A stretch of 64,000 nucleotides of DNA, from NCBI GenBank assembly GCA_963575645.1, contig OY754466.1, forward strand, positions 4,194,001 to 4,258,000, in the 5' to 3' direction. This DNA is from Xanthostigma xanthostigma. Taxonomy: Eukaryota > Arthropoda > Insecta > Raphidioptera > Raphidiidae. Made by a program: the position numbers and the translations under genes. The notes beneath the pieces were generated by a model, which was not told the DNA's origin, did not search any database, and saw nothing but the letters and a program-made list of their open reading frames with translations. Positions 1-64,000 of this stretch are shown here, one piece after another (positions within the stretch are counted from its first letter, which is position 1; every line of letters begins with the position of its first letter).

Positions 1-120
1 CCAGTTTGTTATTGCGTGATGGGATGATAATCTATACTAATATATAAAGCTGAAGAGTTTGTTTGTTTGGTTGGTTGAACGCGCTAATCTCAGAAACTAC
101 TGGTTCGAATTGAAATTTTT

Positions 121-546
121 TTTTGACGTGATAACGTCTTATAAATTGATGAAACACCGGCTGCACGCACGAAAAAGAGTAACGTTCCGCAAGCGAGAGC
201 GCGATATAAGCGATAGTCTCTCTCTTCTCGCGTGACGTCAGAGAGTAGTGTGCGTTCAACATTTTTTTCGGCTGTTCCAGCGAAAGCTACATCTGACAGA
301 TGGCCAGATAAATTATACGGTTTGTTAACTAATATATAATATATATACATTCTTCTAAATGTCTTTTATAATTGCTTAAAAATATGTATTTTGCTTTGGT
401 TGATCAAATTATTAGTCGGTAAAAATATAGTTTGACAGCTACTAAAATTTAGGTTATGTATTATTAAATATGATATTCGAGCGGAATACGTTATCACGTA
501 AAACTATCGTCCGTAAACCGACTTTACAGACAACCAATTTTTTTGT
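121..546 (+). repeat. Dispersed repeat E (ACGTGATAACGT subterminal palindrome), copy 1
   Basis: Starts TTTTTGACGTGATAACGTC and ends CGTAAACCGACTTTACAGAC then CAACCAATTTTTT. The 12-mer ACGTGATAACGT occurs near one end and its reverse complement near the other. Further copies lie at 5251-5460, 13650-13910, 53402-53650, 55564-55985 and (split) 56951-57524. It sits in a T-run of the Helitron. Class not identified. Confidence 0.7.
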
Positions 547-710
547 TGGATAGCCCATTTATCGAGGAAGGCTATAGGCTATATAATATCACGCTACGAC
601 CAATAGAAGCGGAACATTAATGAAAAATGTTGCGAGATGTATCTCAAAATTAATCCGTCCGACAAATATTATCAGGTGAAATGCCTTAACTAAATATTGC
701 AATATTAGCG

Positions 711-783
711 CGTCATATTAGCTCAGTCGGTAGAGCGTAAGATTCTTAATGCCAGGGTCTTGGGTTCAAGCCCCACGTCGGCG
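711..783 (+). pseudogene. tRNA-Lys(CTT)-like pseudogene inside Helitron A
   Basis: A-box TAGCTCAGTCGGTAGAGC, anticodon-loop region ATTCTTAAT (CTT) and B-box GGTTCAAGCC match insect tRNA-Lys. The 5' acceptor half is degraded against GCCCGGC, so it is a pseudogene or an internal pol III promoter relic. Confidence 0.7.
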
Positions 784-1153
784 AATATATTTTTATTTTT
801 TTTATTTTCTACATTACTTTCTTCTAAGGCTTACATTTCAATTTTTTAAAATTTTATTACGACTAATAAAAATTAAATTGATCTAATTAATAGCTCATTT
901 AAAAACTGTTACAATTATTACAGGCACCTATATAAAAATAATTTTCCTACAGTGTATTCAATTAAATATTTATTACTTAAAAAAAGTATAAATACTGTTT
1001 TTTAACGACAAAAACTTTTGAACGGTAACTCCGACCATTATGAAGTTTGTACACAACATTCATCTCGGCAAACTGAGATGAATGTGCGTACTCATGTCTC
1101 TTCATTCCCCATTCGTTCTTTTGCACCCGGGTGAAACCGGGCGGGACCGCTAG

Positions 1154-1840
1154 TAACAAATAATTGAACCTCCTTATAAAAACCCACCAAAAGGAAGAAA
1201 TTAATAAAAATTTGAGATTGGTTTCATTTTAATTACAAAAACTTTTTACGTAGATATCGATACTTGTAATAATTTGACCCCGATCAGAAAATTTTGTTAT
1301 TTTCCTCTGTTTTTGACTTTTTTGAAGGATGTAATAATTGGAAAATTATAGGCACCAAACGTTATAACATAGCATTTTTTTTCCAATTTCAACTGTGGAC
1401 GCGATGTTTCAGATAATATCGATACACTTTCTACATCGATATGATAAATTGAAACTACGCTATTTTAAATGAATCGCAAATACTGTAGATTATAGACGCT
1501 CGACAAGCGTGTTTTCAAATCAAACGGAGTACAGTAAAATCACGATCATTTCCCGTTCTATCAATGTCACTTTTCTTTATTCCAAAACAGTATTTTAATC
1601 TTGCAGAAGACATTTTTTCGTCACTTGATATACGTCAACATAAGTGCCACGCTTGTTTAAAATTTAAATAAATATTCAAGTTTCCTAAAAAGGAATCTTT
1701 AAAAAAGGCGAGAGCTGCGAGTTCAATAAAACTGTTTTATTTATTTACAGGGTTAAACGACACGCTTTTCGATGGGTTGCAATGTTGAATAGAGGTCATG
1801 CAAGTTTTTCCCCATTTCAATATATTCGTTTTAGAACTGT
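1154..1840. other. AT-rich non-coding stretch
   Basis: No gene or clear element seen. Confidence 0.6.
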
Positions 1841-2240
1841 AGCAAGTTTTGTTACATTAACTCTCTCTCTTTTTTGTAATATTGTCAAAATTAGTTTTCC
1901 TTAGCTACGCTGGAAAAATGAATGTTGTTATTTTTTTGGAAAATATTCCTTCCATTTCAATTTTTCCCACGCGTAGGGGGAGGGGGTGCTAATGTAGGAA
2001 GTTTTGTTACATTAACTCTCTCTCCCTTTTTTGTAATATTGTCAAAATTAGTTTCCCTTAGCTACGTTGGAAAAATGAATGTTGTTATTTTTTTGGAAAA
2101 TATTCCTTCCATTTCAATTTTTCCCACGAGTAGGGGGGTGCTAATGTAGCAAGTTTTGTTACATTAACTCTCTCTCCCTTTTTTGTAATATTGTCAAAAT
2201 TAGTTTTCCTTAGCTACGCTGGAAAAATGAATGTTGTTAT
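1841..2240. repeat. Tandem repeat, about 150-156 bp, 2.6 copies
   Basis: Units begin GCAAGTTTTGTTACATTAAC near 1841, 1996 and 2147 and include a CT-rich run and a G-rich run. No coding content. Confidence 0.8.
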
Positions 2241-5200
2241 TATTTTGGAAAAATTTAATTGATTAATTTCTTCTCTTGAGAAAACATCATTTTAGGAATA
2301 TTTATAATTCAATTAAAATGTTTTATTTTTTTAAGTAAGAACTTTATAGTGCTTACACATCTAAATGGCATTTTTTCTGTAACCATTAAATTGATTTCAA
2401 AAGTGGTTCTGAAGATGAATTTCAATTTTACAATTTATTAAATTCTTAAGCTTATAGGACTGGATGATTTACCCACTGTTGTTTTTGACAATTTTGCTAG
2501 GGCGCTGTGCCGAAAAATGACACCTTATGAACAGGGCCCGACGGAAGAGAGGCCCCAGAATGACAAAAAAATCGCATTATATTAAAAAAAAAACTGTATG
2601 CCTTTCAACAACCTTTTGGGAACCTGTCAAAAAATAGTAGCTCACCTTCCCTCCTCCCAACTACTGTCCTAACAATATAGTAGCTAAAAAAGAGAACAAG
2701 AAAAATACACGCAAATTAAAAAATTGTTCGTAGAAATTAGTGGAAACATACCTAGCTAAACATTTTTTTTTAGTTCCCTCCAAAATTTGTTTTTCTGGTT
2801 GTACTTAAAACTATTATTTTGGGAAAATAAGTAGCTTTATTTAATTCATAAAATTTAGTGTGGGGGGGAGGGTCCAGTGATAAAGCCTTGCCCAGGGCCC
2901 CAAAAAAGCTAGGTGGTGTCCTGCTTTTAATATTTTTGAAGAAGTCTTCCATAAGATGAAAAAAAATATATTTCTGAATAAGTTTTTAATACAATGGGTG
3001 AAAACTTAATTAGAAGAGCAACATCTTGAGAATACTTCTGCAGAAGTTTTCGAAAAGAAGAGTGAAATTTTGATAATTCTTTTGAAAAAGCCTTCAACGT
3101 CATTGTTGAAGAATCCTTCTCTAAGATAATACTTGAAACGTAAAGAATCCTTCCAGGGAAGACCTCGATAGGATGAGATTTTTCTCAACAATGCTTCTAC
3201 AAGTATATAGTTCTAGAGTAGCATCTTGAAAATGCTTCTGCAGAAGTCTTCGAAAAGAAGAGTGAATTTTTGATAATTCTTTTGAAAAAGAATTCGACGT
3301 CATTGTTGAAGAATCCTTCTCAAAGATACGTAAGTTAACCGTAAAGAATTAGAATCCTTCCAGGGAAGACCTCGATAGGTATGAAGTGGGTACCTACGAA
3401 TTCATTGTATGTTCTATTTGTTTAAAAAATATCAAAATACATCTTTCGTCAAAGATGATCATTCTAAGTGCAGTGTATCTACATTGTGCTTCGAATTGAT
3501 TGATTAATAAACTTTTCTTATTATGTTTTTTAACGGCCCTTCGCGCGTACTTTCATTACACCTTTGTGCATGATTAATAATAAAATATATTATGTATGCG
3601 CAATATTATAATAATGTGCAAAAAAAACGTTAATATTATGTATTATAACAAAAAAGAAAGAAAGAAACAGCTTAAGCATTTCCGCAAAACAAATATTTTA
3701 TAATTTTAAACTGTATAAATTATCCAGCTGAAGTCCTAGATTAATGTAAACTTTCTTTATCGTAAAATACCCAGTTTCAATTGCAGTCGAAAGTAGGGCA
3801 CAGTTGCGGGGTTCCCCCGAAAAAATGTATAATGTTGCACGACCTGCAGCAGGTGTTTTTCAATCTTTTTGAAGCCACTACCCCCCCGACAAACAAAATA
3901 ATAAATCATTTTACGACGTGTTTACAGAAGAGTGTTTTCTTTCAAATATGTTTTCAAAATATTATATATTCCTTGTTAAGGTGCCATCGTATTGTTTTAC
4001 GTGCCTATTTGCGATTATAATGTCCTTTTTAGATTTTTTTAATCAAGATTTTATTACGAGCAAAACTAAATAATTAAAATTCTGGGTCCTGAAGATTTAA
4101 GCGAGTGCTTGCAATTTTTATGTGTTTTGGAAACTGAGTTCTGACTACAATTTCAAAATATTTTCGGTAAAAAGATAATTACTGAATCAGTTCTGTTTTT
4201 TCATAATATTCGGGTGGTGTAATGATTTTTTGTGGAATTTATCCTCGCCGTAACTAAGACCTGGCATACGGGATCCGCGCCAGGGCGCTAATCCAGGAGG
4301 ACGCAAGCAACAATGCGACTATGATTGTTTTATTTGGGCACGAAATCAGTAATTTGCCTTGGGCGCCGATGAATCCAGCTACGGTACTGGATTTTATATT
4401 ATAATTTATAAATATCTAAAAAAACGAAATGAAAAAGAATATTTTTCCGTTACTTTTTGAATTAATCACATAGCAGCTTAGCACAAGAAGCTAATAGCTT
4501 TGATTCAAAAATGAATATTTTACCTGAAAGAACAAACCAAACGTAAAGAAGATCTTATTTAAGGCCGATATTTTTAATATCTACGATTTATTACGTTACG
4601 CAATGATTTTCATAGGCAGAAATGAGGTTGCCTCCTCAATATTAAAAAAAATTGTAATTTTTTAGCTTTTAATCTGTGTATTTAATTCAACTACCACCGT
4701 CTCAAAAAAAGAGATTACAGTGCCTGGTGTGGCCTCCTGAAATGTCTATAATGATTTTCACCAAAAATTTTGAAATGCAGCTAAACATAGGTATAGCATC
4801 CCCTTCACCAAATTTCTGCAAGAATGACTTGAGGAAATACCACGAAAATGACAATAAGCTACCTCCTTGATTAGCTGTAAGCCTGTAATTTGTTTTGAGG
4901 TTATGTAAGTTCTGTAAGCATTGCTTTATATTACCGAAGCACGGTATTAAGAACATTAGAGCTTTCGAGCGTCTATTAATTTATAATCTATTTATCGGAA
5001 CGGAAAAGAGCTGTACACAATTGATTAGAGATAGTGTCAAGCCATTGACGTCCAACCATTGCACCATTAAAAATTCTTGCATCGTCTGAAGTTTGCATCT
5101 TTGCACCCCTGACGCTAGCCTTATTTCAGCTGTTCCTATGCTAAGATGCTGATTGGAGGATTTAAACATATGTTTCCATGGTGACACAATAAATTGAAAG

Positions 5201-5250
5201 TATGGATTAGAGCCTTCGAGGCTGCCCTGGTCACGATTTTTAAAAATAAA
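2241..5250. other. AT-rich intergenic stretch
   Basis: No gene recognised. It contains a roughly 200-bp direct duplication at about 3016-3380 (units sharing ATGCTTCTGCAGAAG-like and TCCTTCCAGGGAAGACCTCG blocks). The rest is unclassified AT-rich sequence. Confidence 0.6.
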
Positions 5251-5460
5251 AAAAAATTGGCTGTCTGTAAAGTCGGTTTACGGACGATAGTTTTACGTGA
5301 TAACGTATTCCGTAATACATAACCTAAATTTTAGTAGCTGTCAAACTTGGGCCGAAGCATACTGCGCTCTCGCTTGCACGCACAGGGTCAGGCGGAACGT
5401 TACACTTTTTTCGTGCGTGCAGCTGGTGTTTCATCAATTTATAAGACGTTATCACGTCAA
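5251..5460 (-). repeat. Dispersed repeat E, shortened copy
   Basis: Reads AAAAAATTGGCTGTCTGTAA at the left and ACGTTATCACGTCAA at the right. It lacks the middle part found in the copy at 121-546. Confidence 0.7.
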
Positions 5461-6484
5461 TAAAAAACAAAGAACCGATAAAAAGGATTAGAAAATTAAT
5501 TAAAACAAATGAAGATTCGTGATATTTTTCTAACATAGATAAACTACCAAAATACAAATTAACAAAGTAAACTATTTACAAAAATTAACACCTTGGTAAG
5601 TATTTTGAGTCTGAATAATAATTTGATATAAGCAACAAATGTGGATAGTCAAGCAAGTTGGTATGGTTTAGGGTCCACTGCGATCTTTAATTACAGAGTA
5701 AAAAAAACTACTTACAAAATCTGCGAAACCATTTTGATAAACGGGCAGCTACTTATCACATTTAAGTTCACAAAAGCACACAAATCACAACAATAAATCC
5801 AACAATTAAATGTGAAAATAAACAATGAGCGCACAGTTGGTACCACTAGCACATATTGATTGTCTATTGTTTAAAATAGAGTTCGGTTAACGACGACTGC
5901 TGCAGCTGAAGACAAGAGAGTGTTGCTCTCCGTTGGAAGAAACTTCTGGTTATGAGACAATCGCTTTGCGGTCTGAGCCTAACAGTCGTGTCTTGCATAT
6001 GTGGTATTTTATTGTGGACATACAACTTTCGCTTTGCAACAAACAACTTTAAATAACGAACGCCGGTTGGCAAGTTTAAGTGATTATTTTATTATTATAA
6101 TATATAGGAGGTGTACAGCGTTTCCCTTCACGCTGGCTTACGACACTAAATAATTTTTAAATCAATAACAGACACGCTCTTTTTCGGACGACCCATTTTT
6201 GGAAGTTTTGTCCCAAAAGTTAAGAGAACTAACGCTGCGTTGCAGACGAGATTGTCAAAAAGTCTGATTAGATTGTGATCATATAATTACAGTTTCCATA
6301 CATCAGGAGCAGTCTAGTGAAACTTCCTCTCATCTACTGAAAAACAAATGATTGTTCTATATAGAAAAATGGCCGCTTTTCAAGCTAAATTGTGATCAAA
6401 ATGCGTAGAAAAACGTTGCTTCGAAGTGGAAACTGTACAAAAAACGATGCTAACTCTACAAAGCTTTTCCTATGGAGAAATATA
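5461..6484. other. Intergenic, nothing recognised
   Basis: AT-rich; no intact reading frame resembling a known family. Confidence 0.5.
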
Positions 6485-7213
6485 CAGGGTGTCCCATTAA
6501 GAATGGGACATAGAACAACCGCAGATTCTCCAATTCAAAATAAAACGATTAAGCGAAATATGCTTAGATAAAATGTTACTCGCTCTACCAGTGGCGTACG
6601 GCAGGAGTAAGTAATGCTTGTACCCCTTCTAAATGTTACGCCGCTGTCTAAATTTTAATTTTGACTATAATTTTAATTTTTTTGATATTTTCTAAGTCAA
6701 TAATGTACACTTGTTAGTTTGTTGTAAAGTCATTGGTTTTCGAGATATTCGCAGTTTTTTTAAGACAAAATTGTAAAAATGAATATTATTAATAATAATA
6801 CAAATAAAAAGTAAGTACATGTCTATCTATCTTTAACTGCGAATATCTCGAAAACCAATGACTTTACAACAAACTAACAAGTGTACATTATTGACTTAGA
6901 AAATATCAAAAAAATTAAAATTATAGTCAAAATTAAAATTTAGACAGCGGCGTAACATTTAGAAGCGGTACAAGCAATACTTACTCCTGCCGTACGCCAC
7001 TGGTAGAGCGTACTGAACTAATTTTTTTATTGTTAGGTGGATTTTATGATATTTAACAAGTGTGCCGATTTGAGTAAAATTATACGGTCAACTTCAACAC
7101 CCCGTATTTCGGAAACGAGTAACATTTTATCTAAGCATATTTCGCTTAATCGTTTTATTTTGAATTGGAGAATCTGCGGTTGTTCTATGTCCCATTCTTA
7201 ATGGGACACCCTG
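6485..7213. mobile_element. Foldback element with TA target, CAGGGTGTCCCATTAAGAAT arms
   Basis: Long terminal inverted repeats (about 105 bp) start CAGGGTGTCCC and end GGGACACCCTG, flanked by TATA on both sides, giving a TA duplication. A second palindromic element is nested inside (6589-7002). No transposase coding. Confidence 0.8.
6589..7002. mobile_element. Nested palindromic MITE (CAGTGGCGTACGG)
   Basis: Near-perfect arms of about 180 bp start CAGTGGCGTACGGCAGGAGT and end in its complement. It lies wholly inside the outer foldback. Confidence 0.75.
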
Positions 7214-7499
7214 TATATATCATTGTCAAATCAGATTTTTTGATAATCATTTCTGCAACACAGCATAAGTGTCATAAACAAGGATTTTGATATTTTTACA
7301 GACTAATCTGCCATAAGTCTTGAAAGCCCCTAGGTTTAACTGATCTATTCAGGGAAAGACCGAAAACGAGTTGGTGGATACCTGATTGTCTGCTAAAGCA
7401 AATACTGATATTTCGAAATGTTTTATACACAATATTATTAAAAAGAATCTGGCAATTCGTGCATTGTTTCGGCTTGGATTTGCCGCATATATCCATTAA

Positions 7500-7880
7500 T
7501 TAAATATATGAATCACTGCCTATCTACTGAATGTGCGGTGAGTGTACGCAACAAAGCGTATCGAAAATATATCGGCGTCTCTTTCTTCGATGTAATTCCC
7601 TGATTTCTCCGATGATAGGATTGGTTGATGTACTTGCATTCAATCTGAAAGTATCTCTGTTTCAAAAACTTTGTCTTTTTCAATGACGTTAACATGGGCG
7701 TACCCAGCTTTTGGCTCGGGAGGGGGCAAATTAGAAATTTCTTAAGCCAAGTCCCGCTTGCTTGTTTTGCTCTCTTGGATACGCCAGTGCTTACGGCGTA
7801 AAAAAAGACAGAAGTATATGTTTGCACTCTAATGGTTGGATTGCTATTTTATTCCTATGCTCAGTATAGAATAAAAGTAT
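7500..7880 (-). repeat. Dispersed repeat R, copy 1
   Basis: About 380 bp, repeated in the opposite orientation at 34996-35380. It includes an inner GGCGTACCCAGC...ACGCCAGTG segment typical of a small nested MITE. No coding. Confidence 0.7.
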
Positions 7881-8499
7881 ATGGTTTGCCGTCACAATGG
7901 ATATTTGACGGTAACCTATACATTATAATACGACACGTTTTGTTATTTTACTTCAGTTGTTTTTTCGACAGCCCCAGGGTAAGGTGTATAGACTGAATAT
8001 AATACAGAGAAATAATACAAATAAAAGTAGTACGACCTTCTGTTGTTAAATATCTATAATGCAAGACAATTATTGATATTCGAAACGTAATGTTTATTTG
8101 CAACTGTTTTAAAACAAAGCACAGTCGGCTCTCTTGAAGTTATTGCTCATTAAATCTTCCAGTCTTTCTTCTCCTGCGCTTACGATTTTTAAAGAAGTAT
8201 AACTTAAAAAATAATAAAAATAAAACTAAAAAAATCTGGTACTATAAAATATAACTTGGCTCAGAGGCGTAACTACAAGGTAGCAAACTGGCACAAAGCG
8301 CTATGAAAATATTAATTAATTTTCGAGGTGCTTCACGACCAGGGGTCCCAATTTTGTAGTACACTACTGGCTTGGCCATAATTTTTTTTATTAGCACAAA
8401 AATTATGAAAAACCGGTTACGCATTTTTAATTGATTATAAACGAAAAAGTTTGTATTAAAAAAATTTAGATTTACTAGAGAGAGAGAGATTGTAGATTA
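7881..8499. other. Intergenic, nothing recognised
   Basis: AT-rich, with a short GA run just before the following Helitron. Confidence 0.5.
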
Positions 8500-9378
8500 T
8501 CTATACTAATATTATAAAGTGAGAGAGTGCGAATTTTGTGAGTTTGTGTATACAGATTGGTTTTTTAAAAACCGAACACCTGATTTATTCCCTTAGGTTG
8601 CATTCAAAGGAATTTTACCCCCGTAATAATCTTCTTACTTTCAGGGGGGAAATCGATTGCCGTATTTTTTTATGACATAGTACATTCCGGTGCAGAGCAA
8701 TGCACTTGCACTCATTTTTTTAAATGGGGACCTCGTTTTTTTTGCAGTTTCTGATTTTTTAAATAAAAAAAATTCTATCATAACCTTATTTCTCCTTCCA
8801 TATTGTTTTGATTGTTTTCCCACAACACAGGCAAGGTAAATACCCGGAAACTTGGATTCGACGCGTCGAAACGCGATTTCGTGCGTGGCATAATTTTGAG
8901 CGGTTATCGGGTCAGATTCGCGTTTTTTATTTAAATATCCGGGACAAAAAGTGTTTATTTTTTCATAAAAAATCAGAAACTGCATAAAAAAACGGGGTCC
9001 CCATTTAAAAAAAATGAGTGCAAGTGCATTGCACTGCACCGGAATGCACTAGGTCATAAAAAAATACGGCAATCGGTTTCCCCCCTGAAACTATGAATAT
9101 TATTATGGGGGGTAAAATTCCTTTGAATGCAACCTAAGGGAATAAATCAGGTGTTCGGTTTTTAAAAAACCGCCCTGTATATGCGGAGGGTAGTTAATCT
9201 CCGAAACTACTCATCCGATTTCAGAATTTTTTTCAGCAATATTTAGAATGGACTTTCAGGATGGACATAGGCTAGAATTAAATCGCTTTTTGTGGAGACC
9301 AATTTTGCAACGAAATTCGACGAAAAAACGGTGGCAATCTACAAATTCGGGTGAACCCGGACCGGGCCCCTATTATAG
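8500..9378 (+). mobile_element. Non-autonomous Helitron family B, copy 1 (with nested foldback)
   Basis: 5' TCTATACTAATATTATAAAG then GTGAGAGAGTGCG; the 3' part has ACGGTGGCAATCTACAAATT and ends near CTATTATAG|T, against CTAG|T in the copy at 23645. It is interrupted by the 8553-9177 foldback. Confidence 0.7.
8553..9177. mobile_element. Foldback element, TA target, ACCGAACACCTGATTTATTC arms
   Basis: About 190-bp inverted arms (8553-8740 and 8990-9177) with CAG...CTG tips flanked by TA. It splits Helitron B. The reading frame on - across it is a by-product of the arms. Confidence 0.8.
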
Positions 9379-9685
9379 TGGTGGGTATATTATATTATTT
9401 TTATAATATGCAATAATTTGAAAACAGTCAAGATAACCCGTACCTTATAATAAATAATTAACACCGATAAAACAATAACAAAACCTCTAAAATTTTATTT
9501 TCAATTGTTTGTAAATGTCAAATTGCCTATAGTTAAAAAATAAGTAATACGTGAAACAATACATTTCATATTCTATTTTCTAATGCGTGATGACATAATG
9601 CCACCACGCACGAAATACATACAGTATTTTTTGCACGTATCCTCTATATATCCCGCTTCGAAAATAGGTCATCGGCAGATTGGCT

Positions 9686-10020
9686 CATATATTTAATAAC
9701 TTCTATATTGCTAGTAGCCGTAAGTGGAAGCGTGGCCCATGAAGTGAGACAGCAAATGACTGTTTTTCTATCTCTTTCTTTTCACTTGACCCGTTGTGCG
9801 CAAGTGTCGCGCCTGTAGTGGGGCAATTAGTAAGTGGAATAGAGCAAGCCACCTCCCTTTCACAGCTTAGTTCCACGTGCAAACTGACGCGGATCCATTC
9901 ACGGACATGCGCATGAGACACAGAGTATAATAAGTGGGACAGACGTATATATGTTTGCGCCGTAGTGTTTAAGTCTTTCTCCCGATCTTTGCTAGCAATA
10001 TAGAGGGTACTAAATATATG
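9686..10020. mobile_element. hAT-type MITE, 8-bp TSD GATTGGCT
   Basis: Terminal repeats CATATATTTARTA...CTATATTGCTAG; GATTGGCT occurs at 9678-9685 and again at 10021-10028. Non-coding. Confidence 0.8.
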
Positions 10021-10032
10021 GATTGGCTAGTA

Positions 10033-10568
10033 CAGAGGTTCCCGAACTTTTTTGTCTCTTAGACCACTTGCCATGTTTCTCGGTTTTGGGTAGACCCCCT
10101 GCTTATCTGATATTGATTTTTTGCAAATTCATTAATTTCAAACGTATTTTTGACAACCGGTATAGTGCTACTCACTTTGAACGATTTAAATTTATAACGG
10201 TAGTGAAATGTAGTGTGAAATGTTTAGTTTTATACATTTATTAATTAGATTCAAATTAAGCGAATCAAATTAAAATTTACTTTCTGTTACATAAAATAAC
10301 TAAGCAAAAAATAAATGCTTTTATTGTGAGGGATGAACCTGATGCTTTAATAAAAAATTTTCAACATTTGGCATCAATTTAGTTAGATTTAATCTTAAAT
10401 CTCTTCGGTTAACGATGTCCAGTTTGTTTCTTTTTTGTTAGGAGATTCACTATCGTTGACCCCCATTTTCATTTCATGGACCCCCAATTTTTTTTCCCGC
10501 TGACATGGACTCCTTGCAAGTTGTCGTCGACCCCTGGGGGTCGATATAGACCACTTTGGGAATCACTG
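10033..10568. mobile_element. hAT-type non-autonomous element, 8-bp TSD GGCTAGTA
   Basis: Tips CAGAGGTTCCCGAAC and GGGAATCACTG are the common hAT pattern. GGCTAGTA is duplicated exactly at 10025-10032 and 10569-10576. Internal runs of GACCCC; no transposase. Confidence 0.9.
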
Positions 10569-10576
10569 GGCTAGTA

Positions 10577-11178
10577 CATACTCCTCAAACCCGGATAGAT
10601 GGCAACCCTATAAACATGCTGTATATTTTGTATATGCACCAATGTTCGTTTTGATGCGTGTTTTTTTTTTTTGTGAATAATTCTATAGTATAATATGAGA
10701 AGAATTCTCGGGTAATAAAAATCCTTATTTTTTTGTTAGGTTCATTGTTCGGCATTGGGATAAACATGAACATATATTGTAAGTTTAATACTATTTATAG
10801 AAAATATGTCTGACGGGACGACCTTCGTTGCAGAACCAGTGTCTGACGGCACACAATAATGGTCGACTTAATATCTGAAGACTGTACGCAAGTCTTCTTT
10901 TGTGCAGAAATGTGGAAAACGAGAATTAAGGGCGCGCCGAAATTGCTCGGAATTAATTCGGGAAAAATAAATGGTGCTGGGCCCAATAATTCGAATCATT
11001 TGAATAACGCCATTAAAATTTATTAAAAAGGATTTTGTTTTTACTTGGAAATATATATTATTTTATACAATTATTTAAAATTTAATTCTTTTCTTTATCG
11101 ATTCAGAGATATCACTTTAGATGCGTTTTGTCAAACTGTTAGCATTGAATGACATCAAAATATTACATTAAACATAAA
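10577..11178. other. Intergenic, nothing recognised
   Basis: AT-rich sequence between two mobile elements. Confidence 0.5.
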
Positions 11179-11799
11179 TCTATACTAATATATAAAGATG
11201 AAGAGTTTGTTTGTTTGTTTGTTTGAACGCGCTAATCTCAGGAACTACTGGTTCAAATTGAATAAATTTTTTTTTGTTGGATAGCCCATTTACCGAGGAA
11301 GGCTATAGGCTATATAATATTACGTTACGACCATTAGGAGCGGAGCTTTAATGAAAAATGTTGCAAAAAGTATCTCAAAAATAAGCTTCTATACATGTGA
11401 AATGCACTAACTAGATATACTCATATTAGTGATGAAAGAACACAACCTCTGGTAGATCAATCGGTAGCGCATGCGACTGTCAATATCAGGGTCGTGGGTT
11501 CGAGCCCTACGTTGGGCGAATGTTATTTTTATTTTTTTTTTTATTTACTACATTGCTTTCTTCTAAGGCTTACATTAAAATTTATTTTAATTTTATTTAA
11601 TTAATTAAAAAAAAAATATTAGTTAAAAAAAGTATAAATACTGCTTTTTATCGCCAAAAAATTTTGAACGATAACTCCGATCATCATGAAATTTGGACAC
11701 AACATTCATCTCGGTAAACTAAGATGAATGTGTGTACTCATGTCCCTTCCTTCCCCATTCATTCTTTTGCACCCGGGTGAAACCAGACGGGACCGCTAG
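11179..11799 (+). mobile_element. Non-autonomous Helitron family A, copy 2
   Basis: Complete, uninterrupted copy (621 bp) with 5' A|TC and 3' CCGCTAG|T. It carries the tRNA-like module at 11445-11518. Confidence 0.85.
11445..11518 (+). pseudogene. tRNA-Lys-like module in Helitron A copy 2
   Basis: A-box TCAATCGGTAGCGC, B-box GGTTCGAGCCC and 3' acceptor GTTGGGCG match tRNA-Lys. The anticodon loop now reads CTGTCAA, so the Lys anticodon is lost. Confidence 0.65.
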
Positions 11800-12774
11800 T
11801 ATTATATATATTCCTCAACCTGCACTGCCCGTACGAATAAAATACAACAGTCCATAGTTTTTTTAAACCAACTTCCGTGCTATCATCATCCTAAATGAGA
11901 AGGAAAAATGTAAAGTAAAATAATTGCGCTTTAATTTTAACAAAGTACTTTCTCAGTTAATTCAACGTGTCAAATGTGGTTTCGATTTCCTTTTGATGCA
12001 ACCTGATGTTAATGTGACGCATCGAAATCGAAAGCATTTCGCTGGAATTCGACAGTGACCGTACATACAAGTTAAATAGAGATGATCCTCTTCTAACAAC
12101 ATTGATTTTAATTCCATAAATAAGAGTCACGTAGACCTGACAAGAAATACATACGTAACTAGAATTTGATTCGTGATAGAGATTAAACTGTCTAAATCAG
12201 TAGTTCTACATTTTACCATTCCAACCCACAAATAATAATAATAAAAAATCAGGACGCCTGGCAGATGTGAAACATAATTTTAATTAGAATAAAATTAAAA
12301 TTAATTAAAATTAATAACAAATTTAAAAATATTATATACAATGAAATTTATGTGAATTTTAATCTACCAAGAGAGTAGATTTTACATTTACTGGGGCGTC
12401 AAACACACCAAATATACGCGTGCTTAATGCACAGATGAATGCACACTTTAATTATAATAGTAAACAACACTGTATACCCTGTGGAGTATACACTATAGGT
12501 ATCCGATCTCAGTGTGGCGAGAGAGATGGCTTAACGCCGGATCGACTGGGAAGAGAATCGCACAGTCGATTGCGCATGGCGACGTGTCGCCACACCGTAC
12601 ACACTACTGCATATAGACTGTATATACATATATAATATATACCATCATAGAGCGTGGCGACGCGTCGCCACGCCAGAAATCTGTTTTACGTGCGGCTATA
12701 GATGTTTCACATCAATAAGTTTTTATTTTAAGAAACTGTAAAGTACTGTATTAAAAATGTCAGGTGAATGAACA
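11800..12774. other. Intergenic with a perfect 18-bp palindrome
   Basis: No gene. GTGGCGACGCGTCGCCAC (about 12655-12672) is a perfect palindrome, and a related GGCGACGTGTCGCC lies about 80 bp upstream. Confidence 0.6.
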
Positions 12775-13041
12775 TTACAGTAAATATTCATTTAAATTAT
12801 AAAAAGCGTTTTCCAGCAAATACATTTTCAGAGAATTTCTGAAATGTTTTACATCTGTAGCTAATTTTATATGTGCGGGCAGTTTATTAAAAATAGTTAC
12901 CCCTAGGTGGGATGGGGATCTTTTTCTCAAATTTAAGCGACTATAAGGAACTCTTAGAGTGCTTTTTTGGCGTGTATTGATGTTGTGAATATCAGAACCT
13001 AGTTCATATTTATCTTTATTTGTAAAAGTATATAAAGTTAA
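12775..13041 (-). mobile_element. LINE reverse-transcriptase C-terminal tail (fragment)
   Basis: On - an open frame of 88 codons ends TAA at 12775. It shows the conserved tail NINTRQKSTLRVP, then HLGVTIFNKLPAHIK, then LKMYLLENAFYNLNEYLL, which is characteristic of the end of insect non-LTR retrotransposon ORF2. Upstream RT domains are absent: a 5'-truncated copy. Confidence 0.8.
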
Positions 13042-13089
13042 TTAAAAAATGTAAGATGACGTTAAAGTAAATATTTTGAATTTTAAAAT

Positions 13090-13550
13090 GAGGAATGGTA
13101 GGTACTAGTTAAAAATCACTTTTCAAAATTTTATAATATCTTTTCGTTTTGAGGTCCCCCGAATCCGAAAACATATTTTTGGAAAAACTCTGTGCGTCTG
13201 TTCGTCTGTGAGCACGATACAGGTCAAACGGATGAGCGGATTGAAACCAAATTTTGGGAGAGTGCTTGGTGTGCAAATTTGAAGAGCCCTATTGTTTTTG
13301 GGGAAATATTGTTTTTGCGCAGAAGAGATATATGCTATAATGGTGTTTTTTGTATAATGATCGTATACTTTTCATAACGGCTTATTATTCTATTTATTTT
13401 TTCAAGAAAGTTTCGTTAAATTTTTTTTCTAAACTTTATATTTTCGAAAATATTTAGAAAATAAAAACAAATCAGCTGTTCTTTTATTTTGTAGATCTGT
13501 CAGAAATAAACTAGTTAAGCATGCTTTGATTAATTTTTACATAACGCGGA
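13090..13550 (+). repeat. Dispersed repeat X, monomer copy
   Basis: Related to 28270-28450 and 29930-30050 (GGATTGAAACCAAATTTTGG, CCTATTGTTTTTGGGG) and to a fragment at 46910-47060. Non-coding. Confidence 0.65.
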
Positions 13551-13649
13551 ACATATCATGTAGGTAACCATGGCAACGAATAGCAAATATCATACTGAAT
13601 ACTAACCATTACCCGCGTCACCTCATAAAATACTAGAAATTTTATTTTT

Positions 13650-13910
13650 TTTTGACGTGATAACGTCTTATAAATTGATGAAACACCGGCTGCATGCACG
13701 AAAAAGTGTAACGTTCCGAAAAGTGTCACGTTCCGCGTGACCCTGTGCGTGCAAGCGAGAGCGCAGTATAAGCGATAGAGAGTCGGTAAAAATATAGTTT
13801 GACAGCTACTAAAATTTAGGTTATGTATTATAAAATATGATATTCGAGCGGAATACGTTATCACGTAAAACTATCGTCCGTAAACCGACTTTACAGACAA
13901 CCAATTTTTT
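13650..13910 (+). repeat. Dispersed repeat E with partial 3' tandem duplication
   Basis: A copy lacking some middle sequence; its last roughly 110 bp plus flank are repeated again at about 13951-14090. Confidence 0.75.
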
Positions 13911-14090
13911 TTATTATTACCTATATCAAATGTCAACATTTTGAAGTTGGATATGTATTATTAAATATGATATTCGAGCGGAATACGTTATCACGTAAAA
14001 CTATCGTCCGTAAACCGACTTTACACTTACAGACAACCAATTTTTTTTATTATTACCTATATCAAATGTCAACATTTTGAAGTTGGAATA

Positions 14091-14994
14091 ATCCCGTCGC
14101 CCAATTGGCTGGAGTTTTAATGGATGTCCCCACTCCACGTTACCTGGCGCCCCTGAATTACAATTAACTAAATATGTCGTCCCGTGCGAGAGTGATTTAA
14201 ACGCTTAGCTGACGTCATAATCGACCTTTCTGCCGCAATAGGCTACTGACATTCGATCGAAATGTTAGTGTATTGCAAATTGCAATCATCATTGTTGTGT
14301 TTTAAACAGGCGCCTTTTAACACCATCGCGGTCCGCGATCGGTCAAGCTTGTAGCTGCATTCTTCAAGAAAATGCAGTCAACATCTTCATTAATCATCTA
14401 CATTTTCAAGATATCTGTCTGGATATTGCATCTGCTTTCGCGGTATAATTATTGAACTTATTGCTACTTTATCAGAACTTGAATTAATTACAATAGTATA
14501 TTGTGCAACTAGTACGACAATGCCGCACGAGTTGCACATACTATTTTTTATTACGAATTAAATTAAATTAAAATTTTATTACGAATTAATAAAAGAAATT
14601 AGAAGTAATAAAAATTAAAATTAAATCATTAAAAAGTTGAAAATTCAGTTAAAATTGTTAAAATAGTCAAGAATAAAAGTCCATAATCGAAAATTTTAAC
14701 CTCAAATCTGCTTCAAATGACAGTTTGTTTCGTTGACATTAACACCGTTATTATTTTGTTTTTTTCTCTGAATTTGCGTGCGGCAAACAATAATTTCAGT
14801 GCGACAAATAAAGTTTCCGCACGCAAATGAAATATATAGCTACTTTTCAACCGTAACAGCATGCGTAAAGATACCACTTTTCCCGCATGAGTAATAAAAA
14901 ATGTATTTTTCATATTAATTAGGTGTATAAAAAATACTTTTTACGAAAAAGATAAAATATTCACCTGAATAGCCATCATTAATAAGTAAGTATA
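14091..14994. other. Intergenic, nothing recognised
   Basis: AT-rich; no family match seen. Confidence 0.5.
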
Positions 14995-15318
14995 ATACGC
15001 GCCACGAATCTAAAAGATTCGGAAGTTAGTCACAAACAGTGTCGCAAAGGCACATTTTAGAGCCGTTGATACTCCCACCACCACCCAGCTACCTGCACGG
15101 AACGTGCGCTCTTCAGTGATTGGCCGTGATCGCAAGTTGCCTTTGTCACTTCACTTGTCGCTTTCCTGCTTTAAAGTACAGTCGAGTACGCTATTGTCAA
15201 GTTGTTAGTGCTATTTTAGTTTTGTTGAGGTGCGAGTTTGTAGTTTTTCAACAGACTGTACAAGCGCAAACCCGCATTCGCATCTAACTTCCGAGCCTTT
15301 TAGATTCGTGGCGTGTAT
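14995..15318. mobile_element. MITE with TA target, ATACGCGCCACGAATCTAAA ends
   Basis: Inverted ends of about 35 bp (CGCCACGAATCTAAAAG..CGGAAGTTAG) flanked by TA. Non-coding. Confidence 0.75.
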
Positions 15319-15324
15319 TAAAAA

Positions 15325-15740
15325 CAGTATAAACTCTTTATAGCGAAATTGAAGGAACCGGGTATTTTATTGCGTTATAAAGAGTTTTCGAACGGAGAGT
15401 AAAAGAAAACAATATAATTTTACGAATAAGTGGATTTAATTTTGACTAAATTAAGTGAAAAATATATTTACATAACGAAATTATAATCTGTTAACTTTGT
15501 CGTTTTTTATCATGCCAGTATTTTAACTGTATCTTTTTACAACAAACAAATGAACACATTTCTAAAGAATCTAAATGTTGGGGTCTAAATAATGACGTAT
15601 TGTTTCGCTATTGAGAATGATTGTTACGCTATATAAAGTGCTTCAATATATGGGTAACAATGTAAACCAAACAAACCTTAGCAATTTCTATGTTTTAAGG
15701 ATTTTTTCGTTAATTAGAAGTTCGCTATATATTAGAATTT
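15325..15740. mobile_element. Degenerate relative of the pogo-like MITE at 21329
   Basis: Shares blocks with 21329-21743 (ACTCTTTATAGCG start, ATGACGTATTGTTTCG, AACAATGTAAACCAAAC, TTTTAAGGATT). The right terminus is not clean. Confidence 0.5.
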
Positions 15741-16674
15741 AGTTGTACTTGTTGAGAGGAGTGAGTGAATATACAATAACTATATAGAATAAATGATATA
15801 TATAACATAAATCTGGTATATTTCACCTTTCGCATCTTCTCATAATATGAAATCATATTATAAAGTTCATCTCTTTCCCAATTCATCAAACAGGTTTCTA
15901 ATGTATGTACAGTGCTTGACATTAAGAACATGCAAGATTCAAAAACACTATTTCTCAACCCTCAAAGCACGCTCAAAATATTCATTGGGTCGAACCACAT
16001 TTTTTTTGACGAAAAAACGGTGGCAATCTACAAATTCGGGCGATGATTTATGTGCTACTTTTTAGTACTTCGAAAAACACTGATTTTTGTGCCGTCAAGA
16101 TTTGTCTCCTCAACCTTTATTCTCCATGGTTTTGCTATTAATTTCTCTCTGTCTCATTAAAAACTCCATGGTTTTGATATTAATTTCTCTCTGTCTCATT
16201 AAACATTTTTTAGCATATAAAACGACATTATAATTTAATTTTTCCTTCGTTGTATCCCTATTCCAAATACATATTTTATTTAAATTTTATAAATTATTTA
16301 AGCGAACCGGAACTTCAAACCTAAATTTTCGCAAATTATTTAATTTCACGTAAAACTGTGTCAGATCCTGTATTCATGAACCTTTTTAATTGCTACGTCG
16401 ATTCCCAAACGATGTGCATTTGTTTTGTGTGTATTTTATAATCTAAATTAGTACAGTGAAAATGTCAAATTTAATTAAGAATTTAAGGTCGTCACTGCTG
16501 ACCTTGTTTTGTGAAAGCTCCCCGGAAATATATGACACGACACGCTGCTGCTTAGAGCACAGTTAGCATACGAAGTTGCGATACGGCAGATATAATACTT
16601 GACTGTTAAATTCCAGTGGCGTGCCGACACGTGAAACCATGCCTCACAACCTTTTTGATTGAGTTTTATAAATT
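15741..16674. other. Intergenic with small repeats
   Basis: Holds a fragment of Helitron B (about 15998-16041, ACGGTGGCAATCTACAAATT) and a roughly 40-bp tandem duplication at about 16123-16204. No gene. Confidence 0.6.
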
Positions 16675-17279
16675 ATAGCGGTTCCGCCCGGTTTCACCCG
16701 GGTGTAAAAGAACAAATGGGGAAGGGAGGAACATGACTACACACATTCATCTTAGTTTACCGAGATTAATGTTGTGTCCAAATTTCATGATGATCGGAGT
16801 TACCGTTCAAAAGTTTTTGTCGATAAAAAACAGTATTTATACTTTTTTTAACTAATATTTTTTTTTAATTAATTAAATAAAATTAAAATAAATTTAAATG
16901 TAAGCCTTAGCAGAAAGCAATCTAGAAAATAAAAAAAAAAATAAAAATATATTCGCCCAACGTAGGGCTTGAACCCATGACCCTGATATTGACAGTCGTG
17001 TGCTCTACCAATTGAGCTAGCCGGCGTTGTATTCTGGCAACGCTTATATGAGTATATTTACCTGAATAGAAGCTTATTTTTGAGATATATTTTGCAACAT
17101 TTTTCATTAATGCTCCGCTCCTAATGGTCGTAGCCTAATTTTATATAGCCTATATCCTTCCTCGATAAATGGGCTATCAAACAAAAAAAAATTTTTTTCA
17201 ATTTGAACCAGTAGTTCCTGAGATTAGCGCGTTCAAACAAACAAACAAACTCTTCAGCTTTATAATATATTAGTATAGA
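16675..17279 (-). mobile_element. Non-autonomous Helitron family A, copy 3
   Basis: Full-length reverse copy. The 5' end is at 17279 (TC after A); the 3' tip is mutated from CTAG to CTAT. tRNA-like module at 16954-17026. Confidence 0.8.
16954..17026 (-). pseudogene. tRNA-Lys-like module in Helitron A copy 3
   Basis: Best preserved 5' half (GCCGGCTAGCTCAATTGGTA), B-box GGTTCAAGCCC and 3' GTTGGGCG. The anticodon loop is changed as in copy 2 (CTGTCAA). Confidence 0.7.
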
Positions 17280-17418
17280 TTTGGTTTTGGTTATTTAAAA
17301 TCTGGTAAAGACGATATATTAGAAATTTGTTTTTCATTATTAAACCTGGCAATTATTATGCAATAATTTATTTTTATAAAACAATGAACGCAGCCTTTAT
17401 ATTCAAGTTTTTGTACAG

Positions 17419-17843
17419 AGCGGGGTGGCGTAGTGCTGAGAGCACTAGACTCGCATTTGGGAGGTACCGAGTTGGAATCCCGGCGGGGGCAGATGTTGCT
17501 GAGAACTTTTCCTGATACCTCTCGCCGAGAAACTTTAATTCCTGTACCGGCCATCTTGTTGAGGTTTTTCATGGTTTCCCTCAATAATTCCAGATAAATA
17601 TCGAGTTGGTTCCTTGTTCAAGGCCATGGTCGATTACCTGCCAAACTCCTATGCTCCAAATTTGCCTACCTTATCCTAATGTCCCAAAATTCCTTCATTC
17701 GTCCATTGCTATTAATTAGTTGAGATTGAAAAAATGTAGAAAATAACAGGAAGTGAGATGGATCAAAAATAGTAATTGTGCGAATGGTGTCTGTTATGAC
17801 ATAATGTCGAGAAACAGACGTTGAACGCATTATTATTATTATA
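17419..17843 (+). mobile_element. tRNA-derived SINE
   Basis: tRNA-like head with A-box TGGCGTAGTGCTGAG and B-box GAGTTGGAATCCC, followed by the arthropod SINE core block (TTCATGGTTTCCCTCAATAA, then GAGTTGGTTCCTTGTTCAAG) and an (ATT)n tail at 17829-17843. It was moved by LINE machinery; no own protein is expected. Confidence 0.85.
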
Positions 17844-20821
17844 TGAATTTATTATACAGTATCGGGACGCCACTGCTATAAATTCCTATGCAGATATTGG
17901 TCTATGTGTTTGTGTTATTACAACATTTTATATTTTGTAATAAATATTCAATTAGAAATATCTGATATTTTTAAACAATTTTAATGATAATTGATATTTA
18001 AAAGACGTTAAACATAGTAGGATGGTCATCGATTGGCTGTGTTGATGGTACGATTTAAACAAAATTACGTATAACTCAACTAAATTGCGTAGCAGTCCCA
18101 GTTTCATAATGTTAAACAATTTCTATATGTCACTCAATAAAGTCGTGATCAAAAAATTGTTAATTAGCTTAAAAACTCGAATGGCAATGCCAAAACTATG
18201 CTGACAATATTATTATGTATTTGTTAACACAGGTATTGAGACTTTATTATGGTAGGTAACTTAAGGAGGTTGAGCCGTTTTACGAAGATAATGAAAAAAA
18301 TCTGAAATAAAGTTTTTTTAATTGATTTTTTTATGACAAAATTTTCTGTAAAAAATCTAAAATCATTAGGAGATTTATAAAGTTAAAAATTAAAAAAAAC
18401 TTTTACATGTAGTCTTATGGAAAATATGTCAACCTAGCATGCAAACGGTACATTTTAATTTTTTGCAAATAACCAAATAATGTCAACAGTTCCAAAAACT
18501 AACTATGTAAAGCATAGATGTCTTACGCATATTTTAATATTTTTTCCAATTTAATTAGGAGACTTTTAATCAATAAAAAAAAATTATTAAACCTTAGCAC
18601 TTTTCGATTATGGACTTTTATTCTTGACAATTTTAACTAAATTTTTAACTTTTTAATGATTTAATTTTAATTTTTATTACTTCTAATTTCTTTTTTTAAT
18701 TATATACTGCAAAAAATATGTAAAATACAGATATTTACATAAATTTATTATATCTAACCTAACTTTGTACAAAAAATTCAAAAGTTAGTTCATTAAGTAA
18801 AATACTGAAATAATATAAAAAATTAATATAAAAAATTAATATAAAAAAAATGTTTATTTATGCCTTTATGACAATAATTTATTGGTATCATCGACTTATA
18901 ACCTTTTGTGAAAATTTATTATGGAAAAGTTCCCATTCAGAATTCGACTTACTTTTGATTGGGACTGTAACGCATCAATCTCCTTAAATTTGATTTTTGA
19001 CTCTTAATTTATTGCAATATTATTGCCAATCCAACATCTGCCCCAAATTAAATACACACCCTCCAGTAAGTTAATCCGTACCCGAAAACTAGTGTTTTCA
19101 TAAAATTTGAAAGTCTGGTCCTGTCTGGACAGTTTCATAAAAATTTTTGCATCACATTTTAATCTTTACCACGTATTGAAATTTGAGCTTTGAATAAAAT
19201 TTGTTTTCATATTTTTCAAAACCACTTCTAAAATGGTCCAACCCCTAAGTTCCACCATTCGACCGACGTCAATACTGTATATGTTTTTTTTCACAATTTT
19301 ATTGACGACTGTTTTTAACTGAATTTAAGCCATGATAGGAATATCTATGGTCACAAAACAAAATCGTTTATATTAAATTATCTCAATATCTCAGTCCCAA
19401 TATTTTTTTTCAAGGTTAGATACGGCACTGCCCAAACCTGACTTCCAATGTCAAAATTCAACTTGTCACTTTCTATATCACACAATTTTTGACAAATAAG
19501 CGTTCCATTTTACCAACGGAAATATTTCGACATAAGTGATTTTTTCTTGTGAACACTATTTTTAAATCATCGCTTAATATAGATAAGCACATTATAGCAT
19601 TTAACATAACCTTTATTTTACTTGAAAGCCGGTTACGCGTAAAAATATGAGTAACTTTTAGAATTTGTACAAATTAATGTTAATAAGACACAAACAAGCA
19701 ATAAAATAAAAATGTTTATTCACTAATCGATGAGAAAGAAATAATGGTTTTGTCTGCCGTCTATAAAAAAACATTTATTTGTTCACACAAAAGTTAATAA
19801 TTACAGAGGCAATAACAGTTCATTATGGTGCACAAAATTTTGATCCAAAACTAACTTGTGCCAAAATCAGTTGACTGTCCAGACACCAGAATATTTTGCT
19901 AAAAAAATATTATTTTCTTGTACTAATTTCGGAAGATGCATAAATCAATCTGAAACAAAATTTCCAATATTTTTTTCTCACGACTTCGTCGTGGAAACTT
20001 GCCACGAATATGTAAAATCCTTTTCAACCGTTACGTTTATAAAATCCTTTATCAAATTTTAAATTGAAAGTAGATTTTTTTATAAAACAAAGAGCATCCT
20101 AAACTTGCCTTTTATCCCATCTTAAACATTTTAAAATCCAATCAAAGTCGAAAGCATCGTACAGTTTTAAAGAAAATTACTAGTTTTTTTCGACACTCAC
20201 TGCGAATAAAAAAAATGTCAATAAGCTCAATGAAATTAAATGTTCTAAAGTCAATGATGCTTTTTGTGCGATATCAATAGATTGAAGAATTTTTAAGTGC
20301 CGTAAATTTTTATACAGATTGAGTCAAAATTTCATAAATTCTACTTCTTCGGATGTTTAAATGTTTATACACGTTCTTAGACAGTCGGGGCTATAGAAAT
20401 CGAAATTAAAACGGTACAAGCCTCAACCGGATCTAAAAGGAAAGTTAATTTGGACACAGCATAGTCCAAAACCGAATAAATAAATTTTAATTTATTAGTT
20501 AGAAGCAGATTTTATATTACCTACTTTGAAGAAAATAATAATAATATAAAATTTAGGTACGTATGGAAAAGAAAAGGCGTGTTTACATTTACGTAATGGT
20601 TTAAGGTAATGTTACGTCATGTTAATATCTACAAATTGTATTCCCTAGCAGACTTCAAACGTCTTGACGGATTTTGAAAAATGAGGTGTCCATAAAATCG
20701 TCATAGTCTCACGAGAACACTCAATATGGTGGACACTAGACGTCGTCAAAACCCAAAAGTCAACAGCGGTTTTATGGATTTTATTAAACGAGGTTTAACG
20801 TCTCTGTTTCAACTATTTAAA
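17844..20821. other. Long AT-rich gene-free stretch
   Basis: About 3 kb with no coding family, RNA gene or clear element recognised; short AT microsatellite near 18815-18850. Confidence 0.5.
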
Positions 20822-20834
20822 CAAATAACAATGA

Positions 20835-21109
20835 TTTAAATCTTTGATTAACGTCAGAATGCAACTCTTCAAATAAATAAAATTCTCGACCAATTTTTTT
20901 CTGACTATATTTTGACAAAAGAATAATAAAATTGTAAATCAATATTTCACTAGATGACGTTTCGATCCGGATTTGGATTATCTTCAGAAATAATCTAAAA
21001 AATATCCGGATCGAAACGTCATCTAGTGAAATATTGATTTATAATTTTATTATTCTTTTGCCAATATAATATAGTCTGAAAAAAAAATTGGTCGATAATT
21101 TTATTTATT
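20835..21109. mobile_element. Penelope-like foldback insertion, 13-bp TSD, hammerhead core
   Basis: Flanked by CAAATAACAATGA at 20822-20834 and 21110-21122. Ends carry ATTTTATTTATT/ATCGACCAATTTTT blocks in inverted order plus an ATCTTTGATTAACGTC block. Contains the ribozyme-like core at 20956-20987 on - and a partial inverted copy. Confidence 0.75.
20956..20987 (-). ncRNA. Hammerhead-ribozyme-like core (a)
   Basis: On -: CTGAAGA, a stem II region (ATCC...GGAT), CGAAAC and GTC as a possible cleavage triplet, with ACGT as a palindromic minimal stem III. One extra base lies between CTGAAGA and stem II, compared with the canonical core. Confidence 0.55.
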
Positions 21110-21328
21110 CAAATAACAATGACTTGAGCTACTAGACAAATAATCAGTTATTTAATAAATTATCAGTACATAGTTTTGTATTAAATTAAAAATACCAGAA
21201 GTACACAAATAGTGGAGAGAAAGTTCAATAAACACAAAAGTACGCGTCACATTGACAGTATTGCGTCGAGTGGCCCCGCTGAGGCGTAGCACTAGGGCTT
21301 TCATTCGGGGAGGTTTTCTACAGAACTA

Positions 21329-21743
21329 CAGTGTAAAACTGTAAACTCTATATAGTGACACTCAAGGGACTGTGCACTTTGTGGCGTTATTGAGAGTTGT
21401 CGTTAAACGGAGAGAAGAAATAATCCATTAATATTTTTTTACTATAATAAGTATTTACTCATAATATCTGACCAACAATCATTCATTCACTAATTACAAC
21501 AATGAAAGATACTCCCAACAAACAAAAGAACGAATTTCTTAGAATCTTCGGTATACGCATGATGCCGACAACAAAGCAACAAAATAACAAACTAGTACTA
21601 TTTATTGCTTAATGATGACGTATTGTTGTCGTTATTTAGAGTGTATCATTGTATTAGCAACAAGGTAAACCAACTAGAGTTAAGTAATTTCGACGTTTTA
21701 AGGAGTTTGTCGTTATATCGAGTGATGAATGGCGTTTACACTG
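21329..21743. mobile_element. pogo/Tigger-like MITE, TA target
   Basis: CAGTGTAAA...TTTACACTG tips flanked by TA; internal sequence shared with 15325-15740. Non-coding. Confidence 0.7.
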
Positions 21744-22174
21744 TATTAATAAACACTTATGGTATCCTTTCGGTGTCCGCCCGCCTGTCACAGGTGATTT
21801 TCTCTGAAATTAGTTGACGTAAAAATTTGAAATTTGGCACAGACATAGAGTGTGGTGGCCCAATAACAGACGTGAAGTATAAAAAGTTGAATTTCGGTTT
21901 GGAGGGTTAATTTAAGGGGGTTAATTGGGAGTTGAAAACAATTTTATTTAAGGGCCTCTTATAAGGTGTGAATTGAAATGTAATTGAAGCACGAATAGAA
22001 CAATGTGTTTTTTTTTCTTTCTTACATTTTTAGGGGTGTATGAAAGGGATACATTTTTTAAAACCAAACATAATAAAGCCGGTGTTAGCAAATACACCAT
22101 ATTTTCGGCAAGGTTTGGCACTGCGACCTGTTTTTTTTTTTTTTTTGATGTAATGAAAAAAAGTTATAGTCAAT

Positions 22175-22469
22175 AGTATAAAGTAATGTTGATCCAATAG
22201 AATATTAAGATGAAGGAAGGTTTTGGTTGAGGATCATAAAATAAGCTTTACCAGTGTTTCGCTAGTGGCCAACGTTTCGAAAAATTTATTTTCATCTTCA
22301 GGGCCTATGAACATGTATATATGTATATAATTTAGAACATATTGTATCACAATTTTATGTAAAAAGAAACCATGCTCAAGATGAAAATACATTTTTCGAA
22401 ACGTTGGCCACTAGCGAAACACTGGTAAAGCTTATTTTATGATCCTCAACCAAAACCTTCCTTCATCTT
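22175..22469. mobile_element. Penelope-like foldback insertion 2, 12-bp TSD
   Basis: GTTATAGTCAAT flanks it at 22163-22174 and 22470-22481. Arms 22207-22312 and 22378-22469 are inverted copies, each with a ribozyme-like core; the right one is mutated (CTCAAGA). Confidence 0.75.
22267..22305 (-). ncRNA. Hammerhead-ribozyme-like core (b), best stem I
   Basis: On -: GGCC, CTGAAGA, T, GAAAA-loop-TTTTC stem II, GAAAC, GTT, GGCC. The two GGCC blocks can pair as stem I exactly at the expected junction, and U before the second GGCC would be the cleavage position. ACGT offers a self-complementary stem III for a dimer. Confidence 0.6.
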
Positions 22470-22481
22470 GTTATAGTCAAT

Positions 22482-23640
22482 GGTAAGCTTTTTCGATTCC
22501 CGTCTTTATGTTTATTCGGGGCAACTTTGGACTGAATCCCAGAGTAAAATTGAAAATGCTCTTTAAAATATCGGATACCCAATCGGGCACGGCACTGGCA
22601 ACAACATAATAAGGCATTTTTTTAAATATTAAATTACTTTTTATAGTTGGTACGCCTACCTATGCAATAATATTGTTGGCATAATTCTGCATACCTAGGT
22701 GTAATAAAGTGTTAAAATATGCAGAAAGGCCCATCATCAGACTATTGTAGAATGTATTTTTTTTAATATTAGCATACTTCAATTGTCTCAATAAAACAAA
22801 TGAGCGTAACGAATTCAAATTATTTTAAACGTTGCATATTTGAATTGAGTTGGGTAATTAGGGTTACCGTTGAATTTTCGCAAAATATCAGACAGTTTTT
22901 ACGAAAAAGTCTGAATTCGAGGATGAACGCGTCTGCTCTCGAAAAATAAAAATTTATAGGCTTTAGTTACAACATTTTTTTATCTAATAATTGGCGCTGT
23001 ATTAATTATATAACACACTTAATTTAGCTCTGGGAACTTGTGCACGAAGCCTATACTAGCGCCGCTAGTGGGTAATAGAGAATTATTGAACTCGTTTTTT
23101 AATGGAAATCGCGACGTGTCAAAAACTTTAGTTGGCCATGATGTATAAAAAAAAACTGATGTTAATTTGTTTACACTGATAGCGGAACGTCAAATTAGGG
23201 CGCCAATGGTCTTTATTTTACTTAAATCACCATCATCGCAAAAGCCCGGAACACAACAAGCATTTCCAGATCGCTTAGTTTTCCTATGTTTTCTTTGTTA
23301 TTAAAAAACTTCATAAAATTATAACTATTTCCACTTTTAATAAACATTGCTCACTGACATACGGAAAATTTGAGCTTGAAGTTTTCCCTAGTGCTCACCA
23401 CAAATGCTCGCATCGAAAAATTTGTAACACCTCCTCCCTGCACATAGCCCATAGATTCAACAAACTATGCTTTTCCTAAATCGCACTCTATTCATCCATC
23501 CAGAGCAAATGAACCACTGAGATGATCTCATCCATCCAGAGCAGATGAACCATTTATTTACTTTTGTAATTTCCTATAAAGAGATTTATCTCAATTACAG
23601 TATTCTATAAAAAATATATAAATATAAATAATATTTATAT
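22482..23640. other. Intergenic, nothing recognised
   Basis: AT-rich; short direct duplication around 23495-23550 (TCCATCCAGAGCA). No gene. Confidence 0.5.
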
Positions 23641-23644
23641 TATA

Positions 23645-23890
23645 CTAGTGGCCCGGTTCAGTTAATTCGCACGAATTTATAGATTGTCACCGTTTTTTCG
23701 TCGACTTACGTTGCGACATTGGTTTCCACGAAAAGCAATTTTACTTTAACGCGATAATATATATGCCTATGGCCGTCCTGAAGGTCTATTCTAAATATTA
23801 TTGAAAACAATTTCGAAATCAGATGAGTAGTTTCGGAGATTACCCTCTGCATATACACAAACTCACAAAATTCGCACTATCTCTATATTA
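23645..23890 (-). mobile_element. Helitron family B, 5'-truncated copy
   Basis: Reverse copy ending GGGCCACTAG|T at 23645 with a GTGCGAATTAACTGAACCGG-type 3' part. The 5' tip TCTATACTAAT is lost or mutated. Confidence 0.7.
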
Positions 23891-23912
23891 CAACAAATTA
23901 GTTACTAGGTAA

Positions 23913-24201
23913 TAAATAAAATTATCGACCAATTTTGCAGACAATATATTAACAAAAAATATCAATAATACATTAAACGATTAACGTTTCGATCCGGATT
24001 TGGATCTTCTTCAGAACGGATCTAAAAATATAAAAAAAATAATTAATAATAATTAGTTTCTATTTATTTTTAATGTAATTCGTGAAAGATTTTTTTGATA
24101 TATAAATATTGAAAAAATAATAAACTATATTGTCTGAAAAATTGGTCGATAATTTTATTTATTGAAGAGTTCTAATCAGACGTTAATCAAAGATTTGAAT
24201 A
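23913..24201. mobile_element. Penelope-like insertion 3, 14-bp TSD, hammerhead core
   Basis: TAGTTACTAGGTAA at 23899-23912 and 24202-24215. AATAAATAAAATTATCGACC at the left, its complement followed by GAAGAGTTCTAATCAGACGT at the right. Core at 23983-24014 on -. Confidence 0.8.
23983..24014 (-). ncRNA. Hammerhead-ribozyme-like core (c)
   Basis: On -: CTGAAGA, A, GATCC-loop-GGATC stem II with five perfect pairs, GAAACGTT. Stem I support is weak (about 3 bp). Confidence 0.55.
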
Positions 24202-24215
24202 TAGTTACTAGGTAA

Positions 24216-24593
24216 ACTTATAATAATATAGTGTTCACGATTTTGGTTTATAGTATAACAGAATAGTTACGATGGAAATTCTGCTGTTGCAAAGACATCA
24301 GATATCTATGGCAATTATTAAACGTCAAACGATATGACAATTTAAATTTTTTAAATATTATACAATTTATTTACAATAATTTTAATATTTCTTAAACATT
24401 TTTGAACAGAAATTATGTACATGGTGAGTTTCTACAAACAAAAATTATAAAAAAATAGCGACTAATTAATATTTACTGGTTTATTTAAACAAGTCAGTTG
24501 AAGACATTGTTAATTTTTTCTAAATTTAAGAGTGAATCATAATTAGACAAGACAAACAAAATACTTTTGAAAGGATGTAAAATTTACTAAAGC
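24216..24593. other. Upstream region of the TOG gene
   Basis: AT-rich; no convincing core promoter motif could be chosen. Confidence 0.4.
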
Positions 24594-27500
24594 ATGTCTT
24601 CGACTAGAAGTTCCGAAACGAGTTTCTCGGACAGTCTAGTAACTAACATAAACCGCGTAGCGCAAATAAAACAACCGGTATCTAAACGAAGAGATAACTA
24701 TTTTATCGATCGCTTTTTGTCTGACTCTTATCACCAGCTACAAATCATAAGTGAAGATATAGAAAGTAGCAATGATTCAATTCGCAATTCTCGGACTTTC
24801 AACAGCCAAATCGATGGAACTACTGAATACGAAGAAACCGATACAGCAACATCAAGTAGACAGTGTAATAAAACGAAATCAAAAATCCCCAAAGTTTTTA
24901 GAGACCAGAAAACGATCCAAACACCGTACAGTTCGAGCGATTCTTTGGACAGTATAGAAACTAAAATTCGCACGACAACGAAGAAAAAATTCCTGAGAGC
25001 TAGAAGTTCTGCTTTGAATTCCACATCTGACGATAGACACTTTTCAAGGTCAAATATAAACAAAAGCGGTAATTCTCATGTTTCTTTAAAAGACAATTTC
25101 TTGGACAGTAAACAAAACGATGTGAAACTACGTTCAAGCACAAACGAACCTCGCAAATTTCGTCAGTTGTTTTTGGAACAAACTTCTCCCGTTCGAGATA
25201 TTGTAGCAGATCAAAAAAGAACAATTGATCGGCATAGGACAGTTCAAGGTTCTGGAAGAATTACGGATAAAAAGTCGACTAGCGTGTACGATTCTAATAA
25301 ATCGCATGTTAAAGATTTGATGAAATCTTGTGTTTCGTTGTCGCGTGATTACAGTACATCTCCTAGAAGAAAAATGAATGAGGTCCATCATACGAGGGTA
25401 TCGATGCTACGCGGAGGCTTTACGCAAGAAAACGGTACTGATTCGAAGTTGAGTCATCACAAGAACGCTAGCAAACACAGTACGTTGTTGTCACCAACGA
25501 GGGCTAGTCATCAGAGAGATGTTACGCGACAAATGGATTGTATAAACAGGTTTGGATGTTTGATTTTTTTCTTATGAATAGGTACAATTATCACACAAAA
25601 ATGAGGTTGAAGCTAAAGCGGCCTACACATCTTGATACAAGCTGCGATGCAGGCATCGACTCTAAGTTTCATGAAACTTGCATCAGTTGCATAAACGCCT
25701 ACTTAAATCGAAACCTATTGCGATGCCTGAATCGACTCCATGTTCATGCAACACAAGAACACTAGGTTAAGTTATTTTCTAGGTACCTAGTGCTTGATGA
25801 ATAAAATAAGGTACGTTTTGCCAACACCAGTTTTATTATCACTCTTTAAACTCCATAAAAGGAAACCAAAAAGGAAATGGTCAAAAAGATGGTTAATAGA
25901 AAAAAAACGTTATTTAAATGCAAATTTATTGGAAGAGCTAAAAGTACATTTGTATTCCAAAGTCACGTATGCACATGATAAATGTTTATGAACTCTTCCC
26001 AAAATACACGATCACTTTCCATCATGGAATTTACACACACAAACATTAAAGTAACCTCTAAAATGGCGCGGGAAAATAAATTAATATCGTCTTGGCATCG
26101 ACGCAATTCTACACACGCTGAAACTTGCATCGGCATCACCGACTCGGCGTCGTGGCTCGCCGACCACAATGGTATTCCAGACTCAGCATCGCTGCAAGCA
26201 GCAACTGATGCCAAATACGTGATTCAGTACTACACACACTGCTACTTGCATCATGAAACATAAGAGTCCATGCCTGCATCGCAGATTGTATCAAGGTGTG
26301 TAGGTCGATTAACAGTCGGAGCTCTGCTGCAAGTAAACCTGAATCGATGGTGATTCCCAGAGGTAGACATTTTTGTTGTTGTTGATAATCTAGCGCTGAT
26401 AAAACAGGGGCCCTCGGAAGCTGAGTGCTTCCTGGAGCCCTTAAGCACGAAAGAGAGCGTTTCTGCCACCGAGTGCTCCTTGACCATTCCTGTCGCCATC
26501 TTCCTAACTATAAGTTTTTGCCTTGCGTAGCGATAATTTGTAAATATATCTCTGTCGATTTACACATTTTAAAAATGCGCTAAATTAAAAATAAACAGTT
26601 TTTGAAAATAAAATTCCTAATTTCCCGTGTTGGCATTTAGGTACCTGTCGCCAACTAGGAAAAGGATCCAAGAGAGTCAGCAGTCGGAAACCATGTACCG
26701 GCTGTCTGCTTTGAACGAGTTGATTCCTTTTAAGGAGAATGGAGATCACACAGATACGCGTTTAACATACCGCGAGAGGCTGCATGGCTCAAAAGTCAGG
26801 AGTTCGTCCAAATCTCCAGTAAGATCGCCAATTACAATAAATAATACTCCAAATAAGAATGATGACATCTCGATGCCAGATAGAAAGGTTTTATTTCTTT
26901 GGAGCAAATTATTGTAACATGATGTTTTAGGTGGATTGGTGCATATTTTAGCATTTTATAAGGTGTGCTTGGTATCGTGTTCCAGTTTAAAAAGTGTTGA
27001 CACTTTTGACACTATTACGTTTGTTATATACAAGTGCCACCACGGATTATACACCTATAGTAAAAACAAATCTTCGTGTATACTAAATAAATTAATTACG
27101 TAATGATTATTTTGTTGTAATACAGACTTTATCATTTATCTAATTAATATAAAATGAGCAGTATCTATACACTTCCTACTTAAAAATATTCAGCCAGTTC
27201 GACAGCGAGGAGACCATTCCAAAAATACTAACAAAATAAATAAAAATTAAGTCTTTGTTCTCGCGTTTTTTAATTTTCACTTTATTCATAAAACTATATC
27301 CCCGGAATATTTGCGGAATGTCAAATTTTAATTTTCTATTACCAACCGTTTAGAAGTGACCAGTGGTGTTGTGCTAATTTTTTTTTACCGGAACGCTCCC
27401 AAATTTGACGACGGAGGGGGGGGGGTGAAAAGAGGTAAAAAGCTGTAACTGAAATACATTAATATTATTTTTTTCATTGTTTGGAATTTTTCTATTGTTA

Positions 27501-30500
27501 CAAATTTTTTCAATTGTTATGTCGATTTGAGAAAAAAAAACAAATTACGTTAATAAAATCCTAAAGTAATATTTACATTATTTTTTTCATTGTTTGGAAT
27601 TTTTAGGCGCGAATAGCGTAAGCTAAAGCGCCTATATGTACTCGCTTTGTCTGTACGTCTGTGAATCTGTGAATCTGTGAATCTGTACGTCCCACTTTTT
27701 TGTGTCACGCGTACAGCCCAAACGCCTTAACCGATTTTAAAAAACTTTTTTTTGATCGATTCGTCTCCGGGTAACTTAGATCCTAACGTCGCCCGATTTT
27801 TGAATTTTGGCCCCAGAGGGGAGAAATTTAGGAAAAACGAAGTTTTTTGCTTATAGCTCGCTCATTTTAAATCGGAACGGCTCGAAACCTGTCTTAAACG
27901 AAAGAGGAGAAAATTTTACATAAGTTTCGTACAACAGAAAATGCCCAAACAGTTTTTTTATACACATTTATATAGAAATAAATTCAATTTGATATAACCG
28001 ATGGCAAACATCTTTCGGTTATCTCTCTCTGTTGCACGGCTTAACATGGCAATTTAAAAATTGCGTATGTTCTGTCTTCAAATAAAATTGGTCGATAATA
28101 TTATTTATTACAATAATGAAATTAAAAGATAGCATTTGTTCAAAAACGGATGCCGTTTCGAATATTTGTGAAATGCAACGCCTTCTGAGTTAATAATTTG
28201 AATAACTAATTATTAGAACATAGGTAATACTTTGACAGATGCAAACGTCACTTTTGACATTTCTTACCATTCTGACACCACGGATGATCGGATTGAAACC
28301 AAATTTTGGGAGGATGTTTGATATGCAAATATGAAGTGGCCTATTGTTTTTGGGGAACATCGGCGCATGCGTAAAAGAATATATCTCTTATAATGTTGTT
28401 TTATATAAAAATAATATAGTTTGTAAAACGGTTTACTCTTCTATCTAATTTTACTAGAAATTTTTGTAAATTTTTTGGGGAAAATCGGCGCATGCGCAAG
28501 AGATATATGCCGTCGTTGTTTTTTTTTTTTTTTTTTTAATATAGCGGTGTACTTTTAATAATAGTTTTTTATTCTATTTTACAAGAAAGTTTTGTAAAAT
28601 GTTTTTTTTTGAGGGAAAGTCGGCGCATGCGCAGAAGAGGTATAAGTTATAAAGTTGTTTGTATATAAGAATGGTATACTTTTCATAACGGTTTTTTATT
28701 CGATCTATTTTTACAAGAGTTTTGTATAATTTTTGGGAAAAATCGGCGCATGCGCAAAAGAGATACATGCCATAGTGATTTTTATAGGGGAATTATAAAA
28801 CGATCGAATAAAAAAAAAACTTGGTGACTGATGATGAGAGACTGTTTTAATAACTTGAGATATTAAAATAATAGTTGGGTGACTAAATTAATAAGTGAGC
28901 GACTGAATTACTAAGTGACTGACTAGAATGCCTTCGGTAATTTTGAAGCAGATATCTTCAACCGATTGAGATGAAAATTTGTATACACGTTTAGTTTGGA
29001 TGACAATGCATGGTTAGCTGTGTGACGTCACTCTAAATCCAATATGGCGGACTTCTAAATTGGCGGACTAAATTTATTATGCTTTCCTACAATATGGGTA
29101 TCAAATGAAAGGGCTTGCTGAGAATAACTCGAAAAATAAAGTGACGTCACTCTAAATCCAATATGGCGGACTTCTAAAGATGGCGGACTAAGTTTATTAT
29201 GCTTTCCTACAATATGGGTATCAAATGAAAGGGCTTGCTGAGAATAACTCGAAAAATAAAGTGACGTCACTCTAAAACCAATATGGCGGACTTCCAAAGA
29301 TGGCGGACTAAGTTTTTTATGCTTTCCTACAATATGGGTATCAAATGAAAGGGCTTGCTGAGAATAACTCGAAAAATAAAGTGACGTCATTCTAAAACCA
29401 ATATGGCGGACTTCTAAAGATGGTGGACTAAGTTTTTTATGCTTTCCTACAATATGGGTATCAAATGAAAGGGCTTGCTGAGAATAACTCGAAAAATAAA
29501 GTGACGTCATTCTAAAACCAATATGGCGGACTTCTAAAGATGGCGGACTAAGTTTTTTATGCTTTCCTACAATATGGGTATCAAATGAAAGGGCTTGCTG
29601 AGAATAACTCGAAAAATAAAGTGACGTCACTCTAAATCCAATATGGCGGACTTCTAAAAATGGCGGACTAATTTTATTATGCTTTCCTACAATATGGGTA
29701 TCAAATGAAAGGGCTTGCTGAGAATAACTCGAAGAATAAAGTGACGTCACTCTAAATCCAATATGGCTGGCTTCTAAAGATGGCGGACTAATTTTATTGT
29801 GCTTTCCTACAATATGGGTATAAATGAAAGGCTTGCTGAGAATAACTCGGAAAATAAAGTGACGTCAGTCTAAATCCAATATGGCGGACTTCTAAAGATG
29901 GCGCACTGGTTTTTACAAGAAAGTTATGAATTTTTTTTTCTAAACTCATATTTTCAGAAATATTTTGAAAAAAAAATCTGTTGTTCTTTTGTTCTGAAGA
30001 TGTTAGTTAGGTAGTTCTTTGTTTCATTTTTGCATGACATAATAACATATTACATACAGAACCATGAAATTATTAAATTTATTTTTTTCCTTTCTGTGTT
30101 TCATTATTTTCAACTGTTATTTTTTTCTTAAATTAAGTAAATTAAGTTATATTATTAAGCTCCAAGTGTCGTTAAATATATACACCGATTTTCAAACAAA
30201 ACACCGGGGAATATGCTGTAAAATTTCGCGCCTTGTAATTCTTGAATTACTTGGGCATATACTCCCACTGGTTCTATTTGTTGGCACATTGTTACAAATT
30301 TTTTCAATTGTTATGTCGATTTGAGAAAAAAAAACAAATTACGTTAATAAAATCCTAAAGTAAGATTTACATTATTTTTTTCATTGTTTGGAATTCTCGT
30401 TATCAGAAATCATCTTTAGTTCCGGAACGCGTTCCTGTCCAAAAAGGAAGTACCGGAACGACGTTCCGGACCGTTCCGACTCGACAACACCACTGGAAAT

Positions 30501-33500
30501 GACATGTCTGTGACAAACAGACGGACAGACGGATGCACAACGGATTTTCTAGTTTTTACCATTTTGGTACCAAACCTAAATAAATACGATAACAAACAAG
30601 TATACAACTAGATTTTAATTTTTTTATAGGAAAATGACTTCGGATCCATTTGCGTCACCGATTCTACAACAACCTTAAATGCAGATAGTAAACATCCAGT
30701 TGCGAATGCTCTTGAAAAGTTGAAAAACAATGAGTGGTATGTCAGTTGTTTTTTAATAATCATTCCACAGTCAAAAATGACACCTTTACAGACGCGACAA
30801 TGTTTCTTAAGACAGACGCGCCATTCTAAACCGGGTATTGATAAGATAACTGTTGACTCTAAACGTCCGACAACTGAGGCTATTGGCATCTTTCGTAGAG
30901 AACGGCGACATTCATCAATCAACTTTTTTGGAAACATTAATAATACCTATTCAAATTTTGATTTTTGGTATAACGGAACTGAAACGTTATATGCAAAGCC
31001 TCCTTCGAATTCAAAACCCCTAAAAATGGTTTTAATACCGGATAATAATACATTTTTCTTAGGGACGTGGCACTTCGTGGTCTAGCCGACATAGTTGAAC
31101 TGTCACATTTACTGGAATACGAGAAGATTTTGCCCCACATGACCACCGTCTATCAGAGACTGATCACGTTGCTACGCAGTCCCAGGTCCTACGTTTGCAG
31201 GACCACCTGTCAAATTTCAGCTCTACTTTTTGGAACCATGAAATATACTAGAAGACCGGTAAATGTATTTTGTAATTCTTCGAAAACAATCGTAAGATTT
31301 CGTAAGGTCATCAAGATCTCTTTGAATTTTATTAAGACATCAACTCCGAACATCATTAATACTGGGGATCAAAGTCAATAGTGTATCCATATTTTGACCG
31401 ATCTAATGTCGGTCAACGTCGGACGACATCGGAAGAACCAAGATTATTGTGTCAGTGTCTCACATTGGAAACAGAAGTCCGATTTCCTTTCCAATGTAGA
31501 CACCCTGGCGTTTGCTTTTCTTCCAATATGTCTTAGAACCAGCGTAAAAATTCTACTGTTTTGTATCATGGAGTCGCTTGTAGGTCTGTCAACAGCACAC
31601 TATTCGCTCAAATACACAACTAGATGTATCACGAACGCGCGATTGGTGAAACAAACTCATCGATTGCTACATCCAGGCCATGCTGTTTCCAAATCGCGAA
31701 TCCAACGAGACATTTCTGAGTAACATAGTAAAATCGTGATGTAGTTGTGACGCAGTTGCGCGTTTCCGATACAAAACTTAGCATGTTGTGCGCTAGGAGT
31801 AGAATATGTTCAATTTCAGCAAGAGGAAAATATGAAAAAATATGTTTTTTAAAGATAAACTAATAATTTCCTTGTTCAGGAATTCGATGAAATCGTAGAC
31901 ACGTTGTTGGCGAAAACAGCAGACGCCAGTAAGTTTATCAGAGAGGATTCCAGTGCCGCCCTCGATTCAATGGTAACTCACATTGCGCCTTTCCATTCGG
32001 TCAGGGCATTGTGTGCCAAAGGACCCGTGTAAGTTTCTAGTCTAGTCTCACTGTAAGTCTAATACAGTGGTACCTCGGACATACGAGTTTAATTCGTTCC
32101 GCAACCTTGCTCGTATCTTGAATTACTCGTATCTCGAAGCAAATTTCCCCATACAAAACAATTGAACTACCATTAATCCGTTCCAACCCCCAAAATGTCA
32201 CCCCAGTTTGAATAATAAAAACGTATTTATAAATGACAAATATTTATTGCACAAAAACAAAAAAGAGAATGTAAAGAAATAAATTAGATATCCTCACTGG
32301 TCTTTGCCTTTTTCGCTACATTTTTCTTGCTTTCACCTGTAGGCCGTTTAGAAAAAAACATGTCCAAGGAGGTTTGTTTCTTCCTCCCTCTCAGAATGTT
32401 CCGGAAATGAGTTAGGCAAGTGTCATTAAACCTGCTAAATCGAACTCGTATCTTGAATTTCGCTCGTAACTCAAAGCAAAAAATCATTCGCTCGCCGGCT
32501 CGTATCTCGAAAAACTCGTATGTTGGGGCACTCGTATGTCGAGGTACCACTGTAATTCATAGAGTTGTGACCTAATAATGATCTAAAATTGCGAGAGTAT
32601 AGTAAGTCATTATACAGTTATGAATTGGGCTATAGATTATAGACCCTAAAACGCAGTTTCTACTAAAACCCAAATAAGTAATTTTGAGTGACCAGTAACT
32701 GAATCGATGAAACAATGGAAGCTCGATTATTTGTTTTTGCGTTAACGGTTTTTAAATTTACAGACATAAGAACGCGCTGGTTCGAATCTCTGCATCGCGT
32801 CTTTTGGTGTGTATCATCGCCATCATGGGAAATGACAGCATATTCAGTACGAGCGCCAACGAGATGGTCAAGAAGAAATTAATCACCAATACTTGCACAT
32901 TTCTGACGGATTCGAACACAGAAGCACGGTTTGTTGGCTAATAATTTAATTACACTGGATCTTGGAATGCTATAGTCCATTCTGAATCATTGTTTTTGAC
33001 AGTGGTATCGTAGAGTAAGTACCACTGAACGCCACCCATAACCTCGAATGTCATTTTCAATAAATAAAATTATCGACCAATTTTTCAGACAATATATTAA
33101 CAAAACATATAATAAATACATTAACGTTTCGATCCGGATTTTTTATATTTTTTAGATCCGTTCTGAAGAAAATCCAAATCCGGATCGAAACGTTAATGTA
33201 TTTATTATATTTTTTGTTAATATATTGTCTGAAAAATTGGTCGATAATTTTATTTATTGAAGAGTTCTAATCAGACGTTAATCAAAGATTTGGAATGTCA
33301 TTTATTAAGATCAGATTGGTAACAATTACAAGCTGCGCAAGGGACTCGCGGAGCTGCGGCAAACACGAAGTTATAAAAGGAGAGCTATCAAACATATTTT
33401 GGGTAGATATTTGGGGCAGCGTGAAAATTTGTGTAATACTTTTGTAATTTCTGAACACAAAATCGAAGTGTAGTGGGGCCTGGCCAAGCTGTGAATTTTT

Positions 33501-34632
33501 AACATTGATGAATTTTTATTTGCAAAGAAAGTTTTCGAGACATTTTGACTTCAACCTACCCGTAGCGTATAACAAACAGTTTTGTAACCGCCGGGCAGAC
33601 AGTTAGACCTCACTAAATGATCTGGCTTACTTATTTTTTAAGTTATTAAATACTAAATTGGAAGGTATTAAAATTTCAAACTGACCTCAAGGACTTTTTT
33701 TGCAAATAAAATTTCCGCAAAGTTAAACATTCACAGCTTGGCTAGACTCGACTACCCTTCAGCCAGGTCTTCGAATTTGTGTTTAGACTAGTGATGTGCC
33801 GGATCGTTAAAAATGTACATCCGCGGATACGGATCTGAATACGGATTTTTGGTTTCAAGACCGCGGATGCGGATACGGATCTTAACTTTCTTAGAGTACG
33901 CGGCGGTAAATATTGCACATCGACCTTTGGAAAGAGACTATCTGTTATGGGAAAAAGTTATTGACCTTTTTAAGAGTTAACTGTCATAACAGATTGTCTC
34001 TTTCCAAAGATCGATGTGCAATATCTCATTATACAGATAGTTGATTTGGTACCTTTCAGTTATGTACTATTGTATGGTACTCACTACTATAAATGTTTGC
34101 AATATAAAGGTGCCAAATACGATTTAAAAAAATAAAAAATAATCTGAATGGAATTTAACAGGTTTTCATTATTACCTAATCACCTATATATTATATAAAA
34201 TTTCATCTATGAATTGAAAATTAATAAGGTAAAAGATCCGCCAAAAACTAACGGATACGGATCTTTCTTCTTCCTCGGATATCCGCGGATACGAATATCC
34301 GGCACATCACTAGTTTAGACATTACAAAAAGAAGTGTTACACAAATTTTCACACTGCTTCAAATACATATCTAAAAATGTTTGATAGCTTTTTGGACTGT
34401 AACTAAAGCAACCATAATAATTTCTTCTATCACCATGAACACTATCAGCTCTATAATTTCCCTCCGTGTACATAGTCTATAGTTTGATTTATGTTTCAGA
34501 AAAAATGGAGAGAAAATGTATAAATTGCTGTCGATGCATCCAGACTTCAACACAAATTTTAAAAATATCGTAGATAAAAATACAATGGCGCGATTAAAAA
34601 ACATCTTAAAGACGTTGAACAGAACAAAATGA
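24594..34632 (+). CDS. TOGARAM/crescerin-like TOG-domain protein, 7 exons
   Basis: Exons 24594-25549, 26641-26887, 30630-30736, 31063-31258, 31880-32028, 32764-32928, 34500-34632; all junctions are GT-AG and the phases close to 650 aa plus TGA. The ATG is preceded by an in-frame TAA six bases upstream. Residues 1 to about 420 are Ser/Arg/Lys-rich and look disordered. From about residue 425 (ALEKLKNNEWDVALRGLADI) to about 640 the protein matches the C-terminal TOG (HEAT-repeat) domain of TOGARAM1/2 (crescerin, CHE-12), which binds tubulin and supports ciliary microtubules. Family members usually have about four TOG domains and are much longer; only one is visible here, so this is either a short insect form or an upstream part lies elsewhere. 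A CLASP-type TOG is the alternative. Introns 1, 3, 5 and 6 hold transposons. The exon structure is seen directly; function is inferred from the family. Confidence 0.85.
25617..26309. mobile_element. PIF/Harbinger-derived element in TOG intron 1
   Basis: Inverted ends (CCTACACAYCTTGATACAA plus CGATGCAGGCAT) of about 45 bp flanked by TAA (25614-25616 and 26310-26312), the Harbinger target. Inside, 25794-25991 on + reads RKWSKRWLIEKKRYLNANLL, like the N-terminal region of Harbinger transposase. It is broken after about 65 codons. Confidence 0.7.
28360..28770. repeat. Degenerate tandem repeat, 115-135 bp, with GCGCATGCGC
   Basis: Four units, each with CGGCGCATGCG (near 28371, 28486, 28621, 28744). 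The last three include GCGCATGCGC, the palindromic core bound by NRF1/erect-wing factors. Confidence 0.7.
29022..29905. repeat. 120-bp tandem array, seven units plus a partial
   Basis: Units start GTGACGTCA at 29022, 29141, 29261, 29381, 29501, 29621, 29741 and 29859. Each holds TGACGTCA, CCAATATGGCGGAC and AGATGGCGGAC. Divergence among units is low, so the array is young. The long frame on - (29055-29750) exists only because 120 is a multiple of three. Confidence 0.95.
32065..32552. mobile_element. Tigger (pogo superfamily) remnant in TOG intron 5
   Basis: CAGTGGTACCTCG...CGAGGTACCACTG tips with TA on both sides (32063-32064, 32553-32554). On -, 32284-32430 encodes a Tigger transposase tail (FRNILRGRKKQTSLD, then KRPTGESKKN). 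The catalytic part is deleted. Confidence 0.85.
33057..33292. mobile_element. Penelope-like insertion 4, 11-bp TSD, TOG intron 6
   Basis: GAATGTCATTT at 33046-33056 and 33293-33303. Internal inverted arms with the ATCGACCAATTTTTC block; right terminus AGACGTTAATCAAAGATTT. Core at 33163-33194 on +. Confidence 0.8.
33163..33194 (+). ncRNA. Hammerhead-ribozyme-like core (d)
   Basis: CTGAAGA, ATCC-loop-GGAT stem II, CGAAACGTT. Upstream CGTT and downstream AATG can form a 4-bp stem I with one wobble. Confidence 0.5.
33789..34312. mobile_element. hAT-type MITE family D, complete, TOG intron 6
   Basis: TAGTGATGTGCCGGAT...ATCCGGCACATCACTA ends with the exact 8-bp duplication GTTTAGAC (33781-33788, 34313-34320). 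An inner palindrome is built on GGAAAGAGACTATCTGTTAT. Other copies at 41930-42334 and about 62710-63200. Confidence 0.9.
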
Positions 34633-34995
34633 ATACTTTATAGTTTATTAATAATTTTATATAAATATCACATACTAAAGTTTTCTGTGTGTACAGAGAG
34701 CTTTCTAGATGATATAAAAAAAGATATCGAATGTTGTTAAAGCTACAGTGAAATATGTTTTGAACTGATATCGAGAGAAAAAAACGCACAACAAAATATC
34801 TACAAATTTATTATTTCTATAATAAATTTTAAATTCTTTTGTTAAATCACAAACGATTTTTACTTGTATATATGCTTCTATTTAATTGTACAATATTGAT
34901 AACACTAAACTAATCACAAATTGTACTAAAGCCGACATAAATAAGAACATCTTTTACAAAATACAGTATTTGTGTTTCATCTATATTTTAATCAT

Positions 34996-35380
34996 ATACT
35001 TTTATTCTATACTGAGCATAGGAATAAAATTGCAATCGAACTATTAGGGTGCAAACATATACTTTTGTCTTTTTTTACGCCGTAAGCACTGGCTTATCCA
35101 GGTGGGCAAAACAAGCACGGGGGACCCGGCTTAAGAAATTTCTAATTTGTCCCCTCCTGGGCCAAAAGCTGGGTACGCCCATGTCAACGTCATAGAAAAA
35201 GACAAAGTTTTTGAAACAGATATACTTTATTCAGATTGAATGCAAGTACATCAACCAATCCTAACATAGGAGAAATCAGGGAATTACATCGAAAAAGAGA
35301 CGCAGATATATTTTCGATACGCTTTGTTGCGTTCACTCACCGCACATTGAATAGATAGACAATGATTCATATAGTTAATT
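34996..35380 (+). repeat. Dispersed repeat R, copy 2
   Basis: Opposite orientation to 7500-7880; ends next to the hAT element at 35432. Confidence 0.7.
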
Positions 35381-35431
35381 TAATAGAAATATGATTTTAA
35401 TTAACGTTATTATTCCGACATATATTATAAG

Positions 35432-36374
35432 CAGCGTTGCCAGTTTTTTTTTTTGCCAAGTCGGGATTTTGGAACTCTTTGAGTGAAAGCAGCGGGATTC
35501 TTTCGTCGAAAGCGGAACATAGTAAAAAAACGTATATAATCAGAAATTTTCAAATACCTATTTATCTTTTTATTTGAATTAAAATTACGTTTACGTGACA
35601 ATAGACCATAGAAAATGTATTTTAATAAAAATATAATATTTTAAATCAGATTTATCCTATCGTTAAATAGTGTCTTGTCGCCATTCTTTCTATAATCTCA
35701 AACTTATGACTCTTTGTCAAATTTTCGTTTATGAAATTTCTTTGTTTGTTTTTAAAAACTATAATCAATTTGTCACGAATGGTGACTATCATTCTTACAA
35801 TACGCGTTTTAGGCATGACCTGAGTTCTCCCTTTAGCAAACTTGAAGTAAGTAAAAATTCTCCTCTCAACATAGGTGTAAAAATTTTTAATAAAGTCAAA
35901 TTAAGAATTGTAACAACTAAAAATATTTTTTCTCGTTTGTTAAAAACATTCCTTCTGGGGAACACATTTTACAATTTGTCTGAATTTTTAATTTGCAATT
36001 TATATGTATGACGTTTTCTATATGAGTTTTTCTCATCAAATGAAATAAAGAGCTTTATTTATTTATTTATTTATTTGTCTTATTGCGTCTTCAGATTAAT
36101 AAAAAAAAAACAAAAAATCAAAATCAAAAAAGTTTTATTAATTAGAAAAATATGGCGTTTCAAACAATAGTCTGTGGAGTGAGTGTTAAAAATTGCAACT
36201 TACAATAAGAGAATAATTATTTATAAGAATTACTTATTCATGATATTTCTGTGAAGATTTAACTTCTTTTAAATTTATCCCCGAAAAGCGGGACTGAGCC
36301 TGTCCCGCGCGAGACATTTAATTTGATTTAAAAATCGGGACGTCCCGCCAAAATCGTGACGTCTGACAACGCTG
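35432..36374. mobile_element. hAT-type element with nested LINE tail
   Basis: CAGCGTTGCCAG...CTGACAACGCTG tips and the exact 8-bp duplication ATTATAAG (35424-35431, 36375-36382). About 400 bp of LINE sequence lies inside. Confidence 0.85.
35670..36078 (+). mobile_element. LINE 3' tail, nested
   Basis: Frame to a stop at 36011 reads HSYNTRFRHDLSSP, then IGVKIFNKVKLR, then LLKTFLLGNTFYNLSEFL, the conserved end of a non-LTR ORF2. It is followed by AATAAAG and a (TTTA)n tail. 5'-truncated. Confidence 0.8.
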
Positions 36375-36423
36375 ATTATAAGTCATAATTCGACATAGTT
36401 TATAGTAGTATAGATATCCTATT

Positions 36424-39400
36424 TTAAGGATCCTCTGGCAGAGATTCGTTGTCTGCTTTGTTGACAGTAATTACGTCCCTATATTGTATCAATACCAGTT
36501 CGTAAGTAACTATTGTACTGGCCACCTGCGAAAATAGAAAACCATTTAGAACTATTGGGATTTGACATGTGGCTGAAGTTTAGATCAATTGTAATGTCGA
36601 ATCCGCCATTTTTTTAACCGACGAAAAACAAAAACGGAGGAGGTTCTCAAGTCGACGCGTATATTTTTTTTTTTTTTTTTTTATTTATGTATGACCACGC
36701 ATAACTTTTTACAGAGTAGTCCGATTTTGATAATTATTTTTTTGTTTGAAAGGGTATACCCCGAAGTTGGTCCCATATAAATTTGGTAAAAAAATTCCAA
36801 CCCTAAGGGTAGGAAAACAGGGGATGATTGATTGTTCACTCACTGATTGTAATGTATGACCACACATAACTTTTTACAGAGTACTTCAAGTAAATTTACT
36901 TGAAGAGTTCTATTCAGACGTTAATCAAAGATTTGATTTTTACAGAGTAGTCCAATTTTGATAATTCTTTTTTTATTGGAAAGGGTATACCTCGAGGTTG
37001 GTCTCATATAAATTTGGAAAAAAATTCCTACCCTAAGGGTGGGAAAATAGGGGTGATTTATTGTTCACTCACAGATTTTCATGCTGAGTTGTGTATTACA
37101 ATTATAAATTATATAGCCACAAAAAATTATAAAATAAAAACTTTTTAACAAAAAAATTAAACCGCCGAAAAACTGAAAAGCAAAAAATAATAAATCTTTT
37201 TATTTAACTAAGTTCTATCTAAGTAGTTGAAAGTATGTGACAGTCTAGTATATCTAAGTAATTTTGAGTCGGCGTCAAACAATCAATGAACAAAGATCAC
37301 TAAAAGAAATAACCAAATCAAATTAACAAAAATCTCCAGCGATAAACATTAACATTCCAAACATGCGCTCTCCACACGACCATTCGCAAAGACGTGTGGC
37401 CTCAGTGTGTGCCCGTTCGGGTTGCTCTGTCGCTGACATTAACTTCGTGAACGCTCAGAGATTTCCGGCAAAGGATTGTTGACGCCGACTCAAAATTACT
37501 TAGATATACTAGACTGTCACATACTTTCAACTACTTAGTTAAACTTAGTTAAATAAAAAGATTTATTATTTTTTGCTTTTCAGTTTTTCGGCGGTTTAAT
37601 TTTTTTGTTAAAAAGTTTTTTCATATATCTAGTCATACTATCAGCACGTAAAACGTAATGTATTTATGGTTTAAAATTCTGTCACCAGATGTCGTATCGT
37701 TTCATATCAAATTCCGATAAATGTTAGAAAGTTAGAGAAACGGGAATTTCTGAACGATGTTTATAATAGACGGTCCAGAAACTATGTTCCTTGTCGGAGA
37801 CGTTTCCCATCTTTTCCTGGAACGAACGATATTATTTCGAACCAATCACGAGACCAGTCGTCAACAACAATCACTGTGTTACGAACCAAAGAGAGTTTAG
37901 GAAAAATTTCAATTCGCTCTTTTCTTTTAAAGCGGCTCATAGACACTCAATATTATTGCGCAATATAATTGACCGTATGTAAACGAGATTGAAAAGTTGA
38001 TTGTGTGATTTTCAAAATCATGAAAATATATTGCACAAACGGGGAAATATTGTGCCGTCTGTTGTCAAGATTGCGCAATATCCCGTCAGTTGATCTCAAG
38101 TAGCGGTCGTTTCAACAAGTCGTCTCAACTACGCCTCATCATGAGTGACAAGAAAGCCGAAAGACAATTTATTGTTGTATTTATCGTGGTCTTCCGGCTC
38201 TGTGGGATGTGAAGTTCAAAGACTATAGTAATCGTGACAACATGATGACTGAAGTTCTGGTGGGGACTGTTTGCACAATGTGGCTGTACAGTCTGTGCTC
38301 GCAATTGAGCAATATATTGCACAACCTTCAATATCGCCTCCATACAGTACAATTTTTTGCACATACCAAAATATTGTACAGTAATATTGACCGTCTAGGG
38401 GCCGCCGTCAGAATATTGTGCAACCCACATTGCACAATAATATTGAGCGTCTATGGGCCGCATAAGACAAAGATACCAGCACAATGGTGGACATGATTCC
38501 GTGAACTAGTTCCGCTCAATAAAAGAAACGCCTCGTGCTCATTCCATCTTTGGAACTGCTTTTCGTAAGTCTAGCTTCATAGAGGAGCTGTGTGTTAACT
38601 TACTGTAAGAATGATTCCACGATGAACGCGAAAGAAGTTAAGTCCTGTCAAGACAGCCATATCGATTTTAATTTGATTTATCAGTCGTTTTACCTGTTCA
38701 ACAAAACACAAAAATTGAGAGCAACAGGAAAAGTAAAAAAGGGGGGACCCTTCTTTCGAAATTGGAATTTTTTTGAAAAATAAGTTCGCTCTGTTTCGTT
38801 TAATATTATGCATACTTATAGAAAAAGTCATTCTGAATCGAGGTAAGAGTACGATAACTTGCTATGCAAAATATCCACTGGAAATTCACAATTATTGTTT
38901 TATATAACATATAACAGCGTTATTGGTCGTTTTAAGTGCGGAAAATTAATTTTTATAAATTAATTTAAAAAAATTAAATATGGTATAGTAAGTTGATTTA
39001 GAGTATATTATTTACTATAGCGATCGCTATCTTGTCTTATATAGTGATAAGAAAAGAGAAAGTTATATATACCTGTATCTATGATAAACAAAGATAGAAA
39101 TATCAATTGGTTGGAATGAAATACAATTGAACGTTCAGGGCAGAGTCGTATTTGGAAATTTTAATTTATAAAACGAATTTTAAATTTAAAACTCACATTT
39201 TCATGAAGATTGAAAACCACCGCTTTTTTTGATAGAGGGGTATGCGAATTGTCTCGCAGTGAAACGGGAAGGGGCAAATGTGGAGTTTTTAAAAAAACAA
39301 TTCCGGGGTGAACGATAAACGGGTATGCGAATTGTAATTCTGGGGTGAACGATAAAGGGGTATGCGAATTGTCTCGCAGTGAAACGGGAAGGGGCAAATG

Positions 39401-42400
39401 TTGAGTTTTTAAAAAAACAATTCCGGGGTGAACGACAAGCGGGTATGCGAATCTAAATACGACCCTGCTTCCATAACACAATCGAAAGCTGCATACAAAG
39501 TGAGATAGTTATACAATAATTCTACACCAGTTGCTATGACGTGTATTTGTGATTTTTGATTGGTTAGATTCAAAAAATGACAGTGAAAGACGAAAAGTAA
39601 TTCCATTTTTTTCACGTATTTTTGAGGAAATTTGTGAATAATCCGCAAAGTTTTTTTTTTTGAACGTCAAAATTTAGCGTTTTCTATGACTTAAAAAAAA
39701 AAATTTCAAAATTTGGGTGCATAGTGTTATCTCTTTTAGTTTCGGAGATATAGCCCAATTAACTGTTTAAATTTTTATACATTTCAAACCGGAATAGCGT
39801 CTAAACTAATCGGGATACGAATTTGCGCTTAGGTCTACTCGATTCAGCGTACTTTTTTCTATAAGACACGTCAATATTAAGCATATCTGAGATAATTTTA
39901 TTTTTTTCCAAATATCGTAAATCTGTTCATGTTTTCATGCGTTTTGCAAATCTGCAACTTTTTAAGACACTAAGCGGTTTTTGGCCTGTTTTGTATTAAC
40001 CAAATTTATAGAAAAAATCAAGCTGAAGCGATTCCGACCATCCGCAAGCTTGTATCACTTTTAGTTTCAGAGATATGAGAGGTTATTTATATTATTTGAG
40101 AAAAACTTAAAAACGCTATAACTTCTAAACGGCTAATGATACAGAGGTGGGAATCGATTCAGCGCGATTTTTTCTATAAGAATAACCTCAGTTGTACGTC
40201 GTATATAAACAATATCTCACCGATTTTTCGGTATTAAATTATCAATTCGTAAACTTGACCTGGACTAGAAATAGTAAATAGAGAAAAATGAAAATATTAA
40301 CCTCAACTTTGAAACATTCGGTCGGAAGAGAAAAAAGTATCGGTAAGAGAGCTCTGCTTTGTTCGTTGATTTTCGATGCAATGATAATAAGACTTAACGT
40401 TCTTCCAACCAGAAAACAGAACGAATAGGATAAATAAACTGAACGTGGAGCTAATTTGTCATTGCTGAAACAAACGAATATCAAAATCAAATCTTGACAC
40501 TGTTCTTGCATATTAATTTATAATAAAATAAATATTTTTTAAGTTAAGCTTCTTAACGAATGCCAAAAAAATTTCAATACATATTCTTTACAAACAACAT
40601 CTAGGCTAGAAACACTGCTCGACCCACGGTCAGCGCGTACTGTACGCGCTGATCGTCAATTGTCAAAATGCATTTAGTGTTCAACTGATGGTAAAAACTG
40701 AGTCGCTTGTGTAACGTACAGTTGCGACCAGAAAGGAATCATTTTGCAGTGAAATCTATAATTATTTACTGTACACTGTTTTCAAAATTGCGAGAAGACG
40801 AGGAAAATTTGTTGGTAAAATTTTGTTTTTACTGTACAAAAATATGTACGCGCGTACTCGTTCAGCGTCGTACTCAATGCGTTCATACGTCATGTTCATG
40901 GCTCGACGCAATTCAACCGACGAGCTGGATTCCCGTCAGCGCGGCGTAGCTATACGCGCGTAGCCAATTGGGCTTTTGAATAAAATTTTTTTTTGTCATA
41001 AATGGAAAGATCGTATATAAGTTTTATAACAAAACTATTTTTCTTTTTTTTATTTTCGTTATAATTCAAAAGTTATATCAAATTAAAAATAAATTTTTGT
41101 ACCCAGTTCCGAGAACGCGCCGACATTTCCCGAACATAATGTGACGTCATAATGGTAATTTATATTATAATAATACATGTAGAAGCCATTGATAGTAGGT
41201 ATACTGCGTATATACATTTTACCATTATGACGTCACAACTGTCAAAAACAATTTTAGTGCGTTTGCAGTCACGTGATTTTTTTAAATATTTTATCGATTT
41301 TAAATTGCTTATAATTAAATTAAAAAAAGTTTTTTGAAAGTTTTTCGCATCGATTATCAATATTATTTATAATAAAGTTTTAAAATACAATAAAAAAATC
41401 GATAATTATTTTTTTTTTCAAAAGCCTAATTGTCAGCGCTGCACAGCACGCGTGATACACTTGCATTGATATAGCTAGGCCCGACCGACGCACGCGTTGA
41501 CAGTCGGACGAACACTGTTTCCAGCCTTACTTACTGCATTAAAACCAAGTTAAATAATTGGACGCCTATAAAATAGAGATCGTCGAAAATGACGAGGAAT
41601 AGCAGACACGAAATGTCATTGTTGACCGATCTACACAGGCGAATTATATTGTTGTAGTCTTCGCGAATTTCTTTCCAGAACGCGTCTTTTGTTATCTGAA
41701 ACGTGACAATATAAGATGCTTATGACCTCTGTTGTCTAACGTCTATAATTTACAATTACGTAGCGATGCCGTTGTCTATCTGATTTTTTCATGATTCCGT
41801 TATTTTTAATCATAAATGCATTACAGAAAATCGTTCCACATAAATTGCAACATAAACTGGGCGCCCAAGGGTGGCTCGTACGCATTTTATATGGAACGAT
41901 TTTCATAGCCACCATATATATTAAGTAATTAGTAATGTGCCGGATCGTTAAAAATATATATCCGCGGATACGGATCTGAATACGGATTTTTGGTTTCAAG
42001 ATCTGCGGATACGGATTTTAACTTTCTTAGAGTACGTGGCGGTAAATATTGCACATCGACCTTTGGAAAGAGACTATCTGTTATGGGAAAAAGTTATTGA
42101 CCTCTTTAAGAGTTAACTCTCATAACAGATTGTCTCTTTCCAAAGATCGATGTGCAATATCTCATTATTAAGATAATTGATTTAGTACCTTTGAGTTATG
42201 TACTATTATATAGTATGGTACTCACTACGATAAATGTTTGCAATATAAAGATGCCAAATACGATTAAAAAAAATAAAAAATAATCTGAATGGAATTTAAC
42301 AGGTTTTCATTACATTACCTAATCACCTATACCTACTGAAAATATGGATCAGTACTAGGTCCAAATTAATTATGTAATTTTTAGAGACTCACGTGTGATC

Positions 42401-45131
42401 CGGCTAGACGAATTCTATATGAAATACATTGGAAGCGTTCTGCTAGTCCAATACTCAATGTTATGACGAACGTGTCACTGTAGGTCCATATGAATGTACA
42501 AACCGCGTTCAACCATAAGTGAACGAGTCCCAAGGGTACACTAAATGGTATGTACTTGAACAACGGAGCTTTCATATAGAGTAACGACTCCTGAAAGTCA
42601 CCCGATGCCCGTATCGCCTCTCCTACTGATAGCAAGTGTTCAACTGTAAAAATTGTTCACTTGTAGAGAGTCTGTAATCTATACTAATATATAAAGCTGA
42701 AGAGTTTGTTTGTTTGTTTGAACGCGCTAATCTCAGGAACTACTGGTTCAAATTGAAAAAAGATTTTTTTTGTTGGATAGCCTATTTATCGAGGAAGGCT
42801 ATAGGCTATATAAAATCAGGCTACGACCATTAGGAGCGGAACATTAATGAAAAATGTTGTAAAATGTATCTCAAAAATAAGCTTCTATTCAGGTGAAATT
42901 CACTAACTAAATATACTCATATTAGCGTTGTCAGAATACAACGCCGGCTAGCTCAATCGGTAGAGCCCACGACTATCAATATCAGGGTCGTGGGTATCGA
43001 GTCCTACGTTGGGCTAATATATTTTTATTTTTTTTTATTTTCTTACATTGCTTTCTTCTAAGGCTTACATTTAAATTTATTTTAATTTTATTTAATTAAT
43101 TAAAAAAAAATATTATTAGTTAAAAAAAGTATAAATACTGCTTTTTATCGACAAAAACATTTGAACGGTAACTCCGATCATCATGAAATTTGGATACAAC
43201 ATTCATCTCGGTAAACTAAGATGAATGTGTGTACTCATGTTCCTCCCTTCCCCATTCGTTCTTTTACACCCGGGTGAAACCGGACGGGACCGCTAGTAAT
43301 GAATAAAATCTAATCTAAAGGCCGCTGCACACGAGGCTGGATGTGCCGTTAGATTTCTACTAGTATTCTTGATTGCTCTTATGTGCTCGCTTCACACGAG
43401 ACGTCTTTTCAAGCTTGTTTTGTAGGTAGGTTCGGTGCGCGCGCAGCGATAGTTAGAACGGTAACAAAAGTGGACGTTTATTGTCTCTGAACAGAACACA
43501 CACTGTGTGCGTTTGTGGGCGTTTGTTCATGTCGTCCTCGTGACAAGATACTGTCTCCTGATTGGTTCTCGCTGAGAGCAAGCAGAGGACCAAAAAAAAC
43601 GCGAAACCTTAATAATAAACACAACTGAAAATACTCGACAAAATTATGTATTTTTCCAAATCGAAATGGGGTAGCCGGGCGAATTGTGACTTACATAATC
43701 CAAGCAGACCGAGCATAGCAGCTATGCAAAGAATATTTCGTTTCAGGTTGATAGGCGATGTGTAGAATTTCATGGCCAATTCTAGGTTATGCCATTCGCG
43801 CATAAGTTCAGGCCACTTACACGACAGTCGGAAGAACAATATCAAGGAGAGAGTTCCAGTCGTGAAAAACATCACGTCAACTGAAAAATTATTAAATATT
43901 TTATACAAAACTACGGCGTTTTCTAAATACCCGTTTTAGTAACATGCAGCGACATCTGATAGAATTCGATCAAAGCTATTAGTTCAGAAGCAAATCTGGT
44001 AGAATTTGCTCAAAGCTATTAGTTCAGACAGCGGGCCGCAAACGCAATACATTTTGCAGAATTATATCTATCGCACCCGGGTGAAACCGGGACGGATCGC
44101 TAGTAATCTAATATCATATATATTAATACGCTAAGGTTAAAGATGTTTGCCTCCCTTTTTAGAAAAAACCTTACAATTTCTCCACATAAATTAAATATAA
44201 TTTTACAGATAATTGCTTGCTCTACTGACATCGACAACTAAAAAATTTATTATTGCTTTTGTTTTTGTAAATTAATTAAAATACAGCAACGCTGAACAAC
44301 GTCTGCCATCTGACGGCTTTAATTTTGAAACAACGTCAACACTTCGATCTGTCATCTGACCTTCATATTGTAATACAACAGACACAATACTGCATACTGT
44401 CATCTGACGGCGTTAATTTTGAAACAGCGAGCAACGCTTAACAACGTCACAGCAATGCTGCATGATGCCATCTGACGGCTTAGCTCAACGCTTTTGCTAC
44501 TTGCGCCTCTATATGACAATTTTAGTAAAATATTTCTTCGATCTGTCATCTGAGCTTCATATTGTAATACAACAAAAAGAAGAACGTTATAAGCAGTGTG
44601 CAAAATTAGAAACGAATTGAACTGCAATCAATTTTGTAAAGTGATAAATTATTATTATACTTATTTAGTGCGAATAATTCGCACAGGTCACTCTAGTATT
44701 TTAAGAAAGAGAGTGTTTGGTCGGCGTTGGAAGCATTTTCTTGATCATAATTGCTTTGGCGGTTATATCCACTGTTAAATAACGTATTAGAAGACCTTAA
44801 TAAGAGAAGAAGACTATACTAAAAAGGTACACTTACTGGTTCCATAGAAAGTCATGTTACGTTGGGCAAATTGCATAGCAGATATCAACGATAGTAATGC
44901 CATGCCGATGATAACAACGATAGTATAAACCACTCGCAAACAGCACCAGCGAAATTTAAGTTTGTCTGGCGTCGAATCTGTGATGCCGCAAACAGGCATA
45001 ACGCCGAAAAACTGTCCCACAAGCAAAACTGGACTTATGATCCGATGCATCGATGTTATGTAGTTTTTGTTTAAAGTCCATTTTAAGTAACGATTCGAAT
45101 AGATTTTGTTGTCTAGTGTTTTTAGTGCCAT
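36424..45131 (-). CDS. Sugar-type gustatory receptor (Gr5a/Gr64-like), 7 exons
   Basis: Exons, 5' to 3' on -: 45140(ATG at 45131)-44837, 43880-43695, 42643-42393, 41695-41535, 40464-40302, 38693-38604, 36525-36424. All have GT-AG borders and consistent phases, giving 415 aa, near the usual length for sugar receptors. Family landmarks: first membrane segment with VGQFFGVMPVCGI then KLKFRW; WPELMREW after TM2; TYSDTFVITLSIGLAERFQ; LYFIGVQLFNL; FLVGRTLSL; LPTECFKVE; LTGLNFFRVHRGIILT; and TYELVLIQY, the TYhhhhhQF signature with F to Y. Such seven-helix ligand-gated channels sit in gustatory neurons and detect sugars. A good acceptor at 45140 is read in frame just before the ATG, so an extra 5' exon may exist; a candidate lies at 45201-45425. 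Introns hold Harbinger, hAT, Helitron and foldback elements. No disabling change was seen. Confidence 0.9.
36600..37620. repeat. Repeat block and 485-bp foldback in receptor intron 6
   Basis: A roughly 190-bp unit (ATGACCACRCATAACTTTTT, then CCTACCCTAAGGGTGGG-like) occurs twice at about 36690-37080. Arms of about 140 bp at 37136-37277 and 37479-37620 are inverted and nearly identical. Confidence 0.75.
36884..36936. mobile_element. 53-bp mini-insertion of the Penelope-like family, 13-bp TSD
   Basis: TTTTTACAGAGTA at 36871-36883 and 36937-36949. The body is little more than the terminal block GAAGAGTTCTATTCAGACGT plus TAATCAAAGATTTG. It sits inside the tandem unit above. Confidence 0.8.
37931..38462. 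mobile_element. PIF/Harbinger-derived element with MADF fragment
   Basis: Ends AGCGGCTCATAGACACTCAA / TGCGGCCCATAGACGCTCAA in inverted orientation, TAA on both sides (37928-37930, 38463-38465). On +, about 38165-38270 encodes YRGLPALWDVKFKDYSNRDN, a MADF-domain core as in the second protein of Harbinger elements. Lies in receptor intron 6, between exons 6 and 7. Confidence 0.75.
39237..39455. repeat. 121-bp direct duplication
   Basis: GGGGTATGCGAATTGTCTCG occurs at about 39237 and 39358 with the following roughly 100 bp. Receptor intron 5. Confidence 0.75.
40604..41527. mobile_element. Nested palindromic repeats in receptor intron 4
   Basis: Three concentric inverted repeats: GGCTAGAAACACTG / CAGTGTTTCCAGCC-like outer, CAATTGGGCTTTTGAA / TTCAAAAGCCTAATTG middle, TGACGTCATAATGGTAA / TTACCATTATGACGTCA-like inner. 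Superfamily not assigned. Confidence 0.5.
41930..42334. mobile_element. hAT-type MITE family D, 3'-truncated
   Basis: Starts TAGTAATGTGCCGGAT; the right end is missing just before the receptor exon at 42393. Confidence 0.75.
42678..43296 (+). mobile_element. Non-autonomous Helitron family A, copy 4
   Basis: Complete copy in receptor intron 2, upstream of the exon at 42393-42643: A|TC at 42678 and CCGCTAG|T at 43296. tRNA-like module 42943-43014. Confidence 0.85.
42943..43014 (+). pseudogene. tRNA-Lys-like module in Helitron A copy 4
   Basis: A-box TAGCTCAATCGGTAGAGC intact; the B-box has an inserted base (GGGTATCGAGTCC); 3' GTTGGGC retained. Confidence 0.65.
44072..44103 (+). mobile_element. 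Helitron A 3'-end fragment
   Basis: Only the terminal CACCCGGGTGAAACCGGGAC...CGCTAG|T remains, abutting Helitron C. Confidence 0.65.
44114..44696 (+). mobile_element. Non-autonomous Helitron family C, copy 1
   Basis: A|TC at 44114; the 3' end has hairpin GTGCGAATAATTCGCAC followed by AGGTCACTCTAG|T, the textbook Helitron hairpin plus CTRR. Internal CATCTGACGGC repeats. No protein. Confidence 0.85.
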
Positions 45132-45200
45132 GGGAATTAACTGAAAGATACTAGAATGATCACTACTGAACAACGTTGATCCTCCCAGTGTAGGCTTTCA

Positions 45201-45425
45201 TGGCCAGCGTTGTTCCCAATCTTCTTGGTTTCTGGTTCTTGTAGGTCGTAGTCGATAGCTATCTCTATTTGGCGTTTCATCTACAACTGCGGTGGACATC
45301 ATCAAAGACGTGTCCTTCTTGGCAGTTGTGTCGTCGACTGGTGTTTTCCCTTCTTTTATGCTCAGCGTGTTAGTGTTCTCTTCACGGTCGTAGTTTGTTC
45401 TTCTGTGATTAGTCGTTCCGCTCAA
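45201..45425 (-). other. Candidate upstream coding segment, inverted-duplicated
   Basis: On - an open stretch of about 75 codons ends in TGA (45200-45198) and includes an ATG followed by MSTAVVDETPNRDSYRLRP. It is in the same frame as, and just upstream of, the first receptor exon. On + at 45544 a diverged inverted copy reads MSTAVVDETLGRNSYRLRP. It could be a 5' exon of the receptor, a fragment of another gene, or transposon coding. I do not recognise the protein. Confidence 0.3.
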
Positions 45426-45444
45426 AGGTTTTTGTATGTTTCAA

Positions 45445-45640
45445 AGCTGATGACGAACTACAACCGAGCAGAAAACAGTAACACGCTGAGCATAAAATAA
45501 CTCCAATCGTTGACACAAGAAGGCTGATACACCGCTTTTGATAATGTCTACCGCAGTTGTAGATGAAACGCTAGGTAGAAATAGCTATCGACTACGACCT
45601 ACAAGAACCAGAAACCAAGAAGATTTGGAACGTGTAATCC
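45445..45640 (+). repeat. Inverted partner of the candidate 5' receptor segment
   Basis: Diverged inverted copy of 45215-45426 sharing CCGCAGTTGTAGATGAAACG and TATCGACTACGACCTACAAG. Confidence 0.75.
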
Positions 45641-45830
45641 TATTGAAAAATAAAGTTCTAGCCAAAATTGACACGCCGCTTGTTTTTTCATTATCTATTT
45701 AGTTTAAAAGAAATGATTAGATTAGAAGCATGCTCCGTTTTCTGATGAAACCAGGCTATAAGCTTGAAACCATCAGATTGGTCGTGAGATTACGAAACTA
45801 AGTTTGGGAAACGCTGTTCTATATAAAGGT

Positions 45831-46306
45831 GGCACTTCACGTGGCTATTTGTGTTCGCTATTGGGTGTTTGTTGTATTTGGCAAAATATATGACGTTCAA
45901 GACAAACATGCAAATAGAGGCAAATACGACCATCCACACATGGCAGTCAAATAGCAAACAGACAAACATTTAGCAGCAGAACGCAGGTTCAAAATTCCAG
46001 GAATTTTAGCACTGTTTCAATAGTAATTGTTCCAGTTCTCGCTCACAGCACAGGCACAAAAATACTGCACGTCCGTACAGGTTCACGGCGCGTGCGCTTC
46101 TGAATATAGCCATTGTGTGGACGGTTTATTTGCCGTATTTGCCTATTTGACTCCTTTGATGTGCCTCGAAAAACCGACAAGCGCTCGGTAACGCGTATTT
46201 GGTATTGGCCTTATTTGTCAAATAGGCAAATAAGGCCAACACTTTGTCAAATAGACCCTCCACACTTGGTAATTGTTTGCCAAATATAAATAGCCATGTG
46301 AAGTGC
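45831..46306. mobile_element. MITE, CACTTCACRTGGCTATTTG ends, copy 1
   Basis: Inverted tips GGCACTTCACGTGGCTATTT / AAATAGCCATGTGAAGTGCC; a second copy in opposite orientation at 49768-50244. A long frame on - through it is not a gene. Confidence 0.75.
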
Positions 46307-47624
46307 CGGCATAAGATTAAGATTACACTTTGCATTAGTGTAAAATATATTATTTCGCATTTCAAATCTGATATGAGGCTTGTACGCTTACCATTAATCC
46401 TTTCCGCTGTACAATCTAAATAGCAGACTTGCTCTTCTGACAAACCAAATAGTAGTTTTAGACCAAAAAAACAAACAAGACAACATTGTTCTATCATGAC
46501 ACGTCTAATTTAATAATTAATAGTGAATTGTGAAATTTCAGACAGTGACATTATGAGACACATTGTTTACAATTTCAAAGCTTTGGAACGGATGTACATT
46601 TATATAAGATGTAGTAGAAAACTGTAGACCGTTTTTAATTTGCTATGACAAATCAAATCTGATCATACGCGTAACGCATACGATTCCTATTCAATTTTAC
46701 AAAGAAAAGGGTCTAGGAATCAAACCACGGGGAATCCCGCGACGTATGCTTATCGTATACTATTAAAACCAGCTGTGCAGCCTTACGCTATGGTGGGTGT
46801 GAAGTATAGCGGCTGCTTCGTACGCAATATTTTCTTTTTTGGTCTTTTACAATTAAAAAAAATGTATAAATAAATTTATTTATACATTTTTTCAATTTCA
46901 CCATTCTAAGTAGGTAAGGTAGGTACTAGTTTTGGTCAAAATTCACATTTCAAAATTTAACAATATTTTTTCGTTTTGAGCTCTCCCTAATTTAAAAAAA
47001 GTATTTTTGGAAAAAAGTATTCGTTTGTTTTTCGGTTTACTAGTCAAACAATATGTTTGGCATGTAAATAGTATAATGGCATAGTCCGTTTCATATAGTT
47101 GAATATTTTTCGTGCGCATGCCTCAGCTTCCGCCATATTTTTCGGGCAATTTTCATTTTTTCCATTTTTGGTGTTCTACTTTTCCTAAAATAATTTCTAA
47201 CACGTTTGTAGAGCGACTTATTTTTCAATGTTATATTCCACCCCGTATATTCTCATAATGATACCTGTTAATCATATGTCATTCAATGTGTTTATCTACC
47301 GTGTACGGCTTTATCTTTATATAAGAGATGGCTGAACACGAATTTCAATTCTTCTAGGATTTAAACTATATGACAAACTTTAAGCTTACGTAGTTAATTA
47401 TGTATCAATATAGAAGATTAACGTACATCTTTGATTGGAAATCTGCGCTGCTTTCTATAAGAACACAATTCCTAGTGACGATGTTGCCCTCAATTCTTAC
47501 ATAATAAGAAGTTTTCATTTTTTTTTGTTTGTGTTGTATTAATAGAGCAGTAAATTTTGAACAAAATGACACACAAACCACTTCATTCTGATTTCCAATA
47601 AGCTCAAAAACTAATTTTAAAATA
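46307..47624. other. Intergenic, with a repeat X fragment
   Basis: About 46910-47060 resembles the start of repeat X (13090). Otherwise nothing recognised. Confidence 0.5.
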
Positions 47625-48208
47625 TCATATATATTAATACGCTAAGGTTAAAGATGTTTGCCTCCCTTCTTAGAAAAAACCTCACATAAATTATATATCA
47701 TTTTACAGATAATGGCTTGCACTACTGACATCGACAACTAAAAAATTTATTATTGCTTTTGTTTTTGTAAATTAATTAAAATACAGCAACGCTGAACAAC
47801 GTCTGCCATCTGACGGCTTTAATTTTGAAACAACGTCAACACTTCGATCTGTCATCTGACCTTCATATTGTAATACAACAGACACAATACTGCATACTGC
47901 CATCTGACGGCTTTAATTTTGAAACAGCGAGCAACGCTGAACAACGTCACAGCGATGCTGCATGATGCCATCTGACGGCTTAGCTCAACGCTTTTGCTAC
48001 TTGCGCCTCTATATGACAATTTTAGTAAAATATTTCTTCGATCTGTCATCTGAGCTTCATATTGTAATACAACAAAAAGAAGAACGTTATAAGCAGTGTG
48101 CAAAATTAGAAACGAATTGAATACCTGCAATCATATTTAAAAAATAATTTTGTAAAGTGATAATTATTATACTTATTTAGTGCGAGTAATTCGCACAGGT
48201 CACTCTAG
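47625..48208 (+). mobile_element. Helitron family C, copy 2
   Basis: Same ends as copy 1, with GTGCGAGTAATTCGCAC as the 3' hairpin (one change in the loop arm). Confidence 0.85.
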
Positions 48209-49767
48209 TTTAATATATATATTTGTTTCTACGAGTACAAAGAAAATTAGGCAAGAGTATAATACAATTAAATTCATAATTAATCCAGCCCTGTGGGTGC
48301 TCCTTCACGCAAACAAAACATGTTATGGACAGCAAAAAAGAAGGATGTGAGTTGCTAATCATTAATCAATAATTGCCCCCAATGAGGTAAATATTTTCTC
48401 ACGGTGTTCGAACAATGTCCCATCAAAACACTGCGCTAAACGCCGCGTTTAAGACAATGTAATTGAAATATAGATGTTTACTATTTTTGTTTTCAAATTC
48501 CGTTCATCATTAATTAAGGTTTAAATCATATGTACTTAATTATGTCTTAATCCGTCACTGTATTCTTTGCACGTTCAATCCTACAGATATATATGTTTGT
48601 CTCTTTTGAAGCGGACGAGCGTAACGCCACACTTGAAGCGGTGGCGCGTAACGCCTCACCAATTGATTTTACTACTCATAAAATTTCCTTACCGGAAAAT
48701 CCATATCGTAGCTAAACGCCTTTAATTAATTTATAACTTTACACAAAGCCAATTCGCGACTATCTCGCGAATGTGTCTCCACTCGTGCGATGACGTGGCT
48801 GATAAAACAAATCCTGCGCGACGAACTCGTACAGACATGCTCTACCCGTCGTGGGTTCAACCGATGTTAATGCATTATTAGTCTCATAGTGTTATTGGCG
48901 ATACAAATCTGACGGTATATTTTGTAACAAGAAAATATGATCGGGTATCACTGTAGGTACTTGAGAGCCAATTGACGCTTTCAAGTCAAAATGATGTTAT
49001 GTTTTTTAATTAAACTATTTAACAATAAACGTTATTACTTGAATATTTAGCGTAGGCAACTAAAATAAGTCTTGTGTATTACCGCTTTTTTTGTTATAAA
49101 TCGTTATAAATTCGAGGGGATCTAGGATCAATTCAACGAATCGATGCACTGTTTCAGATCAATCTAAAAAAATCGATTCTTTAACCTCAAATAATCGCTT
49201 TTTTAATTAATTGATCTACTCTTTAAGTTCTATATGCGGAATTTCAGCAATGTAGCACCTGGGTTTCTTAATATTTTTGAGGTTAGAAAGTGGTGGTCAA
49301 ACGGACTACAAAAACATTTCAATTAGAGGCCTTTGATAAACAATGTGGCTTGTTTAAAGGGTGGGATTCGGTAAAATGCTAAGCTGGGCAGATCCGAATC
49401 TAAGCAATGTACTTTGACGTTAGTTTCCAAAGTTTCTTCCGACTAATTGAGAGAGGGGAGTTCAAGCCACGTAAATGTACACGTTACTGTTCAAACTGAT
49501 CTTTTATTAGTAATATTATTTTCGCTTACCTTTGCGGACAACAATCACAAGTCACCAAAGTTGAATATAAAAACTTTAAACTCTACAAATGAAATACGAC
49601 ACAAACATCCAACAACACTTTTACACACTGTCATCGAAAAGTTTTGCGATTACATAAATAATCAGATTTTATTATGTTACCAGTACAATCCCCACCTTGT
49701 TTTTATAAAGAACTGTACAATTTTCAACTTGTCAAAAACCGTTTGCATTTTAATTACGCGTAATGCC
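48209..49767. other. Intergenic, nothing recognised
   Basis: AT-rich. The 139-codon frame at 49447 runs into the next MITE and has no family likeness. Confidence 0.5.
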
Positions 49768-50244
49768 GGCACTTCACATGGCTATTTGTATTTGGCATAT
49801 TTGGCAAACACTTACCAAGTGTGGAGGGTCTATTTGACAAAGTGTTGGCCTTATTTGCCTATTTGACAAATAAGGCCAATACCAAATACGCGTTACCGTG
49901 CGCTTGTCGATTTTTCGAGGCACATCAAAGGAGTCAAATAGGCAAATAAACCGTCCACACAATGGCTATATTCAGAAGCGCACGCGCCGTGAACCTGTAC
50001 GGACATGCAGTATTTTTGTGTCTGTACTGTGAGTGAGAAAAAATGAATTGGGACAATGAAACAGTGCTAAAATTCCTGGAATTTTGAACCTGCGTTCTGC
50101 TGCCAAATGTTTGTGTGTTTGCTATTTGACTGCCATGTGTGGATGGTCGTATTTGCCTCTATTTGCATGTTTGTCTTGAACGTCAAATATTTTGCCAAAT
50201 ACAACAAACACCCAATAGCGAACACAAATAGCCATGTGAAGTGC
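49768..50244. mobile_element. MITE, CACTTCACATGGCTATTTG ends, copy 2
   Basis: About 477 bp, inverted relative to copy 1, non-coding. Confidence 0.75.
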
Positions 50245-51300
50245 AACCTTTACGCGAACTTGTACTGCTTGTAAATTATACAGGGTGTATCAGACGGTCG
50301 AACCACCTGAGTACGGTATACCACTTTTTTTCGAAAGTAGTGTGGCAGAATTTGAGATGCTAAATTTAATTACCACAACCTATTCGAAGATTCGCATGCT
50401 TATATTAAAATTAAAAGTAGGGGAAAGAGGGTCAGATTTGAAATTCCAAATACCTAACACAATTAATCACTTAGTGAGATGGTATTTTGTTTCAAACTGA
50501 GTAACTGAAAGATTGGAAGACATTGCACATGAAATTAAAAATATATATATATATCTCTTTTTTAAAATATTTATAATAGATAATATGTACATTTTTATCA
50601 TAAAATTACTAAAAATGTATTCGCTGCATTTAAAAAGAAAAATCAGTATTAAAACTTTTATTAAAATAAATAAATAATGAAAATAAACCTATCTTCAAGA
50701 GCCAATTTGTAATCAAAATCACATTTTTATAAAAACATATATGTTGTACTAAAGGGCTATTATTCTCCTATATTGTTTTTTTTCTTTAATTATTTTGAAC
50801 TGAGTTTGAATTTTTTTTGAGATTCTGTTTTTGAGGCGCTATATTTCTTTTAATGAGTATTTATAATTTAATAGATTCGTTGTAAGCAATATAATTATAC
50901 ATCTTTAAACAACATAATATCTAATCAATGTTCATTTTAGTTTTGAATGTCAAAAAAATGTGACGTATTTCTTTGCAAAATACCTTTACATTTGCTAAAG
51001 CACCCATTCAGCCACAAATATTATTTTTTTTTTACCTACAAGTTATAAAATTGTAATATTTTGTAATAAGTGTTGTACAAAAAATTAAAATAGTTATCTT
51101 TTTTTAAAATTCTGTATGAAATTGATTACAAACATTTATTTTATTGGTTTGAGTGGTCTTCACTGGAATTCCTGCGACTTTTTGACATTTTGAGATTTTT
51201 TTTCTAGGTTATGTTAACGTATCTAACGGCGAATTTCCTATTAAACCCAAGCCTGTGCCGGTAAAAATAAAATTAGATAATTCGCCGCTTTTTTAATATA
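50245..51300. other. Intergenic AT-rich stretch
   Basis: Begins with a CAGGGTGTATCAGACGG end of an unclassified element; a short AT microsatellite near 50543. No gene. Confidence 0.5.
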
Positions 51301-51861
51301 CAGTATGTAAACACGTAAGGTGCACATAGGGAAATTAACATTGGGAAAAAATGACTGGATCAGAGTGAGCCTTGAAATCTTGTTTTTCAATTTGACAGAT
51401 AATATTCTTTTGCAAAATGAATGTGTATACTACCGAAGAAAATATTCAAATGATTACAACATAATCAGACTTTTTTTATTAATGGGACATTAAATTCCCA
51501 AAAATACTTAAATATGGTGCGAGATCAAATATCTCCGCCTATTCGTGTTGAACCTAAAGACATTGGGTCACTGTTTTACCAACGCGCATACGTCATACCA
51601 GTCAGACAATTTTTGAATGAAATGTTTCCAAACAGATGGAGTTGTTTTTTTGTTTTATTTTTGTACAAAAAAATTAAAATAATGATTTAATTATTAAAAA
51701 AGCCAAGTAAAATAAAAATAAATCAAAATTAAATAGAAATCCTCAAGATTACCACGATAATTCAATAGAAATAACAATTAATGCAGTCAAGGCTAACTCT
51801 GATCCAAGTATTTTTTCTCAATACTAATTTCCCTATGTGCACCTTACGTGTTTACATACTG
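51301..51861. mobile_element. Foldback MITE, TA target, CAGTATGTAAACACGTAAGG ends
   Basis: Inverted arms of about 40 bp and more with CAGTATG / CATACTG tips, TA on each side. Confidence 0.8.
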
Positions 51862-52132
51862 TATAAGATTTTGTTGTTTTGATGTGAAGGGGGTTGAAAA
51901 TCCGCCATTGATGATATCTGAATGTTATAGCTCCATGGTTAAGCAATGTGACAGAGGAACATCTGTTATCTAGTTTCCATTGAGCTATAGATATGGAGTG
52001 CTAGTTTGGGCTGCGCCTGCGCGTGTTCAATAACGACAAGACGAGCCAGAAAGAGACAAATATATCGTGTTTATCGCTTTATCTTTCCTGAAGGCTTGTA
52101 GGCACTAGCACCCCATATCTACAGCTCAATGT

Positions 52133-52194
52133 AAATAAAATTGTCGACCAATATTTACTTGAAGAGTTCTATTCAGACGTTAATCAAAGATTTG
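52133..52194. mobile_element. 62-bp mini-insertion of the Penelope-like family, 13-bp TSD
   Basis: TACAGCTCAATGT at 52120-52132 and 52195-52207. The body is AAATAAAATTGTCGACCAAT followed by the GAAGAGTTCTATTCAGACGT block. It interrupts a small palindrome (51978 onward). Confidence 0.85.
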
Positions 52195-52348
52195 TACAGC
52201 TCAATGTCTTGTTTCTCAATTATTTTTGTAAAATTTGATGGATAGGGTGAATTATGTGCTTCTGCCGGTAAGAATATTCACTTGATTGACGCTATCATTA
52301 TTCAATATATAAAAGTTACAGTCTTGCTAGTTATTTCGACGCACCCTA

Positions 52349-55051
52349 TCACATCGTACAATGCGTTTTCATATGTGTAGATAATGGTCCCGTTTGAGAA
52401 AACGCTTTATCACAAATATTACACATGTACGGTTTCTCACCAGTATGAATTCTTTGATGCACTTTAAGTGTCGATGCCTGATAGAAGCCTTTATTACAAA
52501 CGTTACAAATGTGGTTGCGGTCACCCGTATGAATTTTGACGTGTATTCTCAAATCTTCGGATCGTGGGAAAGCTTTCGGACACAACGCACATCTGTAGGG
52601 TTTTTCACCGGTATGAATTCTCATGTGTTTTTTGAGCTGCGACGAACTGACACAGCCGCGCTTGCATATCGAACATACATAAGGCTTGACGCCGGTGTGA
52701 GATCGGAAATGTACGGTCAGACGAGAAGGATCGGGGAAGCCTTTAGCGCACACGCTGCAAACGTACGGACGCTCCCCGGTATGTGTACGTTTGTGGATGA
52801 TTAAGTTGCTCGGAGTTGTGAAACCTTTGCCGCAAAACGGGCAGATGTGGTCTTTTAAACCCGTGTGAGTTTTCATATGCATCGCAAGTGAACCAGAACC
52901 GCATAATCTATTGAAAAAAAAAGACTGTGTATTTTAGCACTACGCATTACAAAAAACAATTGAACGGTACCTTTTTCCGCAAACATCACAGGCGTGCGTT
53001 TTGATTCCACTGTGTGTTTTCGTATGAGCGGCGAGGCTAGTGTATCTTGAAAATGCTTTACCGCAAATCGAACAAATAAACGATTTCTCTCCGGCATGAG
53101 CTCTCATGTGCTCGAGCAGGCGGAACGATTGAGCGAATGATTTATCACAGATGGTACAAGGAAAAGGTTTCTCGCCCGTATGAATTCGTAAGTGGCGTGT
53201 TAAGTCGTCCGATCTAGAAAATCCTTTGCCGCATTCACTACAAAGGTGTCGTTTTGCTCCGTCGTGTACCTAAAATAGTATTTATTATAATTTAAGCGAT
53301 TCGCATGTTCTAAAGAAACACCCGATTCGTCTGATACAAAATAACAAACTGAGTTTGAACTGAAATAATATTATTGCAGTGCCGATCTAGTGCAGTTGTT
53401 TAAAAAAAAAATTGGTTGTCTGTAAAGTCGGTTTACGGACGATAGTTTTACGTGATAACGTATTCCGCTCGAATATCATATTTAATAATACATAACCTAA
53501 ATTTTAGTAGCTGTCAAACTATATTTTTACCAACTCTCTATCGCTTATACTGCGCTCTCGCTTGCACGCACAGGGTCAGGGGGAACGTTACACTTTTTCG
53601 TGCGTGCAGCTGGTGTTTCATCAATTTATAAGACGTTATCACGTCAAAAATTGACAGCTGTAAATAAAACAAAAGCAAAACAAAATCTTACCTTCATATG
53701 TCTACATAAAGTACTTGCACTAGCGAACTCTTGTTGGCATATTTTACATACGTGATTCACAGGTTTCGAGTGTATTTTAGAATGTATCTGTAAATAATTC
53801 CGTTTCATAGAAAATTATTGTAACTCTTTAAATAAAGAAAATCGTATTCATCCAAATTAACTCTGTAATAACGGTTCTTTCTTACTTTTAAGTCGCCTAA
53901 CGTAGTAAAACACTGCGTACAGTCTTCACAAGGATATATCGGTTGTAACGTGTCATCTTTTGATTTTTTTTTCCGGTTTTCCTTAATGTTCCGAGTTGTT
54001 TTATTGTTTTGGTTTATACAGTCTTGACTCAAATCTGACGAATCTAATATTGTACCTCTAGAATTTTCGTTCTCCATAATTTCTATTTTCGGTTCACACA
54101 ACGTGTCTTCGAACTTAAAACTATCCATGTTGGTCATTAGTTGAACATATTTTATTTCAGTCGTTTCACTTAAAACATTGTGTTGATTGCTGTCGACCTG
54201 TTCTTCAGTTGATAAATTAGTGACTGGAAGCATTTGGGTAAGTAACGGTTTACCGAGCAATTGTCTAAGGGTCGCCTCTGAGCGCTCACATAGTTGCTTG
54301 AATGAGAATGCTCTTGTAATATAATGGACGCATTGCACGCACACCTGCTCTGGCAGGCCGTCGCCTTCCATTATCTGATTAACAAAAAATTTAAAAAAGA
54401 AACTTATGATTTTATCGTTTCAAACATATTAAAGAGGCAAAGAATGAGGCGTCCCACAAGTGGTACCCTCACAGACCGACACGCACCGCGGGAAGTACTT
54501 CGGTGATCGTCTGCGGTTGTTGTCCATAAAATCGTGCACGGTGAGAACCGATCTTTAAAAGGACTACTAATTACATCAAAGTATGATTTTCGATGGGATT
54601 TTCGTCTTATTTTAAGTAAATTGAATCCACAAACTGTTCACTAAATACTGTAAACAGGGATACCCCACAAAGAAATCGGACTTCTTTTGTTTTGTGTGAA
54701 ATTTTGTAAACAGTAGCGTTTACTGTAAATTTTCTCCGACATGCATTTATTTTACGGGAAGAAATAATAAAATAAATAGCTTCAGACTTCTTTGTAGTGT
54801 TTCATTGATAAAGAAGTTAATATTTAACAACGAGCTCACGGACAAATATAAATTTTAATGTCATACACAGGTTATTGTGTTACCTGTACAGAAGCGCACG
54901 ACATAAGCATTTCATGTAAACGCGACGTTGATTCCGTAGTTTGATCCATATTATCGTTTTCAACTGCAAAAACTGATTTCATATCTCCTTCCTCTGTCAA
55001 ACAAGTACGACATATTTTTTCAGGTTGAAGTGTATTAAACGTCATTTCCAT
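52349..55051 (-). CDS. ZAD-C2H2 zinc-finger protein, 12 fingers (copy 1)
   Basis: Exons on -: 55051-54884, 54374-53886, 53787-53692, 53269-52971, 52907-52349; phases close to 536 aa. The N-terminal ZAD (zinc-finger-associated domain, a dimerisation module of insect C2H2 transcription factors) shows ICRTC near residues 13-17 and VCVQC near 67-71, split by intron 1. A Lys-rich acidic linker follows (KENRKKKSKDD), then 12 C2H2 fingers from YPCEDC to YMCNIC, most joined by TGEKP-like linkers. Presumably a sequence-specific nuclear DNA-binding regulator; no target can be named. It is the downstream member of a tandem pair with the gene at 56431-59706. Exons 1-4 are the same length in both (168, 489, 96, 299 bp). 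Intron 3 carries a copy of the ACGTGATAACGT repeat (53402-53650). Confidence 0.92.
53402..53650 (-). repeat. Dispersed repeat E in zinc-finger gene 1 intron 3
   Basis: Complete at both ends, short middle; absent from intron 3 of the duplicate gene. Confidence 0.75.
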
Positions 55052-56430
55052 TGTGAATCCCTAAATAAAGCTACTGCCACAACCACAACACACAGTGTTC
55101 AGCAGCTTTACGCGTTCTAATACTATGTTTGGGTATGAAAGTAATAGTATCAAATTATGCTTAAGAAACATTTTTGAAACCAGCGGATTGAAAATCCTTT
55201 GTTTACAAACGTGCATATCAAAATAATATAGGTAATGATTAATATTGTATCATTACTGCCTTGATTTTGTTGCAATTTTAAATGTGGCACAGATTACACA
55301 ATAACATTTTAATAATAAATCAATAACTTTTGAGTATAAACATGAATCGTCAATTATTCTCAAGATTTTGAATCGAAAATATTTTATCAGCTAGTCATTT
55401 TCTCTGTTATATTATAAAGGATGACAAGAGTGGTCGGGGATTTAGTAATTTTCATTACTGGATTATATGGATCAAGTAATCTGGCCGACGGAACTATGCA
55501 AAAATTTGATTATCTCTATCTGAAGATTAAATGCTAACATTAAAATCAAAAGTAGGGGAAAGGGTTTTTTTGACGTGATAACGTCTTATAAATTGTTGAA
55601 ACACCGGCTGCACGCACGAAAAAGAGTAACGTTCCGCAAGCGAGAGCGCGATAGTCTCTCTCTTCTCGCGTGACGTCAGAGAGTAGTGTGCGTTCAACAT
55701 TTTTTTCGGCTGTTACAGCGAAAGCTACATCTGACAGATGGCCAGATAAATTATACGGTTTGTTAACAAATATATAATATATATACATTCTTTTAAATGT
55801 CTTTTATAATTGCTTAAAAATATGTATTTTGCTTTGGTTGATCAAATTATTAGTCGGTAAAAATATAGTTTGACAGCTATTAAAATTTAGGTTATGTATT
55901 ATTAAATATGATATTCGAGCGGAATACGTTATCACGTAAAACTATCGTCCGTAAACCGACTTTAGAGACAACCAATTTTTTTTTTAATTTCTCCACAAGT
56001 ATTGAGCTTCACACGAGCGATTTTTTAGGAATAATAACACAGAAGTACGCATTTAAATCATTAAAAAAGAGTAATTTATTTTTATCATTACTTAAACGTA
56101 TAATAATAAATATGTATTTGATTAGATCAAATACATTTGCGAGATTGTATGCTACATAAATTTAATATTTCTTAAATACTCTTCTTATAGCAGAACACTT
56201 GGCGTCAAGTGTTTCAATTTTGCCTTTCAATTTCACAGCTAGTTACCAAAGTACGTGCTTTCCACAAGTGTCTCTCTTCCCCCTACGAACACCGACCGCG
56301 CGAGCTTGCTGCAGTCAATCCTATTTTTAAGCTTTCTTTTTTCTACAGATTTATGGATTTAAATAAAAAAGGTAGATTTATCAGTATAATGTAAAAATTA
56401 CAGTCTTGTTAATTGTATCGACACACCTTA
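55052..56430. other. Spacer between the zinc-finger genes, with repeat E
   Basis: Long-form repeat E at 55564-55985 (+), closely like 121-546. The remainder is AT-rich without recognised features. Confidence 0.65.
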
Positions 56431-59400
56431 TCATATCGTACGATGCGTTTTCATATGCGTAGATAACGGTCCCGTTTGAGAAAACGCTTTGTCGCAAATA
56501 TTACACACGTACGGTTTCTCACCCGTATGAATTCGTTGATGAACTTTAAGTGTCGATGCTTGATAGAACCCTTTATTACAAACATTACAAATGTGATTGC
56601 GGTCTCCGGTATGAATTTTGATGTGTATTCTCAGATCTTCAGATCGCGGGAACGCTTTCGGACACAACGCACATCTGTACGGTTTCTCACCGGTATGAAT
56701 TCTCATGTGTTTTTTGAGACGTGATGGATCGGGAAATCCTTTAGCACACACGCTGCAAACATACGGGCGCTCGTCGGTATGCGTACGTTTGTGGATGGTT
56801 AAGATACTCGGAGTGCTGAAACCTTTCCCGCAGAACGGACAGATGTGGTCCTTTAAGCCCGTGTGAATTTTCATGTGCATCGAAAGTGAACCAGAACCGC
56901 AAAATCTATCGCAAAAAATTAATGATCAGGTAGATAAGTAGTTCTCTAACTTTTTGACGTGATAACGTCTTATAAATTGATGAATCACCAATCTTATAAA
57001 TTGATAAAACACCGGCTGCATGCACGAAAAAGTGTAACGTTCCGCCTGACCCTGTGCGTGCTTTTCTCGAAAACGGCCCTAACGATTTGGATGAAATTTA
57101 CTGAAAAGGGATTTTGAGGGGCAAAAAATCGTTTTAGCTAGGTCTCATCTCTCGAAAAAATCGTTTTCATACAAATTTTATCATTATAAAAATCAATTTT
57201 TTGACGTATGAAAATACTTAAATATTGTAAGTAGGTTTTGGAATTTTATATAAACATTGAAACAATTGTTTTCAAAATATTATGACAGTTAATCTTTGAG
57301 ACTTAAAATAAATACGAAAGAAAGAAAGTTAAAAAAAACAATTATATTATAGGTGGTGAGTAATTTTAATAAATAAAATTAACCTAAATTTGAAGCAAAA
57401 GATGCAATATCATAGATTCGAATTATTATAATTATTATATAAATTTAGGTTATGTATTACGGAATACGTTATCACGTAAAACTATCGTCCGTAAACCGAC
57501 TTTACAGACACCCAATTTTTTTTTGTGTGAAAATCAGTTATTTTACGGGAGGTATGATAAAAAACGGTACCTTTTTCCGCAAATATCACAGGAATGCGTT
57601 TTGATTCCACTGTGTGTTTTCATATGAGCAGCGAGGCAAGTGTATCGTGAAAATGCTTTCCCGCAAACCGAACAAACAAACGATTTTTCTCCGGCGTGAG
57701 CTCTCATGTGCTCGAGCAGGCGGAACGATTGAGCGAATGATTTATCACAGATGGTACAAGGAAAAGGTCTCTCTCCCGTATGAGTGCGTAAGTGGCGTGT
57801 TAAGTCGTCCGATCTAGAAAATCCTTTGCCGCATTCACCACAAACGTGACTTTTTGCTCCATCGTGTACCTAAAATAGTATTTATCGAGTCAACTGATAC
57901 AGAATGACAAACTGAATTTAAACTGAAATGATATTATTGCAGTGCCGATCTACTGCAGTTGTTTAAAAAAAATTGACGGCTGTAAATAAAACAAAAGCAA
58001 AACAAAATATTACCTTCATATGTCTGCATAAAGTACTTGCACTAGCGAACTCTTGTTGGCATATTTTACATACATGATTTACAGGTTTAGAGTGTATTTT
58101 AGAATGTATCTGCAAATATTTCCTCAAATTAACGTATTAAGTATAGAAAATTATTCTCTTTAAATAAAAAAAAAAGACGGGTTGCACTCCAAGAGTGCCG
58201 GCAGAAGTGAAAACTTGAATATTAACGTCTTACGAATTTTCGATCAGGTCACGTGTCCTGACGCGAGTTTAACATTTTTTATCCATTACAAAAAAAGTGT
58301 ACAAAAGTTTTCGTCTTACGAAATTTCGATCAGGTCTTACGAATTTTCGATCTGACGCGAGTTTAACATTTTTTACCAATTACAAAAAAAGGGTACAAAA
58401 GTTTTCGTCTTACGAATTTTCGATCAAGTTTTACGAATTTTCGATCAGGTCTTACGAATTTTCGATCTGACGCGAGTTTAACATTTTTTACCCATTACAA
58501 AAAAATGGTACAAAAGTTTTCGTCTTACGAATTTTCGATCAGGTCTTACGAATTTTCGATCTGACGCGAGTTTAACATTTTTTACCCATTACAAAAAAAG
58601 TGTACAAAAGTTTTCGTCTTACGAATTTTCGATCAGGTCTTACGAATTTTCGATCTGACGTGAGTTTAACATTTTTTACCCATTACAAAAAAAGTGTACA
58701 ACGCCGTTAAAGAAGTTTTCACTTCAAAAATGTAATTCATCCCAATTAACTACGTAAAAACGGCTTTTCTTACTTTTAAATCGTCGACTGTAGTAAAACA
58801 CTGCGTACAATCTTCACACGGATATATCGGTTGTAACGTATCATCTTTTGATTTTTTTTTCCGACTTTCCTTAACATTCGGAGTCGCTTTATTGTCTTTG
58901 TTTGTGCAGTCTTGATTCAGATCTGACGAATCAAATATCGTACCTCTGGAGTTTTCGTCCTCCACAATTTCTATTTTTGGTTCACACCATGCATCTTCGA
59001 ACTTTAAACTACCCGCATTGGTCATTATTTGACTAAATTTTATTTCAGTCGTTTCGTTTAAAACATTGTGCTGATCGCTGTCTATCTGTTCTTCGATTGG
59101 TACGTCAGTGACTGGAAGTATTTGGGTAAGTAACGGTTTACCGAGCAATTGCCTAAGGGTCGCCTCTGAACGCTCACATAGTTGCTTGAACGAAAATGCT
59201 CTTGTAATATCATGAACGCATTGCATGCATATCTGCTCTGGCAGCCCATCGCCTTCCGTTATCTGAATAACAAACATTTACGAAATGCACTTCAATTTTT
59301 AATAACCGAGCATAGTTTAGGCTTAAGAGATCATAATTATATATACAGGGAAACAACAATGGAATCAGACAAATTTTATAAATAGTAGCGTTTACTGTAA

Positions 59401-59706
59401 AATTTGCCCGACATGCATTTATTTTACGGGAAGAAATAATAAAATAAATAGTAGTGTTTCATTGATGAAGGAGTTAATATTTAACAGCGAGCTCATGGAC
59501 AAATATTAATTGTAGTCATACACGGGTTATTGTGTTACCTGTACAGAAGCGCACGACATAAGCAATTCATGTAAGCGCGACGCTGACTCCGTAGTTTTAT
59601 TCATATTATCGTTTTCAACTGCAAAAACTGATTTCATATCTCCTTCCTCTGTCAAACAAGTACGACATATTTTCTCAGGTTGAAGTGTATTAAATGCCAT
59701 TTCCAT
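56431..59706 (-). CDS. ZAD-C2H2 zinc-finger protein, 11 fingers (copy 2)
   Basis: Exons on -: 59706-59539, 59262-58774, 58109-58014, 57869-57571, 56905-56431; phases close to 508 aa. Same plan as its neighbour: ZAD (ICRTC ... ICMQC), Lys-rich linker (KESRKKKSKDD), then C2H2 fingers. The last exon is 475 bp against 559 bp in copy 1. The 84-bp difference equals one 28-residue finger unit; the finger starting YVCSVCAKGFPDPSRL runs straight into KKHMRIH, so copy 1 fingers 8 and 9 are fused into one. All cysteine and histidine ligands of the remaining fingers look intact, so it is probably functional with altered DNA specificity. Intron 2 carries a roughly 110-bp tandem array and intron 4 carries a split copy of the ACGTGATAACGT repeat. 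Confidence 0.92.
56951..57524 (+). repeat. Dispersed repeat E, split, in zinc-finger gene 2 intron 4
   Basis: Left part 56951-57062 and right part 57444-57524 are separated by about 380 bp of unrelated sequence. Confidence 0.65.
58200..58715. repeat. Tandem array, about 110 bp with CTTACGAATTTTCGATC subrepeats
   Basis: Four to five units carrying GACGCGAGTTTAACATTTTT and one or two CTTACGAATTTTCGATC blocks. Ends in short inverted arms (AGTGAAAAC / GTTTTCACT). Lies in intron 2 of zinc-finger gene 2 only. Confidence 0.8.
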
Positions 59707-59815
59707 TGCGAATTCCTAATAAGGCTACTGCCACAACTCACAGAATGTAGAGGTCTTTGTTGTCTGTCCGTGCCATGCGTTAAATATTATTCTATTTATA
59801 GTTAATAAATTGGGA

Positions 59816-60399
59816 CTAGAGTGACCTGTGCGAATTATTCGCACTAAATAAGTATAATAATTATCAATTTACAAAATTATTTTTTAAATATGATTGCAGG
59901 TATTCAATTCGTTTCTAATTTTGCACACTGCTTATAACGTTCTTCTTTTTGTTGTATTACAATATGAAGCTCAGATGACAGATCGAAGAAATATTTTACT
60001 AAAATTGTCATATAGAGGCGCAAGTAGCAAAAGCGTTGAGCTAAGCCGTCAGATGGCATCATGCAGCATTGTTGTGACGTAGTTCAGCGTCGCTCGCTGT
60101 TTCAGAATTAAAGTCGTCAGATGGCAGTATGCAGTATTTACAATATGAAGGTCAGATGACAGATCGAAGTGTTGACGTTGTTTCAAAATTAAAACCGTCA
60201 GATGGCAGACGTTGTTCAGCGTTGCTGTTAATTAATTAATTTACAAAAACAAAAGCAATAATAAATTTTTTAGTTGTCGATGTCAGTAGAGCAAGCAATT
60301 ATCTGTAAAATGATATATAATTTATGTGGAGAAATTGTGTGGTTTTTTCTAAAAAGGGAGGCAAACATCTTAACCTTAACGTAATTATATAATATATGA
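59816..60399 (-). mobile_element. Helitron family C, copy 3
   Basis: Reverse copy: 3' CTAG at 59816 with the GTGCGAATAATTCGCAC hairpin, 5' A|TC at 60399. Confidence 0.85.
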
Positions 60400-61470
60400 T
60401 ATAAAAGTATTACAGTATCAAACACAGTTTATTTGCTAGTGAAAGCTTAAGTTTGTATTTGATAAAATAAAAATCCAAAAACTGCATCAAATTAAATACA
60501 CCTTTAGTGTGTAAATCCATATCCGCACAGTAGTGTTTGAAAAAATTGTTAAGTCCGGTCCTGTCAGGTCCATTTTATTTAAGCAACGTTTTAAAAATGT
60601 ATGATAATAATATATTTTTTGTGAGCCCTGAACATGTGGGGGTAAAGGTATAAGCCCTAATAGTCACCTCTGTTTACTACATATTTTATTTTATACAAAT
60701 GAAGCGAATAGCGAACGTCACCGCTATAGTGAAGAATCGATGACAGGAGATTACTCAAGTATTTTGTAATTTTCATTACTGGATTATACAGAATACAGGT
60801 CAAGGAAATCGGACTGATGGAATAGCGCTGGTTAATGAAGAAGAGCAGATTGGTTATTAAGTGATTTTTTTAAATAATATCATGAATTCATATTATAACA
60901 CTTTTATTATGCAAAATACGAAAAAAAAAACACGACTGGAAGTGACAAAATTTTACAACAAAAGTTCCCACAAATTTGGAATTACTGTAATACATTTACG
61001 TGTGTAGTTAGTTTTTATAATTATCTAGTTTGAATAAGGGCGTAGCATTTAGCCTCAATAATGTATTAAAATAATCACATTTCACTGAAATTAAACCTTC
61101 ATTGATTTAGTATAGTGATAGTTTAAAATATTTATAAAATACAGGAGCATAAATTTATCATTATAATGTACACAAAAAAGTATGGGAAACTTTTAAGCTT
61201 TTTTTTGTTAGCCAATACTGTTGTGGTCGTCTATAAACTACGCAACGCTCTTAAGAGAGAGAGATAGAGAGAGAGAGAGAGGGTTAAATATTGTTACGTC
61301 ACTGTTTCCTTTCCTTTTAAAAAGTTGACAGTTGATTTTTGTCACTTTTCTATGACGCTGATTGGTCGTCAGATTACATAATATTTGGGAGGGCGTAAAA
61401 ACGTAAGAAGAAAAAACATCGCATAGTTTATAGACTATCCATTATCGTTATAACTCAACAGTGATATTAT
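60400..61470. other. Intergenic with a GA microsatellite
   Basis: (GA)n run at about 61254-61282; otherwise nothing recognised. Confidence 0.6.
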
Positions 61471-61636
61471 AGGTTTGTTCCAAGCAGCCGCGAACGGAAC
61501 AGAACCGTACACAGTTTTGTCACTGCGCAAGACTATCTTGCGCAGTATCGATTTTTGAGCTAGTGCGCAGGACAGTCTTGCGCAGTGACAATACTGTGTA
61601 CGGTTGTTACCGTTCGCGGCTGCTTGGAACAAACCT
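61471..61636. mobile_element. Palindromic MITE, AGGTTTGTTCCAAGCAGCCG ends
   Basis: 166-bp near-perfect palindrome with inner ACTGCGCAAGAC blocks, flanked by TTATA / TATA. Could fold into a long hairpin RNA if transcribed. Confidence 0.8.
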
Positions 61637-62065
61637 TATATCAATAGTTGTTACTACTTATGTATTACTCATTTTGTAAATTAATGTAAGTGAGAAAGAT
61701 TAAAGCTTAGTAAGTCTCTCTGGGTTAATGTACTGGAGCCTTGAGGGTCAGAAATAGACCAGTGATTTGACATTCTAATAATTAATCAATCCAAATGTTT
61801 TCAGGTCTCATATATAGCACTGAAGAATCGTTCGATATTCTAATTTTTCAAGTTAAAAATAAGTAATAAATTTAACTTTTACATTTTAATAGTAAATTTG
61901 TACCCATCTGTATGTTTCGAATTTAATAGGTCCATAAACAAAACTTATTGATTACAGATGTTTTTTTTTATAAAATTAAATACATTACAATATGTTGACA
62001 GTTATATTATATTAATTAGTGTAAAAATTAAAAAGAAAAAAACCCGCAAATACTGCTGGAACGAA
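61637..62065. other. 3' flank of Ubc9
   Basis: AT-rich; several possible polyadenylation signals, none decisive. Confidence 0.4.
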
Positions 62066-63680
62066 TTATTCAGTCTGAGACATGGCTCTTGCTTGTGCTC
62101 GGACTCTTTTCTCATATTCAAGGCGGTTTTGGCTAGAAAAATAAATTTAAAAAAACTGAATTTTTGATAAAGAGAATCCACATGAAACAATAGATAAATG
62201 GCTTCAAAACCATAATCACGAGATATCAGAGCTCTAGAGGCATTATTTAGATACCTCCCAGAGCGTAAATAAATCTGTAGAATTGAACACAAAAAGACAT
62301 ATTTACCAATAAATAGTATAAGCCTCGGCTTGTGCAGGATCTCGTACATTAGGTTCGTTGAGCAAGTCTTGAATTCCTAGTAAAATTTGTTTAATTGTTA
62401 TGGCCGGACGCCAATCTTTTTCTTCATCGAGAAGTGATAAGCAAACAGTGCCTGAAGGATAGACGTTTGGATGAAATAGCGGAGGTTCAAACTTGCATTT
62501 TGGAGGGCTAGTTGGGTAGTCGTCTTTGAAAATCATCCGTAATTTGTAATTTCCTCCTTCCCATGGAGTCTGCACATAAAAAAAAATTGTTAACATTTTC
62601 AAATGCAAGTTCATGCCAGAGTGAGAATAAGGAATTCCTTTATTCTCGCAAATAATTAATTTTATTCTATACAGAGAATTATTTTGACCTATGACTCAGA
62701 CATGGTAGAATTTATTCCGTGGATACAGATCTGAATACGGATATTTGGTTTCAAGTTCCGCGGATACGGATCTTAACTTTCTTAGAGTACGCGGCGGTAA
62801 ATATTGCACATCGACCTTTGGAAAGAGACTATCTGTTATGGGAAAAAGTTATTGACCTCTTTAAGAGTTAACTCTCATAACAGATTGTCTCTTTCCAAAG
62901 ATCGAAGTGCAATATCTCATTATAAAGATAGTTTTTTAGTACCTTTGAGTTATGTACTATTGGTATGGTACTCACTACGATAAATGTTTGCAATATAAAG
63001 GTGCCAAATACGATTTTAAAAAATAAAAAATAATCTGAATGGAATTTAACAGTTTTTCATTATTACCTTATCACCTATATATATAAAATTTCATCTATGA
63101 ATTGAAAATTAATAAGGTAAAAGATCCGCCAAAAACTAACGGATACGAATCTTTCTTCTCCTGCGGATATCCGCGGATACAGATATCCGGCACATCACTA
63201 AGGTATATACATGTACTTTACGTAGTTTTTTGTACAATTTTCACTTCGAAACAAAAACTATGTCATTGCTTACCCCTTTTTTTCCAGGTATACCGCATTC
63301 CCAAACCATAAGATTTAATGAACCGTCTTGATTTTTTGCAGGCCGTGCAACAAAACCCTAAAAAGAAACAATTCGCAATTATGAAAATTCATTTTCTGTT
63401 AAAAAACTGAGTATAACCACAACTGCTTAGTACCACAATAAATTACCACGCGCCACACTCAACTAAAAAGGCGCCTAAATATTGCCAGTAAAAATGATGG
63501 GCAAATGTCACTTTACATATTCAAATTAATATATTCATTAAAATGTTATTTCTTTAAAATAATCTGTATACATAGATTTCAAAGCAAAAAACAATGTTTA
63601 TAGAAGAGACTTACGAAGGGATGGTCTTTTCTCCACGCTTTTCTTTCTTCAGCTAATCTGGCTGGGGCTATACCAGACAT
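62066..63680 (-). CDS. lwr: SUMO-conjugating enzyme Ubc9 (UBE2I, lesswright)
   Basis: Exons on -: 63680-63615, 63357-63274, 62569-62307, 62132-62066; 159 aa, against 158 in human UBC9. It begins [20 protein letters not shown] and ends [13 protein letters not shown]. The E2 core is complete: HPN motif at about 83-85, PSGTVCLS with catalytic Cys93, [16 protein letters not shown], and [10 protein letters not shown] at the end. Ubc9 is the single E2 that takes SUMO from the SAE1/2 E1 and transfers it to PsiKxE lysines, in nucleus and cytosol. Intron 2 contains a hAT-type element (about 62710-63200) that does not touch the splice sites. It is very strongly conserved and certainly a functional gene. 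Confidence 0.98.
62710..63200. mobile_element. hAT-type MITE family D, 5'-truncated, Ubc9 intron 2
   Basis: Same body as 33789-34312; ends ATATCCGGCACATCACTA at 63200; the left tip is missing. Confidence 0.8.
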
Positions 63681-64000
63681 ATTTTTAAACAAACTTAATT
63701 AAAATACAAATGTACAAAATCAAATTTACTTTATTAAGAAATGTACAATTACAAATTGATATGTAATTACCCCCTTTTTTTTGAAAATTAATTTTACTTT
63801 ACAAATTTACTGCAATTTGAGCAAGTGCCAAAAATTAATGCACCACAATATGGCAACTTTTTTAGTGCTTATTCAATATACTTTATTCCATCGCAGGTCA
63901 AATATATGAATTTTACCGATAGGCCAAAGTTCTATAGTTGCATAAAGTCGAGCTCACATGGAACAATCATCTGTTGTCAAGATTACTCTCATAACTCATT
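63681..64000. other. Upstream of Ubc9
   Basis: AT-rich 5' flank; no specific promoter element could be supported. Confidence 0.4.

What the first reader, a model, noticed from the sequence alone, without database searches (positions are those of the whole stretch)
20822..33303. Insertion family with hammerhead-like ribozyme cores and 11-14 bp target duplications
Insertions at 20835, 22175, 23913 and 33057 each have their own exact target duplication (13, 12, 14 and 11 bp), so they moved independently. Each keeps CTGAAGA, a pairing stem II and CGAAACGT, followed by T or C. In copies at 22271 and 23983 the stem II sequences differ (GAAAA/TTTTC versus GATCC/GGATC) but still pair, i.e. covariation. 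Minimal-stem-III hammerheads that act as dimers are known from Penelope-like elements; variable-length target duplications also fit that class. The inference is that these are Penelope-derived or retrozyme-like elements.
Basis: partly seen in the sequence, partly recalled or inferred. Interest (0 to 1): 0.85.

Follow-up and report, generated by a model that had tools for sequence, protein, structure and literature searches.

The report
Penelope retroelement fragments with hammerhead-like ribozymes
These are short, head-to-head copies of the end of a Penelope-like retrotransposon, each carrying a minimal hammerhead-type ribozyme motif; the kind is known, but their lopsided ends bear on how such elements insert.

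Summary
In detail: four insertions with exact target duplications (13, 12, 14, 11 bp) carry CTGAAGA-stem II-CGAAACGT. The genome (623 Mb) has 15,154 such matches against 41 for the reversed pattern. Stem II pairs in 265 of 336 cells over 84 distinct strings (shuffle maximum 205), one nucleotide later than canonical. Stem I covaries, and H17 is G in 0 of 95 contexts. No Rfam hammerhead model matches.

The Penelope reading is confirmed for the family of three copies: uninterrupted 822-aa RT/GIY-YIG ORFs are followed, about 180 nt after the stop, by the same family's ribozyme, arm and tail. The fourth copy's family is linked only by a 37-aa match.

The elements are head-to-head dimers. Exactly one end is tailed in 31 of 31 family-A/B dimers with duplications of 9 bp or more (44 of 47 overall) and in 6 of 6 of four other families. 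Two starts on one RNA explain this better than plain self-priming; self-priming with an early stop remains possible. Truncations do not cluster at the ribozyme cut. New member of a known kind.

The parts
20822..21122 (-). Family-A inverted dimer (insert 20835-21109) with 13-bp target duplication; tailed end on the left
20956..20987 (-). Hammerhead-like core CTGAAGA-T-AATCC..GGATC-GAAACGTC (closing pair of stem II broken)
22163..22481 (-). Family-B inverted dimer (insert 22175-22469) with 12-bp target duplication; tailed end on the left
22271..22301 (-). Hammerhead-like core CTGAAGA-T-GAAAA..TTTTC-GAAACGTT; folds with stem I GGCC/GGCC
22375..22404 (+). Second, mutated core (CTCAAGATG...) in the other arm of the same dimer
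23899..24215 (-). Family-A inverted dimer (insert about 23913-24201) with 14-bp target duplication; tailed end on the right
23983..24014 (-). Hammerhead-like core CTGAAGA-A-GATCC..GGATC-GAAACGTT
33046..33303 (+). Family-A inverted dimer (insert 33057-33292) with 11-bp target duplication; tailed end on the right
33163..33194 (+). Hammerhead-like core CTGAAGA-A-AATCC..GGATC-GAAACGTT (closing pair of stem II broken)
33259..33292 (+). Tail: about 34 nt beyond the untailed end; in L091 the matching tail ends 26 nt before the ATG of the ORF
36871..36949 (+). Extra, very short family-A dimer (insert 36884-36935), 13-bp duplication TTTTTACAGAGTA, tail on the right, no ribozyme
   Evidence: read by eye
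52120..52207 (+). Extra, very short family-A dimer (insert 52133-52194), 13-bp duplication TACAGCTCAATGT, tail on the right, no ribozyme
   Evidence: read by eye
28074..28116 (+). Fragment matching the arm end of family A; no tail or duplication recognised

Best explanation
The insertions are non-autonomous, 5'-truncated copies of the 3' end (pseudo-LTR) of Penelope-like elements (PLEs). Each consists of two copies joined head to head, each pointing outward. The pseudo-LTR carries a minimal type-I hammerhead motif with one extra nucleotide between CUGANGA and stem II; its stem III is only ACGU, so cleavage would need two RNAs. Proposed insertion route (inferred, about 40%): the element's GIY-YIG enzyme cuts both target strands with a stagger of about 9-17 nt; each target 3' end primes reverse transcription on the same RNA, one at the tail site and one at the second site about 30-50 nt further in; the two cDNAs are then joined. 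One RNA with one copy of each start site gives exactly one tailed end. Shown: PLE linkage (family A), covariation, dimer geometry, the one-tail pattern, and that the two arms of a dimer are more alike than arms of different dimers. Inferred: ribozyme catalysis and the two-start route. The stated confidence is for the identity (PLE pseudo-LTR dimers with a hammerhead-type motif), not for the route.
For: Family-A ribozyme, arm and tail lie about 180 nt after the stop of 822-aa open frames in L089 and L091; a 685-aa frame in L090 is followed by the family-A ribozyme too. The L089 frame aligns with a second PLE of the genome (31% identity over 562 columns, E 4e-66) that hits RVT_1 and GIY-YIG. Of the 30 GIY-YIG loci, 22 have a paired motif downstream on the same strand, among them 16 of the 18 near-identical copies L021-L038 (some loci overlap and are counted apart). 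Stem II: 265 of 336, 85 of 88 in picked representatives. Stem I: 30 of 36, 0 of 5000 shuffles; H17 = T74 C19 A2 G0. Geometry: 17 of 17 opposite-strand neighbours within 2 kb are '-+', and 17 of 17 (three pairs are in both lists). One tail: 31 of 31 with duplications of 9 bp or more, 44 of 47 in all; 6 of 6 with duplications in four other families. Arms within a dimer are closer than between dimers (A, 18 dimers, 0.083 vs 0.123; B, 20 dimers, 0.023 vs 0.040; 0 of 5000 permutations each). Two adjacent RT start sites that bound the tail, and cutting and extension of both target strands, are reported in vitro for an Anolis PLE (PMC11167929, main-text section read).
Against: No Rfam hammerhead hit at any threshold tried. 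The 822-aa frames have no significant Pfam hit; their assignment rests on alignment to the other PLE and on motifs recognised from memory. Family B has only a 37-aa protein link. 5' ends of copies do not cluster at the predicted cut: 2 of 26 unselected dimers lie within 4 nt, so there is no sign of ribozyme processing. Coinciding truncation points are in excess in the pair-selected set (9 of 15 with spacer up to 14, re-paired mean 3.2) but not in the unselected set (4 of 26, mean 3.0). At B position 16, 3 dimers are A/C and 1 is C/C, which fits separate templates better. Tail status rests on BLAST ends with a cut-off set after a first look: L050 was undecided and counts as tailed. No mismatched-flank control was run for the six dimers, and some of their duplications are AT-rich. 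The Anolis paper saw no difference in start site between the strands, so it does not predict strict one-tailedness.
Confidence: 0.88

Rival explanations
1. Self-priming (snap-back): a single cDNA started at the tail folds back, copies itself toward its own start and stops at the second site, so the copied half lacks the tail.
For: Arms of a dimer are alike. Excess of small, hairpin-sized spacers in the pair-selected dimers. Self-priming was proposed for PLE palindromes in PMC3846280 (passages seen; there on an antisense template).
Against: Plain snap-back copies the tail to both ends or neither, but 31 of 31 plus 6 of 6 dimers with target duplications have exactly one. The stop would have to fall within the same few nucleotides in each family. 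The one case with no tail at either end (L079) has palindromic flanks, as full snap-back or insertion into a palindrome would give.
Confidence: 0.3
2. The motif is conserved for something other than self-cleavage, for example protein binding on the template RNA, and is not an active ribozyme in this genome.
For: An extra nucleotide next to stem II, almost no stem III, no Rfam hammerhead hit. No cluster of truncations at the cut. In the Anolis PLE, ribozyme mutants still insert in vitro (PMC11167929).
Against: Core, H17 not G and covariation of both stems are what catalysis demands. The Anolis PLE hammerhead cleaves when protein is present. Insertions of one or two nucleotides between CUGAnGA and the stems are known in hammerhead alignments (PMC10085705, passages).
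Confidence: 0.25
3. Retrozyme: non-autonomous LTR or non-LTR element with hammerheads that spreads through circular RNA.
For: Short, non-coding, very many copies, hammerhead core.
Against: Coding PLE copies carry the same ends. Duplications of 9-17 bp, not the 4 bp described for plant retrozymes (PMC7761336 passages). Head-to-head rather than tandem order.
Confidence: 0.03
4. Foldback or MITE-type DNA transposon with terminal inverted repeats.
For: Inverted repeats bounded by target duplications.
Against: Ends are unequal in all 31 dimers with duplications of 9 bp or more, duplications vary in length, arms vary from about 11 nt (36884, by eye) to 264 nt (L094), and the same sequence lies behind an RT/GIY-YIG frame.
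Confidence: 0.02

Closest known systems
Penelope-like elements of the Penelope/Poseidon type (D. virilis Penelope, Anolis PAc, Adineta Pen2)
   Same: RT + GIY-YIG ORF of about 820 aa, pseudo-LTRs in inverted order, tail on one of the inverted pseudo-LTRs, short variable target duplications, hammerhead motif in the pseudo-LTR (PMC11167929 main text; PMC3846280 passages).
   Different: In PAc the ORF begins at stem II. In family A the ribozyme seems to end about 150 nt before the ATG (pieced together from L089 and L091; no fetched copy shows both in one 5' pseudo-LTR). The window copies are pseudo-LTR dimers without ORF.
Minimal type-I hammerheads of PLEs (Cervera and de la Pena 2014; Lunse et al. 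2017; known here only from other papers, as neither was held)
   Same: Thousands of dispersed copies, helix III nearly absent, pseudo-LTR location (PMC7761336 passages).
   Different: One nucleotide (A or T) between CUGANGA and stem II in the 22 stem representatives examined; whether the published set shows it could not be checked.
Retrozymes
   Same: Hammerhead in a short, non-coding mobile sequence.
   Different: See the retrozyme rival: coding relatives, longer duplications, head-to-head order.

Membership tests
Penelope-like element | RT and GIY-YIG ORF in the same element | tested here: met
   Family A: L089, L091. Family B: weak, 37 aa.
Penelope-like element | pseudo-LTRs in inverted, head-to-head order | tested here: met
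Penelope-like element | 30-50-nt tail at one end | tested here: met
Penelope-like element | short variable target duplications | tested here: met
   exact repeats of 9-17 bp in 31 of 47; control 27 of 2162
Penelope-like element | RT groups with PLE/telomerase RTs in a tree | not tested
   only pairwise alignment and Pfam
Hammerhead ribozyme | CUGANGA and GAAA core with pairing stem II | tested here: met
   stem II starts one nucleotide later than the canonical register (register +0: 0 of 84 strings fully paired)
Hammerhead ribozyme | stem I pairs across the cut site | tested here: met
   30 of 36 for 9 representatives, three of which are variants of family A
Hammerhead ribozyme | H17 is not G | tested here: met
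   0 of 95 contexts, many of them related copies
Hammerhead ribozyme | stem III | tested here: inconclusive
   only ACGT in 95 of 106 contexts; could pair between two RNAs
Hammerhead ribozyme | match to an Rfam hammerhead model | tested here: not met
Hammerhead ribozyme | self-cleavage | not testable with these tools
   needs transcripts
Retrozyme | no coding form of the same element; 4-bp duplications (as described for plants) | tested here: not met
   description from PMC7761336 passages

The most novel reading that the evidence does not exclude
Each Penelope insertion is made by two reverse transcriptases primed from the two cut target strands on one and the same RNA, one at each of two adjacent start sites. 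This forces exactly one tail per inserted dimer. The ribozyme is not needed to define the ends.
Probability: 0.4. Interest if true: 0.65.

Novelty: new member of a known kind. Interest (0 to 1): 0.42.

Why it matters
How PLEs make inverted pseudo-LTRs is open; published proposals include self-priming (PMC3846280, passages) and an incomplete outline from in vitro work (PMC11167929, main text). A genome with thousands of small dimers gives clean counts: one tail per dimer in 37 of 37 with target duplications across six families, and arms that share a source. That sets a sharp prediction for a cell-based insertion assay. The many stem families also outline the core of these hammerhead variants, which the Rfam scans here missed.

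Tried and rejected
Rfam: 0 matches at gathering over the window. At E up to 10 over 20500-34000 there were 16 matches, none over its gathering score and none a hammerhead; the best, miRNA-precursor families at E down to 9.5e-8, lie on the palindromes of the elements. Short stretches gave 0, 1 and 2 chance-like matches. Truncation at the ribozyme cut: no cluster. Two different templates per dimer: not supported overall. A hairpin shared by the tails: none; families B and C each fold somewhat better than shuffles (10 and 20 of 200 as good), the other four do not. Family-A cores in the window fold with a competing hairpin. A first truncation analysis aligned each dimer with itself and was discarded. 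Pfam on the 822-aa frames: nothing significant at E up to 10; PDB sequences: none.

Selection and rows set aside: one search used 22 stem representatives picked by eye; one search repeats the test on all 100 listed rows plus 48 of the 100 listed rows (the distinct strings), and its rows are only the close neighbours, picked by eye. Searches left out L062, L097 and dimers with equal ends; searches left out L062, L097 and L079. One search kept only contexts with four stem-II pairs, so stem II there is by construction; stem I and H17 were not selected. Of the 20 loci, 18 were taken because two ribozymes lie close together in family A or B; the other two, L108 and L109, likewise in families C and F. 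One search uses numbers typed, averaged or rounded where the two arms differ.
Full report
The observation. The cores lie on the minus strand at 20956-20987, 22271-22301 and 23983-24014 and on the plus strand at 33163-33194. Each insertion is an inverted repeat, with arms of 65, 100, 38 and 86 nt in the ungapped repeat search. Three copies belong to one family (A: stem II GATCC/GGATC), the fourth to another (B: GAAAA/TTTTC). In two family-A copies the closing pair of stem II has decayed. Two further family-A insertions, too short to keep the ribozyme, lie at 36884-36935 and 52133-52194, each with a 13-bp duplication and one tail (read by eye; they are not in the counts below).

More than chance. 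The window lies in a 623-Mb genome that can be searched. The pattern CTGAAGA-N(8-30)-CGAAACG occurs 7580 and 7574 times, its reversal 20 and 21 times; CTGATGA-N(8-24)-CGAAACG gives 1072 and 1113 against 18 and 16. In the 100 listed rows, the first four stem-II pairs fit completely in 73 rows when one nucleotide is left out after CTGANGA, and in 0 rows in the canonical register; over 84 distinct strings, 265 of 336 cells pair, against a maximum of 205 in 20,000 shuffles. With 22 representatives picked by eye it is 85 of 88. Stem I was tested on 9 representatives, three of them variants of family A: 30 of 36 pairs, 0 of 5000 shuffles as high; the base after GAAACGT is T 74, C 19, A 2, G 0 in 95 contexts, many of them related. 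The family-B copy in the window folds into both stems; the family-A copies form stem II or a competing hairpin. No Rfam hammerhead model matches. Insertions of one or two nucleotides next to CUGAnGA are known in hammerhead alignments (PMC10085705, passages), so the extra nucleotide does not by itself exclude the class.

What they are. A GIY-YIG search listed 37 places among 150 scored candidates of 521; 30 became loci, and 22 of the 30 have a paired motif downstream on the same strand (some loci overlap). One PLE with a long RT/GIY-YIG ORF (L041, 657 aa in that copy; RVT_1 and GIY-YIG) carries its own stem version 250 nt after the frame's end. For family A, two of the eight loci (L005, L006) gave a GIY-YIG C-terminus upstream of the ribozyme; a search with that stretch gave 150 matches, the scored part of 3147 candidates, with open frames up to 822 aa. 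In L089 and L091 the 822-aa frame is followed by the family-A ribozyme, arm and tail, in L090 a 685-aa frame likewise, and in L091 arm+tail also stands 26 nt before the ATG. The L089 and L091 proteins are a sister subfamily, 89% and 87% identical to the query. The L089 frame aligns with L041 over 562 columns at 31%, although Pfam gives nothing significant. Family B has only a 37-aa match to a GIY-YIG C-terminus inside a dimer with 252-nt arms that also holds a LINE-like frame (L112; 'LINE-like' by eye).

Anatomy of insertion. Opposite-strand neighbours within 2 kb are minus then plus in 17 of 17 cases (one of them, L062, spans separate elements) and in 17 of 17; three pairs are in both lists. 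In one search's listing, counted by eye, 15 are of that order and one is not, and that one involves a chance-like string. I scanned 72 loci for family-A/B ends and got 47 end pairs from 44 loci: 44 of 47 have exactly one tailed end; the exceptions are in L062 (nested), L097 (ambiguous) and L079 (no tail, palindromic flanks). Of those with an exact duplication of 9 bp or more, 31 of 31 have one tail, on the left in 18 and on the right in 13; mismatched flanks give such repeats in 27 of 2162. In eight further dimers of other families, the six with duplications (L048, L064, L072, L108, L109, L113) also have one tail, of 29-53 nt; L059 and L040 had no recognised duplication; no mismatched control was run there and some duplications are AT-rich.

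How it works. In the Anolis PLE, reverse transcription starts at two adjacent internal sites that bound the tail, and both target strands are cut and extended, with no difference in start site between the strands (PMC11167929, main text). PMC3846280 says that the tail is optionally present on one of the inverted pLTRs and favours self-priming on an antisense template (passages). Here, strict one-tailedness speaks against plain self-priming. The two arms of a dimer resemble each other more than arms of different dimers (0 of 5000 permutations in both families), so both seem to come from one source. One RNA, with one copy of each start site, primed from both target strands, explains both facts. 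The third expectation, coinciding truncation points, is met in the pair-selected set but not in the unselected one, and allele pairs at B position 16 do not fit well. Self-priming with an early stop remains a serious rival. [quoted passage not shown]

Known or new. Minimal type-I hammerheads in PLE pseudo-LTRs, in thousands of copies, are published (PMC7761336 passages; the primary papers were not held). The finding is therefore a new member of a known kind. I saw no paper that counts one tail per dimer or draws the one-RNA inference; the searches were made, in open-licence papers only, and most hits were seen only as listings.

Changes on re-checking: the distance from tail to ATG is 26 nt, not 28; the odds of the two-start route are put at 0.40 in both places (0.45 stood in one draft field). 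No other odds were changed.

Noticed in passing
window 28941-29960: Tandem array with a 120-bp period, seven register copies found, the central ones 92-98% alike.
   Followed up: no
window 28342-28786: Four copies of a motif around ATCGGCGCATGCG spaced 123-135 bp.
   Followed up: no
window 52349-52933 and 56431-56925 (minus strand); 53805-54419 and 58750-59277 (minus strand): Duplicated zinc-finger-type gene pieces and a similar pair of N-terminal-type pieces, apparently a gene duplication (ORFs; names by eye).
   Followed up: no
window 33465-33539 and 33686-33760: Another inverted repeat, 75-nt arms, 81% complementary, just beside the insertion at 33057.
   Followed up: no
L079 300-800: A family-B dimer without tail at either end whose flanks are inverted copies of each other for about 50 nt beyond the arms, and by eye further: full snap-back product or insertion into a palindrome.
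   Followed up: partly
L044 about 4538 and L035/L036 about 2052/988: Coding PLE copies also joined head to head, in one case at the same codon on both sides, in the other at different ones.
   Followed up: partly
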